From the IMG/VR virus record IMGVR_UViG_3300034152_000992, positions 1 to 40,443 of that record: 40,443 bases of DNA, one strand, 5' to 3'. The stretch is from a virus. The notes beneath the pieces were generated by a model, which saw nothing but the letters and a program-made list of their open reading frames with translations, made no database searches and was not told the DNA's origin. Of the stretch, positions 1 to 40,443 are shown in pieces. How positions within the stretch are numbered: position 1 is the first letter of the stretch; each line of letters opens with the position of its first letter. The translations under genes and the position numbers were made by a program.

Positions 1-31
1 AATTTTTTGGAAAAATGTGATCTGTGATCTA

Positions 32-190
32 GGCCATTTTATGTCTTACTTACCTGACGGTTCGCTTGAGCATAAAATGGCCACAATCACCGCCTTTATT
101 TTCACTGTTAATATGAAAATATATGGCTGATTGTGGACACAACACTCCCCAGCTTCCTGCAGGCATGTATAAGGATCTGAGTAGTGTTGT
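32..190 (-). ncRNA. Candidate structured RNA with three stacked hairpins
   Basis: Read on the minus strand from about position 190, three hairpins follow one another. Hairpin I has 8-bp outer arms (ACAACACT/AGTGTTGT) with inner CAG/CTG and TCCT/AGGA pairings. Hairpin II has 9-bp arms (CCACAATCA/TGATTGTGG) with inner GCC/GGC and ATTTTCA/TGAAAAT pairings. Hairpin III has a perfect 12-bp stem (GGCCATTTTATG/CATAAAATGGCC) and a 27-nt loop. Hairpins II and III share two G residues and could stack coaxially or compete. A TTGACA-N17-TATTCT promoter lies upstream. No known RNA family is recognised; the RNA status is inferred from nested complementarity. Confidence 0.45.
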
Positions 191-240
191 TTGCATGATT
201 TGAACTTACTAACCTAAAGTTTTTCTCATTAAGTACTATA

Positions 241-269
241 AGAATAACAAAACGTATATTTGCTGTCAA
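241..269 (-). promoter_or_regulatory. Leftward sigma70-like promoter
   Basis: On the minus strand TTGACA (269-264) is followed by a 17-nt spacer and TATTCT (246-241). The predicted start near 234 would transcribe leftward through the hairpins at 190-32 and off the left edge. This is an exact -35 box with optimal spacing. Confidence 0.6.
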
Positions 270-293
270 TAGTTATTTTCAAAAAATTTGAAA

Positions 294-539
294 CTAACCG
301 CTAAGTCCCCGTAGATATGAGATATCTTTTTGTGTGTGGGTTCCTTTGAAGATACGGTCAACTGCGTCTTCACGCTTATATGAGATCATTTTTATGTCGA
401 ATCCACAGTTGTTGCACTTGGTTCTACCGCGTACAGAACCCCAGCATTTTCTGTATTTGCGTATTATACCTTCTTCACAGAATGGGCATTTAGTTTCGGC
501 GTGGCTGCGCCAGTCGGTTTGAATATCTATGATTGTCAT
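294..539 (-). CDS. Small zinc-ribbon protein, unknown function
   Basis: This 81-residue protein has an N-terminal CPFC pair and a CNNCG pair about 22 residues later. That is the spacing of a four-cysteine zinc ribbon, common in small phage proteins that touch nucleic acid or RNA polymerase. The start overlaps the stop of the upstream gene as ATGA, and a GAGG site lies about 7 nt before the ATG, so the pair should be translationally coupled. It is the last gene of the leftward cluster. The C-terminal half is polar and lysine-rich without a recognised motif. The specific function is unknown. Confidence 0.75.
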   Translation of the reverse strand: MTIIDIQTDWRSHAETKCPFCEEGIIRKYRKCWGSVRGRTKCNNCGFDIKMISYKREDAVDRIFKGTHTQKDISYLRGLSG

Positions 540-793
540 CGGTTGCCTCGTCTTGATTTTTTAGCCATTTTATTCTTGGTGCGATTCCATTGTTTGCGCT
601 TGGCCTGGGCGCGTAGTTTGCTATTAGCTGCCCTTGTGAAAGTGTGGTTGGCGATGGTGGTTTCCATATCACCAACTAATTTTTGAAACTTGGGATCTGA
701 TTCAATTTTTTCTTTGGGGATAACTTTTCCGTCTGCAGATAGGAAATCCCCGGCATCATTTTTCTTAAAAAGTTCACCGGTGTCTACATTCAT
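536..793 (-). CDS. Small basic protein, unknown function
   Basis: This 85-residue protein has an acidic N-terminal half and a strongly basic C-terminus ending KNKMAKKSRRGNR. The start is supported by AGGAG six nucleotides upstream of the ATG. It overlaps the end of the preceding gene (774-1106) and the start of the following one, so it sits inside a tight leftward operon. The basic tail resembles the C-terminus of the 47-residue protein at 13497-13640, suggesting a shared nucleic-acid or partner-binding tail. No family is recognised. Confidence 0.75.
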   Translation of the reverse strand: MNVDTGELFKKNDAGDFLSADGKVIPKEKIESDPKFQKLVGDMETTIANHTFTRAANSKLRAQAKRKQWNRTKNKMAKKSRRGNR

Positions 794-1106
794 GCGCGTC
801 TCCTAATATTTGTTGCAATAAGTTTTTAGATCCGTTCTTTACCCAGTGGGCAAGAAGGTCGTCGCTATCAATACCGTAATGGTTGGCCAGAATTTTTGAC
901 ATTAGACAAGAGACTGGTTGCCATTTGTCGTAACCTTTGTCTATCAAAAATTGAGGAAAAGGCTCAGACATAACTCGTTCCAGTTCGAGAAAAGCTGAAA
1001 GGAGGTTTTCTTGCCTGGCACCTTCCGGATCTTTGTTGTCTGATTTTTTAGTCAGTTGGACAAAGACAACTTTATCAAGCACGCTTAAGGCGACGGTCTC
1101 TTTCAT
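774..1106 (-). CDS. Hypothetical protein
   Basis: This 110-residue soluble protein shows no recognised motif. It is predicted to be mostly helical and has two cysteines near the middle and end, too few for a zinc site. AGGGA about 8 nt upstream supports the ATG. It overlaps both neighbours in the leftward cluster, by 32 nt with the gene before it and 20 nt with the gene after it. Only its operon position can be stated: it is co-transcribed with zinc-ribbon proteins and probably expressed early. Confidence 0.7.
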   Translation of the reverse strand: MKETVALSVLDKVVFVQLTKKSDNKDPEGARQENLLSAFLELERVMSEPFPQFLIDKGYDKWQPVSCLMSKILANHYGIDSDDLLAHWVKNGSKNLLQQILGDAHECRHR

Positions 1107-1446
1107 AATTGGTTTCCCTGGCGGTTACGGTTTTGGTCTTAATGTCCCAGTTGAAAAACAACCCACATTGTCTGCAGGTACGATTGTATTTTGGTCTTGT
1201 ACCGTCACAGTGGTAAACTGGTAAAGTATTGTGAGTAAACAACCAAGGCGCAGATCTGCGCCTATACTTGTCTTTACATTCTGGACATTCGGCATCAATA
1301 CCTAATTTTATACCGAGTAGTTTATCAAACGATCCTGGCGGCCTACTTAACCCGTGTCCGTATCGTTGTTTCAGAAGACACTTTTCACAGTACTTTACTT
1401 TCTTGTACTGACGGACGACTTCTTTACTTTCGCACTTGTCACACAT
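1075..1446 (-). CDS. Cysteine-rich multi-zinc-ribbon protein
   Basis: This 123-residue protein carries three or four CxxC knuckles: CDKC at the N-terminus, CEKC near residue 20, CPEC near 55 and CRQC near 90. They could build two four-cysteine zinc sites. The rest is rich in Arg, Lys and Tyr, fitting nucleic-acid binding. GGAG six nucleotides upstream supports the start. It overlaps the neighbours on both sides, so expression should be coupled. Such proteins are frequent in early regions of large phages, but no named family is recognised. Confidence 0.75.
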   Translation of the reverse strand: MCDKCESKEVVRQYKKVKYCEKCLLKQRYGHGLSRPPGSFDKLLGIKLGIDAECPECKDKYRRRSAPWLFTHNTLPVYHCDGTRPKYNRTCRQCGLFFNWDIKTKTVTARETNYERDRRLKRA

Positions 1447-1655
1447 TCTGACTCCAATATAAGTGTTGCTTTAATTGCCATGGCAGTGGCGATCAGATTT
1501 TTTATGTTCATATCAGGATCTCTATTATAAGAAAGGTCTTCTACGACACCGGCCGCATGTCTAAACATATTAACAATTAATGTTGTTTTCGTGTGTTGTT
1601 CTTTAATGAGTGCATCGAAAAATCTGACAGCACTTTTGATAAATTCTTTCACCAT
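1395..1655 (-). CDS. Small helical hypothetical protein
   Basis: This 86-residue protein is predicted to be mainly alpha-helical with no cysteine motif. GGAGG lies only one nucleotide before the ATG at 1655. The next codon is GTG at 1652 with better spacing, so the true start may be that GTG. A hairpin followed by a U-tract (1698-1664) lies immediately upstream, so the gene and those after it may be expressed only by read-through of that terminator or from a weak local promoter. Function unknown. Confidence 0.65.
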   Translation of the reverse strand: MVKEFIKSAVRFFDALIKEQHTKTTLIVNMFRHAAGVVEDLSYNRDPDMNIKNLIATAMAIKATLILESECVTSAKVKKSSVSTRK

Positions 1656-1663
1656 ACCTCCAA

Positions 1664-1698
1664 TAAAAAAGCGGACCCAGCGTGGCGCACCGGGTCCG
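1664..1698 (-). terminator. Rho-independent terminator or attenuator, leftward
   Basis: A 7-bp stem CGGACCC (1672-1678) / GGGTCCG (1692-1698) encloses a 13-nt loop and is followed on the minus strand by C and six T residues. It ends the gene at 1740-2090 and stands about 10 nt before the ribosome site of the next leftward gene, so it could also act as an attenuator. Confidence 0.75.
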
Positions 1699-1712
1699 TA
1701 TAGGGTTTAACT
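1694..1712 (+). repeat. 19-bp repeat, copy 1
   Basis: The sequence GTCCGTATAGGGTTTAACT occurs here and again at 28713-28731, identical over 19 bases on the same strand. Similarity continues with shared GGCA and AAAAG blocks. This copy overlaps one arm of the leftward terminator hairpin. Its role is unknown. Confidence 0.8.
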
Positions 1713-1739
1713 ACGGCATGAAAAGATGCCAGTAGGAAC

Positions 1740-2090
1740 TTAGATTTTACAAATTTTAAAGCGTCTCCTGAGAGACAAAAATCTTTTTCTGGTCATAAAG
1801 TATTTGCCGTCTTTCTTCACAGCAACTGCCCATTTTGACCTGGGGTTCCTGGTTATGATGGTGGTAGTTCGAGAGTAAATCCACCTGAAATATCCACCAG
1901 CATCATAAGCAAATTTAAAAGATCGTTCAGTAACTTCTACCATAAATAACAATTGTAACCGTAAAAACAATTCGCCGGCTCGTTGTAATAAAAATTCATT
2001 CCAGTCGAACCACAGATCACGATCTCGCCACTGTCTCATTTTGATCTTGTTTCTGCGATATTTTTTGGTTATAAATTTCATCCGGGTCAT
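1740..2090 (-). CDS. Small very basic hypothetical protein
   Basis: This protein of about 116 residues is extremely rich in Arg and Lys, with aromatic residues (Trp, Phe, Tyr) in the middle and a C-terminus full of RR/KR pairs. The start at 2090 is chosen because its ATG overlaps the stop of the upstream gene as ATGA; an in-frame ATG at 2102 is possible but has no usable ribosome site. It is followed by a leftward terminator. The composition suggests binding to RNA or DNA, but no fold or family is recognised. Confidence 0.65.
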   Translation of the reverse strand: MTRMKFITKKYRRNKIKMRQWRDRDLWFDWNEFLLQRAGELFLRLQLLFMVEVTERSFKFAYDAGGYFRWIYSRTTTIITRNPRSKWAVAVKKDGKYFMTRKRFLSLRRRFKICKI

Positions 2091-2536
2091 AACCGTTTCC
2101 ATCCTTTCAGGCCACTGCGCCAGGATTGTTTTCTTTTTCTATCCAGAAATGAGTCTATACTTCTGGATTTCTTTTTATCAAACGGCTCTGGACATTTAGC
2201 TGCCAGATCAGCTATGGTAACTTTCGGTTCTTCTACTTCAATAAAATCCTCTATTCGGATTTCAAGACGGCCGTTTTTGAGTGGGTATTCTTTTTTCTTA
2301 TTATTACAATAAACAATGGCTCCACTCTTATTTGCCAACAAAGCAATATGGCCTTCGTGTATTACACCTGCCGGGCTGCCAATTAGAACGACGCAACATG
2401 TTTTGTCTTCACACTCATAAACTTCTTCATTTTTGTGCATACCACACTCGCACACAGTTAAGTTAAATTGAAGGTAGTTGAATTTACCTTCAAATGTTGC
2501 GCCTTTGTTTACTTCTACAGTACCGATAAATGTCAT
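2087..2536 (-). CDS. Hypothetical protein with N-terminal cysteine cluster
   Basis: This 149-residue protein has an N-terminal part predicted to be beta-rich. It contains C-E-C-G followed by C-E-D-K-T-C-C, cysteines that could bind zinc. The C-terminal third is basic (KKKSRS, RKRKQ). Its ATG overlaps the stop of the previous gene as ATGA, showing translational coupling. It is the second gene behind the promoter at 2928-2900. No family is recognised. Confidence 0.7.
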   Translation of the reverse strand: MTFIGTVEVNKGATFEGKFNYLQFNLTVCECGMHKNEEVYECEDKTCCVVLIGSPAGVIHEGHIALLANKSGAIVYCNNKKKEYPLKNGRLEIRIEDFIEVEEPKVTIADLAAKCPEPFDKKKSRSIDSFLDRKRKQSWRSGLKGWKRL

Positions 2537-2868
2537 GCTCTTTCACTAACTGGTATACCATCGATTGAAATATATCCTTTTGGCGTTTGAACAACGTGAC
2601 ATATCAACGATTCTTCGCCGCGCATGACTTGTGCAGTGTAGACATAAACATGCTTCTTATGGTCTTGATCACAGAATATTTTTTTATCTATAATCACGCC
2701 AGAAAGAATTGACACATTAGGCCCTGCCATAACTGTGAGTTCTATCTTTGTGAATCTTTTTGGTACAGTCTCTTTTGGTAAACCAAGTTTCTCACACGAC
2801 AGAGCTTGGTTTTCTGTATTCCAAAGTGTCTTACAATAATCACACTGATAATTAATTATCTTTTTCAT
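2533..2868 (-). CDS. Small zinc-ribbon protein, first gene of the leftward cluster
   Basis: This 111-residue protein begins with CDYC near residue 9 and a further cysteine near residue 25, with another near residue 67, giving a possible incomplete zinc ribbon. It is followed by a segment predicted to be beta-rich (YVYTAQVMRGEE). It is the first gene after a strong leftward promoter of the TTGACATGTAAA type. There is no clear Shine-Dalgarno site, and the predicted leader is only about 25 nt. Function unknown. Confidence 0.7.
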   Translation of the reverse strand: MKKIINYQCDYCKTLWNTENQALSCEKLGLPKETVPKRFTKIELTVMAGPNVSILSGVIIDKKIFCDQDHKKHVYVYTAQVMRGEESLICHVVQTPKGYISIDGIPVSERA

Positions 2869-2899
2869 TTATAACACATTGATTTAATTAAACAAGATA

Positions 2900-2928
2900 A
2901 TATTACCATCTTTTTCTTTACATGTCAA
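2900..2928 (-). promoter_or_regulatory. Leftward early promoter, TTGACATGTAAA family
   Basis: TTGACA (2928-2923), a 17-nt spacer starting TGTAAAGAAAAA, and TAATAT (2905-2900) form a near-consensus promoter for the leftward cluster. The segment around the -35 box matches the motif found at 3532, 10537 and 18587, suggesting common control. Confidence 0.75.
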
Positions 2929-2964
2929 CAAAAATCTAGTATAAGTCTCAACTATCCAAATTCT

Positions 2965-2993
2965 TTGATTTTTGGGAACATTTCTGATAATAA
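2965..2993 (+). promoter_or_regulatory. Rightward promoter before 3022
   Basis: TTGATT (2965-2970), a 17-nt spacer and TAATAA (2988-2993) face right toward the small gene at 3022. It is divergent from the leftward promoter at 2928-2900, with about 36 nt between the two -35 boxes. Confidence 0.5.
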
Positions 2994-3021
2994 TTTTTAA
3001 CATCTTAAATTAGAGGGACAT

Positions 3022-3219
3022 ATGTCAAAGGTGGGAATTAAAGTTATCCGACAACATGTTGACGGTATGTTGGACACTTTAAAGACAAATCAATTTACCA
3101 TAAGTGAATTGGAGTATATGAGAAGAATTTTTCTGGAAAGTTTTAAATCGATAGATTTAAAGATTAGAACTATAAAAGCAGTGAAGGGAGAGCAAGATGG
3201 CACCAAAACCGTCCATTAA
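3022..3219 (+). CDS. Small hypothetical protein
   Basis: This 65-residue protein is predicted to be almost entirely helical, with alternating charged and hydrophobic residues. It has no cysteines or recognised motif. AGAGGG upstream supports the ATG. It is the first rightward gene after the divergent promoter region and overlaps the next gene by 23 nt in another frame, suggesting coupled translation. Function unknown. Confidence 0.65.
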   Translation: MSKVGIKVIRQHVDGMLDTLKTNQFTISELEYMRRIFLESFKSIDLKIRTIKAVKGEQDGTKTVH

Positions 3220-3394
3220 AATCGATTTCGATAAAGAATATATTATCAAGTATCCGGATAAAATGCAGAGACAAATTTTTGTGCCACTGACCATGGCCAA
3301 CAATTATTGTATTGGTGATCTAATAATTCGAAAAGGTGGTCGTATAATTACTGTGAATTATATGGTGAAACCTGAACATTTAGAAGAGAAATAA
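3197..3394 (+). CDS. Small hypothetical protein
   Basis: This 65-residue protein is predicted to be beta-rich. Its ATG is preceded by GGGAGAG at good distance, inside the end of the preceding gene. The gene is followed by a perfect 9-bp hairpin at 3403-3433. No motif is recognised. The sequence shows only that it forms a two-gene unit with the protein at 3022, before the separate promoter of the RtcB unit. Confidence 0.65.
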   Translation: MAPKPSIKIDFDKEYIIKYPDKMQRQIFVPLTMANNYCIGDLIIRKGGRIITVNYMVKPEHLEEK

Positions 3395-3402
3395 AAAGAA
3401 AA

Positions 3403-3433
3403 GGCCTTTATCTGTTATCCGCAAATAAAGGCC
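3403..3433 (-). terminator. Hairpin after 3394, with U-tract only on the minus strand
   Basis: GGCCTTTAT (3403-3411) pairs perfectly with ATAAAGGCC (3425-3433) around a 13-nt loop. Read leftward it is followed by TTTTCTTTTT, a terminator form. Read rightward it has no T-tract but could still slow transcription or protect the 3' end of the two-gene mRNA. Confidence 0.45.
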
Positions 3434-3531
3434 GTCGCACATGGTATATCTTTTTAACGATGAACTGTGACACACTCTACCAAATTCAATTCAATATGTC
3501 AAATTTTCCATAAAACATCTATTTATTTTTG

Positions 3532-3560
3532 TTGACAAGTAAACAAAATTCTGATAAGTT
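3532..3560 (+). promoter_or_regulatory. Rightward early promoter of the RtcB unit
   Basis: TTGACA (3532-3537), spacer AGTAAACAAAATTCTGA (17 nt) and TAAGTT (3555-3560) match the promoter at 10537 in -35 box, spacer core GTAAACAAAAT and -10 box. It drives the gene at 3592 and rtcB. Confidence 0.75.
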
Positions 3561-3591
3561 TCTGGAGACATTTCAATAAAAAGGTATAACG

Positions 3592-4101
3592 ATGAGTGAT
3601 TTTTCATGGATTAAAGAAATTTGTGATGATCTAAATGCAGGTGATAGCTTTTTGGTAGGGTGGGTATTAGGGACTCTATACCATAAAGGAATTCCAAAAG
3701 TCACTTTAAGAGGCGCCTCGACCAGAATATTTTCAGACATTGTAACCCAATGTAAAAACGATACTTGGAGTCTCGAAAAGTTTATCCAAATCGAATTTGA
3801 GAAATTAGAGAAGTTGCTTTGGTATGGGTTATTTATTTTAGACGAGGAAGAGGTTGAAGCTGCCATAAAGCAGCTAAGTGGTGCTGAATTAAAATTAATC
3901 AATATGCCTACCGATGAGGTGGCCAAAGGTTTACCAGGATTAGAAATTGAAAAATACAATATTGTTGGGTATAGAAAATTAGAAGATGGTCAAGAAGACT
4001 ATTGTATCCAAAACAGGTCTCCAAACCCAACCATTAGGTATCTGCCAAGATCACCAGAGTTTACTCAGTGTATTGGTTTCAAACCAGTGAGGGAAGAATG
4101 A
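3592..4101 (+). CDS. Hypothetical protein, translationally coupled to RtcB
   Basis: This 169-residue soluble protein has no recognised motif. The first part is predicted helical and hydrophobic (GDSFLVGWVLGTLYHKG); an acidic patch follows near residue 84. Its stop overlaps the rtcB start as ATGA, so the two proteins are likely made in fixed ratio. Archease, the usual RtcB partner in cells, is a small acidic beta-rich protein. I see no archease signature here, so any partnership with RtcB is inference from position alone. The promoter at 3532 lies just upstream. Confidence 0.7.
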   Translation: MSDFSWIKEICDDLNAGDSFLVGWVLGTLYHKGIPKVTLRGASTRIFSDIVTQCKNDTWSLEKFIQIEFEKLEKLLWYGLFILDEEEVEAAIKQLSGAELKLINMPTDEVAKGLPGLEIEKYNIVGYRKLEDGQEDYCIQNRSPNPTIRYLPRSPEFTQCIGFKPVREE

Positions 4102-5453
4102 TTACTCTACAAGGAAAATATTGCAAAGCTACAATCCATTCCGGAGCAGTTGACAATAAAATTTTATCAGTCGTGACTGCTTACACTAACCATCCAGCAT
4201 TTACATATCCAATAGTGGTTATGCCGGATGTGCAGTATGGTGGAGATATGAAAAGTATGGTTGGTTTTACCATGCCTATGGGTCCAAAAATTGTTCCAAA
4301 TATCGTAGGCGGAGACCTCAGTTGTGGTGTGTCTGCTATAAACATAGGACCAGTCGAACGGTTTAAAATAGATCTCAAAGAATTGGATTTGAGAATTAGA
4401 GATGCTGTCCCGTTTGGTCAGAGAGTTCATGATAAGCCGATCGTAAAATATTCTGATTTTGATCAAAAAGGAGTTAAGGATTTTTGCAGACAGTTTACTA
4501 TGAAATATAATACCAAGTTTGAACACAGCCTGGCCATACCAAAGTATGACGAGGATTGGGTAGACAAAAAGTGTGTTGAGATTGGTATGAGTAAAGCCAG
4601 GATGCTTGCATCTATTGGAACTCTTGGCGGTGGTAATCACTTTATTGAACTTGGTATCAGCCAAAAGAATCAGGAGTTGTGGATAATAGTTCATTCCGGA
4701 AGTAGGCAGTTAGGTCAAAAGGTCTGTAAGTTCCACCAGAAGCGTGCCGTTAAACATAAAGAAAAGTTTCAGGATAATTATAAAACAGAATTGAAACGGC
4801 TGAAAACCAGATGTAAAAATGTAAAAGAGATACCTGGAAAAATTAGAGAATTAAAAGATAAATTAAGGGTATCTTTACCAAAAGGTTTAGAATACCTGGA
4901 AGCCGCAGATGCTATCAGTTACTGCCACGATTCGTTGTTTGCTCAGTACTATGCCAGGATCAACAGGCATACGATTCTGGAAAAAATAAGAGAACTAATA
5001 GCCGGGGATCTGGATGTAACGAAAACATCTTTGGACACTGTTCATAATTATGTAGATTTCTCAGACTTTGTGATCCGGAAAGGTGCGATATCTGCCAATA
5101 AAAATATGCCAGTCATCATTCCAATGAATTCCAAATTTGGTTGTATAATTGGTATGGGTCGTTCTAATCACGAATGGAATAACTCTGCGCCGCACGGTGC
5201 TGGTAGAGATTTTGGTAGAACAGATGCCAAAGAGAATCTTACCATGGATCAGTATGAAAAAGATATGGATGGTGTTTATTCCACAAGTGTTGTTCCAAAT
5301 ACATTAGATGAGTCTCCTGCAGCGTACAAAGATCCGGACACTATATTAGAGATGATAAAACCTACAATTCACATACTCGACACTGTTAAAGCCATCTACA
5401 ACGCCAAGGATAGTGGGCCAGCCAGAGTAATTAAGGACAAGAAAGAGACTTGA
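4098..5453 (+). CDS. rtcB: RtcB-like tRNA/RNA-splicing ligase
   Basis: This 451-residue protein belongs to the RtcB family, which joins 2',3'-cyclic phosphate or 3'-phosphate ends to 5'-hydroxyl RNA ends using GTP and Mn2+. The metal ligands are visible: GGDLSCG (D73, C76), GGGNHF (H181), VHSGSR (H199) and VHNYVDF (H316). The guanylylated histidine lies in SAPHGAGR (H366). The usual MPDVHxG motif reads MPDVQYG, with Gln for His. The ATG at 4098 overlaps the preceding stop as ATGA; an upstream in-frame ATG at 4068 is unlikely. In phages RtcB is thought to repair host tRNAs cut by anticodon nucleases. Length is typical. Confidence 0.93.
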   Translation: MITLQGKYCKATIHSGAVDNKILSVVTAYTNHPAFTYPIVVMPDVQYGGDMKSMVGFTMPMGPKIVPNIVGGDLSCGVSAINIGPVERFKIDLKELDLRIRDAVPFGQRVHDKPIVKYSDFDQKGVKDFCRQFTMKYNTKFEHSLAIPKYDEDWVDKKCVEIGMSKARMLASIGTLGGGNHFIELGISQKNQELWIIVHSGSRQLGQKVCKFHQKRAVKHKEKFQDNYKTELKRLKTRCKNVKEIPGKIRELKDKLRVSLPKGLEYLEAADAISYCHDSLFAQYYARINRHTILEKIRELIAGDLDVTKTSLDTVHNYVDFSDFVIRKGAISANKNMPVIIPMNSKFGCIIGMGRSNHEWNNSAPHGAGRDFGRTDAKENLTMDQYEKDMDGVYSTSVVPNTLDESPAAYKDPDTILEMIKPTIHILDTVKAIYNAKDSGPARVIKDKKET

Positions 5454-5510
5454 CGAAATGGGCCAAAAAAGGTTAAATAAATTGTTTTATCTAAAGGGAA
5501 TAGGTGCTTT

Positions 5511-5741
5511 ATGAGCTTATTCGAAACGCCTCTTAGCACAGATCTACACGTATGTCCTAAATGTGGGTCACATAAACTTTTAAATCGGTCTGTGTATGAA
5601 AAGAGGAAAATTATGTGCCCACCTACAGATTATAACGATGTATGCTGTGTCATGTGTGAGTTCAAAGGTAAGGCCCTACATGTGGCCAACAAGGAACCGG
5701 TACCGGAAAAACATATGATGTTTGCATTCCTATCCGGATGA
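5511..5741 (+). CDS. Small zinc-ribbon protein
   Basis: This 76-residue protein has CPKCGSHKL near residue 15 and a second CVMC pair near residue 46, plus an extra cysteine at each side. It is a classic CxxC-x(n)-CxxC zinc ribbon of rubredoxin-knuckle type. It sits between rtcB and the thymidylate kinase and reads in the same direction. The ribosome site is modest. Function unknown; a role in nucleic-acid or protein binding is plausible. Confidence 0.75.
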   Translation: MSLFETPLSTDLHVCPKCGSHKLLNRSVYEKRKIMCPPTDYNDVCCVMCEFKGKALHVANKEPVPEKHMMFAFLSG

Positions 5742-5775
5742 CATGATAAATTGATACGAAATTTTAGGAGGAATT

Positions 5776-6447
5776 ATGTTCCACATAGCGATTGAAGGGA
5801 ACGACTTCACTGGGAAGACTGTATTGTGGAGAGCGTTAAAAGATGAGTATGAGAAAGATGGTGTAATCTTCACCAGAGAACCTGGCAGCACTTTTGATAA
5901 GTTTTCACAAGATATCCGTGAAACTATTTTCCGGTATGGTGAGGATGTAGATCCTTATGCCAGACAGTTCGGTATGCTTACTTCCAGGATACAACAAGAC
6001 AGTAAACTAAAAGGACCGGTTGATTTTAAAGACCGTACTTATTGGAGTACAAGGAACTATTTTGCCAGAGATGTCCATAATGCAGAAGAATTGGCAGAGA
6101 TGGAAGATCTAATCATCCGTTTGATTAAAAAGGGAAAACTTACTCCTCCAAATATCCTTATTTATTTGACAGTATCTTTTGAGGAAGCTGTACGAAGAAA
6201 GACAGCTGTAGGACAAAGAGCGGATGATGATTTCATGGATGAAGCTGTTGGTATCAGGTCCATGTTCGAGGAAATGGATGAACTGTACAAAAACAGTATT
6301 GACTGGATGCGCAGTACCATGGAAGAACAGCATGTCTTTATGGAAATTAATACCAACGGAAAAACTACTGCCCAGATAATGGAACAGATCAAGCATGTCG
6401 TGATAGACAATATTCCGGATCTAAGGCGTGCTTTGATAGGTGCGTAA
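5776..6447 (+). CDS. tmk: Thymidylate kinase-like dNMP kinase
   Basis: This 223-residue P-loop kinase should phosphorylate dTMP to dTDP with ATP in the cytoplasm. Visible family motifs are the P-loop IEGNDFTGKT (residues 6-15), TREPGST (DRE-like motif near 35-41), a DR motif in FKDRTYWSTRNY, and a lid region around RRKTAVGQRADDD. TAGGAGG before the ATG at 5776 gives a strong start. It ends in a TAATG overlap with the RdgC-like gene. With ThyX and the thymidine kinase nearby, it completes a thymidine nucleotide pathway. Sequence is divergent, so substrate range may differ. Confidence 0.88.
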   Translation: MFHIAIEGNDFTGKTVLWRALKDEYEKDGVIFTREPGSTFDKFSQDIRETIFRYGEDVDPYARQFGMLTSRIQQDSKLKGPVDFKDRTYWSTRNYFARDVHNAEELAEMEDLIIRLIKKGKLTPPNILIYLTVSFEEAVRRKTAVGQRADDDFMDEAVGIRSMFEEMDELYKNSIDWMRSTMEEQHVFMEINTNGKTTAQIMEQIKHVVIDNIPDLRRALIGA

Positions 6448-7505
6448 TGAAGTTAGGCGCCTTTCGAAAATTCAAAGTCAATCACCTGGAAGGTTATATC
6501 GCAGACGCCGAAACAATTACTCTGCTACTTAATGATCACAGGTTTAATGAAAAGTTCGCACCACAAGACGTTACCAAGCATTTTGGGTGGGTGGTAAATC
6601 ACGACATCTGTGTGGAAAATATCACAGAAGATGCCGTATTTGACGATACCAGGGACATGGCATTACTCACACTTCGTATTGACACTAAATCAATTTCAAA
6701 AGAAGTTCTCAAATCAAAGGTAAAGAAACGGGCAAAAGAGTTAGAGGACGAAGGCATAAAGGTCACAAAACTGAAAATGGCAGAGATTAATGATGCTTTG
6801 TCCAGACAACTTTTAAAAGAGGCAAAGCCCAGGTCTGCATCATTGAGAGCGTTGTGGGATATTCCAGATAAGTCAGTATATGTTCAGTCCAGTTCAAACT
6901 CTGCAGTCGATACCTTAACTGAACAGTTCCGGAAAACTTTCAATATGCATTTGAAGCGGTGCAGTTTAAGAGATGACCTTGAAACAACAGATAAGGAGAC
7001 ATCTGATAACACCAGAATAGAGGCCCAGTTGATAAAGGCTTTTTGTTATTATCTGGTATTCAATTGTGTGGAGACACAATTTGCTGCAGAGTTAAACGGT
7101 ATGACTTTGGAACTGGATTCCAGAATAGATTTTGAAAAGGATCGTGGAGATAAAAAAGCCATCTTTATCAGTTCCGATTTGGATGAAAGAGAATTAATTA
7201 AATTTATGTTTAATGACTACGATATTAAACAGCTTGGGTTTTGCCTTAATACCAAACAAAACCACCAAGTTTATTTTATTTTTGATCCATTTCTTCTTTC
7301 TTTTAAGACTGTAGAGTTCAATGGTTTTAACTGGGATGATGAAGAGACGATCTTCACAAAATGTAACCATACGCAGGATGTTTATAAATCTTTATTCAAT
7401 ATAATCACAAAATTATTTACCCGGTTTGTATTATTAAAAAATGATCAAACGGCGTATCAAAGGTACACAGAAAGGTTGCAGGATTGGTTCACTATTATAC
7501 AGTAG
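6447..7505 (+). CDS. RdgC-like recombination-associated protein
   Basis: The 352-residue protein matches the RdgC pattern along its length. Near the N-terminus it has strand-rich sequence, then FGWV (residue ~47) as in RdgC. A segment on LLTLRIDTK, a helical LE-EGIKVTKLKMAEIND block, and an LL-EA-PR stretch follow. After residue 200 comes the DLDERELIKFMFN segment that corresponds to the second half of RdgC rings. RdgC proteins form ring dimers on dsDNA and modulate RecA. A phage copy could control recombination or protect ends. The start is a TAATG overlap with tmk. Identification is from remembered family pattern, not a search. Confidence 0.7.
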   Translation: MKLGAFRKFKVNHLEGYIADAETITLLLNDHRFNEKFAPQDVTKHFGWVVNHDICVENITEDAVFDDTRDMALLTLRIDTKSISKEVLKSKVKKRAKELEDEGIKVTKLKMAEINDALSRQLLKEAKPRSASLRALWDIPDKSVYVQSSSNSAVDTLTEQFRKTFNMHLKRCSLRDDLETTDKETSDNTRIEAQLIKAFCYYLVFNCVETQFAAELNGMTLELDSRIDFEKDRGDKKAIFISSDLDERELIKFMFNDYDIKQLGFCLNTKQNHQVYFIFDPFLLSFKTVEFNGFNWDDEETIFTKCNHTQDVYKSLFNIITKLFTRFVLLKNDQTAYQRYTERLQDWFTIIQ

Positions 7506-7513
7506 GTTCAGAG

Positions 7514-7768
7514 ATGAAGAGGCGGCATAAAGATATCTACGCTAATGGATTGCCGGTATCAGATAATGAGTTGACAAGAAAACATGCAAGTAAAAAAGGT
7601 AAATGCAAGTTCTGGCGTTTCCATGAATGTGAAGAACATGAGTATTGCCTTTACGCAAAAAATAGAGTTATGTGCCACGCTGTGAATGATAAGTGTGTCT
7701 TTTGGGGTGAGCACATGGGTAACGATGGAACATTAAATTTAAACTCAGAGGAGCTATTATGGGACTAG
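7514..7768 (+). CDS. Small cysteine/histidine-rich protein
   Basis: This 84-residue protein has cysteines and histidines spaced CKFWRFHECEEHEYC, then CHAVNDKCVFWGEH, suggesting one or two zinc sites of mixed Cys/His type. The ATG at 7514 is chosen over an upstream in-frame start at 7484 because the longer form would overlap rdgC more and has no better ribosome site. Its end overlaps the thyX start by 10 nt. Function unknown. Confidence 0.65.
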   Translation: MKRRHKDIYANGLPVSDNELTRKHASKKGKCKFWRFHECEEHEYCLYAKNRVMCHAVNDKCVFWGEHMGNDGTLNLNSEELLWD

Positions 7769-8628
7769 AAAAAGGTGCAGTACCTATTACGGCAATAATG
7801 CCGCATTGTGAATTTCCGGACGGACCAATCAACGGAGCAGATATCCTGTTGCGATTAGAGAGACGGGCAAGGACATGTTACAAATCTGAAGGTAAAATAA
7901 AACCAGGGTCAGATATTACACTTATTAAGAAAATTCTAAAGCTGGGCCATATCAGTATTTTTGACCATATTCAATTATCTGTAAAAGCAATTTACGACAG
8001 ATCCGCCAGTCACCAACAAGTTCGACATAGAGTAGGCGCGGCGTATGCCCAGGAAAGCCAGAGATATTGTAACTATGACAACCGTGGGTTACAAATAATT
8101 TATAATAAAGAGACATGTATGGGTGTAAGTCTGGATGAAATCAATGAATTCATCATTGATTCTTATCATGAATTCACTCAGTCAAACAGTTATGCATTGT
8201 CAAATTACCCAATGCGTAAAAAAGGGAAAGAGTGGCCAAAGAGACTGATCTATTGGTTGGAAGCAATTTTTGTGGCCAATATGAAGTATAAAGCTCTCAT
8301 TGGTGAGAAAGTCAAAGCAGAAGACGCCAGATCAGTCCTACCGAACGCAACTAAAACAGAAGTGGACATCACTTACGATCTGACAGAATGGCGCCATGTA
8401 TTTAGAGACCGTGCGTTAAACCAATTTGCTCAATGGCAGATCAGAGGTTGTATGCAACAAGCCTTAGTATGGTTTGCTTGTCAACTTCCAATAGTATTTG
8501 ATGATTTGGTTATGGAATTAATGGGTAAGCCAGATCTAGTGGAACCACTTTTCATTAATGATGCGTGGTTGGTACAGATGTTTGAGCACGCAAATGTTCA
8601 TCCGGAAACTGTAAAGATAGCATTCTAA
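7759..8628 (+). CDS. thyX: Flavin-dependent thymidylate synthase ThyX
   Basis: This 289-residue enzyme makes dTMP from dUMP using methylene-tetrahydrofolate, FAD and NAD(P)H. The ThyX signature is visible as RHRVGAAYAQESQRY (R89-H90-R91, S100). The usual spacing is RHR-x7-S; here eight residues separate RHR from the serine. Other ThyX-like elements are ISIFDH near the N-terminus (family: H at the FAD site) and an arginine-rich C-terminal half ending in REWR-like segments (LTEWRHVF, WQIRGCMQQAL). GAGGAG upstream supports the ATG. It overlaps the next start as TAATG. Confidence 0.92.
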   Translation: MGLEKGAVPITAIMPHCEFPDGPINGADILLRLERRARTCYKSEGKIKPGSDITLIKKILKLGHISIFDHIQLSVKAIYDRSASHQQVRHRVGAAYAQESQRYCNYDNRGLQIIYNKETCMGVSLDEINEFIIDSYHEFTQSNSYALSNYPMRKKGKEWPKRLIYWLEAIFVANMKYKALIGEKVKAEDARSVLPNATKTEVDITYDLTEWRHVFRDRALNQFAQWQIRGCMQQALVWFACQLPIVFDDLVMELMGKPDLVEPLFINDAWLVQMFEHANVHPETVKIAF

Positions 8629-9260
8629 TGAAGTACGATAGGGTTGGTTTTGATATTGATGGGGTGTTCATCGGAACCTCCATCTTTATTCATGAAAAAA
8701 TGAAGACAGAACGAGGTATTGATTTCAATTACAATGGTAGGTTGATGTTCAATGCGCCGATCGTGATAAACGCTTTTCGTAAGGGAGTGTTTGGTGATGG
8801 GCCAATTTATTATGATGCCTTATTGGTTGCCGAGTTCTGCGCGACACATAAGATTCATCTTGATTTTATAACTGGTAGGCACAAAAACATTTGTGTTGGG
8901 CTTGGTAATAGGATTTCAGAACGGTACCCAGATCTAAAATTCGATATAAGGTGTTTCCATGAACCTAATTACAATCCTAATGTGAAGGTTACTAAAGAAA
9001 AGTATTTCAGAGAGAATGGGTATCTGTATTGGTTGTACGTGGACGACGATTGGAGACTGGTCAGAAAGCACAGTATGTTTGAAGTAAAGCATATGTTATG
9101 GGTAGACAGGCAGGGTGCAATTGAAGGTTATGGCAGACCAGCTGACCCTATACCAACCATTAATGACTTAACCGAGTGTATTAAATTATTGGAGGCTTTT
9201 CGTGCTAAAAAAATTAATGTACCAAGTGCGCAGACAATTCTCGATCAACAAAAAAGATAA
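8628..9260 (+). CDS. HAD-superfamily phosphatase, possible deoxyribonucleotidase
   Basis: The 210-residue protein has the four HAD motifs in order: GFDIDGVF with the nucleophile and second Asp (D9, D11), FITGR (motif II Thr), a lysine region KVTKEKYF (motif III), and YVDDDWRLV (motif IV). The HAD fold hydrolyses phosphate esters through an aspartyl-phosphate. Location directly after thyX suggests a nucleotide-related role such as 5'-deoxynucleotidase, but the substrate cannot be read from sequence. The last codons contain the ribosome site (GGAGG) of the next gene, which starts at 9202. Confidence 0.78.
   Translation: MKYDRVGFDIDGVFIGTSIFIHEKMKTERGIDFNYNGRLMFNAPIVINAFRKGVFGDGPIYYDALLVAEFCATHKIHLDFITGRHKNICVGLGNRISERYPDLKFDIRCFHEPNYNPNVKVTKEKYFRENGYLYWLYVDDDWRLVRKHSMFEVKHMLWVDRQGAIEGYGRPADPIPTINDLTECIKLLEAFRAKKINVPSAQTILDQQKR
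9191..9204 (+). promoter_or_regulatory. Ribosome site with GTG start for gene 9202
   Basis: GGAGG at 9191-9195, spacing of six, then GTG at 9202. The same layout with nearly identical sequence recurs at 9963-9976 (GGAGGCATTTCGTG). Both sit in the end of an upstream coding frame reading EAFR, so it decides the GTG starts. Confidence 0.7.
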
Positions 9261-9996
9261 ACACAAGATCAGGATTCTTCTCAGTTCTGATTTGAGTTCC
9301 GATAATATTGCTAATGATTGGGGTGTATTCGTGTTTTCAGACGTATTTCACAAACAACACGATAAAAACAGGATACTCAAAAAACTCTTAAATGATTTTA
9401 AACATTCTGTTTTTATGCCAATCCTAAAATCTTGTGATAAGTTGGAAAATATCAGAAGGGATGCCAAGTCACCCGGAAATCAAGTGATGTTTAGCGATTT
9501 GAAAGTGTTGGCGGACCATGAGATTGACGCCTACAATAAATCAAATGTGAACCCAATTACATTTGAGTCAGATCACAACACTTTTATTTACCGTGGTAGT
9601 ATAAAGTGTAATTCGTGTGTGTCTCTTGGAGGGTTGTCGTATCGCCAGGTTGTATTGTTGACATTGTTAAATACTTTTAGGGTTAGTTCACTGAATGCTA
9701 TTGCTGAACAGGATTACGCTGTGTCTCGCGGTTCTGTGGATAATACGATCGATTTGTTATCAATAAAGCTGAGGCAGCTTGAAAGTAGTATTAATACTAA
9801 TTTTGAGAAGTTAATGGACTATAGATTGGAACAAACGGCCAATTCATCTACGTTTTTTAATCAAGATATAACCAGAAATGATGTTTGGTTTTTTGTGGAT
9901 AAGGTCTGTAGGATCAGATACGGTGATTCGGCATTAGACTTAAACTTTACTTCAGGTTTAACGGAGGCATTTCGTGGTAAAATATGTGATATTTAA
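9202..9996 (+). CDS. Hypothetical protein paired with small ATPase
   Basis: This 264-residue soluble protein starts with GTG, supported by GGAGG at ideal spacing. It overlaps the HAD gene by 59 nt and the ATPase gene by 23 nt. No catalytic motif is recognised. A CNSC pair lies near residue 136, and a predicted helical region with a helix-turn-helix-like appearance follows (residues ~145-195: LSYRQVVLLTLL, then IAEQDYAVSRGSVDNTI). The tight coupling to the ATPase at 9974 suggests that the two act as a pair, but this is inference. Confidence 0.7.
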   Translation: MLKKLMYQVRRQFSINKKDKHKIRILLSSDLSSDNIANDWGVFVFSDVFHKQHDKNRILKKLLNDFKHSVFMPILKSCDKLENIRRDAKSPGNQVMFSDLKVLADHEIDAYNKSNVNPITFESDHNTFIYRGSIKCNSCVSLGGLSYRQVVLLTLLNTFRVSSLNAIAEQDYAVSRGSVDNTIDLLSIKLRQLESSINTNFEKLMDYRLEQTANSSTFFNQDITRNDVWFFVDKVCRIRYGDSALDLNFTSGLTEAFRGKICDI

Positions 9997-10531
9997 CAAA
10001 GACTGGCGTTGTTTTAAACAGGGACAAAGATTTAACTTTAGCAAAGGGATCAATCTCATCGTAGGGGACAATGGTACCGGAAAAAGTTCGATCCTTCAGG
10101 CAATGAGATTTCACGCCAATTCAGATTTAATTGGGATTGAGCGTGAGAAAGATGTCGAAGTTCGAGCTTTTGATTTTGAATTGGATAATGTCCGGATAAA
10201 TCCAATGAAAGATGCTGATGGCCAGGTCAGTTCCTTCCAGTTGAAAAGTGTATACCGCAGCCACGGTGTATCAAATTTCCATACATTGATGTTGCTTATG
10301 GAGTGCCAAAATACTTTGATGTTATTGGATGAACCAGACTCCGCGCTCAGTTTAAAATCTATCCCAAAACTGGTGGACTTATTCAGGACATTGGCTTCCA
10401 GAAATAACCAAGTTATTGCCGTAGTAAATCATCCAAATCTGATAACCGCGTTTCATACTGTTTTAAGTTTAGATCATGACGGAAAGCAAATCAGTTCAAG
10501 GGATTATGTATCATCATGTTTGTCTAAATAA
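9974..10531 (+). CDS. Small ABC/AAA-type ATPase (COG3910-like)
   Basis: This compact 185-residue ATPase has Walker A GDNGTGKSS near residue 31 and Walker B LMLLDEPDSALS near 115. A signature-like RSHGVSNFH lies before Walker B and a QVIAVVNHPNLI switch-histidine region follows it. The order Walker A, SHG segment, DEPxSALS, H-loop is that of the predicted-ATPase family COG3910 and of SMC-like ATPases, but here it lacks any long coiled coil. Start is GTG at 9974 with GGAGG. It overlaps the gene at 9202, suggesting an ATPase plus effector pair. Role unknown. Confidence 0.8.
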   Translation: MVKYVIFNKDWRCFKQGQRFNFSKGINLIVGDNGTGKSSILQAMRFHANSDLIGIEREKDVEVRAFDFELDNVRINPMKDADGQVSSFQLKSVYRSHGVSNFHTLMLLMECQNTLMLLDEPDSALSLKSIPKLVDLFRTLASRNNQVIAVVNHPNLITAFHTVLSLDHDGKQISSRDYVSSCLSK

Positions 10532-10536
10532 ATTTC

Positions 10537-10565
10537 TTGACATGTAAACAAAATAAATGTAAGTT
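10537..10565 (+). promoter_or_regulatory. Rightward early promoter, TTGACATGTAAACAAAAT family
   Basis: TTGACA (10537-10542), spacer TGTAAACAAAATAAATG (17 nt) and TAAGTT (10560-10565). This is nearly the same as the promoters at 3532 and 18587, and drives the unit beginning at 10587. Confidence 0.8.
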
Positions 10566-10586
10566 TGATTATAGATCGGAGATTTT

Positions 10587-11024
10587 ATGCCTTTAGTCGA
10601 ACATAAATTTAACCAACCAGATATGCCAAAGACGGATATTCCATGTCCTGCTTGTGGCGCATTTTTGATGAACTACAACTTACCAGCACACAATATACAA
10701 CAACAGCTTGCAGATGGAGTAAACAGCGTGACTGCTGAAAATTTAATCTGTAAAGGGTATGTATGTTCTTTTTGTGGTAAGATGTGGCGCAAAGAAAAAG
10801 ATGCCAAAAAGTATGAGAAAAAAGATCCAGATTCCTTCAAATCTTACCGGATAAATTTTGATGAGATCAACACCATGCAGGATCTCAAACGGGCCTTGGA
10901 GTCAATGAACATATTGGTTGTGTTCGGTGAACAGGGGTCCAGTTCTTCATTCAAAGCACATAAAAACTTATTTGAGGAGATCGATGCCAAAGAGGCAATT
11001 CAAAAAGAAACGAAAATTAGTTGA
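10587..11024 (+). CDS. Zinc-ribbon protein
   Basis: This 145-residue protein has CPACG near residue 20 and a CSFCG pair near residue 60, forming a C4 zinc ribbon around an insert of about 38 residues. A lysine-rich linker and a helical C-terminal tail follow. CGGAGA lies nine nucleotides upstream of the ATG. It is first behind the early promoter at 10537, so it is likely strongly and early expressed. Its C-terminus overlaps the next gene. Function unknown. Confidence 0.75.
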   Translation: MPLVEHKFNQPDMPKTDIPCPACGAFLMNYNLPAHNIQQQLADGVNSVTAENLICKGYVCSFCGKMWRKEKDAKKYEKKDPDSFKSYRINFDEINTMQDLKRALESMNILVVFGEQGSSSSFKAHKNLFEEIDAKEAIQKETKIS

Positions 11025-11310
11025 CAAACTATTAATATCATTACTGTGGCAATTTAAGATTATTGTAGATGGTGTAACTTGGTTTATATCAAAGAGTATA
11101 AACTTGCACCCGTGGGCCGGTGTTGCTGCAGCTTTGTTGGTTGTGTTCTCAATTGTCGTGCTTTTTGTAGTAGCGTTTAGAGTAGCACTGGCAATTTTAT
11201 TTGGCAATACAGAAGTGGCTTTGATCGCTGCCTGTATATTCGCCGTCATAATCACTTTTAATTTTCTCAACTGGGGGAGGAGGCTAAATGCCAGAGATAA
11301 AGACAATTAA
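10984..11310 (+). CDS. Small membrane protein, two transmembrane helices
   Basis: The 108-residue protein begins with a strongly basic stretch (PKRQFKKKRK), then a hydrophobic amphipathic segment. Two clear transmembrane helices follow, at about residues 48-73 and 78-100, separated by a short FGNTE loop. GAGGAG precedes the ATG at 10984; the longer upstream reading lacks a ribosome site. The basic N-terminus should stay in the cytoplasm with the short loop outside. It could be an inner-membrane modulator such as a superinfection or lysis-timing factor, but nothing specific is seen. Confidence 0.7.
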   Translation: MPKRQFKKKRKLVDKLLISLLWQFKIIVDGVTWFISKSINLHPWAGVAAALLVVFSIVVLFVVAFRVALAILFGNTEVALIAACIFAVIITFNFLNWGRRLNARDKDN

Positions 11311-11440
11311 TGTTAAAGGCAAAGAAGTAACTGTCATCCGTAAAATCAATTTTAACAGCGTGTCTTTTGTTAAGGACCCGCCTGACAAAAATTGCCGTAT
11401 CCGAAGAAACAACATACAGAAGGTTGCTTCGGCCAGATAG
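11288..11440 (+). CDS. 50-residue hypothetical protein
   Basis: This short gene has a very strong ribosome site (GGGAGGAGG at 11275-11283) before the ATG at 11288. It encodes 50 residues starting MPEIKTINVKGKEV and ending with a basic RIRRNNIQKVASAR. It overlaps the membrane-protein gene by 23 nt and ends just before the next gene's ribosome site, fitting the dense operon. The sequence is partly predicted to form beta strands. No function is recognised. Confidence 0.7.
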   Translation: MPEIKTINVKGKEVTVIRKINFNSVSFVKDPPDKNCRIRRNNIQKVASAR

Positions 11441-11448
11441 GAGTCGAT

Positions 11449-11676
11449 ATGTTAACCTGTATTCACTGTGGTAAAGAAGCTGTTAGTGGAAATGTCCTGG
11501 ACAATGGTATGGTTGAACCTGATGAGTGTATTGATTGTAAATCTAAGAGATTAAGGGGCAATTTAATTAATTATGGACAATATGCTTTACAGAGTAGGCT
11601 TAAAAGTAGGGAACTTAAAAGGTCTAAAAACAATTTTAAAATATGGAAAAATTGTTTTTTTAATGATACAAAATAA
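11449..11676 (+). CDS. Small zinc-ribbon protein
   Basis: This 75-residue protein begins MLTCIHCGKEA and carries a second CIDC pair about 23 residues later, a minimal C4 zinc ribbon followed by a basic helical tail. ATAGGAG upstream favours the ATG at 11449 rather than a longer in-frame start at 11392 that would overlap the preceding 50-residue gene. Reading stays open to 11676 and overlaps the next frame. Function unknown. Confidence 0.65.
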   Translation: MLTCIHCGKEAVSGNVLDNGMVEPDECIDCKSKRLRGNLINYGQYALQSRLKSRELKRSKNNFKIWKNCFFNDTK

Positions 11677-11899
11677 ACCTAATTGGGATTATCGTGATCC
11701 GGAAACTTGGACTTTTACTTGTCATATTTGCAAGAAGTCAAGACCGAATGCGAAGATTTCTGTCCAAGTATGGAACACCGGTTTAGACTATGGTCTGCCG
11801 GCTGAGAGCGTTAGGACCAATGTAAGATATTGTAACGATAATAAATTATGTGCAGACGCCGCAAAAAACATAGAACCAAGGAAACTCGGGTTGCCTTAG
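11573..11899 (+). CDS. Small cysteine-rich protein, start uncertain
   Basis: The frame is open from ATG 11573 (108 residues), but a second ATG at 11663 would give 78 residues and remove the overlap with the preceding gene. Neither has a clear ribosome site. The conserved-looking part after 11663 has CHIC and a later C-x6-C pair, likely a zinc ribbon, with aromatic residues in between (NWDYRDPETW). I treat the later portion as real coding sequence and the first 30 codons as doubtful. Confidence 0.5.
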   Translation: MDNMLYRVGLKVGNLKGLKTILKYGKIVFLMIQNKPNWDYRDPETWTFTCHICKKSRPNAKISVQVWNTGLDYGLPAESVRTNVRYCNDNKLCADAAKNIEPRKLGLP

Positions 11900-12078
11900 A
11901 AACCTGTGATAATTGTTTAGGGTATTATCCAGACGAACTTACTAAATGCGCATGTGGTAAATTTTGTCCCAATTGCCGTAAACTTTTTTCAGTACACACC
12001 AAAGCAAGCTGTTTACATAGCTTAGACATGCAGGCAGAAGCTGACGCTTCTTGGTTTGACTGGGCGGAGGAGTACTGA
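11848..12078 (+). CDS. Small zinc-ribbon protein
   Basis: The 76-residue protein has several cysteine knuckles: CDNC near residue 20, CACGKFCPNC near 34-43 and a final C/H region (HTKASCLH). These can form two zinc sites, RING-like or double ribbon. It overlaps the previous frame by 52 nt. There is no strong ribosome site, so expression may depend on coupling. It directly precedes the thymidine kinase gene. Function unknown. Confidence 0.6.
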   Translation: MCRRRKKHRTKETRVALETCDNCLGYYPDELTKCACGKFCPNCRKLFSVHTKASCLHSLDMQAEADASWFDWAEEY

Positions 12079-12093
12079 CGAAAAGGAGGAATC

Positions 12094-12687
12094 GTGAAAG
12101 GGACACTCGAAGCTATCACAGGTAACATGTTTTCTGGAAAGACCGAGGATCTGATCAAGAGACTTAATCTGGCCCTTATAGCCAGGAAAAAAGTATCCGC
12201 ATATAAGCATAAGCATGATACGCGGTACAGTGAATCCACCTTGGCGTCCCATGGTGGACAAACACTTTCTTGTAAATTGGTGTGTAATTCACAATCCATA
12301 CTGGATGATTTGTATAAAACAAACAGAATTCCGGATGTGATTGGTATTGATGAAGGTAATTTTTTTGACGATAAACTACCAGAAGTGGTGGATATTCTTG
12401 TTAATAAGCACATGTGTAGAGTTATAGTGTCTGGGTTAAACCAGAACTATAAAGGTGAACCATTTGGACCTATGCCGGCCATTATGGCCATGGCAGATGA
12501 TGTTCAACTATTGTTTGCTGTTTGCAGCATATGCGGAGCAAAAGCGACAAAATCCCAACGAATTGTTGAGGACTCTGCTGAAATTTTACCTGGTGGTAAA
12601 GAGTCATACGAACCCAGGTGCAGAGATCACCACACTACAGTCATGTGGCCAAAGCAAGGATGTCTTTTTAACAAGGAGAAAAAATGA
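12094..12687 (+). CDS. tdk: Thymidine kinase (type II)
   Basis: This 197-residue enzyme phosphorylates thymidine to dTMP. Type II TK motifs are visible: P-loop GNMFSGKT at residues 10-17, the Walker B-like IDEGNFFDD (family IDEAQF), VSGLNQNYKGEPFGPM, and a zinc-ribbon pair CSICGA with a distal CRDHH. The lasso segment GGKESYEP, which contacts the base, is present. Start is GTG 12094 with AAAAGGAGG upstream. The stop overlaps the next start. The salvage kinase acts with Tmk and ThyX in the same cluster. Confidence 0.93.
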   Translation: MKGTLEAITGNMFSGKTEDLIKRLNLALIARKKVSAYKHKHDTRYSESTLASHGGQTLSCKLVCNSQSILDDLYKTNRIPDVIGIDEGNFFDDKLPEVVDILVNKHMCRVIVSGLNQNYKGEPFGPMPAIMAMADDVQLLFAVCSICGAKATKSQRIVEDSAEILPGGKESYEPRCRDHHTTVMWPKQGCLFNKEKK

Positions 12688-13088
12688 GAGAATTCAAAAC
12701 AATTGTTTCCGATCTATATAAAACTGGCGTGTTCGTAGAACTGCCGTTTGATCAACACGATTTTGCCAGGTCATTAAACAACATGACACTGCAGCCCAAC
12801 TTTTTAATCTTGTGGTCAAAGATGGAGCAATGGCAAAAAACTTCGCCAACTAAAGGCGCAGTAATGGATGACTTGATTGCCGTGTCGTTTATGTACTATT
12901 TGTACATAATGGTGGAATATGACCTTAAACAACTGGAGGAATGGCCAGATAAGGTTATGGAAATGATGTTTTTTGTTTATAGTGGAGGGTTCACTGTAGG
13001 CAATGGCATAAGTATTGTAAAGATAGAAAACCCTAACATCACGCAATTTAGGAAACAAAACCGTGAAGCTGGACAGAGACAATCTTAA
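12684..13088 (+). CDS. Hypothetical protein
   Basis: The 134-residue protein is predicted mainly helical, with several aromatic and methionine-rich hydrophobic stretches (FMYYLYIMVEY) that look like a buried helix rather than a clean membrane span. AAGGAG precedes the ATG, which overlaps the thymidine kinase stop as ATGA. It ends within the next gene's start. No family is recognised. Confidence 0.65.
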   Translation: MREFKTIVSDLYKTGVFVELPFDQHDFARSLNNMTLQPNFLILWSKMEQWQKTSPTKGAVMDDLIAVSFMYYLYIMVEYDLKQLEEWPDKVMEMMFFVYSGGFTVGNGISIVKIENPNITQFRKQNREAGQRQS

Positions 13089-13494
13089 AAAGGTATTTGT
13101 AATTGATGCCGAACAGAAAAAACAATACGAGGAACAATATAAAGCTCTTGAGTATTGGAAAAAATCTGTTGAGGTTGGTGATTACATCACTTCATCAATT
13201 ATTATTACTAGGATTGTGCCTAATGTTACCATTCCAATCTTTGGTAAAGTCATCAAGGACTATGAGGCTTTTATCAAAGTGGAGACTTATTGGCCAGGTT
13301 ATACTGACCCATTGAGTGTCATCATACCAAGGGCGTTCATTGATTGTAAGATCAATGAGAATATCTTTGCAGAAGTACAGAAGACTGATTATATATTAGA
13401 TCCTGGATCAGATGCAGCGATCCGGATGTACGAATTAATGAAGTTTTACAGTAACCCACATTATTGCGTTGATTACAAAGGGAATGGGATGTAA
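13063..13494 (+). CDS. Hypothetical protein
   Basis: This 143-residue protein has a helical lysine- and glutamate-rich start and a beta-rich middle (TSSIIITRIVPNVTIPIFGK). Its GTG start lies inside the preceding gene with AGGA upstream. Coupling to its neighbours suggests an accessory early role. No catalytic or binding motif is evident. Confidence 0.6.
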   Translation: MKLDRDNLKKVFVIDAEQKKQYEEQYKALEYWKKSVEVGDYITSSIIITRIVPNVTIPIFGKVIKDYEAFIKVETYWPGYTDPLSVIIPRAFIDCKINENIFAEVQKTDYILDPGSDAAIRMYELMKFYSNPHYCVDYKGNGM

Positions 13495-13496
13495 TC

Positions 13497-13640
13497 ATGC
13501 CACTTCGACCAGGGATGGAATCCCGTAAGGTTAAAAAACCCCTCATACAAAAAGTAAAAAGAAAACAAGATCCAAAGGCCAAACAGGCCCAGAGAAAAAA
13601 GAATAAAACTGCTAAGAAATCTAGGAAGAAAAATCGTTAG
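13497..13640 (+). CDS. 47-residue highly basic protein
   Basis: This short frame encodes 47 residues. About half are Lys or Arg, starting MPLRPGMESRKVKK and ending KNKTAKKSRKKNR. It follows the previous stop by two nucleotides and ends in a stop that overlaps the converging stop of the leftward gene at 13637. The C-terminus is much like that of the protein at 536-793. Binding to nucleic acid through the basic tail is likely on composition, but unproven. Confidence 0.6.
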   Translation: MPLRPGMESRKVKKPLIQKVKRKQDPKAKQAQRKKNKTAKKSRKKNR

Positions 13641-14125
13641 AGCGTTGCGGATTGTTGTTCGACAGGTGTAGGTACTACCGGCATTGTTGCTGGTACCTCA
13701 TCCTCATCAGAAGTATCTTCATCTGATTCTGGTGTTTCTTGTTGTTCGCCCAGTTTGGCTTGTTTTTCGGCTTCCTCTTTTTCTTTTTTAAGCATTGCCA
13801 ACCGGTCCATATGAAGTTTTAAGGTAATAGCAATAGCGTCAGCACATCCTTGGACTTTATGGCCATGGTAATGGATCACATTATTACAGCTGATATTGCG
13901 CAACTGTTGCTGTATTTCTTCTGTAGGGGCGCCGTATCTTAAAGACAAGGATACCATTCTTGATACTGCTTCGCCTTGAGCAGCTGGACATGACCCACCC
14001 TTACCCAAAGTGGTTAACACTTCTACCAGATTACCGTTCTGATCATCATTCAATGTTATATAGATATTTCCGCATCTTGTTTTTAATTTTCTGGTGTAGC
14101 CTTTATAGATATCAGGTCTATCCAT
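13637..14125 (-). CDS. Stand-alone TSCPD-domain protein
   Basis: The 162-residue protein resembles the TSCPD domain found at the end of class II ribonucleotide reductases (NrdJ) and as separate small proteins. Visible matches are a CGNIYITLNDD start, VLTTLGKGGSCPAAQGEAVSR, SLRYGAPTEEI, and CADAIA where the family has the TSCPD core. After residue ~115 comes a charged coiled segment, then an acidic Thr/Pro tail. Its function is unclear in the family; a role in ribonucleotide reductase control or as zinc domain is suspected. It sits two genes after a deoxynucleoside kinase. The stop overlaps the stop of the converging gene. Confidence 0.75.
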   Translation of the reverse strand: MDRPDIYKGYTRKLKTRCGNIYITLNDDQNGNLVEVLTTLGKGGSCPAAQGEAVSRMVSLSLRYGAPTEEIQQQLRNISCNNVIHYHGHKVQGCADAIAITLKLHMDRLAMLKKEKEEAEKQAKLGEQQETPESDEDTSDEDEVPATMPVVPTPVEQQSATL

Positions 14126-14564
14126 TCGGTTTATCTCCTTTTAAATATTCATCTTTAGTGGTTTTGGTATCACAGAATTCAAAAGATCTGGGTGACATGG
14201 CAATATGGTCTATATCTATCCTGGTGGCCACCAGAACTTTTTTACCATTCATGGTCCGTCTTTCGAATTTTGGCTGCCCAACCAGGTTAACTTTGAATGC
14301 TTGATTAAAAACTTCAGCACTGGCGTAAAGTGCTTTGTTTTGCATTTCTTTTGTAATGGTCAAGACTGCTTTCAAACTTTCAGTCAACTTGGCGGTGCCT
14401 ACCGGATCTTTCTGCGATAGGGCGAATTTTAATGGTATCTCACGGCCGATTTCATGGTCAACCGCACCTTTCTCTACCATTGAATAAAAACCTTCCCCAG
14501 AATTGTCTTTCAACTTATCATAAATGATTATTGGGTAGGTTGTGAAAACTATTGAAGTGCTCAT
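14118..14564 (-). CDS. Hypothetical protein
   Basis: The 148-residue protein is soluble and has no recognised motif. The first 30 residues are predicted to be beta-rich, followed by a helical block and a second strand-rich half (KFERRTMNGKKVLVATRIDID). It overlaps the upstream kinase by 4 nt and the TSCPD gene by 8 nt, so the three are co-transcribed and coupled. The link to nucleotide metabolism is only by context. Confidence 0.65.
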   Translation of the reverse strand: MSTSIVFTTYPIIIYDKLKDNSGEGFYSMVEKGAVDHEIGREIPLKFALSQKDPVGTAKLTESLKAVLTITKEMQNKALYASAEVFNQAFKVNLVGQPKFERRTMNGKKVLVATRIDIDHIAMSPRSFEFCDTKTTKDEYLKGDKPNG

Positions 14565-15256
14565 GCATTACCTCTGGTTTCAAGTTCTCTGGACCAACCA
14601 GTCCAGAACAGGTTCCATCGTTTGTCATATTCGAATAAGGCGTCTTTAATATTTTGGTGAATTTTTTGTGGATCATCTGAGTTGGCATCCACTTTTATAA
14701 CCAGGCGACCATCTTCCCTGGAGGCTCGGTCCATTTCATAAAAATATCGATCATCTAATTGTCGAAGGTATGGAATCCAAATATCCGGATCACATTTCTT
14801 TTCTGCTTTTCTGGCCCTTTCTTTGATCCTTTCATAACAGATCTCAACACTGGCTTGTAAAAACACAAATGTCATCCAACGCTCAACAGCATTACGCTTC
14901 CTTTTATTGAGTGCGCTGTATGCGCGGTAACCTAATTCGGAAATGTTACCAGCACGATAATGGCACCAGGCAAAAACATCGTCACCACGTCTTGATCGAT
15001 CAATAATTGACCCTTGTCCAGTAGCTGCAGTATGATCGATAGCACCTTCTTCGATCCCATCTCTGCACCCAAGTGTGAAATATTGGAACTCTAAGGCATA
15101 CCGTTTCATATTCGTGTAGAATAGGTCCAAGTATTTGATGAAATCCGGATTGGTGTCTGCCGGTTCCTCAAATAATTTGAACCCAAAATTCTCAGCAGCT
15201 ATTCTGGCTTGTGTGGATTTTGTTGCGCCAATGATACCTTCGAAACAAACGATCAT
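14561..15256 (-). CDS. Deoxynucleoside kinase with altered P-loop
   Basis: This 231-residue protein fits the deoxynucleoside kinase family (dNK/dCK/dGK), which phosphorylates deoxynucleosides. Motifs seen: P-loop-like FEGIIGATKST near residues 5-15, EEPADTNPDFIKYLDLFY with the substrate Glu, LEFQYFTLGCR, and IIDRSRRGDDVFA (family ERS...D..FA). The lid arginines are RIKERARKAEKK. The canonical P-loop GxxxxGKS reads GIIGATKS, with Thr in place of the last Gly, an unusual change. AAGGGGG precedes the ATG. It heads a three-gene leftward unit. Confidence 0.82.
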   Translation of the reverse strand: MIVCFEGIIGATKSTQARIAAENFGFKLFEEPADTNPDFIKYLDLFYTNMKRYALEFQYFTLGCRDGIEEGAIDHTAATGQGSIIDRSRRGDDVFAWCHYRAGNISELGYRAYSALNKRKRNAVERWMTFVFLQASVEICYERIKERARKAEKKCDPDIWIPYLRQLDDRYFYEMDRASREDGRLVIKVDANSDDPQKIHQNIKDALFEYDKRWNLFWTGWSRELETRGNA

Positions 15257-15289
15257 AAAGAACCCCCTTTATAGAATGTTAAAATAAAA

Positions 15290-15460
15290 TTATTTACCGA
15301 CAGTGTTTTCAGTGATCCATTTGGAGAGATGTTCTTTATTAAACCGTAAGAGTTGTCCTATTTTTGTGTAAGGGATTTTCTTTCTGGAAACTAAAGAATA
15401 TAAATGAGTCTTTTTTATCTGCAGAAACGCAGCTGTTTGGTCTGGCGTTAATAAGTTCAT
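15290..15460 (-). CDS. Excisionase-like HTH DNA-binding protein
   Basis: This 56-residue protein has the full pattern of a MerR-like excisionase/HTH_17 domain: LLTPDQTAAFLQIKKTHLYSL is the helix-turn-helix start, then RKKIPYTKIGQLLRF as the wing and a final KWI. AAGGAG five nucleotides before the ATG and a TTGACA/TATAGT promoter at 15513-15486 make it a credible gene. Such proteins serve as excisionases or small transcription regulators. No integrase is seen in this window, so a regulatory role is as likely. Confidence 0.85.
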   Translation of the reverse strand: MNLLTPDQTAAFLQIKKTHLYSLVSRKKIPYTKIGQLLRFNKEHLSKWITENTVGK

Positions 15461-15485
15461 CGTATCTCCTTATGCATAACGATGA

Positions 15486-15513
15486 ACTATACTCAGGTAT
15501 TTTCTATTGTCAA
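15486..15513 (-). promoter_or_regulatory. Promoter for the HTH_17 gene
   Basis: TTGACA (15513-15508), a 16-nt spacer and TATAGT (15491-15486), reading leftward, start about 20 nt upstream of the gene's ribosome site. It lies just left of the end of the gene at 15545, so the HTH gene has its own start. Confidence 0.6.
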
Positions 15514-15544
15514 ATAAAAAGTAATAGAATGTAATGAAAAGTTT

Positions 15545-15805
15545 TTAGTTCAATTCTTTTAGGTGGTTACACTCTTCACACCATTCAGCGACAGGGTACT
15601 TTTTGAATGCCAATCTGTTGCATTTTGGGCAGGCAATTGGGGATACATTTAGGTGGCCTTCCAGTTCCGCGATGTTTCTCATCATCTCTGTGACTTTTGA
15701 TACATCACCTGCAGCCCTGGCGCGTTGGGCGCCTGATTTAGACCCACTGATCTTTCTGATCAATTTATTACGGTAGTTTCTGATAATGGTAGGTTCTTCG
15801 TGCAT
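15545..15805 (-). CDS. Small zinc-ribbon protein
   Basis: This 86-residue protein has a basic helical N-terminal half (NKLIRKISGSKSGAQRARAA) and a C-terminal zinc ribbon CPKC ... CEEC about 17 residues apart. AGGCGG precedes the ATG. It follows the RecD-like helicase by seven nucleotides in the same direction, so it may belong to the same transcript. A nucleic-acid-binding accessory role is plausible, not shown. Confidence 0.7.
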   Translation of the reverse strand: MHEEPTIIRNYRNKLIRKISGSKSGAQRARAAGDVSKVTEMMRNIAELEGHLNVSPIACPKCNRLAFKKYPVAEWCEECNHLKELN

Positions 15806-15812
15806 AATCCGC

Positions 15813-17954
15813 CTATAAATTTATGTGTCTATCTTTATCTCTATCGATAACGAGTTGCTTCAGATGAACCTTAAGGTCAGTATTTTTTAACTTAATTTCT
15901 GTCCGAATGCAATCATTTATCAGTCCGGGTAAGGTCACAAAATATACTTTTTTAATGGCTCGACCAATGGCTGTGTAGATTAGATTGTTTGAAAACATTC
16001 CATAAGAGTTGTCCGGAAACAGAATAATAATTACTTCCGCTTGGTCGCCTTGCATTTTGTGAACAGTTGATGAATAGGCCAAAGATGTATATTTCAAATT
16101 ATAAGGTACTTCCTCATCAGTTTTTACAAACTGGATCGGCTTTTCCATAAATGAAAATTCAACAAACACAGAGTCATTACTGGAGTCTATGACAATACCG
16201 ACATCACCATTGCTGACATTGTGGTAATTTCTAAGGTTCATCAAAGGGTCACCGATCCGGATGTGATTCTCACCGATGTCTTGTAATAGGGTTTGCTGAC
16301 CATCTGGATTCAAGATATTCTGCAAAATCCCATTCAAGTTATAAGTCCCGAGTTCTCGTTTTTTAGTTGGGGAGATCAGGACAAACTTACCTGGTTCATA
16401 ACCTTCATCCAACTCTGATTTTATAATTTTGTGAATTTCACTCAATATGTGTCCAGGATTGTCGGCCGGAATGGTGACAACATTTTGAGTGTATTCGATT
16501 GGGTCAAAATGTTCTCTGGCTTCCACTCCGTGCATCAGGCTCAAGATTTCAGATACATCTGTCCTGTGTGATTTTTTCAACTCAATTCCGGTTGGGTACC
16601 CACTATTTACCATATCAAAGAAAGGAGATCCTTGACCCATGGGGAGTAACTGGTTTTTATCTCCAACCAGTATAATCTTTGTTTCAGGTGCCAAGGCCTG
16701 GCAAACATGGTACAACAATTCTGAATCGACCATGGAGGCCTCATCAATTATACATAGATCATATCTGTCAAAAGATTCATCTGAGTAATGGAAAGTCACA
16801 CCATCCCAACCAAGTTTATGGTGAATGGTATTGGCCTCTACATTCATAACTCTATCCCGTAGTACGGCTGCAGCTTTACCGGTAGGAGCCATTAAAAGAA
16901 TATCAGCCGGTACGGTATCGCATATTGTTTTGATGGCATGAGTTTTACCAACCCCGGCTCCGCCTGTAATAATAAAACTTTCATCAGAATTTAAGTACTG
17001 ATCAAGTTCTTTGTTGCCAGTATCGGCGTTAAAACTGTTACACTTTTGATTAAAAAATCTTTCACAGATGGTCCTTTCCCAAAGGTGGGAACCATTAAAG
17101 TATACTTTGTTCCCATTGATATGGACCCGTTTGAATTTTTTAACTTCTCCAAGGTGTCTGTAAAGTTCCGGAAACAATCTTTTAAATCTCTGGTGGATCT
17201 CATACATATCCATCCAGATATGACCCTCACTTTCGATCGTCTGCTTTACAACAGAATCAAAAGCGGCAGCAATCCTTGCGGTTGGATTGGTGTTATAATT
17301 TCTGATCAGTTTGTCCAGATAAGAAAACTGCATTAAATCAAAGTAGTGGATATCATAAATATTACTTTCACTAAGCGTATAGTCAGTTGGTAAATTTTGT
17401 ACAATTTTCTTTGCTATTTCAGAGTGAACACCAAGTTTTGTCAGTAAGGCATAATTATGTCCATAGTTGGTAAAGGGGTAAGTCCCAATCGCTTGAAGTA
17501 AAGCGATACCTTTTTCTTTACCATAGATCTGCTGCAGCTTTTCTAATACTTCTGGCATTACTTTCGGGTAACTATCCAGGCCTTTATTGACAGCTTGTTC
17601 ATACACATGCATGGCAAAATGTTGACCAAAATCTGTCGGTAATTTGACGCCTGTTTTCTGATTGTGGACTGAAATAAATTGTTCCAGAATTCCACGAGCT
17701 TGATCAACTGGAAGTAGGCAAGTGAAAGATAATTGGTCACCGTAATTTTTATCTGTTTCTGGCATCCCTTCTATATAGTAACTCTCATGTGGGTATAGGT
17801 CTAAATCTGTACTACCTACAGCTTTGAATCCGCCAAAGCCAAGTACATGCCAGTCTGATTTTCTTGCGTTGTCGCGTCCGGAATAAACAACTCGTTTAAG
17901 AGTCGCCTCCCCCTTGTACATCTCTCCGATCTTGGTAAGCCTTGAAGTAATCAT
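15813..17954 (-). CDS. recD2: RecD-type SF1B DNA helicase
   Basis: This 713-residue helicase belongs to superfamily 1B. Residues 1-300 form the extended RecD2-type N-terminal region. The motor has Walker A GGAGVGKT (331-338), motif Ia APTGKAA (356-362), Walker B IIDEASM (402-408) and motif III LVGDKNQLLPMGQG (429-442). Motif IV/V HRTD follows, then TVHKMQGDQAEVI, with YTAIGRA as motif VI. It uses ATP to unwind DNA 5' to 3'; family members act in replication and recombination. GAGGG supports the ATG at 17954. The gene overlaps the preceding one by 59 nt. Confidence 0.92.
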   Translation of the reverse strand: MITSRLTKIGEMYKGEATLKRVVYSGRDNARKSDWHVLGFGGFKAVGSTDLDLYPHESYYIEGMPETDKNYGDQLSFTCLLPVDQARGILEQFISVHNQKTGVKLPTDFGQHFAMHVYEQAVNKGLDSYPKVMPEVLEKLQQIYGKEKGIALLQAIGTYPFTNYGHNYALLTKLGVHSEIAKKIVQNLPTDYTLSESNIYDIHYFDLMQFSYLDKLIRNYNTNPTARIAAAFDSVVKQTIESEGHIWMDMYEIHQRFKRLFPELYRHLGEVKKFKRVHINGNKVYFNGSHLWERTICERFFNQKCNSFNADTGNKELDQYLNSDESFIITGGAGVGKTHAIKTICDTVPADILLMAPTGKAAAVLRDRVMNVEANTIHHKLGWDGVTFHYSDESFDRYDLCIIDEASMVDSELLYHVCQALAPETKIILVGDKNQLLPMGQGSPFFDMVNSGYPTGIELKKSHRTDVSEILSLMHGVEAREHFDPIEYTQNVVTIPADNPGHILSEIHKIIKSELDEGYEPGKFVLISPTKKRELGTYNLNGILQNILNPDGQQTLLQDIGENHIRIGDPLMNLRNYHNVSNGDVGIVIDSSNDSVFVEFSFMEKPIQFVKTDEEVPYNLKYTSLAYSSTVHKMQGDQAEVIIILFPDNSYGMFSNNLIYTAIGRAIKKVYFVTLPGLINDCIRTEIKLKNTDLKVHLKQLVIDRDKDRHINL

Positions 17955-18213
17955 GTTTTTCCCTCTTTAATGAAATGGATAAAAATTGTTCACCGTTGAT
18001 ATCAAATGTGTCGAGTTGCATTCCTGGGAAAGATTTATGAAAATCAAGGATATCCATATCTTTGTTTCTGGCTAACCTTTTTAAAATCTGTTCTTCGCTG
18101 TAACCCAACGTAATTCCAGTATCAACTATATCTTTAATGGTATAAGTGACAAACCTTTTGGCGTATCTGCGTGTTTTGTTTAACTCAGACAATATCTCTC
18201 TAATGATATTCAT
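17896..18213 (-). CDS. Hypothetical protein
   Basis: The 105-residue protein has a predicted helical first half with many charged residues, then a short strand-rich part (FDINGEQFLSISL). It has no cysteine motif and no recognised family. AAGGAG and AGGGG precede the ATG at 18213. It lies between the XRE repressor-like gene and recD2, overlapping the helicase by 59 nt, so it is co-expressed with both. Confidence 0.7.
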   Translation of the reverse strand: MNIIREILSELNKTRRYAKRFVTYTIKDIVDTGITLGYSEEQILKRLARNKDMDILDFHKSFPGMQLDTFDINGEQFLSISLKREKHDYFKAYQDRRDVQGGGDS

Positions 18214-18216
18214 CCC

Positions 18217-18528
18217 CTACTCCTTACATGGTAATTTGTAATCATCCGGAAGGTGTCCATGTTGGACAAAGTACAGGTTATTTAAAAATCCATTCAGGTC
18301 CATGTCAAGGATTGCACATAATCTGATAACAGTGGCGAAGCCTGGCATAAGTTTTCCAGTTTCTAAGAGGCTGTAAGTTCTTGGAGAAATATCTAATCTC
18401 TCTGCCATCTCATACTGCTTCTTATCTTTTGCTTTTCTGTGTCTGCGCAGGTACCCAGAGAAGACAGTCTTTATCGTTTCATCTCTGGCGCATGTTTCTT
18501 TCTTTGGATTTTTAAGTGCTTGCGGCAT
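18217..18528 (-). CDS. XRE-family repressor-like HTH protein
   Basis: This 103-residue protein has a canonical lambda Cro/cI-type helix-turn-helix: YEMAERLDISPRTYSLLETG (residues ~41-60) followed by MPGFATVIRLCAILDMDLNGF. The N-terminus is basic. Such proteins bind operator DNA as dimers to regulate phage genes. Its own promoter (18587-18559) carries TTGACATGTAAACAAAAT, the motif shared by early promoters at 2928, 3532 and 10537. It is therefore a natural candidate to bind that motif and autoregulate. That it does so is inference. No lexA-like protease domain is present. Confidence 0.87.
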   Translation of the reverse strand: MPQALKNPKKETCARDETIKTVFSGYLRRHRKAKDKKQYEMAERLDISPRTYSLLETGKLMPGFATVIRLCAILDMDLNGFLNNLYFVQHGHLPDDYKLPCKE

Positions 18529-18558
18529 ATGTAACCTATATCATTCATTTTACTTTTA

Positions 18559-18587
18559 AGGTTACATTAATTTTGTTTACATGTCAA
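18559..18587 (-). promoter_or_regulatory. Leftward promoter/operator of the XRE gene
   Basis: TTGACA (18587-18582), spacer TGTAAACAAAATTAATG (17 nt) and TAACCT (18564-18559), on the minus strand. It matches the rightward promoter at 10537 in the -35 box and most of the spacer. The core ACATGT is palindromic and may be an operator. Confidence 0.75.
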
Positions 18588-18600
18588 GAAAAAATTAAGA

Positions 18601-18966
18601 CTATGTTTTAGACTTCATTCTCTTTTTTAAGTGGCGGATATGGCTGGTCAAGGCCCAGTAGGATCGGCCTAGCTGATTAGCAAGCCGGTACATTGGTGTG
18701 TTGTATTTGAACCTGTCTTCATCGGAGACCTTACCACCACTTTTTTTAAGGTGGCGCATATGTGCAACATGTTTGCTCCAGTTTTCCTCGTTCTTTTTGA
18801 GAGTTCCAAGGATCATCTGGTCGTCAAGTTGTGTCCATGGGCGTTTGTCCGGACTGGCCAACCCTTCTTTTTGATTAATATCCTTTAACCATTTTCGAGA
18901 GCGAGCTATCTCGTTCTTGCTGTGCTTGTGGTAAAATCGTTTTTTGGCATCATTTTTTGTATCCAT
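18601..18966 (-). CDS. SANT/Myb-like DNA-binding protein
   Basis: The 121-residue protein starts at ATG 18966, chosen because the longer frame would run into the divergent promoter region. The first half is basic (KKRFYHKHSKNEIARSRKW). A SANT/Myb-like block follows: RPWTQLDDQMIL near residue 40, and a C-terminal LANQLGRSYWALTSHIRHLKK that looks like the recognition helix of homing-endonuclease-associated or GcrA-like HTH domains. It likely binds DNA. It is divergent from the terminase operon, separated by an inverted repeat, and may regulate that boundary. Confidence 0.68.
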   Translation of the reverse strand: MDTKNDAKKRFYHKHSKNEIARSRKWLKDINQKEGLASPDKRPWTQLDDQMILGTLKKNEENWSKHVAHMRHLKKSGGKVSDEDRFKYNTPMYRLANQLGRSYWALTSHIRHLKKRMKSKT

Positions 18967-18973
18967 ACTTATA

Positions 18974-19002
18974 TTGATATAATACTCAATCCTATATATC
19001 AA
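18974..19002. repeat. Inverted repeat in divergent control region
   Basis: TTGATATA (18974-18981) and TATATCAA (18995-19002) form a perfect 8-bp inverted repeat with a 13-nt gap. It lies between the SANT-like gene (leftward) and the terminase unit (rightward), a likely operator position. Confidence 0.55.
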
Positions 19003-19009
19003 GAAAAAA

Positions 19010-19038
19010 TTGACAAAACGGAAAATTAATAATATTAC
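19010..19038 (+). promoter_or_regulatory. Promoter of the terminase unit
   Basis: TTGACA (19010-19015), a 17-nt spacer and TATTAC (19033-19038) precede the ribosome site AAGGAGG (19046-19052) and the ATG at 19061. It is the first rightward promoter of the structural module. Confidence 0.55.
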
Positions 19039-19060
19039 TATTAATAAGGAGGAAATTCTT

Positions 19061-19627
19061 ATGTCATGTAGATACAAATTACCAGGTGGTACACTGTGCG
19101 GTGAGCCTACAGTAGAGGGCGCAACATATTGTATGGCACATTACGCAGGTTACGAAACGGTTAATGTAGAGTCAGAAGATGATGTTGAGGATGCAGTTGA
19201 CTATATGCACGGTACTGAAGGCGAAGACGGTTGTGGAGAGGGTGACAGAAGGCGTATAACCCCAGAACGGTTTGAATCGTTCCACGATAGAATGGCTAAT
19301 GAACACATCAGGGCAGATGAATTTATGACTGATGTAAAATACCTGAAGACAATCCGGGAATTGGTTCTTCATTCAAACATGAGCGATTCAGACAAATTGC
19401 ACAAAATGATGGCTCTTACTCAACAGATATCTGCCACAAAAAGTAAACAGTTCCAGACGGACAGGGTTAAAAAGCAATACTTATCAGCAGCAGACTTGTC
19501 CAGTATCTTGATGCAAGTGTTGGCTGTACTTAGTAAACATGTCAAAGACGAGCACCTGGTAACTCTGATCAAAGAGGATCTGGAAAGAATTACCTACAAA
19601 GATACAAAATTATTAGTGTTCGGATGA
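19061..19627 (+). CDS. Putative small terminase subunit
   Basis: The 188-residue protein lies directly before the large terminase. It starts with a zinc-finger-like C-x9-C-x10-C-x2-H pattern (CRYKLPGGTLC then YCMAHY) that recurs near the N-terminus of many small terminase or terminase-adjacent phage proteins. A central acidic stretch (ESEDDVEDAVDY) and two long helices near the C-terminus follow. Small terminases bind the packaging site and regulate the large subunit. The assignment rests on position and the N-terminal motif, not on a clear terminase helix-turn-helix. ATG at 19061 has AAGGAGG. Confidence 0.6.
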   Translation: MSCRYKLPGGTLCGEPTVEGATYCMAHYAGYETVNVESEDDVEDAVDYMHGTEGEDGCGEGDRRRITPERFESFHDRMANEHIRADEFMTDVKYLKTIRELVLHSNMSDSDKLHKMMALTQQISATKSKQFQTDRVKKQYLSAADLSSILMQVLAVLSKHVKDEHLVTLIKEDLERITYKDTKLLVFG

Positions 19628-19628
19628 T

Positions 19629-21542
19629 ATGGGCCTATCAGTTAAGAGTAATTCGCACAATGCGATACACGAACATATTCAGAAAAATAGGTCCAATCCT
19701 TTTGAAAATGTCAGCATAAATTTGCAGAGCATTGTAGAAAAGGAAAACAACAAATCCATAGTTGCTGACTCAATCAAGAACAGCATCGACACTTTAGATC
19801 CAAACTACCGTGAAAAACAGGAACGAGAGATCCTTCCAATTGAAGAATGGATTGACAGTTATCAACATGTTGGCCCATTAATCTATGATTTGTGGCCATC
19901 TATCTGTGACGACATTATAAATATTTTTAAGGACCCTTTGCGGTATACTGAGATTCTGGTAACTGGTGCGATCGGAATTGGTAAAACATCTTTGGATGTT
20001 TTTATTTTGTCCAGAATGGTTTATGAATTGTCGTGTATGATGAATCCGGCATTGTTTCTGCGTCAGATGCGTTTTTCAACTATCTCATTTGCCTTATTCT
20101 CCATTAATAAAAGAAAATGTGAGAAGACAATTTTTAAAGATGTCTTTGCTTATATTAAAACAGTTCCATATTATAGGGAAATGTTTAAATGGAATCCTGA
20201 ACTTTTAAAAGAGGTTCAATTTCCAAAAGGTCTCAATGTTGTTCCGATCCCTACTAATGCAGATGCATTGGCATCATTGAACCCTATCTTAATCATCATG
20301 GACGAAGTAAATCTATGGGAACAAGTTGAGGCCTCAAAAAAGGTCCGTGGACTAAGCGAGGCGTACAACGCAGCAAAATCTGTATATGATGAAGCCAAGA
20401 GTAGGCAAGTGTCTCGTTTCTTCAAAAATGGTGTGAAACGGGCCAAGTTATTATTGTCTTGTCAGAGAGTTTATCCGGATTCATTTCTGGAAGATATTAT
20501 AAAGGACGCCGAAGATAAAGGGCGAATTGGAAAAGATGTTTATTTGATTGATCGGTCTCAATGGGAAGCCCAGCCAAAAGGAACTTTCAGTGAAAAAACT
20601 TTTCGTGTTGAGATTGGTACAGAATATAAGAATTCAAGAATACTTAAAGGCGATGAGAAAGATGTCAATCAGAAGAATGTTATCGATGTGCCGATCGATT
20701 TCCTAGATCTATTCGAAACAGATATTGATAAAAACATCCGTAATATTGCTGGTAAACATGTTCTTTCAATTAAGCCACTCTTTAGAGATAAAACTAAAAT
20801 CGGTAAAGCGATCCGTAATATAGACGATCTGTGGCCAGCTTACACTATTACACACCCAGCCAGAGCAGACTCTGTTGATTTCAGAAGGCAGTTTGAATTC
20901 AAAAGGGACATGCTGATCAATCCGGATTTGGAAAGACCTCAGCCTAGAATTAACCCAGAGAAACCGAGATTTATCCATATCGATTTAGGTGCCACTGGAG
21001 ATGCCTGCGGATTTGCCATGTCTCACATTTATAAGAAAGTGGTAGTCCATCGGTATGATGATAAGTCTAAAACAATTGTAAAAGAATTGGATAATTTTTA
21101 TTATGTAGATTTCTTTCAACAAATAACGCCCCCACCTGGCGGAGAAATCGATTTTGCCATGGTTAGAAATATTATTTATGAGTTAGCTGGTATGGGATTT
21201 TACATACCGTTTGTCTCATATGATACCTGGCAATCAAGAGAGAGTCGCCAGAGATTAATAGAGCAAGGGTATGCGTGCGAGTTCCTTTCTGTGGATAAGA
21301 CAGATGAGCAGTACATGTACCTGAAAGACACTTTTACTGAAGAAAGGATTTCTTTATACGATTCGGATCATTTAATGGAAATACAAAAGCTCGAACGAGA
21401 CCCACGTACTGGAAAGGTTGACCACTTGAGGGGGTTCAAAAAAGATGTGGCTGACGCCATTTGTGGGTCCGTTTGGGATGCTAAATGTTATGGAGATTAC
21501 TATGATACGGCGGATAAAGAAATGGATTGTAGGGCCTGGTAA
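19629..21542 (+). CDS. terL: Large terminase subunit (packaging ATPase-nuclease)
   Basis: The 637-residue protein is the DNA-packaging motor. The ATPase part has Walker A GAIGIGKT (residues 113-120) and Walker B LIIMDEVNLWE (221-231). The C-terminal RuvC-like nuclease has a first catalytic Asp in FIHIDLGATGD, a middle region YDTWQSRESRQRL, and a final acidic pair in GFKKDVADAI. It cuts concatemeric DNA and pumps it into the prohead through the portal. The gene starts one nucleotide after the previous stop and overlaps the next start as TAATG. Confidence 0.95.
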   Translation: MGLSVKSNSHNAIHEHIQKNRSNPFENVSINLQSIVEKENNKSIVADSIKNSIDTLDPNYREKQEREILPIEEWIDSYQHVGPLIYDLWPSICDDIINIFKDPLRYTEILVTGAIGIGKTSLDVFILSRMVYELSCMMNPALFLRQMRFSTISFALFSINKRKCEKTIFKDVFAYIKTVPYYREMFKWNPELLKEVQFPKGLNVVPIPTNADALASLNPILIIMDEVNLWEQVEASKKVRGLSEAYNAAKSVYDEAKSRQVSRFFKNGVKRAKLLLSCQRVYPDSFLEDIIKDAEDKGRIGKDVYLIDRSQWEAQPKGTFSEKTFRVEIGTEYKNSRILKGDEKDVNQKNVIDVPIDFLDLFETDIDKNIRNIAGKHVLSIKPLFRDKTKIGKAIRNIDDLWPAYTITHPARADSVDFRRQFEFKRDMLINPDLERPQPRINPEKPRFIHIDLGATGDACGFAMSHIYKKVVVHRYDDKSKTIVKELDNFYYVDFFQQITPPPGGEIDFAMVRNIIYELAGMGFYIPFVSYDTWQSRESRQRLIEQGYACEFLSVDKTDEQYMYLKDTFTEERISLYDSDHLMEIQKLERDPRTGKVDHLRGFKKDVADAICGSVWDAKCYGDYYDTADKEMDCRAW

Positions 21543-21958
21543 TGCCAAGACGAACTAAAAAAGAAAAACCTAATTTGGAAAAAGTCTCCCAGGAGACAAA
21601 GCCAAATCCACCAAAGATAATAAATATAGAGGATGAACTGAGACAACTATCAGATCTGCCTGAGAGCAAGATTGAGAACCAACCGTTTAGGTGTAGAGTG
21701 TGTAAACACCTCACCGCTAAGGCAATCATCTTGGGATGTGAACAGAAGTGCTCTAAACTGAATTCAAAGGACTTTAAGTATGATGACTTGTTCAATGGCT
21801 TTATTTTTGATAAGAACCTTAGTCCACATGTGTTAAACCAGTGTGCCGTATGTGGTGAAGACATGTTACCACAAATAGGAGCAGTAAAACCAGTTATATG
21901 CAAGTTCTGTAAAATTAGCCTTTCTGAGAAAAATTCAGCTAAGAACTATAAATCCTGA
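21542..21958 (+). CDS. Small zinc-ribbon protein between terminase and portal
   Basis: The 138-residue protein has a lysine-rich, probably disordered N-terminal third, then two cysteine pairs: CRVC near residue 55 and CAVC near 100, with CKFC near 120 and further single cysteines. Two zinc sites are possible. It overlaps the terminase stop as TAATG. Position in the packaging module suggests a head-assembly or packaging accessory, but no family is recognised. Confidence 0.7.
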   Translation: MPRRTKKEKPNLEKVSQETKPNPPKIINIEDELRQLSDLPESKIENQPFRCRVCKHLTAKAIILGCEQKCSKLNSKDFKYDDLFNGFIFDKNLSPHVLNQCAVCGEDMLPQIGAVKPVICKFCKISLSEKNSAKNYKS

Positions 21959-21975
21959 GTTTCAAATAAAAATTC

Positions 21976-22004
21976 TTGCCTTTGTCAATTTCATTAGTTA
22001 TATA
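21976..22004 (+). promoter_or_regulatory. Promoter of the portal unit
   Basis: TTGCCT (21976-21981), a 17-nt spacer and TATATA (21999-22004) precede the palindrome at 22008 and the portal ATG at 22043. The -35 box is imperfect, so an activator may be needed. Confidence 0.5.
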
Positions 22005-22007
22005 AAA

Positions 22008-22017
22008 ATGATATCAT
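22008..22017. promoter_or_regulatory. ATGATATCAT palindrome before portal
   Basis: A perfect 10-bp palindrome starts 35 nt before the portal ATG, four nucleotides past the -10 box. The same word lies exactly 35 nt before the protease ATG (26857), and a longer version is at 33364. It is a candidate operator. Confidence 0.6.
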
Positions 22018-22042
22018 AAATTATTCACATAGGGGATAATGT

Positions 22043-23467
22043 ATGCCAGACTACCCTATCAGTAATATAGTCACGGCTAAAATAATTGGCCAGGAAGAGG
22101 ACTATATACCAGGTAAACATCCTGGCTCACAACAAATAGAAGATCCCTTTGCTGGGGTTGGGGCAATAGCAGGTGTTAAAATATTAGAACCAGAAGCAGA
22201 TCCAACATTGTGGATTGATATGTTGACTGCCAACACTAGGTTAAATTCTATCACCAGGGCAATTGCCCGTATGACCGTTGGGCTTGGGTACGATATTGTT
22301 CAGAAGATTCCGGACTGGGAAAAAGGTAAGATAAACGAAGAGTTACTTCTGTGGGAACACCAGAGGGTGGCGGAATTGTTTGCCAACCCAAATGGAGAGT
22401 ACTCTACTACTGAGTTATTTTTCAGGTCTATGTATGACGAGCAAGCGATTGGAAACTCGTTCATAGAAGTTGTTCCACAAAACAAATTGTCTTCATCCGG
22501 GTTGGCAGATGTAGCAGGAATACGACATGCGCCTGGACATACTATCAGAAAGACAAAAGATGATCCTGGGTTTGTTCAAGTTAGAAGTGGTCGTTACGCA
22601 TTTTTCAAAATGTTCAGTGACGAAAGAGTATTTAGCGTTCAGTCCGGCCAAGAAGAAGTTTTGACAGATCCTACAAAACGCGCCAACGAGATGATCCACT
22701 TCCATAGTTACAGCCCTTTTGATGATCACTATGGAGTACCAAAATATGTAGCCTCAACCAATGCTATTGCTGGTAACAGGTTACAAGGTAGTTGGAATGT
22801 GAAGTTCATTCAGAACAATGCTCATGTTCCTTATGCTGTTATCGTAGAAAACGGGACATTGGATAATCGTTCAATGCAATACATTGAAACTTTTATCAAT
22901 AAGAGAAGCAAAGGTCCGGATAATTCTGGTCGTCTTCTTTTGTTACAAGGTGCAATTTCAAAAGGTTCACCAAAAGCCGATCCTGTTACAATTCGATTGG
23001 TACCTCTCAATATAGGTAACCAAGAGGATGCGTCATTTCTCAGATACAGGGAGGCTAATGATGAAGAAATTAGAGAGGCCTTCAATTTCAGTCTCGTCAA
23101 CTTGGGTACAACTAAAGATGTCAATAAAGCGGTTGCTATCATTACTCGCAGAATTACTATTGAGCAAATAATTGAACCGGAAGCAGCTAATAAAGAAGAA
23201 GAGATATTCAATACCATCATTAAAAGGTTGGGCGTCAAGTATACCAGGATCAGATTCAGAAGACCACAGACAATTGATTATCTTGAAGCATCTAATGTCA
23301 TTGAAAAGTTGGCCAAGTCTGGCGCATTCGGTATAAATGATATCCGGAGATATGCGTCTGAGCAATTGGGTTTCAATTTTGATGAGAAGCCTGGTGGTAT
23401 CTATAACATTCCATTTAAAATTTTAGATTTTCTAGCGAAATATTTAAAAGAATTCGGGGGCGAATAA
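22043..23467 (+). CDS. Portal protein
   Basis: The 474-residue protein forms the dodecameric ring through which DNA enters the head. It fits the portal family by position after the terminase and by motifs such as ELFFRSMYDEQAIGNSFIEV (wing), MIHFHSYSPFDDHYGVPKYV (typical H-x3-P-x4-YG-x3 segment), and the long helix rich in charged residues before residue 330. AGGGG seven nucleotides before the ATG supports the start. It ends in a TAATG overlap with the large fusion gene, so translation is coupled. It resembles HK97/PBSX-type portals. Confidence 0.87.
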   Translation: MPDYPISNIVTAKIIGQEEDYIPGKHPGSQQIEDPFAGVGAIAGVKILEPEADPTLWIDMLTANTRLNSITRAIARMTVGLGYDIVQKIPDWEKGKINEELLLWEHQRVAELFANPNGEYSTTELFFRSMYDEQAIGNSFIEVVPQNKLSSSGLADVAGIRHAPGHTIRKTKDDPGFVQVRSGRYAFFKMFSDERVFSVQSGQEEVLTDPTKRANEMIHFHSYSPFDDHYGVPKYVASTNAIAGNRLQGSWNVKFIQNNAHVPYAVIVENGTLDNRSMQYIETFINKRSKGPDNSGRLLLLQGAISKGSPKADPVTIRLVPLNIGNQEDASFLRYREANDEEIREAFNFSLVNLGTTKDVNKAVAIITRRITIEQIIEPEAANKEEEIFNTIIKRLGVKYTRIRFRRPQTIDYLEASNVIEKLAKSGAFGINDIRRYASEQLGFNFDEKPGGIYNIPFKILDFLAKYLKEFGGE

Positions 23468-26400
23468 TGTCAAATTTTGATCTCTTGAATAAACATATTC
23501 GTATTCACAATCAGTTCCAAAAATCAAAAGACCCTTCATTGGTAAAAGAGCACCAGGTGATCAGGGAGTTGATGGAAAAGGAAGGATTTATCCATGATCC
23601 ACAGGATGAATTGGACGAATTGTGTAATGCTGAAAGTATGCCTGAAAAAAATATGGAAATGAATAAACTCAGTTTAAGTAAGTTGAGTCATTCCCATTTA
23701 TTAGCACACCACTTCTGGCATGGTGCATCCCCGATGAATTGGACCAAGAAAGACATAGCCAAATTCCATACTGATATTGTGACAGAATTAGAAAAGCGTG
23801 GATCTTCACACAAAAATGTTGATACCTTAGATTTAACCAAAGAACATCACGATCCGGATGAAGATAAAAATAAACAAGAGAAATCTACTATAAACCTAAG
23901 CGAAGTCCTCTCTTGTTTAACCGGAGACTTTAAAGTTCATAAGGATTATGTTTGTTTGGTTGGCGATCTGGTGAAAAGTGGAGAATCCAAAAAAGGATTG
24001 GATATTTGGATAAAGGGTGAAGATCTTCCTGCAGATGTAAAATCTATTTTGGAATACAGGATAACGAAAGCCTTACCACCTTCTGTTCAAAGTAAAGTAA
24101 ATTTTATTTATGATCAGACAAGTTTTGAGAAAAGCAACACTTATGTCCCTTTGTTTGACATGGCATTTATACGGACAAACCAAGAGAACAAATCTGTCGA
24201 ACTGCAGGCAGACGAATTTGATACTTTAAAACGATTCATCACACCGGAAGCATATGAGAAAAGCGTTACATTAAAAGATGGGATGCACGCACCAGATGCG
24301 GTGTATAAAGATGAAAACAGGCAGCTAATGGACGCCGTGGTTGAGTACTTCACCGGTGACGATATTGCAAAAGGTATTTTTGTTTCCAAAAAAGTCGATG
24401 GGATTCTTGTAAAATTTTCTTATATTAATGGTAATACTACCATTTTTTCAGAAGATGGATTGAATGTTACTCATCGGTTTGGCAAAGTGGTCAAGGATTT
24501 AAAATCGGTATGTGAGGAGCGCGGTATCAATAAATTTGTTGGTGAAGGTTTCATCGATTTTTGGGAAAAGAAATCAAGAAGTCATATGCACAAAGATTTC
24601 ACCAAGAATTATGCAAAAGGCGAAGACACGCCAGACGATACTGGCGCAGTATTGTCGGTCTTCAATGTATTAGATCTTGTGCAAAACAAAACAGCATATG
24701 AAGGTTTAGCCAGCAAGAGTGAGGATATTCGGCAGAATGTTTTACAACTTTTAGAATTGCCTTCATCTGATATAAACCCACCTGCGGAAAAATCGATTAA
24801 TTACCTACCAGTCCATAAAGTGGATACCGAAAAAGATTTGATATCTACTGGAAAACGGTTGGCAAAGTTGTGTGGATCTGAAGGTGCAATCTTCCGGAAA
24901 ACTGATTCAACCTATGGAGAGGATGGGTCAAGTTGCCAGGTAAATAATACTACAGTATTGGCTGTGAAGGTACTGGAAGTTAAGTCAATTAATGATGAGT
25001 ATTCCAGGTATACTTTTTCAGATGATGGGATCAACCCGTCTGGCATCACTAATAAAACAAAGGTAGTGGCAGATAAGAAAGATATCATTGAAATTGAAGT
25101 TGAAAAAATTAATAATGTCGTTACCAATAAAGTCCATAAATTATTCTATGAAAATCCGAGAGTCTTAAAAAAGTTAGACAGAGATAAACCAGATACATCT
25201 TCAGCTATTATTGGCAAGTCCAAGCGGGACAAAACATATAACGAAAAACAAATCACAAACGGGAAAGCCAATTACACGTTGAAGTCTAACAGTGTATATG
25301 AGTCTTATTTCCCACAAACTTTATTAAAATTAAATGGCCATTTGGAATCCATGGGATTTGATAAAGACACCACAATTAAATTCCAGAAATTTAATGAGGA
25401 TGAAAATTCAGAGATCGTTATTGTGGAAGGTATGGATGTGACAGAAAACTTCCGTCTAACAAAAGATGGTTTTTCAGACGCACTGAAACCAATGCCAAGT
25501 AACAGTGAGATCGCTATCCAATTGGACCAAGATGTTAACCCAAAGGTGGAGGAGCCTACAGCTGAGTTCACGGATGAACTGAGTGACGCAATCATTGCTA
25601 TGGCTGTTAAGTCAAATGAGTCTTTGAGCTTGTTGCGCAAAGGCCGTATGGCCAAAGGGTTAGAAAATTTCCCTGATATAGCTATACTTCCTGAAGACCT
25701 TAAGACTGTGAACGAGGGTGGTGTAGATTACGCATACAGTTCAGAAGGTGATTTTAAAGTTGCCATAGATTACAAAAAAGAAATCGATAAAGATATGGCT
25801 GTCAAACGGTCATCTGTCGATCGTATAATTTGGGATGGGGTAGAGAAGTATTACCAGTACGAATTTGGCCCATGCACCATTTGCAAAAACATTTATATGG
25901 TTTCTCCAGAACCTGGTAAAAAATACCAATTTGTTGCCCAGTATCATGCCAGAGGTAAATCGATTCACAACGATATCCGGATGGAAACCAATGGTAAAAA
26001 TTTAATCGGTTGGACACTTAATACTCAGATTGCCGGTGCAGTAAAAGAACCAATCACAAAATTATCCAAATTGAAAGAGATCATTAAAGGTGGCCATAAG
26101 TTTAATAAAATAGATTTTAATAATGGCGCCTGGGTAAAACGGAGAACTGTCAAAGGTGATCCACTTGATGCAGAGATTATGTGTGAGAAGAAACCGGAAA
26201 TTCCACATGCCTGGTTAACTGTAGAAGGGGATGATTTTAATGCCGGTAGTACAAAGAACAATCCGGCCGTGTTTGCCATAGCAGATAAAGGAAATGTTGA
26301 GTATCTTGCACAAAAGAATGTTGCTCACGAGTATATGTTTGCTGGTAAAGGTTTAAATTATAGAGTCCTGTTTAGACGCCTTGGAACAGAAGCATTTAAG

Positions 26401-26769
26401 TTTTTAATTAAAAACAGATCTTTGATGGATAGTATCCAAAAAAGGATTATGGATGACGATCTTGATGAGTACATTGTTAGTACAGCTAAAGCAAAAGAGT
26501 TGCCTGCTGCTGAACAAAATGACTTACGTGGCGACTATGCTTGGTTGGTAATTAAACCAAAAGAACAAAGTCCGTATGTATTGTCTTCCAGAGCCAAGTC
26601 TAAAGGATGGGTACCAGACCACGGAGTATCAGCATTGCCTTCTAAAATAGAGAAGAAAGTTCCAGACAGATTCAAGTACTGGAATATTGAAGACGCCAGT
26701 GAGAGAAAGTCCACACGCGACGCTTTATTAGAAGCCATCCAAAACAAGGAAGTTACCCTCCCAAAATAA
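23467..26769 (+). CDS. Nucleotidyltransferase-like/ATP-dependent ligase/LigD-phosphoesterase-like fusion
   Basis: This 1100-residue protein combines several DNA-end-processing folds. Residues 80-112 contain HHFWHGASPMNWTKKDI. Residues 155-235 look like a minimal nucleotidyltransferase (LVGDLVKSGESKKGLDIWI), but the second acidic residue is not evident. Residues 300-510 carry ligase motifs: KVDG with catalytic K309, FVGEGF, EGAIFRK (472-478) and K501/K506 of motif V. An OB-like region ends near PRVLKKLDRDKPD. Residues ~815-1000 match the LigD 3'-phosphoesterase pattern, with HARGKSIHNDIRME (H827, H834, D836, R838). The start overlaps the portal stop as TAATG. Its role in a head module is unknown; sealing or cleaning DNA ends during packaging is an inference. 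Confidence 0.8.
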   Translation: MSNFDLLNKHIRIHNQFQKSKDPSLVKEHQVIRELMEKEGFIHDPQDELDELCNAESMPEKNMEMNKLSLSKLSHSHLLAHHFWHGASPMNWTKKDIAKFHTDIVTELEKRGSSHKNVDTLDLTKEHHDPDEDKNKQEKSTINLSEVLSCLTGDFKVHKDYVCLVGDLVKSGESKKGLDIWIKGEDLPADVKSILEYRITKALPPSVQSKVNFIYDQTSFEKSNTYVPLFDMAFIRTNQENKSVELQADEFDTLKRFITPEAYEKSVTLKDGMHAPDAVYKDENRQLMDAVVEYFTGDDIAKGIFVSKKVDGILVKFSYINGNTTIFSEDGLNVTHRFGKVVKDLKSVCEERGINKFVGEGFIDFWEKKSRSHMHKDFTKNYAKGEDTPDDTGAVLSVFNVLDLVQNKTAYEGLASKSEDIRQNVLQLLELPSSDINPPAEKSINYLPVHKVDTEKDLISTGKRLAKLCGSEGAIFRKTDSTYGEDGSSCQVNNTTVLAVKVLEVKSINDEYSRYTFSDDGINPSGITNKTKVVADKKDIIEIEVEKINNVVTNKVHKLFYENPRVLKKLDRDKPDTSSAIIGKSKRDKTYNEKQITNGKANYTLKSNSVYESYFPQTLLKLNGHLESMGFDKDTTIKFQKFNEDENSEIVIVEGMDVTENFRLTKDGFSDALKPMPSNSEIAIQLDQDVNPKVEEPTAEFTDELSDAIIAMAVKSNESLSLLRKGRMAKGLENFPDIAILPEDLKTVNEGGVDYAYSSEGDFKVAIDYKKEIDKDMAVKRSSVDRIIWDGVEKYYQYEFGPCTICKNIYMVSPEPGKKYQFVAQYHARGKSIHNDIRMETNGKNLIGWTLNTQIAGAVKEPITKLSKLKEIIKGGHKFNKIDFNNGAWVKRRTVKGDPLDAEIMCEKKPEIPHAWLTVEGDDFNAGSTKNNPAVFAIADKGNVEYLAQKNVAHEYMFAGKGLNYRVLFRRLGTEAFKFLIKNRSLMDSIQKRIMDDDLDEYIVSTAKAKELPAAEQNDLRGDYAWLVIKPKEQSPYVLSSRAKSKGWVPDHGVSALPSKIEKKVPDRFKYWNIEDASERKSTRDALLEAIQNKEVTLPK

Positions 26770-26815
26770 ATTGTTGACAATTGCAATCACTCGAATTAAA
26801 AAAGATTTGACAATT

Positions 26816-26844
26816 TTGACATCAAATTCTATATCTGTTAGTAT
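26816..26844 (+). promoter_or_regulatory. Promoter of protease/capsid unit
   Basis: TTGACA (26816-26821), a 17-nt spacer and TAGTAT (26839-26844). Further TTGACA words at 26774 and 26807 make the region dense with -35 boxes. The palindrome at 26857 lies just after the predicted start site. Confidence 0.6.
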
Positions 26845-26856
26845 GAATTTGAAAAA

Positions 26857-26866
26857 ATGATATCAT
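26857..26866. promoter_or_regulatory. ATGATATCAT palindrome before prohead protease
   Basis: This 10-bp palindrome begins exactly 35 nt before the protease ATG at 26892, the same distance as before the portal. It overlaps or follows the predicted transcription start. Candidate operator for a structural-gene regulator. Confidence 0.6.
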
Positions 26867-26891
26867 ATTTTTATGACAAAACGGGTGCCAT

Positions 26892-28712
26892 ATGGGATAC
26901 TTTAATAATGTCGAATTCAAGATAGAGGTACCGTTCCAAAAGAGCGCAATCCTCAAAGAAAGTCGTGAATTCGAGGGAGAAGGTTTTCCGGAAGATTTGC
27001 CCCCAGGTTCAAGAGTAATTGAAGGGTATGCTTCGACAAAAGATCTCGACTACCAAGACGACATCGTAACCGAAAAAGCCCTTAATAAAATCGTTGAATT
27101 CCTTAAAACAAACCGTACAATGCTCCATAATCACGATCTTGATAATGCCATTGGTCGGGTTGTTGATACAAAATTGACTGATGAAGGTGCTTGGATCAAG
27201 GGTTTAATCTCTTCCACAGAGGATAAAATTTGGACCAAGGTTCAGGAAGGAATCCTCAACAAGTTTTCAATCGCTGGTAAGATCACAAAAGCTGAAGAAG
27301 TTTGGGATGCGACTGCTAAAAAATATGTCCGTCACATTCTTGATTTGGAAATTTACGAAGTTTCTCTGGTAAGTGTTCCTGCCAATGCCAAAGCTCGCGC
27401 AATCAAGTATTACATTGTTAAATCACTTGACGATCATGTGAAAGATAATTATAGAAAAACAAATTCACCAGTCGAATTCGTGAGTCCAATCGTAAAATTT
27501 AAAGAAAATGAAAATGGTGGTTTGGACATTACTACCTGGTCAACTGCAGACAAATCAGAAATTTCTGCAGCTACCAAATTTGTAATGGAAAAATCCAACA
27601 ATATGAACGGATGTCCAATACTGTTTAAGAACAGTGTAATTGGTAAAGTCAATAATATCGTCTCCAAAGGCGATGGGTTCGGAATTGAGGCTACCATTTC
27701 GAGAACAGAAACAGAAGCTGTTCAAAAGGTTCAAGAAAGAATTTTGACTTCCGTTGGTATTAACAGTAATCTGGTTGTTCAAAAGAACCTCACTTCTGAC
27801 GAAAGCGAACTTGTGAACTTCTTGGCAGATGGTATTGAGTTACGTTCAGTGCCTCTGACTAAGGCGCAGATGCTTGACGCCACAATTAGGAAACAATTCG
27901 ATATAAGTAAGTTTAATAAAGGAGACGATTCTATGAAAAAGGAAGAATTACAGAAAAAATTAAACACTCTCCTAAAGGAATACAACGACACGTCAGGCGA
28001 AAACCTGCAGCTTGTTGACAAGGGAGAGGGAGGAGATTCCTCAAAAGGATGTGACGATCCTGAAAACAAAGAGGATAAAACCCAAACACCACCAGCCGAA
28101 GGTGATGGTGGAGCTTCTAAAGCGGAAGGCGAAGGCCAACCACCTGAAGAAGATCCCAACAAAAAACCCGAAGAAGAGGAAGGCGGCATGAAAGAATTAT
28201 CCACAAAAATGGATAATATGATCGAAGCCGTTAACAATTTAGCAGCCACTTTGGCAGGTAAAGCAGCCAGCGAAGAAGGTGACGATGGTGATGGTGATGG
28301 TGAAACACCTCCAGCAGAACCACCTGCACCAGCCGAAGCTGACAAAAATAAAACTTCAGATGCCCAGAAAAGCATTGAAGCAAAAGTTGAAGCGTTGACC
28401 AAAACTGTTACAGACGCACTATCCAAATTCAATGGTGGGTCAAGTAGCAGTAAAGAGCAATCTCCACTGGAAAAGAAATTAGCGACATTGGAAAAAGGTA
28501 TCGCTGAGATTCAAAAACTTTCTGGCGTTTCCCAGGTTCAGAAAGGTAACGAATCCGGAACTACCATTCCCAATTCACCCGAAGATGTAACCACTGCAAA
28601 ACCGACTGGCGGAAAGAAAGAAGGTGAGTCCACGGCAATCTCCGATCAAGACTTTGACGCTTTTGGCGGTTTACTGCTTGGAAAATACGGAAAAGCTGAA
28701 GACAAAAAGTAA
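26892..28712 (+). CDS. Prohead protease with pseudo-protease repeat and scaffold domain
   Basis: Residues 40-175 are an HK97-type prohead protease, with VIEGYASTKD, LHNHD (H79/H81), FSIAGK (S126) and a VSLVSVPANAKARAI end. Residues 210-336 look like a second, decayed copy: VIGKVNNIV ... EATISRTETEAVQKVQERIL aligns with AIGRVVDTK ... GLISSTEDKIWTKVQEGIL, but the His and Ser positions are lost. Residues 348-606 are an acidic, Pro/Glu-rich scaffold with predicted coiled coils. AAGGAG at 27918 and ATG 27933 allow separate scaffold expression. The protease cleaves scaffold and capsid proteins during maturation. No strong ribosome site precedes ATG 26892. Confidence 0.85.
   Translation: MGYFNNVEFKIEVPFQKSAILKESREFEGEGFPEDLPPGSRVIEGYASTKDLDYQDDIVTEKALNKIVEFLKTNRTMLHNHDLDNAIGRVVDTKLTDEGAWIKGLISSTEDKIWTKVQEGILNKFSIAGKITKAEEVWDATAKKYVRHILDLEIYEVSLVSVPANAKARAIKYYIVKSLDDHVKDNYRKTNSPVEFVSPIVKFKENENGGLDITTWSTADKSEISAATKFVMEKSNNMNGCPILFKNSVIGKVNNIVSKGDGFGIEATISRTETEAVQKVQERILTSVGINSNLVVQKNLTSDESELVNFLADGIELRSVPLTKAQMLDATIRKQFDISKFNKGDDSMKKEELQKKLNTLLKEYNDTSGENLQLVDKGEGGDSSKGCDDPENKEDKTQTPPAEGDGGASKAEGEGQPPEEDPNKKPEEEEGGMKELSTKMDNMIEAVNNLAATLAGKAASEEGDDGDGDGETPPAEPPAPAEADKNKTSDAQKSIEAKVEALTKTVTDALSKFNGGSSSSKEQSPLEKKLATLEKGIAEIQKLSGVSQVQKGNESGTTIPNSPEDVTTAKPTGGKKEGESTAISDQDFDAFGGLLLGKYGKAEDKK
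27920..27935 (+). promoter_or_regulatory. Internal ribosome site for nested scaffold
   Basis: AGGAG (27920-27924) lies eight nucleotides before an in-frame ATG at 27933 inside the protease gene, exactly where the protease part ends and the scaffold part begins. It is stronger than the site at the gene's own start. Confidence 0.7.
27933..28712 (+). CDS. Nested scaffold protein (in-frame, internal start)
   Basis: Translation from the internal ATG at 27933 gives a 259-residue protein identical to the C-terminal part of the protease fusion. It begins MKKEELQKKLNTLLKEYN and is acidic, Glu/Pro/Gly-rich in the middle, with predicted coiled coils near residues 90-120 and 165-200 and a hydrophobic FGGLLLGKYG end. 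The arrangement copies lambda C/Nu3, where the scaffold is made from an internal start in the protease gene. The scaffold guides capsid assembly and is then removed. Separate expression is predicted, not shown. Confidence 0.65.
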   Translation: MKKEELQKKLNTLLKEYNDTSGENLQLVDKGEGGDSSKGCDDPENKEDKTQTPPAEGDGGASKAEGEGQPPEEDPNKKPEEEEGGMKELSTKMDNMIEAVNNLAATLAGKAASEEGDDGDGDGETPPAEPPAPAEADKNKTSDAQKSIEAKVEALTKTVTDALSKFNGGSSSSKEQSPLEKKLATLEKGIAEIQKLSGVSQVQKGNESGTTIPNSPEDVTTAKPTGGKKEGESTAISDQDFDAFGGLLLGKYGKAEDKK

Positions 28713-28731
28713 GTCCGTATAGGGTTTAACT
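28713..28731 (+). repeat. 19-bp repeat, copy 2
   Basis: GTCCGTATAGGGTTTAACT is identical to 1694-1712 on the same strand and starts immediately after the protease-scaffold stop, 57 nt before the capsid ATG. Here it is not part of a hairpin. A partial GGGTTTAACTA also precedes the sheath ORF near 35296. Confidence 0.8.
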
Positions 28732-28769
28732 CAGGCAAAAAAGTAAATAACATATTATTGGAGGAAAAG

Positions 28770-30125
28770 ATGTCAATAGGACAAAATCAAGAAACCATTC
28801 AGAAGACCTTAGAGTCCAGCGCACTGTTTTCCGGTGGTGAACTTCAGCCGAAACAGTTCGACAAATTTGTAGAAAATGTTAAAGCCCTGTCCAACATGAT
28901 CAAATATATCAGAACGGTCAAGATGGATAGAGCCAAAATGGAAATCGACAAACTGAACATTTCAGAACCGATCACCAGATCTGCCTCTGAAAATGTTCCG
29001 CCAGTTTGGGCAGAAGGGTCCAGTCCCCTGTTCAGCAAATTGGAACTTTCCACCAACAAGATTACCAGTTTCTGGTCAATCACCTGGGAAACTCTCAAAG
29101 ATAATATCGAAAGAGAGAAATTGGAAAGAACCATTATGCGTGGTTTCCAAACCAAAATGGCAGAGGATTTCGAAAATCTGGCTATTAATGGTGACACAAC
29201 TTATTCAAAAACTTCCGCTATCCCAAGTGAAAGACTTTGGGCGATTGATGACGGCTGGTATAAAATGTCTTTATCCGGTCATGTTGTTGATGCTCGTGGT
29301 CATGAAATTTCTTATGAGCTTTTTGAATCCACTATCCGCAGAATGCCGGAACAGTATGCTCAAGATCCCAATGTTCAATGGATCATGAACCGTTTCTGTA
29401 TCTTGGATTGGGTATCCATCCTTGCTCGCCGTGGCGATGTTGGAGCAAAAGTTTTGGAAAACGGAGCAATCGACAGACCTATCCTGGGTTATCGTGTAAT
29501 TCCCGCTCCATTGATTCCTGCAAATATGCCTCTGAGTCTCCCATCCACTACTCTGACACCAGGGTTCCACGATGGTAAGAGAATCGGACCTTTCACCTTT
29601 GCAAGCAATGCCAAGACATTGAAACTTGACATTGATAACAAAGGGGCCGTAACCATCACACTTCCGGTTGCCACATGGCAGACTCCTGAAGTTGCTCGTT
29701 ACATCAACCAGGCAATTGCAGCTGACGCAAATTATACCGCAGCACCAGAATATCACAGTGTTGCAAAAGCTGATGCAGCTGGCCGCCTTATCATTGTATC
29801 TCCTACAACTGGATCAACTTCTGAAGTTGATGTTCAGGCAGTAGCAGATGATGCTTACACAATCCTCGGATTGACAGTAGGTGTTTTTGCAGGTACCGAC
29901 GGTACAACTGCAGGTACAGTGAACGAAGGTACTTTCTTGTGGTTCGCAAATCCGATGAACTTCATCGTTGGTTTGGAACAACGAGTTCGCTTCTACACTG
30001 AATACAAGAAAGACTACGATCGTTTTGAATTCGTAGCATACAATTTCTTGGATTTCCAGATTGAAGAAGTTGACAAACTCGTTGTCTGCAAGAACATCCG
30101 CAAGAAACAGTTCAGCACTTATTAA
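28770..30125 (+). CDS. Major capsid protein
   Basis: The 451-residue protein is placed right after the protease-scaffold gene, as in HK97-fold phages. GGAGG precedes ATG 28770; the in-frame TTG at 28758 is upstream of the ribosome site. The first 90 residues include helices and ITRSASENVPPVWAEGS, followed by core segments such as AEDFENLAINGD and VQWIMNRFCILDW (P-domain-like). Residues ~270-372 are an inserted beta-rich domain, then the chain returns to the core (FLWFANPMNFIVGLEQRVRF ... VVCKNIRKKQF). The insert resembles a part of the protein at 33393. No signal or cysteine motif. Confidence 0.87.
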   Translation: MSIGQNQETIQKTLESSALFSGGELQPKQFDKFVENVKALSNMIKYIRTVKMDRAKMEIDKLNISEPITRSASENVPPVWAEGSSPLFSKLELSTNKITSFWSITWETLKDNIEREKLERTIMRGFQTKMAEDFENLAINGDTTYSKTSAIPSERLWAIDDGWYKMSLSGHVVDARGHEISYELFESTIRRMPEQYAQDPNVQWIMNRFCILDWVSILARRGDVGAKVLENGAIDRPILGYRVIPAPLIPANMPLSLPSTTLTPGFHDGKRIGPFTFASNAKTLKLDIDNKGAVTITLPVATWQTPEVARYINQAIAADANYTAAPEYHSVAKADAAGRLIIVSPTTGSTSEVDVQAVADDAYTILGLTVGVFAGTDGTTAGTVNEGTFLWFANPMNFIVGLEQRVRFYTEYKKDYDRFEFVAYNFLDFQIEEVDKLVVCKNIRKKQFSTY

Positions 30126-30152
30126 TACCAAATCCCCTCTAAAATTTATTTC

Positions 30153-30181
30153 TTGAATTCATAATTCCGTTTTGTTATCCT
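30153..30181 (+). promoter_or_regulatory. Promoter after the capsid gene
   Basis: TTGAAT (30153-30158), a 17-nt spacer and TATCCT (30176-30181) precede the ribosome site (AAGGAG, 30219-30224) of the gene at 30228. Confidence 0.45.
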
Positions 30182-30227
30182 CCTAAAAATTGCATTAATC
30201 TATCAACTTTTTTCTAAGGAGAATATC

Positions 30228-30716
30228 ATGTCTAAAGAAACCCTTGAGACTTATTGGTTTATTTCCAAAAGCGCGTCATCCTTTTCAACTGGTGGTCCCT
30301 CCGGAAAACATTATGCATTCGAGAAAGCCAGACCACGGCCGGTTTATGATATCAGAGATGCGATCCATTTCAGAACGATGAAGAAAGAAGATCTAATTGA
30401 AACGAATGAAGAAGGAAAACCAACGGTACCTGAAGTAGATAAGGTGTCCAAAAGTTACGCCTCTTATAACCCAAAAGAAAAAGATCCCAACTTCTTCAAT
30501 AATTTGCAGAGCTTCCCTGCAGACCCACCTCCTGCAGCCGAAACAAAACCAGAAGTTCCGCCAGCAGATCCGCCTCCAACCAAACCAGAGACGACGAAAG
30601 TAGATGACGGTAAAGGTGATGATGGTAAAGACGACGGCAAAGCTGATGCCAAAAAAGGTAATGGTAAAGCGGACACTAAAAAAGGTGCAAAGGATAATAA
30701 AAAGTCAGGCAAATAA
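30228..30716 (+). CDS. Hypothetical structural protein with Pro/Lys-rich tail
   Basis: This 162-residue protein has a folded-looking N-terminal half of about 90 residues (SFSTGGPSGKHYAFEKARPR) and a low-complexity C-terminal half. That half has two PADPPP repeats, then alternating DDGK/DAKKG units with strongly mixed charge. AAGGAG precedes the ATG. It sits between the major capsid protein and the neck genes, where head decoration or head-completion proteins are common. The charged tail may be a surface-exposed or DNA-contact extension. Not recognised as a named family. Confidence 0.7.
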   Translation: MSKETLETYWFISKSASSFSTGGPSGKHYAFEKARPRPVYDIRDAIHFRTMKKEDLIETNEEGKPTVPEVDKVSKSYASYNPKEKDPNFFNNLQSFPADPPPAAETKPEVPPADPPPTKPETTKVDDGKGDDGKDDGKADAKKGNGKADTKKGAKDNKKSGK

Positions 30717-30720
30717 TTTC

Positions 30721-30749
30721 TTGTTTACCCTTCCTTAATCTGCTATATT
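30721..30749 (+). promoter_or_regulatory. Promoter of the neck unit
   Basis: TTGTTT (30721-30726), a 17-nt spacer and TATATT (30744-30749) precede the ATG at 30781. Confidence 0.45.
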
Positions 30750-30780
30750 TTAAACAAATTACAAACCGATCGAGACCATC

Positions 30781-31644
30781 ATGGAATACATTTATACTTC
30801 CTTCTGGTATCTCGAAAACATTGCTAATGTTGATGTTTCAGATATCAACGAGGACTACGTTAAGAGAGAACTGGTAAGAAAGTCCAGTGAACTTGTTAAC
30901 ATGTTAACGCAACAGATTTTCAATCCTATGTCAGCTGTCAAATACCTGAACGGTAAAGGTGATGATATGGTGGCAGAGGTGCAAGCCTTTCCGATAATAA
31001 AAATAAACAGTCTTCAGAATAAAGCTGGCCAAGAATATACAGACCTGGATCTGGATTATATAGAATTAACGGCCGGTGACAGAATTATTGTGAACACCCA
31101 AGGTGATTTTAATGAGGGTGTACGGAATGTTGTCCTGGATGCCATCTTTGGGTGGCTGGAAGATCGTAGGGAAATTGTCACTACAACGGAAGGTGCTATA
31201 AATTCATCTACCGAAGAAGTGGCGGTGGAAGACGCCAGTGAATTGCAGTCTGGAGATGTGTTCGTTATAGGGAAACATACCTTTTTTATCTATGGGTTTG
31301 GCGCAAATAATGTGATCAAGTTTGACAAGAATCCGGAGATAGTCGAAGAAATCGACGCTGGTGCGACGATAGAAGTTTTTGGTAGGGTACCAAAGCCTAT
31401 ACAAGAATTAACCAACTACCTCCTTGAACAAGCCGTTCTGGGTAGAAAAACTGGTACAACCTCAACCGCCACACAGACCGATCAACAGATCAAACGCGAA
31501 GAAACAGTTGATTATAAGATAGAATTTTTCGAAAACAAAACCGAATCATCCACTGTGGAAGTCTCTGAAACTTCGTTAAGTGATCCAGTTATGGATTCGA
31601 TTGTCCGGAAATATTCCAAACCGCCTTTCGTGGGAGTCATTTAA
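30781..31644 (+). CDS. Head-tail connector/adaptor-like protein
   Basis: The 287-residue protein lies where head-tail adaptors (gp6/gp15 type) normally stand, directly behind the capsid genes. The first 130 residues contain helices that look like the adaptor helical bundle (VKRELVRKSSELVNMLTQ, GVRNVVLDAIFGWLEDRRE). A beta-rich middle follows with VEDASELQSGDVFVIG, and a C-terminal extension ends KYSKPPFVGVI. The ribosome site is weak. It overlaps the next start as TAATG. Confidence in the functional class is moderate, resting mainly on position and fold-like pattern. Confidence 0.6.
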   Translation: MEYIYTSFWYLENIANVDVSDINEDYVKRELVRKSSELVNMLTQQIFNPMSAVKYLNGKGDDMVAEVQAFPIIKINSLQNKAGQEYTDLDLDYIELTAGDRIIVNTQGDFNEGVRNVVLDAIFGWLEDRREIVTTTEGAINSSTEEVAVEDASELQSGDVFVIGKHTFFIYGFGANNVIKFDKNPEIVEEIDAGATIEVFGRVPKPIQELTNYLLEQAVLGRKTGTTSTATQTDQQIKREETVDYKIEFFENKTESSTVEVSETSLSDPVMDSIVRKYSKPPFVGVI

Positions 31645-32075
31645 TGGCAACAGAAAGATGGTACCATATAAACGCCCCACACAATATGAACCTGACACCA
31701 GTCAGGATAAGGCCTCATGCGTCTGATGAGACTGTTATCCATGGCAAATTCAAAGTCCCTCTGAACAAAAAAGCAGAAGGATCTATTATCAATGTGGAAG
31801 GTCAAGTCGTGTTCAAAAAAGAGGGTGAGATCCAGGAGGCGTTCCATGGGAGAAGCGAAGACACAAAAGGATATGTGTCCTTTAAAAAGAAAACCCTCCA
31901 CGACTCTGGCATCACGATCAACTTCGGTGATATTTTTATCCAGTACAAAGATTATGATGGCTGGAGAGATGTTGATTATTCCTTCTACGACTTCAAAGAC
32001 ACCTGCTTTATTGGAGGTAAACCAAGAGTCCTAACCTGTTATTTTAAAGAAAACATAACAGAGCAACCACAATGA
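31644..32075 (+). CDS. Hypothetical neck/head-closure protein
   Basis: The 143-residue protein appears almost entirely beta (KFKVPLNKKAEGSIINVEG, GYVSFKKKTLHDSG), consistent with a head-closure or neck ring component in this position. It has four cysteine or histidine residues but no zinc motif. It overlaps both neighbours (TAATG before, ATGA after), so it is translated in a fixed ratio with them. The class is inferred from position; I cannot name a family. Confidence 0.55.
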   Translation: MATERWYHINAPHNMNLTPVRIRPHASDETVIHGKFKVPLNKKAEGSIINVEGQVVFKKEGEIQEAFHGRSEDTKGYVSFKKKTLHDSGITINFGDIFIQYKDYDGWRDVDYSFYDFKDTCFIGGKPRVLTCYFKENITEQPQ

Positions 32076-32761
32076 CAGTAAATGTGCGATTGGTCACATA
32101 CGGTTTTCGCCAAATCAGAAGGGCGCTTGACGCTGATAAATTTAACCGTGAAATCCAGAAAGTAATGTATCCGGTGATGTTGAACATGGCCATGGAGGCC
32201 AAAAAAGAAATGATCCGGAATGTAGATACGGCCAAAAACATGCCACCTTTAAGTCCAACTACCATTGCAAAGAAAAGGTACCTGGTCAAAAAAGGTTTAG
32301 CTAAGTATGTGAATAATCCATTGAAGTTAACCGGTCTCCTGCGAGACAGTATCCAAGTATACCAACTAAGTCCAAGGATGTTTTTTGTTGGTGTTACAGG
32401 TGGGCAATTACACCCACTTACCAGGATGCCCGTCGATGTAATTGCTGTCATTCACGAGCAACCAGCTTGGGCAAAGGGAATGTTTACTGTACCTAAACGA
32501 CCTTTTGTAGAACCTGCTATAATAGAAACACTGGCAAAATATGCACCAATGTTTAAGGCAGCATCATGGCAATTACAATTGGCACAGTTTGGATCTGGTA
32601 GAGGCAAAGTTACCACACCAAAAACATCAGCACAGTCCAGGCGTGGGCATGAAGCTGTAGTCAAAATGAGAGGCGGTAAAAGTCAATTGGATGTAATCCG
32701 GAATGTTTCCGTCAATTTATTTTCAGTATTCGACGCACTTCACAAACACGGCCCAAGATAA
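32072..32761 (+). CDS. Tail completion/minor tail protein, HK97 gp10-like
   Basis: The 229-residue protein has the pattern of gp10/virion-morphogenesis tail-terminator-type proteins. An N-terminal long helix is followed by MPPLSPTTIAKKRYLVKKG, NNPLKLTGLLRDSIQVYQ (typical 'PL..TG.L..SI'), then FFVGVTGG and a HEQPAWAKG ... RPFVEPAI segment. These proteins complete the neck so tails can attach. A C-terminal basic extension (QSRRGHEAVVKMRGGK) is longer than usual. It starts with an ATGA overlap. Confidence 0.78.
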   Translation: MTVNVRLVTYGFRQIRRALDADKFNREIQKVMYPVMLNMAMEAKKEMIRNVDTAKNMPPLSPTTIAKKRYLVKKGLAKYVNNPLKLTGLLRDSIQVYQLSPRMFFVGVTGGQLHPLTRMPVDVIAVIHEQPAWAKGMFTVPKRPFVEPAIIETLAKYAPMFKAASWQLQLAQFGSGRGKVTTPKTSAQSRRGHEAVVKMRGGKSQLDVIRNVSVNLFSVFDALHKHGPR

Positions 32762-32772
32762 CCTTCTTTTTC

Positions 32773-32800
32773 TTGACAAAGCAACAAAATTTCTTATTAT
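32773..32800 (+). promoter_or_regulatory. Promoter before 32829
   Basis: TTGACA (32773-32778), a 16-nt spacer containing AACAAAATTT, and TATTAT (32795-32800). It is related to the early promoter family in its AACAAAAT core. AGGAGG precedes ATG 32829. Confidence 0.6.
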
Positions 32801-32828
32801 GGTTTAAATCTTTTTTGAGGAGGAACGT

Positions 32829-33266
32829 ATGTCAGATGAACAAAAACAAGCACAACAGGTAAACGAGTATGCCGTTCAGGTAAATGCGGACGATGCAGAG
32901 ATAGTGAATAATGTGATCTTTTCATTGCAATCAAGTTACGCGCAGAAAGGTAAGATGGAAGGCGAGATAAAAGAACTTGAAGACCGTATTAAGATGATGC
33001 GTGATGATTTGTCACAGGTAGTGGACACCATTACAAAACAAAGATCACAAGAAAAAATGGCTCTCTTATTTTTGGCCAAAAATAACGGACTGGTTAAAGG
33101 TGCAAAATTCAAATATGATCCGGCCACTCAATCTGTTTCAGGGCCTTTGTCCATATTTAACGAGGAACAGAAAAAGAAATTTATGTCCGGAAAAGGAAAT
33201 CCGCCACCTGCAAAAACAGATTCCAACGCAGATCAACCACCTAAAGTACCTGCCGAAAATAAATAA
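32829..33266 (+). CDS. Coiled-coil structural protein
   Basis: The 145-residue protein has a predicted coiled coil at residues ~35-80 (EGEIKELEDRIKMMRDDL), then a folded-looking middle part and a Pro/Lys/Asp-rich tail (NPPPAKTDSNADQPPKVP). The tail resembles those of the proteins at 30228 and of the scaffold, indicating a shared low-complexity style in this virion module. AGGAGG gives a strong start. Role unknown; a tail or capsid accessory is plausible. Confidence 0.65.
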   Translation: MSDEQKQAQQVNEYAVQVNADDAEIVNNVIFSLQSSYAQKGKMEGEIKELEDRIKMMRDDLSQVVDTITKQRSQEKMALLFLAKNNGLVKGAKFKYDPATQSVSGPLSIFNEEQKKKFMSGKGNPPPAKTDSNADQPPKVPAENK

Positions 33267-33335
33267 TCTCTTCTGAAAAATTTATTTATTTTACCTTTTA
33301 AAAATGATACCATTTTCAGTGAATAATCTGTAATC

Positions 33336-33364
33336 TTGACTAGGTTACGGATTTGATGTAATTA
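33336..33364 (+). promoter_or_regulatory. Promoter of the 33393 unit
   Basis: TTGACT (33336-33341), a 17-nt spacer and TAATTA (33359-33364) are followed at once by the long palindrome at 33364-33383. Confidence 0.55.
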
Positions 33365-33383
33365 AAATTTGATATCAAATTTT
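33364..33383. promoter_or_regulatory. 20-bp palindrome before 33393
   Basis: AAAATTTGATATCAAATTTT is perfect over 20 bp and shares the TGATATCA core with 22008 and 26857. It overlaps the -10 box end and the predicted start site, a repressor position. Confidence 0.65.
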
Positions 33384-33392
33384 TATACTGTC

Positions 33393-34988
33393 ATGGCCAT
33401 TTTAACATTTGACAAAGCAGATTTCAACTTTGATGAAATCGAGCACTACCAGAAGGTTTTTTCTTTAAGGGACGAAATCCCTGAAGGGACCATCACGTTC
33501 AAAAATATCAAGGCCAGAGCTTTATCCAATTTCTTCGGTTTCCTACCATACGAACACTTTCCTTATGAACACGATAAAGTAACAAACACTTACACTCTGT
33601 TAGGGTACATTTATTACCAACTTTCCAATAATGAAGGGGCTACTTGGTTGTCATGGGATGGGTCAGAGTGGTCCACTCCGCTTTCACAAAATGCTCATAT
33701 TTTAGGCACTTTGTCCGAACCATTTGATTTCCCATCCGACAAAACTTTTAGCCTGGCAATTGATGGTAAAGATCAAGTCGATGTTTTAATGTTAGCTGGC
33801 AGTCATAATATTTCAACTGTTGTAGGTTGGATCAACACCGCATTAGATGCAGCGTATGGTGCAAGTTATAATAGTGTCGCTTCTGTACACGATAATAAAA
33901 TTTTACTTACATCTCCAACAGGTGATGAGACTTCTGCCATAGAGGTCATAGACTCTGACGCTCTTAGTATAATAGGGTTTACACAAAACTATTATACAAG
34001 GAATTCACATTGGTCATCATTTCAAGAAGTGGATGAAAACAGTGCTGAGTTTAAATTTCAGAAGACCAAAGACAGACAATTGAGCATTAGGGCCAGGTTG
34101 GTAAGGGCGGCAGAAGACATTGCAGCACCATCGTTAGGCGGCATAACAGTATATGTTGACTTTGACTATGACTCGTATGTCGATGGGTATGAGTCGATTC
34201 AGGATTATTTTGAAAAAAATGTACAGATCTCGTTGGAGGCTGCATTTAAAATTTCATCCTCCGGTCAAAATGACGGATCATTAGAAACAGATTTTACTGT
34301 TATTGATGATCCAGAAAAGTTTGAAGTTTATAACCAGACACAAGATCCCGGTTTAACAGAAAATTTATTTGATGGTTATGACGCCAATAACAAGATTGTT
34401 TCTTTTATTGGTAACCATGTTGAAAATGAGGTAATCCTTATTAGGTTCAAAGCTACTGCTCCAGTTGAAATAGAAACTGCAGATAAAGAAATCATAAAAT
34501 TTGAATCACCATCATTTACTTTGGTTGTGCCAAGATGCCAGGAGAACAACGATGTATCCCCATACTACATGTGGGAAGTGTCATTTTGGAGACGTAAGGC
34601 TAGAAGAATTTTATCTTATGAGTATTTGGATTTTAGTCCAATTGATATTTATTGCGTTTCTGATAATGGGCTGAACACTTTACATATGGCAAATGCTATA
34701 AATAAGTCAGCATTTAAAAATGGTAGGAATGCAATTGTGTCGTTGGATACCAGCTACAAAATGTCTATAACTGACTTTACTCCGTTTGATAAGATGCCGG
34801 TAACTGAGAACCAGGTAAGCGCCATGGGTGCTAAATTCATTGTGCGATTCAAGAAATGGGAAAAGGGTGATTACGACGAAGTGAATACTCTTAATGAGGT
34901 GACTCTACTTGGCAATATCGGGAAATACACAGAAAGCGCAATGAGTAAAATAAGTTTAGATTTATTACAAAATACACATATTAATTAA
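33393..34988 (+). CDS. Virion protein with capsid-shared beta domain
   Basis: The 531-residue protein begins at ATG 33393; the upstream TTG frame runs into the palindrome. Residues 109-198 (PFDFPSDKTFSLAID ... LLTSPTGDETSAIEVIDSDALSIIGFT) resemble the insert of the major capsid protein (residues ~270-372), with the same order PF-F, KT-L-ID, IN-A, L-SPTG, DA--I-G-T. The rest appears beta-rich with many aromatic and acidic residues, like tail or decoration proteins. It has no strong ribosome site. It precedes the sheath genes, so a tail-initiator or baseplate-neck role is possible. Confidence 0.7.
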   Translation: MAILTFDKADFNFDEIEHYQKVFSLRDEIPEGTITFKNIKARALSNFFGFLPYEHFPYEHDKVTNTYTLLGYIYYQLSNNEGATWLSWDGSEWSTPLSQNAHILGTLSEPFDFPSDKTFSLAIDGKDQVDVLMLAGSHNISTVVGWINTALDAAYGASYNSVASVHDNKILLTSPTGDETSAIEVIDSDALSIIGFTQNYYTRNSHWSSFQEVDENSAEFKFQKTKDRQLSIRARLVRAAEDIAAPSLGGITVYVDFDYDSYVDGYESIQDYFEKNVQISLEAAFKISSSGQNDGSLETDFTVIDDPEKFEVYNQTQDPGLTENLFDGYDANNKIVSFIGNHVENEVILIRFKATAPVEIETADKEIIKFESPSFTLVVPRCQENNDVSPYYMWEVSFWRRKARRILSYEYLDFSPIDIYCVSDNGLNTLHMANAINKSAFKNGRNAIVSLDTSYKMSITDFTPFDKMPVTENQVSAMGAKFIVRFKKWEKGDYDEVNTLNEVTLLGNIGKYTESAMSKISLDLLQNTHIN

Positions 34989-34999
34989 GGAGTATTATC

Positions 35000-35290
35000 A
35001 TGGAAAAACTTTTTGTAATCCAAAATCTGGGTAATACACCGTTAACCGGTCTTACTAAACTGGACCCAAAAACGGGAGAGACTATGACGTTGCCGCCAAT
35101 TCCAATCGGTGGTTGTTCAAGGCAGCGTTTTACCCAGGAAGATCTTGCAGAGTCAAGCATTGTTAGTATGAGACATGCTGGAAAAATCCGATTTAGAAAC
35201 GCGGCTGCTTTGGACAAAGCCAAAAGCAAACCCAAAAGAAAATTGAACTTGTCGTCAAGTAAAACTGGTGACAAGGGCAAAAAAGAATAA
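35000..35290 (+). CDS. Small hypothetical tail-region protein
   Basis: The 96-residue protein has a compact N-terminal half predicted to be beta-rich (LFVIQNLGNTPLTGLTKLDP) and a strongly basic C-terminal half (KSKPKRKLNLSSSKTGDKGKK). AAGGAG precedes the ATG. It lies 11 nt after the preceding stop and 15 nt before the sheath ORF. It could be a tail-tube or sheath assembly accessory, but no motif supports a name. Confidence 0.65.
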   Translation: MEKLFVIQNLGNTPLTGLTKLDPKTGETMTLPPIPIGGCSRQRFTQEDLAESSIVSMRHAGKIRFRNAAALDKAKSKPKRKLNLSSSKTGDKGKKE

Positions 35291-35305
35291 TTTAGGGGTT
35301 TAACT

Positions 35306-37687
35306 ATGGGTTTTCTATGGACAGGCGGATCAGGAGTAAGCATCTCCGGGTTTCAGCAAACACCGATTACCCGAGGTGGAACTTCTTCGCCAATTATGAA
35401 AAGTACAACCAGAGGAGGTTTGATAATGGAGACTAGATATCCAGGTTTATATTTCTTCGAAACTGAAGGTTCTCCATCAGTTGTCGCAGCCGGAGTCTCA
35501 ACAGCAGGATTTGTAGTTAGAACGAAAACCGGTACTCATTTGAGTCCGATTTATTGTGGCAATTGGGAAATATACCAACAGAATTTCGCAGGGCTATTGG
35601 AGGATAACGACTATGGCCCACTCTCAGTAAAGGCTTTCTTCGATGAGGGCGGTTCAGGATGCTACGTTGGTAGAGTAGTTGGTGCAAACGCCAAATACAC
35701 ATCTACTAAAGGCGGTATCAAATCTTTTGATGACATCAATGTCGATGCCAATGCTTTTGATCCAGACAGTGCTACACAGGACCAAGGATTAAAAGATTGT
35801 GGTGGTATCTCAACACCACTTACAACCGAAGGTGTTCAAGACCTTATCGGTTTGGCAGGTATTTTTGTCGGTGATGAGTTGAATGAGTACAAAGCTCATA
35901 CTCTCAAAGGCATCGGTAAATTAAAAACTGCTTTGGCGTCAGCCGACGATGTTACTGAAATGGAAGTTTATGACAATGACACCCGTCAGTTTGAAAAAGG
36001 TGATCTTGTCATCCTTTCTGCCAACAAACCTGATATGTTGGCACAATCTCCAGATACACCAATTGATCTGGACAGTGATATTTATTACATGGCATGTGTC
36101 AAAGAAGTTGATCATACCAGCAATAAATTGAAAATAATTAAACAGGATCTGGCGGCACTTCCAGCTGACACTTATGTGTACACAGCTACTCAGCACCTGG
36201 CCAGAACCAAAACCACTGCAGACCTGACACTAACTGCGGCAGGATCAAACGGATACATGATGGTAGAAAATGTTACCAATATCCGCAAAGGCTCCATGTT
36301 GTTGGTTTTCGGTAGCAAAGATGTGAGCACTGAAATTTGGTTTACAGTGATTGTCGAAAAAATCAGTGGAAACAAAGTGTACTTTAAAACTGATTTCGGC
36401 ACAGGTGTTTCCCACTATACAACTGGTGGTGGTAATCCACATTCAGTTGATTTGTTACTGTCCGGAGCAGATGTAATTTCCTTGGAATTCGGATTGCTTT
36501 TAACTTCCCCAGATGGTGTAACAGATTACGAATACAGCAATCTGTCAATTATCCCATCAAACATGAAAGCATATTTCCCAAGAATTCTTTCTGGTCCAGC
36601 AAACCAATCTCCGGTAGCCCAGGCAATCGATCTGGAATCTGAAAATTTGCTGCAACCAGCAGAATGGTTGGCAGATCCGGCAAGCCCGGCAAACTATACA
36701 GAGTATGTTTTGCACCTGGCGTTGCCATTCCCAATCACCAATGTAGAATTAACTGGCGGTGACGCAGATGACGCCGCACTAGGTGCAAGCGATTATGTTG
36801 GGGCAGTGGATTCATACGGAAACGCCACAGGTCTTCATCTGTTTGATCGTTTGACAGACATCAACTTCTTTGCAATCCCGGCATTGAATGGTCAAGTGGC
36901 ATCTCTGAAAGCTGCTAACACAAAATGTGAGTTGTTGAAAGACAGACAGTTTATCACTTCTTGTCGTTCAACTGATCTGACTGCACAGTTGGCCAAACAG
37001 TATCATCAAGAAATTTTGAACCTCCCATCCAAATACACATCAGTATATTGGCCATGGTTGAAAATGTCTGATCCTTTCAACGAAGGTCAGGTTGTTGATT
37101 TACCACCTGATGGTCATATGGCTGGTATGTGGTCAAGAATTCGGGCGTCACTTGGTGTCCATAGAGCACCTGCAAACTTTGCCTTGAATACCCCGATCGG
37201 AGTAACCAAGAAAGTTGATGACTCTGACATGGCCATGTTGAATCCGATAGGTGTTAACTCTATCGTTTGGTTTGATGGTAAAGGTATCAGACCATTCGGT
37301 CAAATGAATAACCACCCTGCACAGGATGGTAAAGAGACCATTGGCGCCATCGCAACCCAGACATTTATTGTCTCATCTTTAAAACGGTCTTTGTTGGATT
37401 ACTGCTTCAGACCGATTAATCAGACTTTGTTTGATGACATCACCTACGCAGTAAGAACCTTCATGTATGAGGAACTTCACAAACAAGGTGCTTTTTACCC
37501 ACAAAGCGCACCTGCTGATGCTTTCTTCGTAAAATGTGATCGGTCCACAACATCTGACAATGATGTGGCCAACAAACGGGTAATTTGTAAATGGGGTTTC
37601 AGACCTGCTCCTGGCGCAGAGAAGATCATCTTTATCGGAACGATCTTCACTAACTTGAGACAGGTTGAAATCGCTTTAGCAGCTTAA
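35306..37687 (+). CDS. Tail sheath protein
   Basis: This 793-residue (or 753-residue) protein forms the contractile tail sheath. The C-terminal region matches the sheath family: VNSIVWFDGKGIRPFGQ, an ITYAVRTFMYEELHKQGAFY segment, and ADAFFVKCDRST before a final FIFIGTIFTNLRQVEIALAA-like strand. The N-terminal YPGLYFFETEG is the usual start of sheath proteins. ATG 35426 has a perfect AGAGGAGG (35411-35418), suggesting it as the real start; ATG 35306 has only AGGGG. I keep the longer frame because its 40 extra codons are open and in phase. The middle carries a large beta-rich insertion. Confidence 0.88.
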   Translation: MGFLWTGGSGVSISGFQQTPITRGGTSSPIMKSTTRGGLIMETRYPGLYFFETEGSPSVVAAGVSTAGFVVRTKTGTHLSPIYCGNWEIYQQNFAGLLEDNDYGPLSVKAFFDEGGSGCYVGRVVGANAKYTSTKGGIKSFDDINVDANAFDPDSATQDQGLKDCGGISTPLTTEGVQDLIGLAGIFVGDELNEYKAHTLKGIGKLKTALASADDVTEMEVYDNDTRQFEKGDLVILSANKPDMLAQSPDTPIDLDSDIYYMACVKEVDHTSNKLKIIKQDLAALPADTYVYTATQHLARTKTTADLTLTAAGSNGYMMVENVTNIRKGSMLLVFGSKDVSTEIWFTVIVEKISGNKVYFKTDFGTGVSHYTTGGGNPHSVDLLLSGADVISLEFGLLLTSPDGVTDYEYSNLSIIPSNMKAYFPRILSGPANQSPVAQAIDLESENLLQPAEWLADPASPANYTEYVLHLALPFPITNVELTGGDADDAALGASDYVGAVDSYGNATGLHLFDRLTDINFFAIPALNGQVASLKAANTKCELLKDRQFITSCRSTDLTAQLAKQYHQEILNLPSKYTSVYWPWLKMSDPFNEGQVVDLPPDGHMAGMWSRIRASLGVHRAPANFALNTPIGVTKKVDDSDMAMLNPIGVNSIVWFDGKGIRPFGQMNNHPAQDGKETIGAIATQTFIVSSLKRSLLDYCFRPINQTLFDDITYAVRTFMYEELHKQGAFYPQSAPADAFFVKCDRSTTSDNDVANKRVICKWGFRPAPGAEKIIFIGTIFTNLRQVEIALAA
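35411..35428 (+). promoter_or_regulatory. Strong ribosome site at an internal sheath ATG
   Basis: AGAGGAGG (35411-35418), seven nucleotides before ATG 35426, which starts YPGLYFFE-like sheath sequence. It is stronger than the site at 35306 and may mark the true start. Confidence 0.7.
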
Positions 37688-37703
37688 TTAAAGGAGGTTT
37701 ACA

Positions 37704-38255
37704 ATGCCTAGACGATCAACAAGTCCTGGTGACGAGGTTCAAGTAACTGATGCAGTTGTTGTGGACCCATTAAAAAATTATAAATTTCATGTCAAAATTG
37801 ACGGCAAAGTTGTTGGTGGTTTCAACACATGTAGTGAAATCGAAGATAACATGGAGTCAACATCATGGAGATCCGGTGACAATAAAAATTACAAACGTAA
37901 ATTACCTGGCACATTGGATACGCCTGATGTAACCCTCACAAGAGGGCTGGACCTCAAAGGTTATCTCCGTCAGTGGTGGTATGACAATGTTAAATCTGGT
38001 GACAAAAGTAAATGGACCAGAAAAGATGTTGAAATCTACATTTTTGATCCCGCAATTAATGCGAGTACGATCGAGAATGAAGGCGACTACATGACAGTAA
38101 CCAAGCTCACCAATTGCTTTCCTAACTCTTATAAGAGAAGTGCATTGGATTCCAATGGAAATGATGTACTTGTGGAAACTATGGTGCTGGCTGTTGAGGA
38201 ACCATTACATAAAGTTCGTCCAGACCTGGCTGATAGTACTCCGCCAGATTTTTAA
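37704..38255 (+). CDS. Tail tube protein (gp19 family)
   Basis: The 183-residue protein matches the T4 gp19-type tail tube family by KFHVKIDGKVVGGFNTCSEI near residue 27, the charged loop WRSGDNKNYKRKLPG, and DVTLTRGLD. Later comes a C-terminal strand LVETMVLAVEEPLHKV. Tube subunits stack as rings inside the sheath. AAGGAGG precedes the ATG, 16 nt after the sheath stop. It is the normal neighbour of the sheath gene. Confidence 0.93.
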   Translation: MPRRSTSPGDEVQVTDAVVVDPLKNYKFHVKIDGKVVGGFNTCSEIEDNMESTSWRSGDNKNYKRKLPGTLDTPDVTLTRGLDLKGYLRQWWYDNVKSGDKSKWTRKDVEIYIFDPAINASTIENEGDYMTVTKLTNCFPNSYKRSALDSNGNDVLVETMVLAVEEPLHKVRPDLADSTPPDF

Positions 38256-38275
38256 AAAACATAACTTTTTCAAAC

Positions 38276-38307
38276 GCCATAGCTGGGCTATTTAGCTTTC
38301 AAATGGC
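38276..38307 (+). other. Small hairpin before chaperone gene
   Basis: GCCAT (38276-38280) and ATGGC (38303-38307) pair, with an inner AGC/GCT. It directly precedes AAGGAGG (38308-38314) and ATG 38320. There is no U-tract, so it is more likely a leader structure than a terminator. Confidence 0.3.
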
Positions 38308-38319
38308 AAGGAGGTTAGT

Positions 38320-39159
38320 ATGTCGCGTAAAAAGGTCGAAACTCTCGGCGATGACAAGAACCGTCTTATTTTCGGTGTATTTGATGAAAAGGGAAAGGTT
38401 CACACCAATTTTACACATAAACCGAAGGTAACTGCCAGAATCCGAAAGGATCTGGCAGATCCCAATCTTAAAAAGAATCCGGGTAAAGTTACCACTAAAT
38501 TCTTGGCCACAATGTTAGAAACATTGGGACCATATAAAGAGGAAAAGATTACAGAAGATTTGGTCTGTAGTCTTACCTCTGTTGATCGTGAATACGTCAG
38601 TATGGTCATAGTCAAGAATGTCACCCAGCCAAAGAAATTCTTTCCGGTTGTTTGTCAGGCATGTAAAGCAGATGACATTGAATACCCTTATGATTTGAAT
38701 AGTATTCCGGTTTTAAGACCAGCAACTGATCTTGCAAAAGAAGGCCTCACAATTGAACAGGATACCATCTCTGGTCAGCACATCATTGTTTATAATGTTG
38801 AGTATGCTGATCTGGATCTGGACGCAAAGATGTGTCTGGCAGACGGTTTTACTGAGGAAGAAATCTATCCATTCTTAAGTGGTAATCCGGAAGATGCTCT
38901 CATTCGAAATATCGCCAATCTGTTGCAGTCATTAAATGGCAAGACAGGTAAAGCGATTGAGTATGAGAAACTTCAAGATGAGGACATTGATGTCATTGAT
39001 GTCATCAGTGAAGAAATGGGCGCAATGAAAGAAAGATTCGGCATCCAACTCAATCCGATTGTCAGATGTCCCACACCTGGTTGTGGAGCGCAGGCAATCT
39101 TAGATACGAGGTTGACGGATTTTTTGCTCCGTTTTCGTCCACAAACAAAGAAAGCATAA
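38320..39159 (+). CDS. Tail assembly chaperone (gpG-like, shorter product)
   Basis: The 279-residue protein sits between tube and tape measure genes, where myophage tail assembly chaperones lie. It has cysteine pairs CQAC near residue 112 and CPTPGC near 249, suggesting zinc binding, and an acidic central domain (ADLDLDAKMCLADGFTEEE) typical for chaperones. AAGGAGG precedes the ATG. The slippery TTTTTTG at 39120 allows a -1 shift into the downstream frame, giving a longer product. T4 gp26-type baseplate proteins are an alternative relation. Confidence 0.75.
   Translation: MSRKKVETLGDDKNRLIFGVFDEKGKVHTNFTHKPKVTARIRKDLADPNLKKNPGKVTTKFLATMLETLGPYKEEKITEDLVCSLTSVDREYVSMVIVKNVTQPKKFFPVVCQACKADDIEYPYDLNSIPVLRPATDLAKEGLTIEQDTISGQHIIVYNVEYADLDLDAKMCLADGFTEEEIYPFLSGNPEDALIRNIANLLQSLNGKTGKAIEYEKLQDEDIDVIDVISEEMGAMKERFGIQLNPIVRCPTPGCGAQAILDTRLTDFLLRFRPQTKKA
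39120..39126 (+). other. Slippery heptamer for -1 frameshift
   Basis: In the zero frame the codons read ..T TTT TTG.., a XXXYYYZ slippery site, 33 nt before the stop of the shorter product. The -1 frame is open and joins the 39302-ending frame. This is the standard gpG-gpGT arrangement. Confidence 0.75.
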
Positions 39160-39302
39160 GGAACATGGTGTTGACCGTGGGTTCGAGTGCGAATTTTTCA
39201 TACAACGATTGTATGGATATGGATTGGGATGACTTGGTTTATTTTTATAACAAGATTTCTGAAGAGATCGAACAACAAAAAATGAAAATGAATCAAAGGT
39301 AA
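39120..39302 (+). CDS. Tail assembly chaperone extension (gpGT-like, -1 frame)
   Basis: The -1 frame after the slippery site encodes about 59 further residues (FFAPFSSTNKESI ... YNKISEEIEQQKMKMNQR), ending in a helix rich in Gln/Lys/Glu as in other gpT domains. It includes MDMDWDDLVYFYNKI, a typical acidic/aromatic pattern. An ATG at 39165 has only an AGGA two nucleotides away, so independent start is unlikely. The fused product is needed in low ratio to help wrap the tape measure. Only the fusion logic is seen; the ratio cannot be judged. Confidence 0.7.
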   Translation, partial: FFAPFSSTNKESIRNMVLTVGSSANFSYNDCMDMDWDDLVYFYNKISEEIEQQKMKMNQR

Positions 39303-39305
39303 TTT

Positions 39306-40443
39306 ATGGCAGTATCACTTACAGGACTTAGCTCGATAGGATTCGGAGCTATATTTTATTTCGTCAATAGGGCACGATCAGGGATGATGCGTGCTTATGG
39401 CGATATCGACCGCTTTGAGCGTAAGATCAAAATGGCCGATAGTTCTGTTGCTAGGTTCGAAGCTGGTGTTTCAAAGGCGTTTAAAGTATTAGGCGCCGGT
39501 CTGCCTGGTGTAATATTCGGTGCTGCGGTTGTGGACGACGCATCACGGTTTCAACTCCAAATGAGGCAGATCAAAAACATTCTTAATGATACTTCTGGTA
39601 AAGCTATCCCAGCTTATGAGCGTCGTATCCTTAGTCTTGTTAGGGCTGGATACGAGTTTAAGCCTGAAGAACAGGCACGAGGGTTAAGATTGATGGCCAA
39701 TGCTGGTTTCGAAGCCAGCAAAACTTTGGCCAATTTCCCACACCTCATGAACCTCATGACAATCTCAACCGATACTATGGGCGGGAAAGTCATGAAAATG
39801 GAAGAGGCTTTGTCTCTTGCTTTAAGTACAATTAAACCGTTTGGTAAGACCATAGATCAATTGGAAGGCCAACTCGACAAGTTGGTAACCGCATCCAAAA
39901 AGATGCCTATCAACTTGCAAGAGTTGCGCACTTCCATGGGTTTTGCTGCTCGTGCGGCCGGCGTATCAAACGCTAATTTAAGTGAAATGTTGGCACTTTT
40001 AGGTGCCGTTAAGCCTGTTGTGGTTACTGCGTCAAAAGCTGGTACTACTTTGAGTCAAGGTTTGATTAGGATCGCTACCACTACCAGACAGTCACGAGAC
40101 GCTTTAAAAAGTCTGGATGTGCAAATTGATGATGCCAGCGGTAATTTGAAACGACCAATTCCTTTGTTAAAAGAGTTGGTTAACGCTACAAACGAACTGG
40201 CAGGCAGAGAAAGGGCACAAAAATTAAAAGAAATTTTTGGTGTCAGGGCTATGGGTCTTATTACTGCTGTCGCCAAAGCTCAACAAGATGTTATGCGTAA
40301 TGGTAGAATGGTGACTTTGCGCGGCACTGATCTTGTCGAATACTACTTGCAAAAAGTTAATGAAGGTAGAGGCGCCACAAGAGCTTGGGCTGATGATCTT
40401 AGAAACACACTCCATATCAGATTTAAACAACTTCAGGCGTCTG
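39306..40443 (+). CDS. Tail tape measure protein, N-terminal part, runs off the window
   Basis: The frame opens at ATG 39306, three nucleotides after the chaperone stop, and stays open to the window end (379 residues visible). The N-terminus has a hydrophobic stretch and a long helix. The TP901-type tape measure core follows: GYEFKPEEQARGLRLMANAGFE, MKMEEALSLALSTIKPFGK, and MPINLQELRTSMGFAARAAGVS with repeated ALLGAV. This protein fixes tail length and lies inside the tube. The C-terminal rest is outside the window. Confidence 0.92.
   Translation, partial: MAVSLTGLSSIGFGAIFYFVNRARSGMMRAYGDIDRFERKIKMADSSVARFEAGVSKAFKVLGAGLPGVIFGAAVVDDASRFQLQMRQIKNILNDTSGKAIPAYERRILSLVRAGYEFKPEEQARGLRLMANAGFEASKTLANFPHLMNLMTISTDTMGGKVMKMEEALSLALSTIKPFGKTIDQLEGQLDKLVTASKKMPINLQELRTSMGFAARAAGVSNANLSEMLALLGAVKPVVVTASKAGTTLSQGLIRIATTTRQSRDALKSLDVQIDDASGNLKRPIPLLKELVNATNELAGRERAQKLKEIFGVRAMGLITAVAKAQQDVMRNGRMVTLRGTDLVEYYLQKVNEGRGATRAWADDLRNTLHIRFKQLQAS

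Follow-up and report, generated by a model that had tools for sequence, protein, structure and literature searches.

The closest described counterparts of the gene reported here come from NHEJ and from the phage T4 head. In P. aeruginosa LigD, roles have been assigned to residues Gln40, His42, His48, Asp50 and Arg52 of the 3'-phosphoesterase (PE) domain (PMC8656161), with equivalents in the archaeal enzymes (PMC4797286); His84 and Tyr88 are both needed in the P. aeruginosa protein, and a role in stabilising the transition state of adenylylation has been proposed for the motif-V lysines of LigD, Lys635 and Lys637 (PMC8656161). In archaeal NHEJ, the PE heals the ends before the ligase seals them (PMC4797286). 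As for T4, heads full of DNA depend on DNA ligase and on endonuclease VII, the latter being bound to the portal, according to work cited in PMC10893049; the T4 internal proteins, which counter host restriction, are packaged together with the scaffold core (PMC3012670).

Here, we describe a multi-domain protein encoded in the head module of a 40,443-base virus record, the whole of which is referred to as the window. Like LigD (the bacterial and archaeal NHEJ ligase D), it combines an ATP-dependent ligase with a PE that shares the fold and the H-H-D-R core. Unlike LigD, it is a viral protein with a Polbeta-type nucleotidyltransferase (NTase)-like domain, its gene lies in the head module and is often fused to that of the head protease, and its PE lacks His84. 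The archaeal stand-alone LigD 3'-phosphoesterases (3p43, 3p4h and 5dmp) also share the fold and the Q-x-H...H-x-D-x-R core, but the viral domain has a His-His spacing longer by one residue, no His84, a Trp in place of Tyr88 and a longer C-terminus. The ligase resembles archaeal and eukaryal ATP-dependent DNA ligases of the LigI type in its adenylation domain, OB fold and motifs I, III and IV, whereas no LigI-type N-terminal DNA-binding domain was detected in the viral protein and motif V is lost in the window member. Parallels to T4 lie in the presence of a DNA-processing enzyme, endonuclease VII, at the portal (PMC10893049) and in the use of the scaffold core as a route for packaging internal proteins (PMC3012670), but these are unrelated proteins without a ligase-PE fusion.

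Materials and methods

The material comprised sequences, mostly of metagenomic contigs, and predicted structures. Relatives were fetched by back-translated, hand-made motif scans and then confirmed by phmmer. Scans with peptide patterns built on P0001, on P0002 or on alignments of these two sequences returned no relatives in IMG/VR or genomes, and a direct phmmer search of the PDB with P0001 gave nothing useful.

Results

The gene and its family

The head genes of the window are arranged in the order terminase large subunit, small Cys-rich ORF, portal, 1100-aa gene, S78 protease, major capsid protein (MCP), sheath and T4 gp19-like tube (Table 1). The preliminary description had reported a single 1100-residue gene overlapping the portal stop, and the ORF is indeed real, with an ATG at 23467 and a one-base overlap; the KVDG (K309), EGAIFRK and HARGKSIHNDIRME motifs are all found in the protein as quoted there. 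Elsewhere in the window, the virus encodes an RtcB RNA ligase (4068-5453, +; PF01139, E = 9e-52) and a thymidine-nucleotide set consisting of a thymidylate/deoxynucleoside kinase (5776-6447, +), ThyX (7759-8628, +), a thymidine kinase (12094-12687, +) and a second deoxynucleoside kinase (14561-15256, -).

Table 1. Head genes of the window and parts of the 1100-residue protein, with positions in the window.
Feature	Position	Strand	Evidence or remark
Terminase large subunit	19629..21542	+	phrog_9, E 5.6e-5
Portal protein	22043..23467	+	PF04860; stop overlaps start of ligase-PE gene
Multi-domain head-module protein, 1100 aa (NTase-like / ligase / PE)	23467..26769	+	
Helical N-terminal region, residues 1-113	23467..23805	+	Sequence; AlphaFold helices 3-110
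Minimal nucleotidyltransferase-like domain, residues 142-265	23890..24261	+	Family motif LVGGxxNxGxTxGDIDIL
ATP-dependent DNA ligase adenylation domain and OB fold, residues 298-579	24358..25203	+	PF01068; profile; Foldseek
Ligase motif I, K309-V-D-G312	24391..24402	+	K309 conserved in 96%
Ligase motif IV, S471-E-G-A-I-F-R477	24877..24897	+	E472 kept; family K at 477 is R here
Ligase motif V position, Q491-V-N493	24937..24945	+	Family K-x-K/H; lysines lost
Linker, residues 580-799	25204..25863	+	No family match
PE1, divergent LigD 3'-phosphoesterase domain, residues 807-1073	25885..26685	+	AlphaFold, Foldseek
PE metal site, H827-x-R-G-K-x2-H834-x-D836-x-R838	25945..25980	+	
Head maturation protease (S78), long acidic scaffold-like C-terminal part	26892..28712	+	PF04586, E 2e-11; sequence
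Major capsid protein	28758..30125	+	PF05065, E 2.5e-6; phrog_1623, E 2.1e-59

Relatives were confirmed by phmmer in 112 loci, corresponding to 105 IMG/VR contigs, the ANMV-1 virus and six contigs from genome bins (of Dehalococcoidia, Aenigmatarchaeota, Brevinema, Planctomycetota, Methanosarcinales and Thermotoga), and a further contig (L011) added by the ligase profile brings the IMG/VR contigs to 106. The family is diverse, with 91 clusters of ORFs at 70% identity when fragments and split genes are counted; the best relatives of the window protein are those of L074, L043, L110, L022 and L091. Occurrence of the same gene in >100 contigs rules out an assembly artefact, and a chance motif is ruled out by the profile E-values and the structure.

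ANMV-1 is the sole relative among GenBank phages, and its homologue, AJP62006.1, is annotated as 'ATP-dependent DNA ligase'. It is a true homologue with NTase, ligase (LIG), PE1 and PE2 domains, encoded directly downstream of the portal gene, but differs from the window protein in its intact motif V and its second PE-like domain. The ANMV-1 product annotated as 'MutT-like phage hydrolase' (L001, 1913-3193) is a portal protein (PF06381, E = 3.2e-22). When phage records were searched with four diverse queries, only ANMV-1 was retrieved, besides a match of 129 residues confined to the protease part of a single query, and no match was found in plasmids. The PHROG 13242 and 1530 profiles match the methyltransferase and XkdF-type protease parts of relatives, but leave the ligase, PE and NTase domains unmatched. 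No description of the ligase-PE fusion or of the family was found in a literature search of open-licence papers.

The ligase domain

In a single-sequence search, the match of the window protein to PF01068 is sub-threshold (E = 1.8e-4; 21.7 bits versus a cut-off of 26.2), and a 37-member profile matches Pyrococcus/Thermococcus DNA ligases with an E-value of 5.7e-25. The AlphaFold model of residues 1-585 (pLDDT 81) retrieved archaeal and human DNA ligases in Foldseek (E between 1e-12 and 1e-15; down to 7e-15 for archaeal enzymes), and the family profile, which has the window among its own sequences, matches the ligase core (298-579) with an E-value of 5.2e-63. In the profile search, archaeal LigI-type enzymes gave better scores with the viral ligase than the LIG domain of LigD did.

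Catalytic positions are well conserved in the family, including K309 (75/78, 96%), E472 (79/82, 96%), the motif-IV Lys (76/82) and the motif-V Lys (83/86). The window protein keeps K309 and E472 (followed by G473), and has R477 in motif IV and Q491/N493 in motif V. The preliminary description had assigned motif V to K501/K506, which are not conserved positions, the family motif aligning to Q491/N493 instead; with motif V misplaced, the loss of its lysines was overlooked. Since the replaced lysines are those with a proposed transition-state role in LigD, the ligase of the window copy is probably crippled, with its activity lost or weak, and it may not ligate at all. In L105 (824-4648, -), the Lys residues of motifs I and V are lost and the motif-IV Glu is changed to Lys, so that a dead ligase is still fused to the protease. 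Because the window copy lacks the motif-V lysines and L105 the ligase catalytic residues, ligation, as far as these residues predict, is not essential everywhere in the family.

The PE domain

For the AlphaFold model of the PE region of the window protein (pLDDT 84), the significant PDB matches in Foldseek were two archaeal LigD PE structures only, 3p43 (E = 3.3e-6, probability 1.00, TM 0.81 by target) and 3p4h (E = 3.2e-5, probability 1.00, TM 0.73 by target). Both archaeal phosphoesterases were also matched by the 37-member profile; profile matches to the LigD 3'-phosphoesterase superfamily have E-values of 0.002-0.004, and the family profile matches the window PE (807-1073) with an E-value of 1.7e-86, the window itself being again among the profile sequences. 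A BFVD search with the PE model gave an unnamed 827-aa protein as the single significant match. Thus, profile searches, AlphaFold and Foldseek all recovered the ligase and LigD-PE folds that had been proposed in the preliminary description, rather than a structure devoid of them.

Across 113 domains, H827, R829, G830, K831, H834 and D836 are conserved in 100% and R838 in 99%, values that are biased upwards by the use of the PE motif as the bait of one relative search. Wherever there is a PE domain, ANMV-1 and the relatives first found by other baits keep the H-H-D core; the Arg is missing in ANMV-1. Residues Q825 (Q or H in the family), H827, H834, D836 and R838 correspond to Gln40, His42, His48, Asp50 and Arg52 of P. 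aeruginosa and are invariant or nearly so, the metal triad His42/His48/Asp50 being represented by the invariant H827/H834/D836 and the phosphate contact of Arg52 by R838. The spacing from H827 to H834, suspected from the window sequence to exceed that of LigD by one residue, does so throughout the family, and the four residues singled out at that stage are retained in relatives (K309 in 96%; H827, H834 and D836 in 100%).

At the column of His84, the family alignment has no conserved His (I912 in the window), and the position of Tyr88 is occupied by W916, with Trp in 95% of the family. Three residues before the His84 column, K909 is nearly invariant (97%) and might be a candidate substitute for the missing His. 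Because His84 is absent and Tyr88 is a Trp, both being needed in canonical enzymes, the substrate or chemistry of the viral PE may differ from theirs. The PE of the window protein is probably intact, unlike its ligase. Most members carry a second, C-terminal PE-like repeat, PE2, with a profile match to 3p43 (E = 1.7e-5); PE2 is absent from the window protein, and its metal ligands are mostly lost in relatives. We regard the family PE as a newly recognised, divergent branch of the LigD phosphoesterases in which the active site is altered.

The N-terminal region, NTase-like domain and linker

The second half of the N-terminal region (SHLLAHHFWH..WTKKDIAKFHTDIVTELEKRG) resembles the pre-NTase segment of several relatives. 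The NTase signature GG...DID, as compared with the Polbeta-type hG[GS]...[DE]h[DE], is conserved in relatives. In the window protein, G177 replaces the first carboxylate, which is D in 79/84 family members, and D179 and D231 are kept; the preliminary remark that this part was short of one acidic residue was therefore right in substance. The same first Asp is also missing from the NTase-like domain adjoining the ligase of L008. Since the Pfam NTP_transf_2 match of relatives is weak (E = 0.024) and the NTase profile has no match in the PDB, the nucleotidyltransferase assignment is a putative one, made at the level of the motif. In family searches, no recognisable domain was found in the approximately 220 residues between the OB fold and the PE.

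Position in the head module and domain shuffling

Conservation beside the portal, which had been proposed as a check on the preliminary description, was found as a conserved slot in the head module. As judged from head-gene profiles and clusters, 46 of the 61 loci with sufficient sequence have a portal or minor-head gene <=6 genes upstream, and 61/71 loci have either a protease/MCP gene downstream or a fused protease, both counts being lower bounds that leave divergent portals, such as that of ANMV-1, uncounted. Different portal and terminase families flank the gene in different loci. In 36 loci, an XkdF/S78-type head protease forms the C-terminal part of the same ORF, in frame. In the related contigs L006 (2870-4390), L008 (5153-6673) and L065, a gene for an AAA-type ATPase of about 500 aa lies between the ligase-PE gene and the protease, and L010 encodes an 853-aa terminase large subunit (7922-10483, -) with an apparent intein, as judged by eye.

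Further fusions include a D12 methyltransferase (11 of the 37 representatives), a metallo-beta-lactamase (MBL; 5/37), a C5 methylase (1/37) and, in L026, a PNK 3'-phosphatase (PNK3P). In L030 (2531-7690), a pyrimidine-dimer glycosylase (Pyr_excise) and a radical SAM domain are joined in a single chain with NTase, ligase, PE and protease-like parts. These accessory domains belong mostly to DNA repair and modification, and catalytic families above Pfam cut-offs are included among them. The NTase, ligase and PE are separate neighbouring ORFs in L015, L044, L054, L067, L073 and L132; the domain order is NT-PE1-PE2-LIG-protease in L113 and L024, and several members have no detectable ligase domain. 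Because separate, fused and reordered versions of the NTase, ligase and PE stay together in one locus, their arrangement points to a joint function.

Discussion

From this anatomy we infer, with a probability of about 0.5, that the protein is a head-resident polyprotein for the repair of DNA nicks and ends, acting on the viral genome at packaging or on leaving the capsid; a role at DNA ends while the genome is being packaged, or incorporation of the protein along with the DNA, may thus be envisaged, as in the preliminary description. A location in the head is made much more likely by the in-frame head-protease fusion in 36 relatives, since a chain with a C-terminal head protease is expected to enter the prohead. 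Made together with the portal and the protease, the protein would co-assemble with the prohead or the portal vertex, as gene position and protease fusion suggest. The PE, given its fold and metal site, would strip 3'-phosphate or 3'-ribonucleotide blocks off broken ends; the ligase domain, whose fold and motifs are present in relatives, would seal nicks or ends; and the NTase and accessory domains (methyltransferase, glycosylase, PNK phosphatase and MBL) would prepare or protect the DNA. In the window virus, the absence of both motif-V lysines has probably abolished or weakened the sealing step, which would leave the PE as the main working part of the protein. The ligase precedent of T4 would fit packaging better, and the glycosylase and methyltransferase extras would fit ejection better.

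The loss of ligase motif V and of one NTase carboxylate in the window copy, the dead ligase of L105 with its fold kept, the mostly lost metal ligands of PE2 and the strong head-module location would all agree with a structural or scaffolding head protein, in which recruited ligase and PE folds bind or organise DNA at the portal or core without catalysis. This is nonetheless rather unlikely, as metal ligands conserved in 100% of PE domains and K309/E472 conserved in 96% of ligases would not be expected of pure scaffolding, and the accessory domains include catalytic families. An ordinary LigD-like replication or repair enzyme, encoded among the late genes and working in the infected cell rather than in the particle, is an improbable reading: the protein is the sole PF01068 ligase in most records searched, but it sits in the same place beside terminases and portals of different families, and 36 loci have it joined in frame to the head protease. 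Moreover, two records have a stand-alone second ligase beside the head ligase, which argues that the latter is not merely the replicative ligase.

The combination of PE, ligase and a nucleotidyl-transfer domain also mirrors the logic of LigD (PMC8656161), and end healing by the PE precedes sealing in archaeal NHEJ (PMC4797286), as would be fitting for an NHEJ-like enzyme that closes the linear genome into a circle after injection and in which the NTase-fold domain replaces the LigD polymerase. We consider this quite improbable, given that the NTase is small and its polymerase role putative, that the ligase scores better with archaeal LigI-type enzymes than with LigD LIG, and that a search of 49 virus records, many of which are fragmentary, found no Ku. 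The Pfam families listed for 37 members include no match to a primase/polymerase domain such as the AEP-type polymerase of LigD. Classical, Ku-dependent NHEJ is unlikely and was rejected on the absence of Ku from those same, often incomplete, records.

More tentatively than the repair reading itself, the family could represent a widespread, undescribed prohead-encapsidated repair/modification polyprotein of uncultured tailed viruses of archaea and bacteria, with NTase, ligase, two PEs and, optionally, glycosylase, PNK phosphatase, methyltransferase and MBL, which would be freed by the fused protease and act at the portal or at ejection. Tailed viruses are usually viewed as leaving DNA repair to the host or to early viral enzymes. 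In >100 uncultured viruses, ligase, 3'-end-healing and other repair domains are found in the head module, often in the protease's own polypeptide, which suggests that a DNA-repair kit may be put in place as the capsid shell is assembled. Repair enzymes have been reported in virions of some large eukaryotic viruses and, if the proposal is true, the prohead repair polyprotein would be their counterpart in prokaryotic viruses. Should the protein be part of the particle, its presence would explain how these viruses handle nicks and damaged ends at packaging or entry.

Follow-up and report, generated by a model that had tools for sequence, protein, structure and literature searches.

A second, inactive S78-like domain between the protease and scaffold of a prohead protease gene

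The window analysed here, a 40,443-bp IMG/VR virus record from a contractile-tailed virus, contains a prohead protease gene in which the protease is followed by a second domain that, by sequence comparison, is homologous to the S78 proteases. A sequence-only reading had proposed a catalytically dead protease-like domain between protease and scaffold, and this is supported both by profile homology and by the loss of catalytic residues. The domain lies immediately upstream of a putative internal start from which the scaffold would be made separately, and we lean towards a role for it as a partner of the protease in the same chain.

Organization of the gene and its neighbours

The gene and its first domain are laid out as follows.

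26892..28712, + strand: whole gene (ORF, PF04586), 606 aa, comprising S78 protease, pseudoprotease domain, acidic linker and scaffold
27006..27437, + strand: active S78 protease domain, residues 39-182, with the invariant His, Ser and Glu kept
27132, 27267 and 27357: catalytic codons of the first domain, for His81, Ser126 and Glu156 respectively

Residues 42-171 match PF04586 (Peptidase_S78) with an E value of 2e-11 and 44.7 bits, above the cut-off of 21, and the first domain matches phrog_80 with an E value of 1.6e-24; against the HK97 equivalog TIGR01543 the protease scores 50.4, under that model's cut-off of 59. Across the family His81 and Ser126 are conserved in 229 of 229 relatives and Glu156 in 228 of 228, and all three are kept in the window. 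The profile match, together with the His, the Ser and the invariant acidic residue, places the first domain within S78.

The neighbouring genes to which we refer below are these.

22043..23467, + strand: portal protein, clustering with the L292/L323 and L293/L346 portals
23467..26769, + strand: 1100-aa ATP-dependent ligase-like and putative LigD 3'-phosphoesterase-like protein, a conserved neighbour
28770..30125, + strand: HK97-fold major capsid protein, directly after the protease-scaffold gene
35306-37687: tail sheath, 793 aa

For the capsid gene an ATG start at 28770, preceded by GGAGG, is likelier than a TTG at 28758, and, relative to the capsid proteins of phages Faust and Peregrin, its product has about 130 additional aa inserted near residues 258-390. 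The LigD-like assignment rests on motif resemblance and on a weak Pfam match in L168. This gene is placed between the portal and protease genes of the window, and related proteins recur beside head genes in L168, L173, L175, L243 and L276-L322, with a homologue also present in the archaeal virus ANMV-1 (L004). The tail sheath matches that in the contig of L292 only at residues 35-132 and 470-776, and its middle thus looks like a variable insertion. Elsewhere in the window, positions 4068-8628 contain genes for an RtcB RNA ligase and for thymidylate kinase-like, RdgC-like and ThyX proteins.

Homology and inactivation of the second domain

27462..27926, + strand: second, inactive S78-like domain, residues about 191-345, with a profile-supported core at residues 237-311

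The repeat that had been noticed between residues 86-130 and 249-293 is ungapped, with an offset of 163 and 16 identities in 45 positions, and Smith-Waterman self-alignment of the first and second regions gives a score of 62, compared with 32.1±5.6 for shuffled sequences, none of 1000 of which reaches 62. A profile of relatives that excludes the window scores 17.8 bits against the second region (best of 500 shuffles, 10.0), and a larger prohead-protease profile of 229 relatives, built without the window, L292 and L293-L295, scores 21.4 bits (best of 1000 shuffles, 9.9). With HHalign, S78 relatives match the second region at 94% with a score of 48, the best of 150 shuffles reaching 21. The predicted loss of the His and Ser positions is likewise borne out, with the His column falling on K246-N247-S248 or on a gap and the Ser replaced by Gly288 (codon 27753); no equivalents of the His, Ser and Glu are in register anywhere within the second region. 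Since it lacks the His and Ser, the second copy is a pseudoprotease rather than a protease. A further suggestion, that an IEL-SVPL stretch matches the end of the protease core, is weaker, as it requires a 4-residue gap and the profile does not recover it; the profile match fades near residue 311-316, and the homology of the last strand is thus unproven.

An origin of the second region outside the proteases, with the similarity arising by convergence or chance, would fit its weak match to a tail-fibre PHROG (E 0.003) and the lack of any Pfam S78 match to this region alone at E values up to 1. Three methods nevertheless exceed their shuffles widely, and we regard the tail-fibre match as a chance one, the family being outside the 25 PHROGs matched by the majority of sequence set A8; we consider a non-protease origin very improbable. 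For the second domain, AlphaFold given the single sequence produced an unusable model (pLDDT 35), and the A8 sequence profile found no solved relative. Two leucine-rich-repeat constructs that it did match were disregarded, as only 41 positions were covered.

Tandem relatives and the age of the second domain

Single-query searches of IMG/VR with the whole protein, the capsid protein or the ligase gene recovered zero relatives, and the second domain alone found none in phage records; relatives were recovered by searching with alignments and with the neighbouring ligase domain. A scan of IMG/VR with the neighbouring ligase/phosphoesterase domain identified 47 loci, among which two viruses (L292 and L293/L295) have the window's order of protease, second domain, acidic linker and scaffold; a viral scan by portal added no further tandem viruses. 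The second domains of L292 and L293 are alike (score 228) and lack the inter-strand helix; in place of the protease's NHD they have NSD or NSM, and neither catalytic residue remains. Combined into a profile of two sequences, they match S78 by HHalign at 90% with a score of 40.5 (column shuffles at most 18), and the L292 domain alone scores 6.3 bits, a value equalled or exceeded by 2 of 1000 shuffles. The portal, ligase and capsid protein are common to the window, L292 and L293/L295, a tail sheath match is also present in the contigs of L292 and L293, and in a portal tree the window and the L292/L293 viruses form one clade with support of 100/99 and long branches; the window does not group with L292/L293 in a tree of first domains. 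Direct comparison of the window's second domain with those of L292 and L293 gives similarity no greater than that of shuffles, and thus it is from their position and from the neighbouring genes and portal tree that we infer a common origin for the second domains of the window, L292 and L293/L295.

We also surveyed 252 non-redundant S78 protease tails from IMG/VR, GTDB and phage records, and only in L305/L306, L317 and L174 did the S78 profile score above all shuffles; second domains like the window's are rare in this set, and single-domain relatives manage without one. These three cases (L174:5740-8472, L305/L306:7525-9978 and L317:7576-10005) each combine in one chain two protease domains that look intact and belong to different families, with a long acidic spacer between them, and their second protease domain matches head maturation protease PHROGs and the Microbacterium phage Magritte scaffolding protein.

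The second domain had been described as simply a decayed copy of the gene's own protease, a description we cannot uphold, as, among 232 relatives ordered by their similarity to it, the window's first domain comes only 13th. At the DNA level nothing beyond short chance matches is found between the two domains, and with neither a close similarity rank nor a remaining DNA repeat, a recent duplication within the gene is unsupported. Two further viruses, both diverged, have an inactive S78-like domain in this position, which indicates that the domain is old, and it looks retained rather than decaying. It might instead be a selectively neutral relic, left by a domain duplication long ago and tolerated since the frame stays open, and the lost catalytic residues, the rarity of such domains among the 252 tails and the high divergence of the window copy from those of L292 and L293 all accord with this. 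Against a relic are a codon-position composition like that of the first domain, a still recognisable S78 core pattern, the occurrence in three diverged viruses, and a putative ribosome-binding site and ATG still in place downstream, and we judge this explanation to be improbable.

A predicted internal start for the scaffold

27919..27924, + strand: Shine-Dalgarno (SD) sequence AAGGAG, 8 nt upstream of an in-frame ATG
27933..28712, + strand: predicted nested scaffold ORF of 259 aa from the ATG of Met348 (SD-ATG, with equivalents in L292 and L293)

Met348 is immediately past the second domain, in the context AATAAAGGAGACGATTCT-ATG, and the ORF that it opens encodes the acidic linker, coiled-coil-like stretches and a C-terminal tail, FGGLLLGK. 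L292 (Met313) and L293 (Met340) each have AAGGAG 6 nt upstream of an ATG that follows the second domain as in the window, so that an SD-ATG is found in this position in all three tandem proteins. Of the 143 internal ATGs within genes of the window, just 4 are preceded by an SD of 6 nt or longer, and an SD of this length occurs in 38 of 227 proteins where synonymous codon shuffles predict 13. An SD of at least 5 nt is present at the boundary of domain and scaffold in 21 of the 25 closest non-redundant relatives, and in 20 of the 23 single-domain proteins among them (the 25 minus L292 and the double-protease L174) it is accompanied by an ATG 0-24 residues past the active domain. The gene therefore has the feature by which nested protease/scaffold genes are recognised, an in-frame internal start with a putative ribosome-binding site at the boundary. 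A KSxWxG-like tail ends the scaffold in 72 of 107 relatives (compared with 6 of 1365 control stretches), and FGGLLLGK may be a divergent form of it.

From the location of these signals after the second domain we predict a nested scaffold product that lacks the dead domain; the internal start probably makes scaffold alone, and this favours a role for the domain as a partner of the protease.

Proposed role of the second domain

A prohead protease has to be kept inactive until shell assembly is finished, and the basis of this timing is poorly understood. We give a slight preference to a model in which one gene yields two in-frame products and the dead domain is a cis partner of the protease. The long product would consist of the active S78 protease, the dead S78-like domain and the scaffold, and the short product, translated from Met348, of scaffold alone; co-assembly through the scaffold tails would recruit the long form to the core of the procapsid. 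There the dead domain, a partner supplied within the same chain, would position the active domain, switch it on or keep it in check until shell completion, when the dead domain would be destroyed together with the scaffold. As only the protease-bearing form would carry the dead domain, its most likely target is the protease in cis, and the regulatory or dimer-partner role suggested by the sequence-only reading becomes more likely given an internal start after the domain. A narrower proposal, which we advance tentatively and with less than even confidence, is that the active and pseudo copies form a pair within one chain, the dead copy serving as obligate activator or safety catch of the live one, with scaffold supplied separately from the internal start.

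The domain could also serve a structural purpose, docking the long form to the capsid, portal or core, and have no control over proteolysis. Its location between protease and scaffold would suit such a function, as would the fact that single-domain relatives dispense with it, but in all three tandem proteins the internal start keeps it out of the predicted bulk scaffold; docking limited to the long form may still occur, but overall we view docking as unlikely. With an active and a dead copy paired in one chain and the scaffold predicted to be separate, the effect of one fold upon the other that the partner model envisages would be testable by simple domain deletion.

Comparison with known systems

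Nested protease/scaffold genes include C/Nu3 of lambda, I/Z of Mu and UL26/UL26.5 of the herpesviruses, and in these, as predicted here for the window, scaffold is produced from a start codon that lies inside the protease gene and in its frame. The window differs from them in that a dead protease-like domain precedes the internal start, and would therefore be carried by the long form only. Also comparable are the HK97-type prohead proteases (MEROPS S78, PF04586) and their fusions to scaffold, for example Streptomyces phage Faust gp26 (Stanwilliamsviridae). The window and the Faust-type genes share a first domain in which His, Ser and Glu are present, an acidic scaffold after it and an HK97-fold capsid gene directly downstream, whereas no second S78-like domain is seen in Faust or Peregrin.

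The nearest precedent that we found is in phage SPN3US and its giant-phage relatives, which encode a diverged prohead-protease paralogue, gp117, as a separate gene, an arrangement that was unprecedented to its discoverers' knowledge (PMC5694885). Like the second domain of the window, gp117 is a diverged second homologue without an aligned catalytic His in a genome that also has an intact protease, but its kin are of the phiKZ (S80)/T4 type, its Ser and Asp are still aligned, and it is fused to neither protease nor scaffold. Herpesvirus assemblin, which is activated by dimerization (PMC4498786), is similarly a protease within a protease-scaffold protein, and it is the control of its activity by the pairing of protease folds that we liken to the window; assemblin, however, is a homodimer of active copies in trans, whereas the window would pair an active and a dead copy in cis. 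The T4 protease gp21 is pentameric, not dimeric (PMC9958956). In a literature search conducted mostly outside subscription journals we found no precedent for a tandem-fused pseudoprotease. The S78 protease, the fused scaffold and the nested start are thus of known kinds, and what is new is the in-cis order of protease and pseudoprotease, kept in three viruses.
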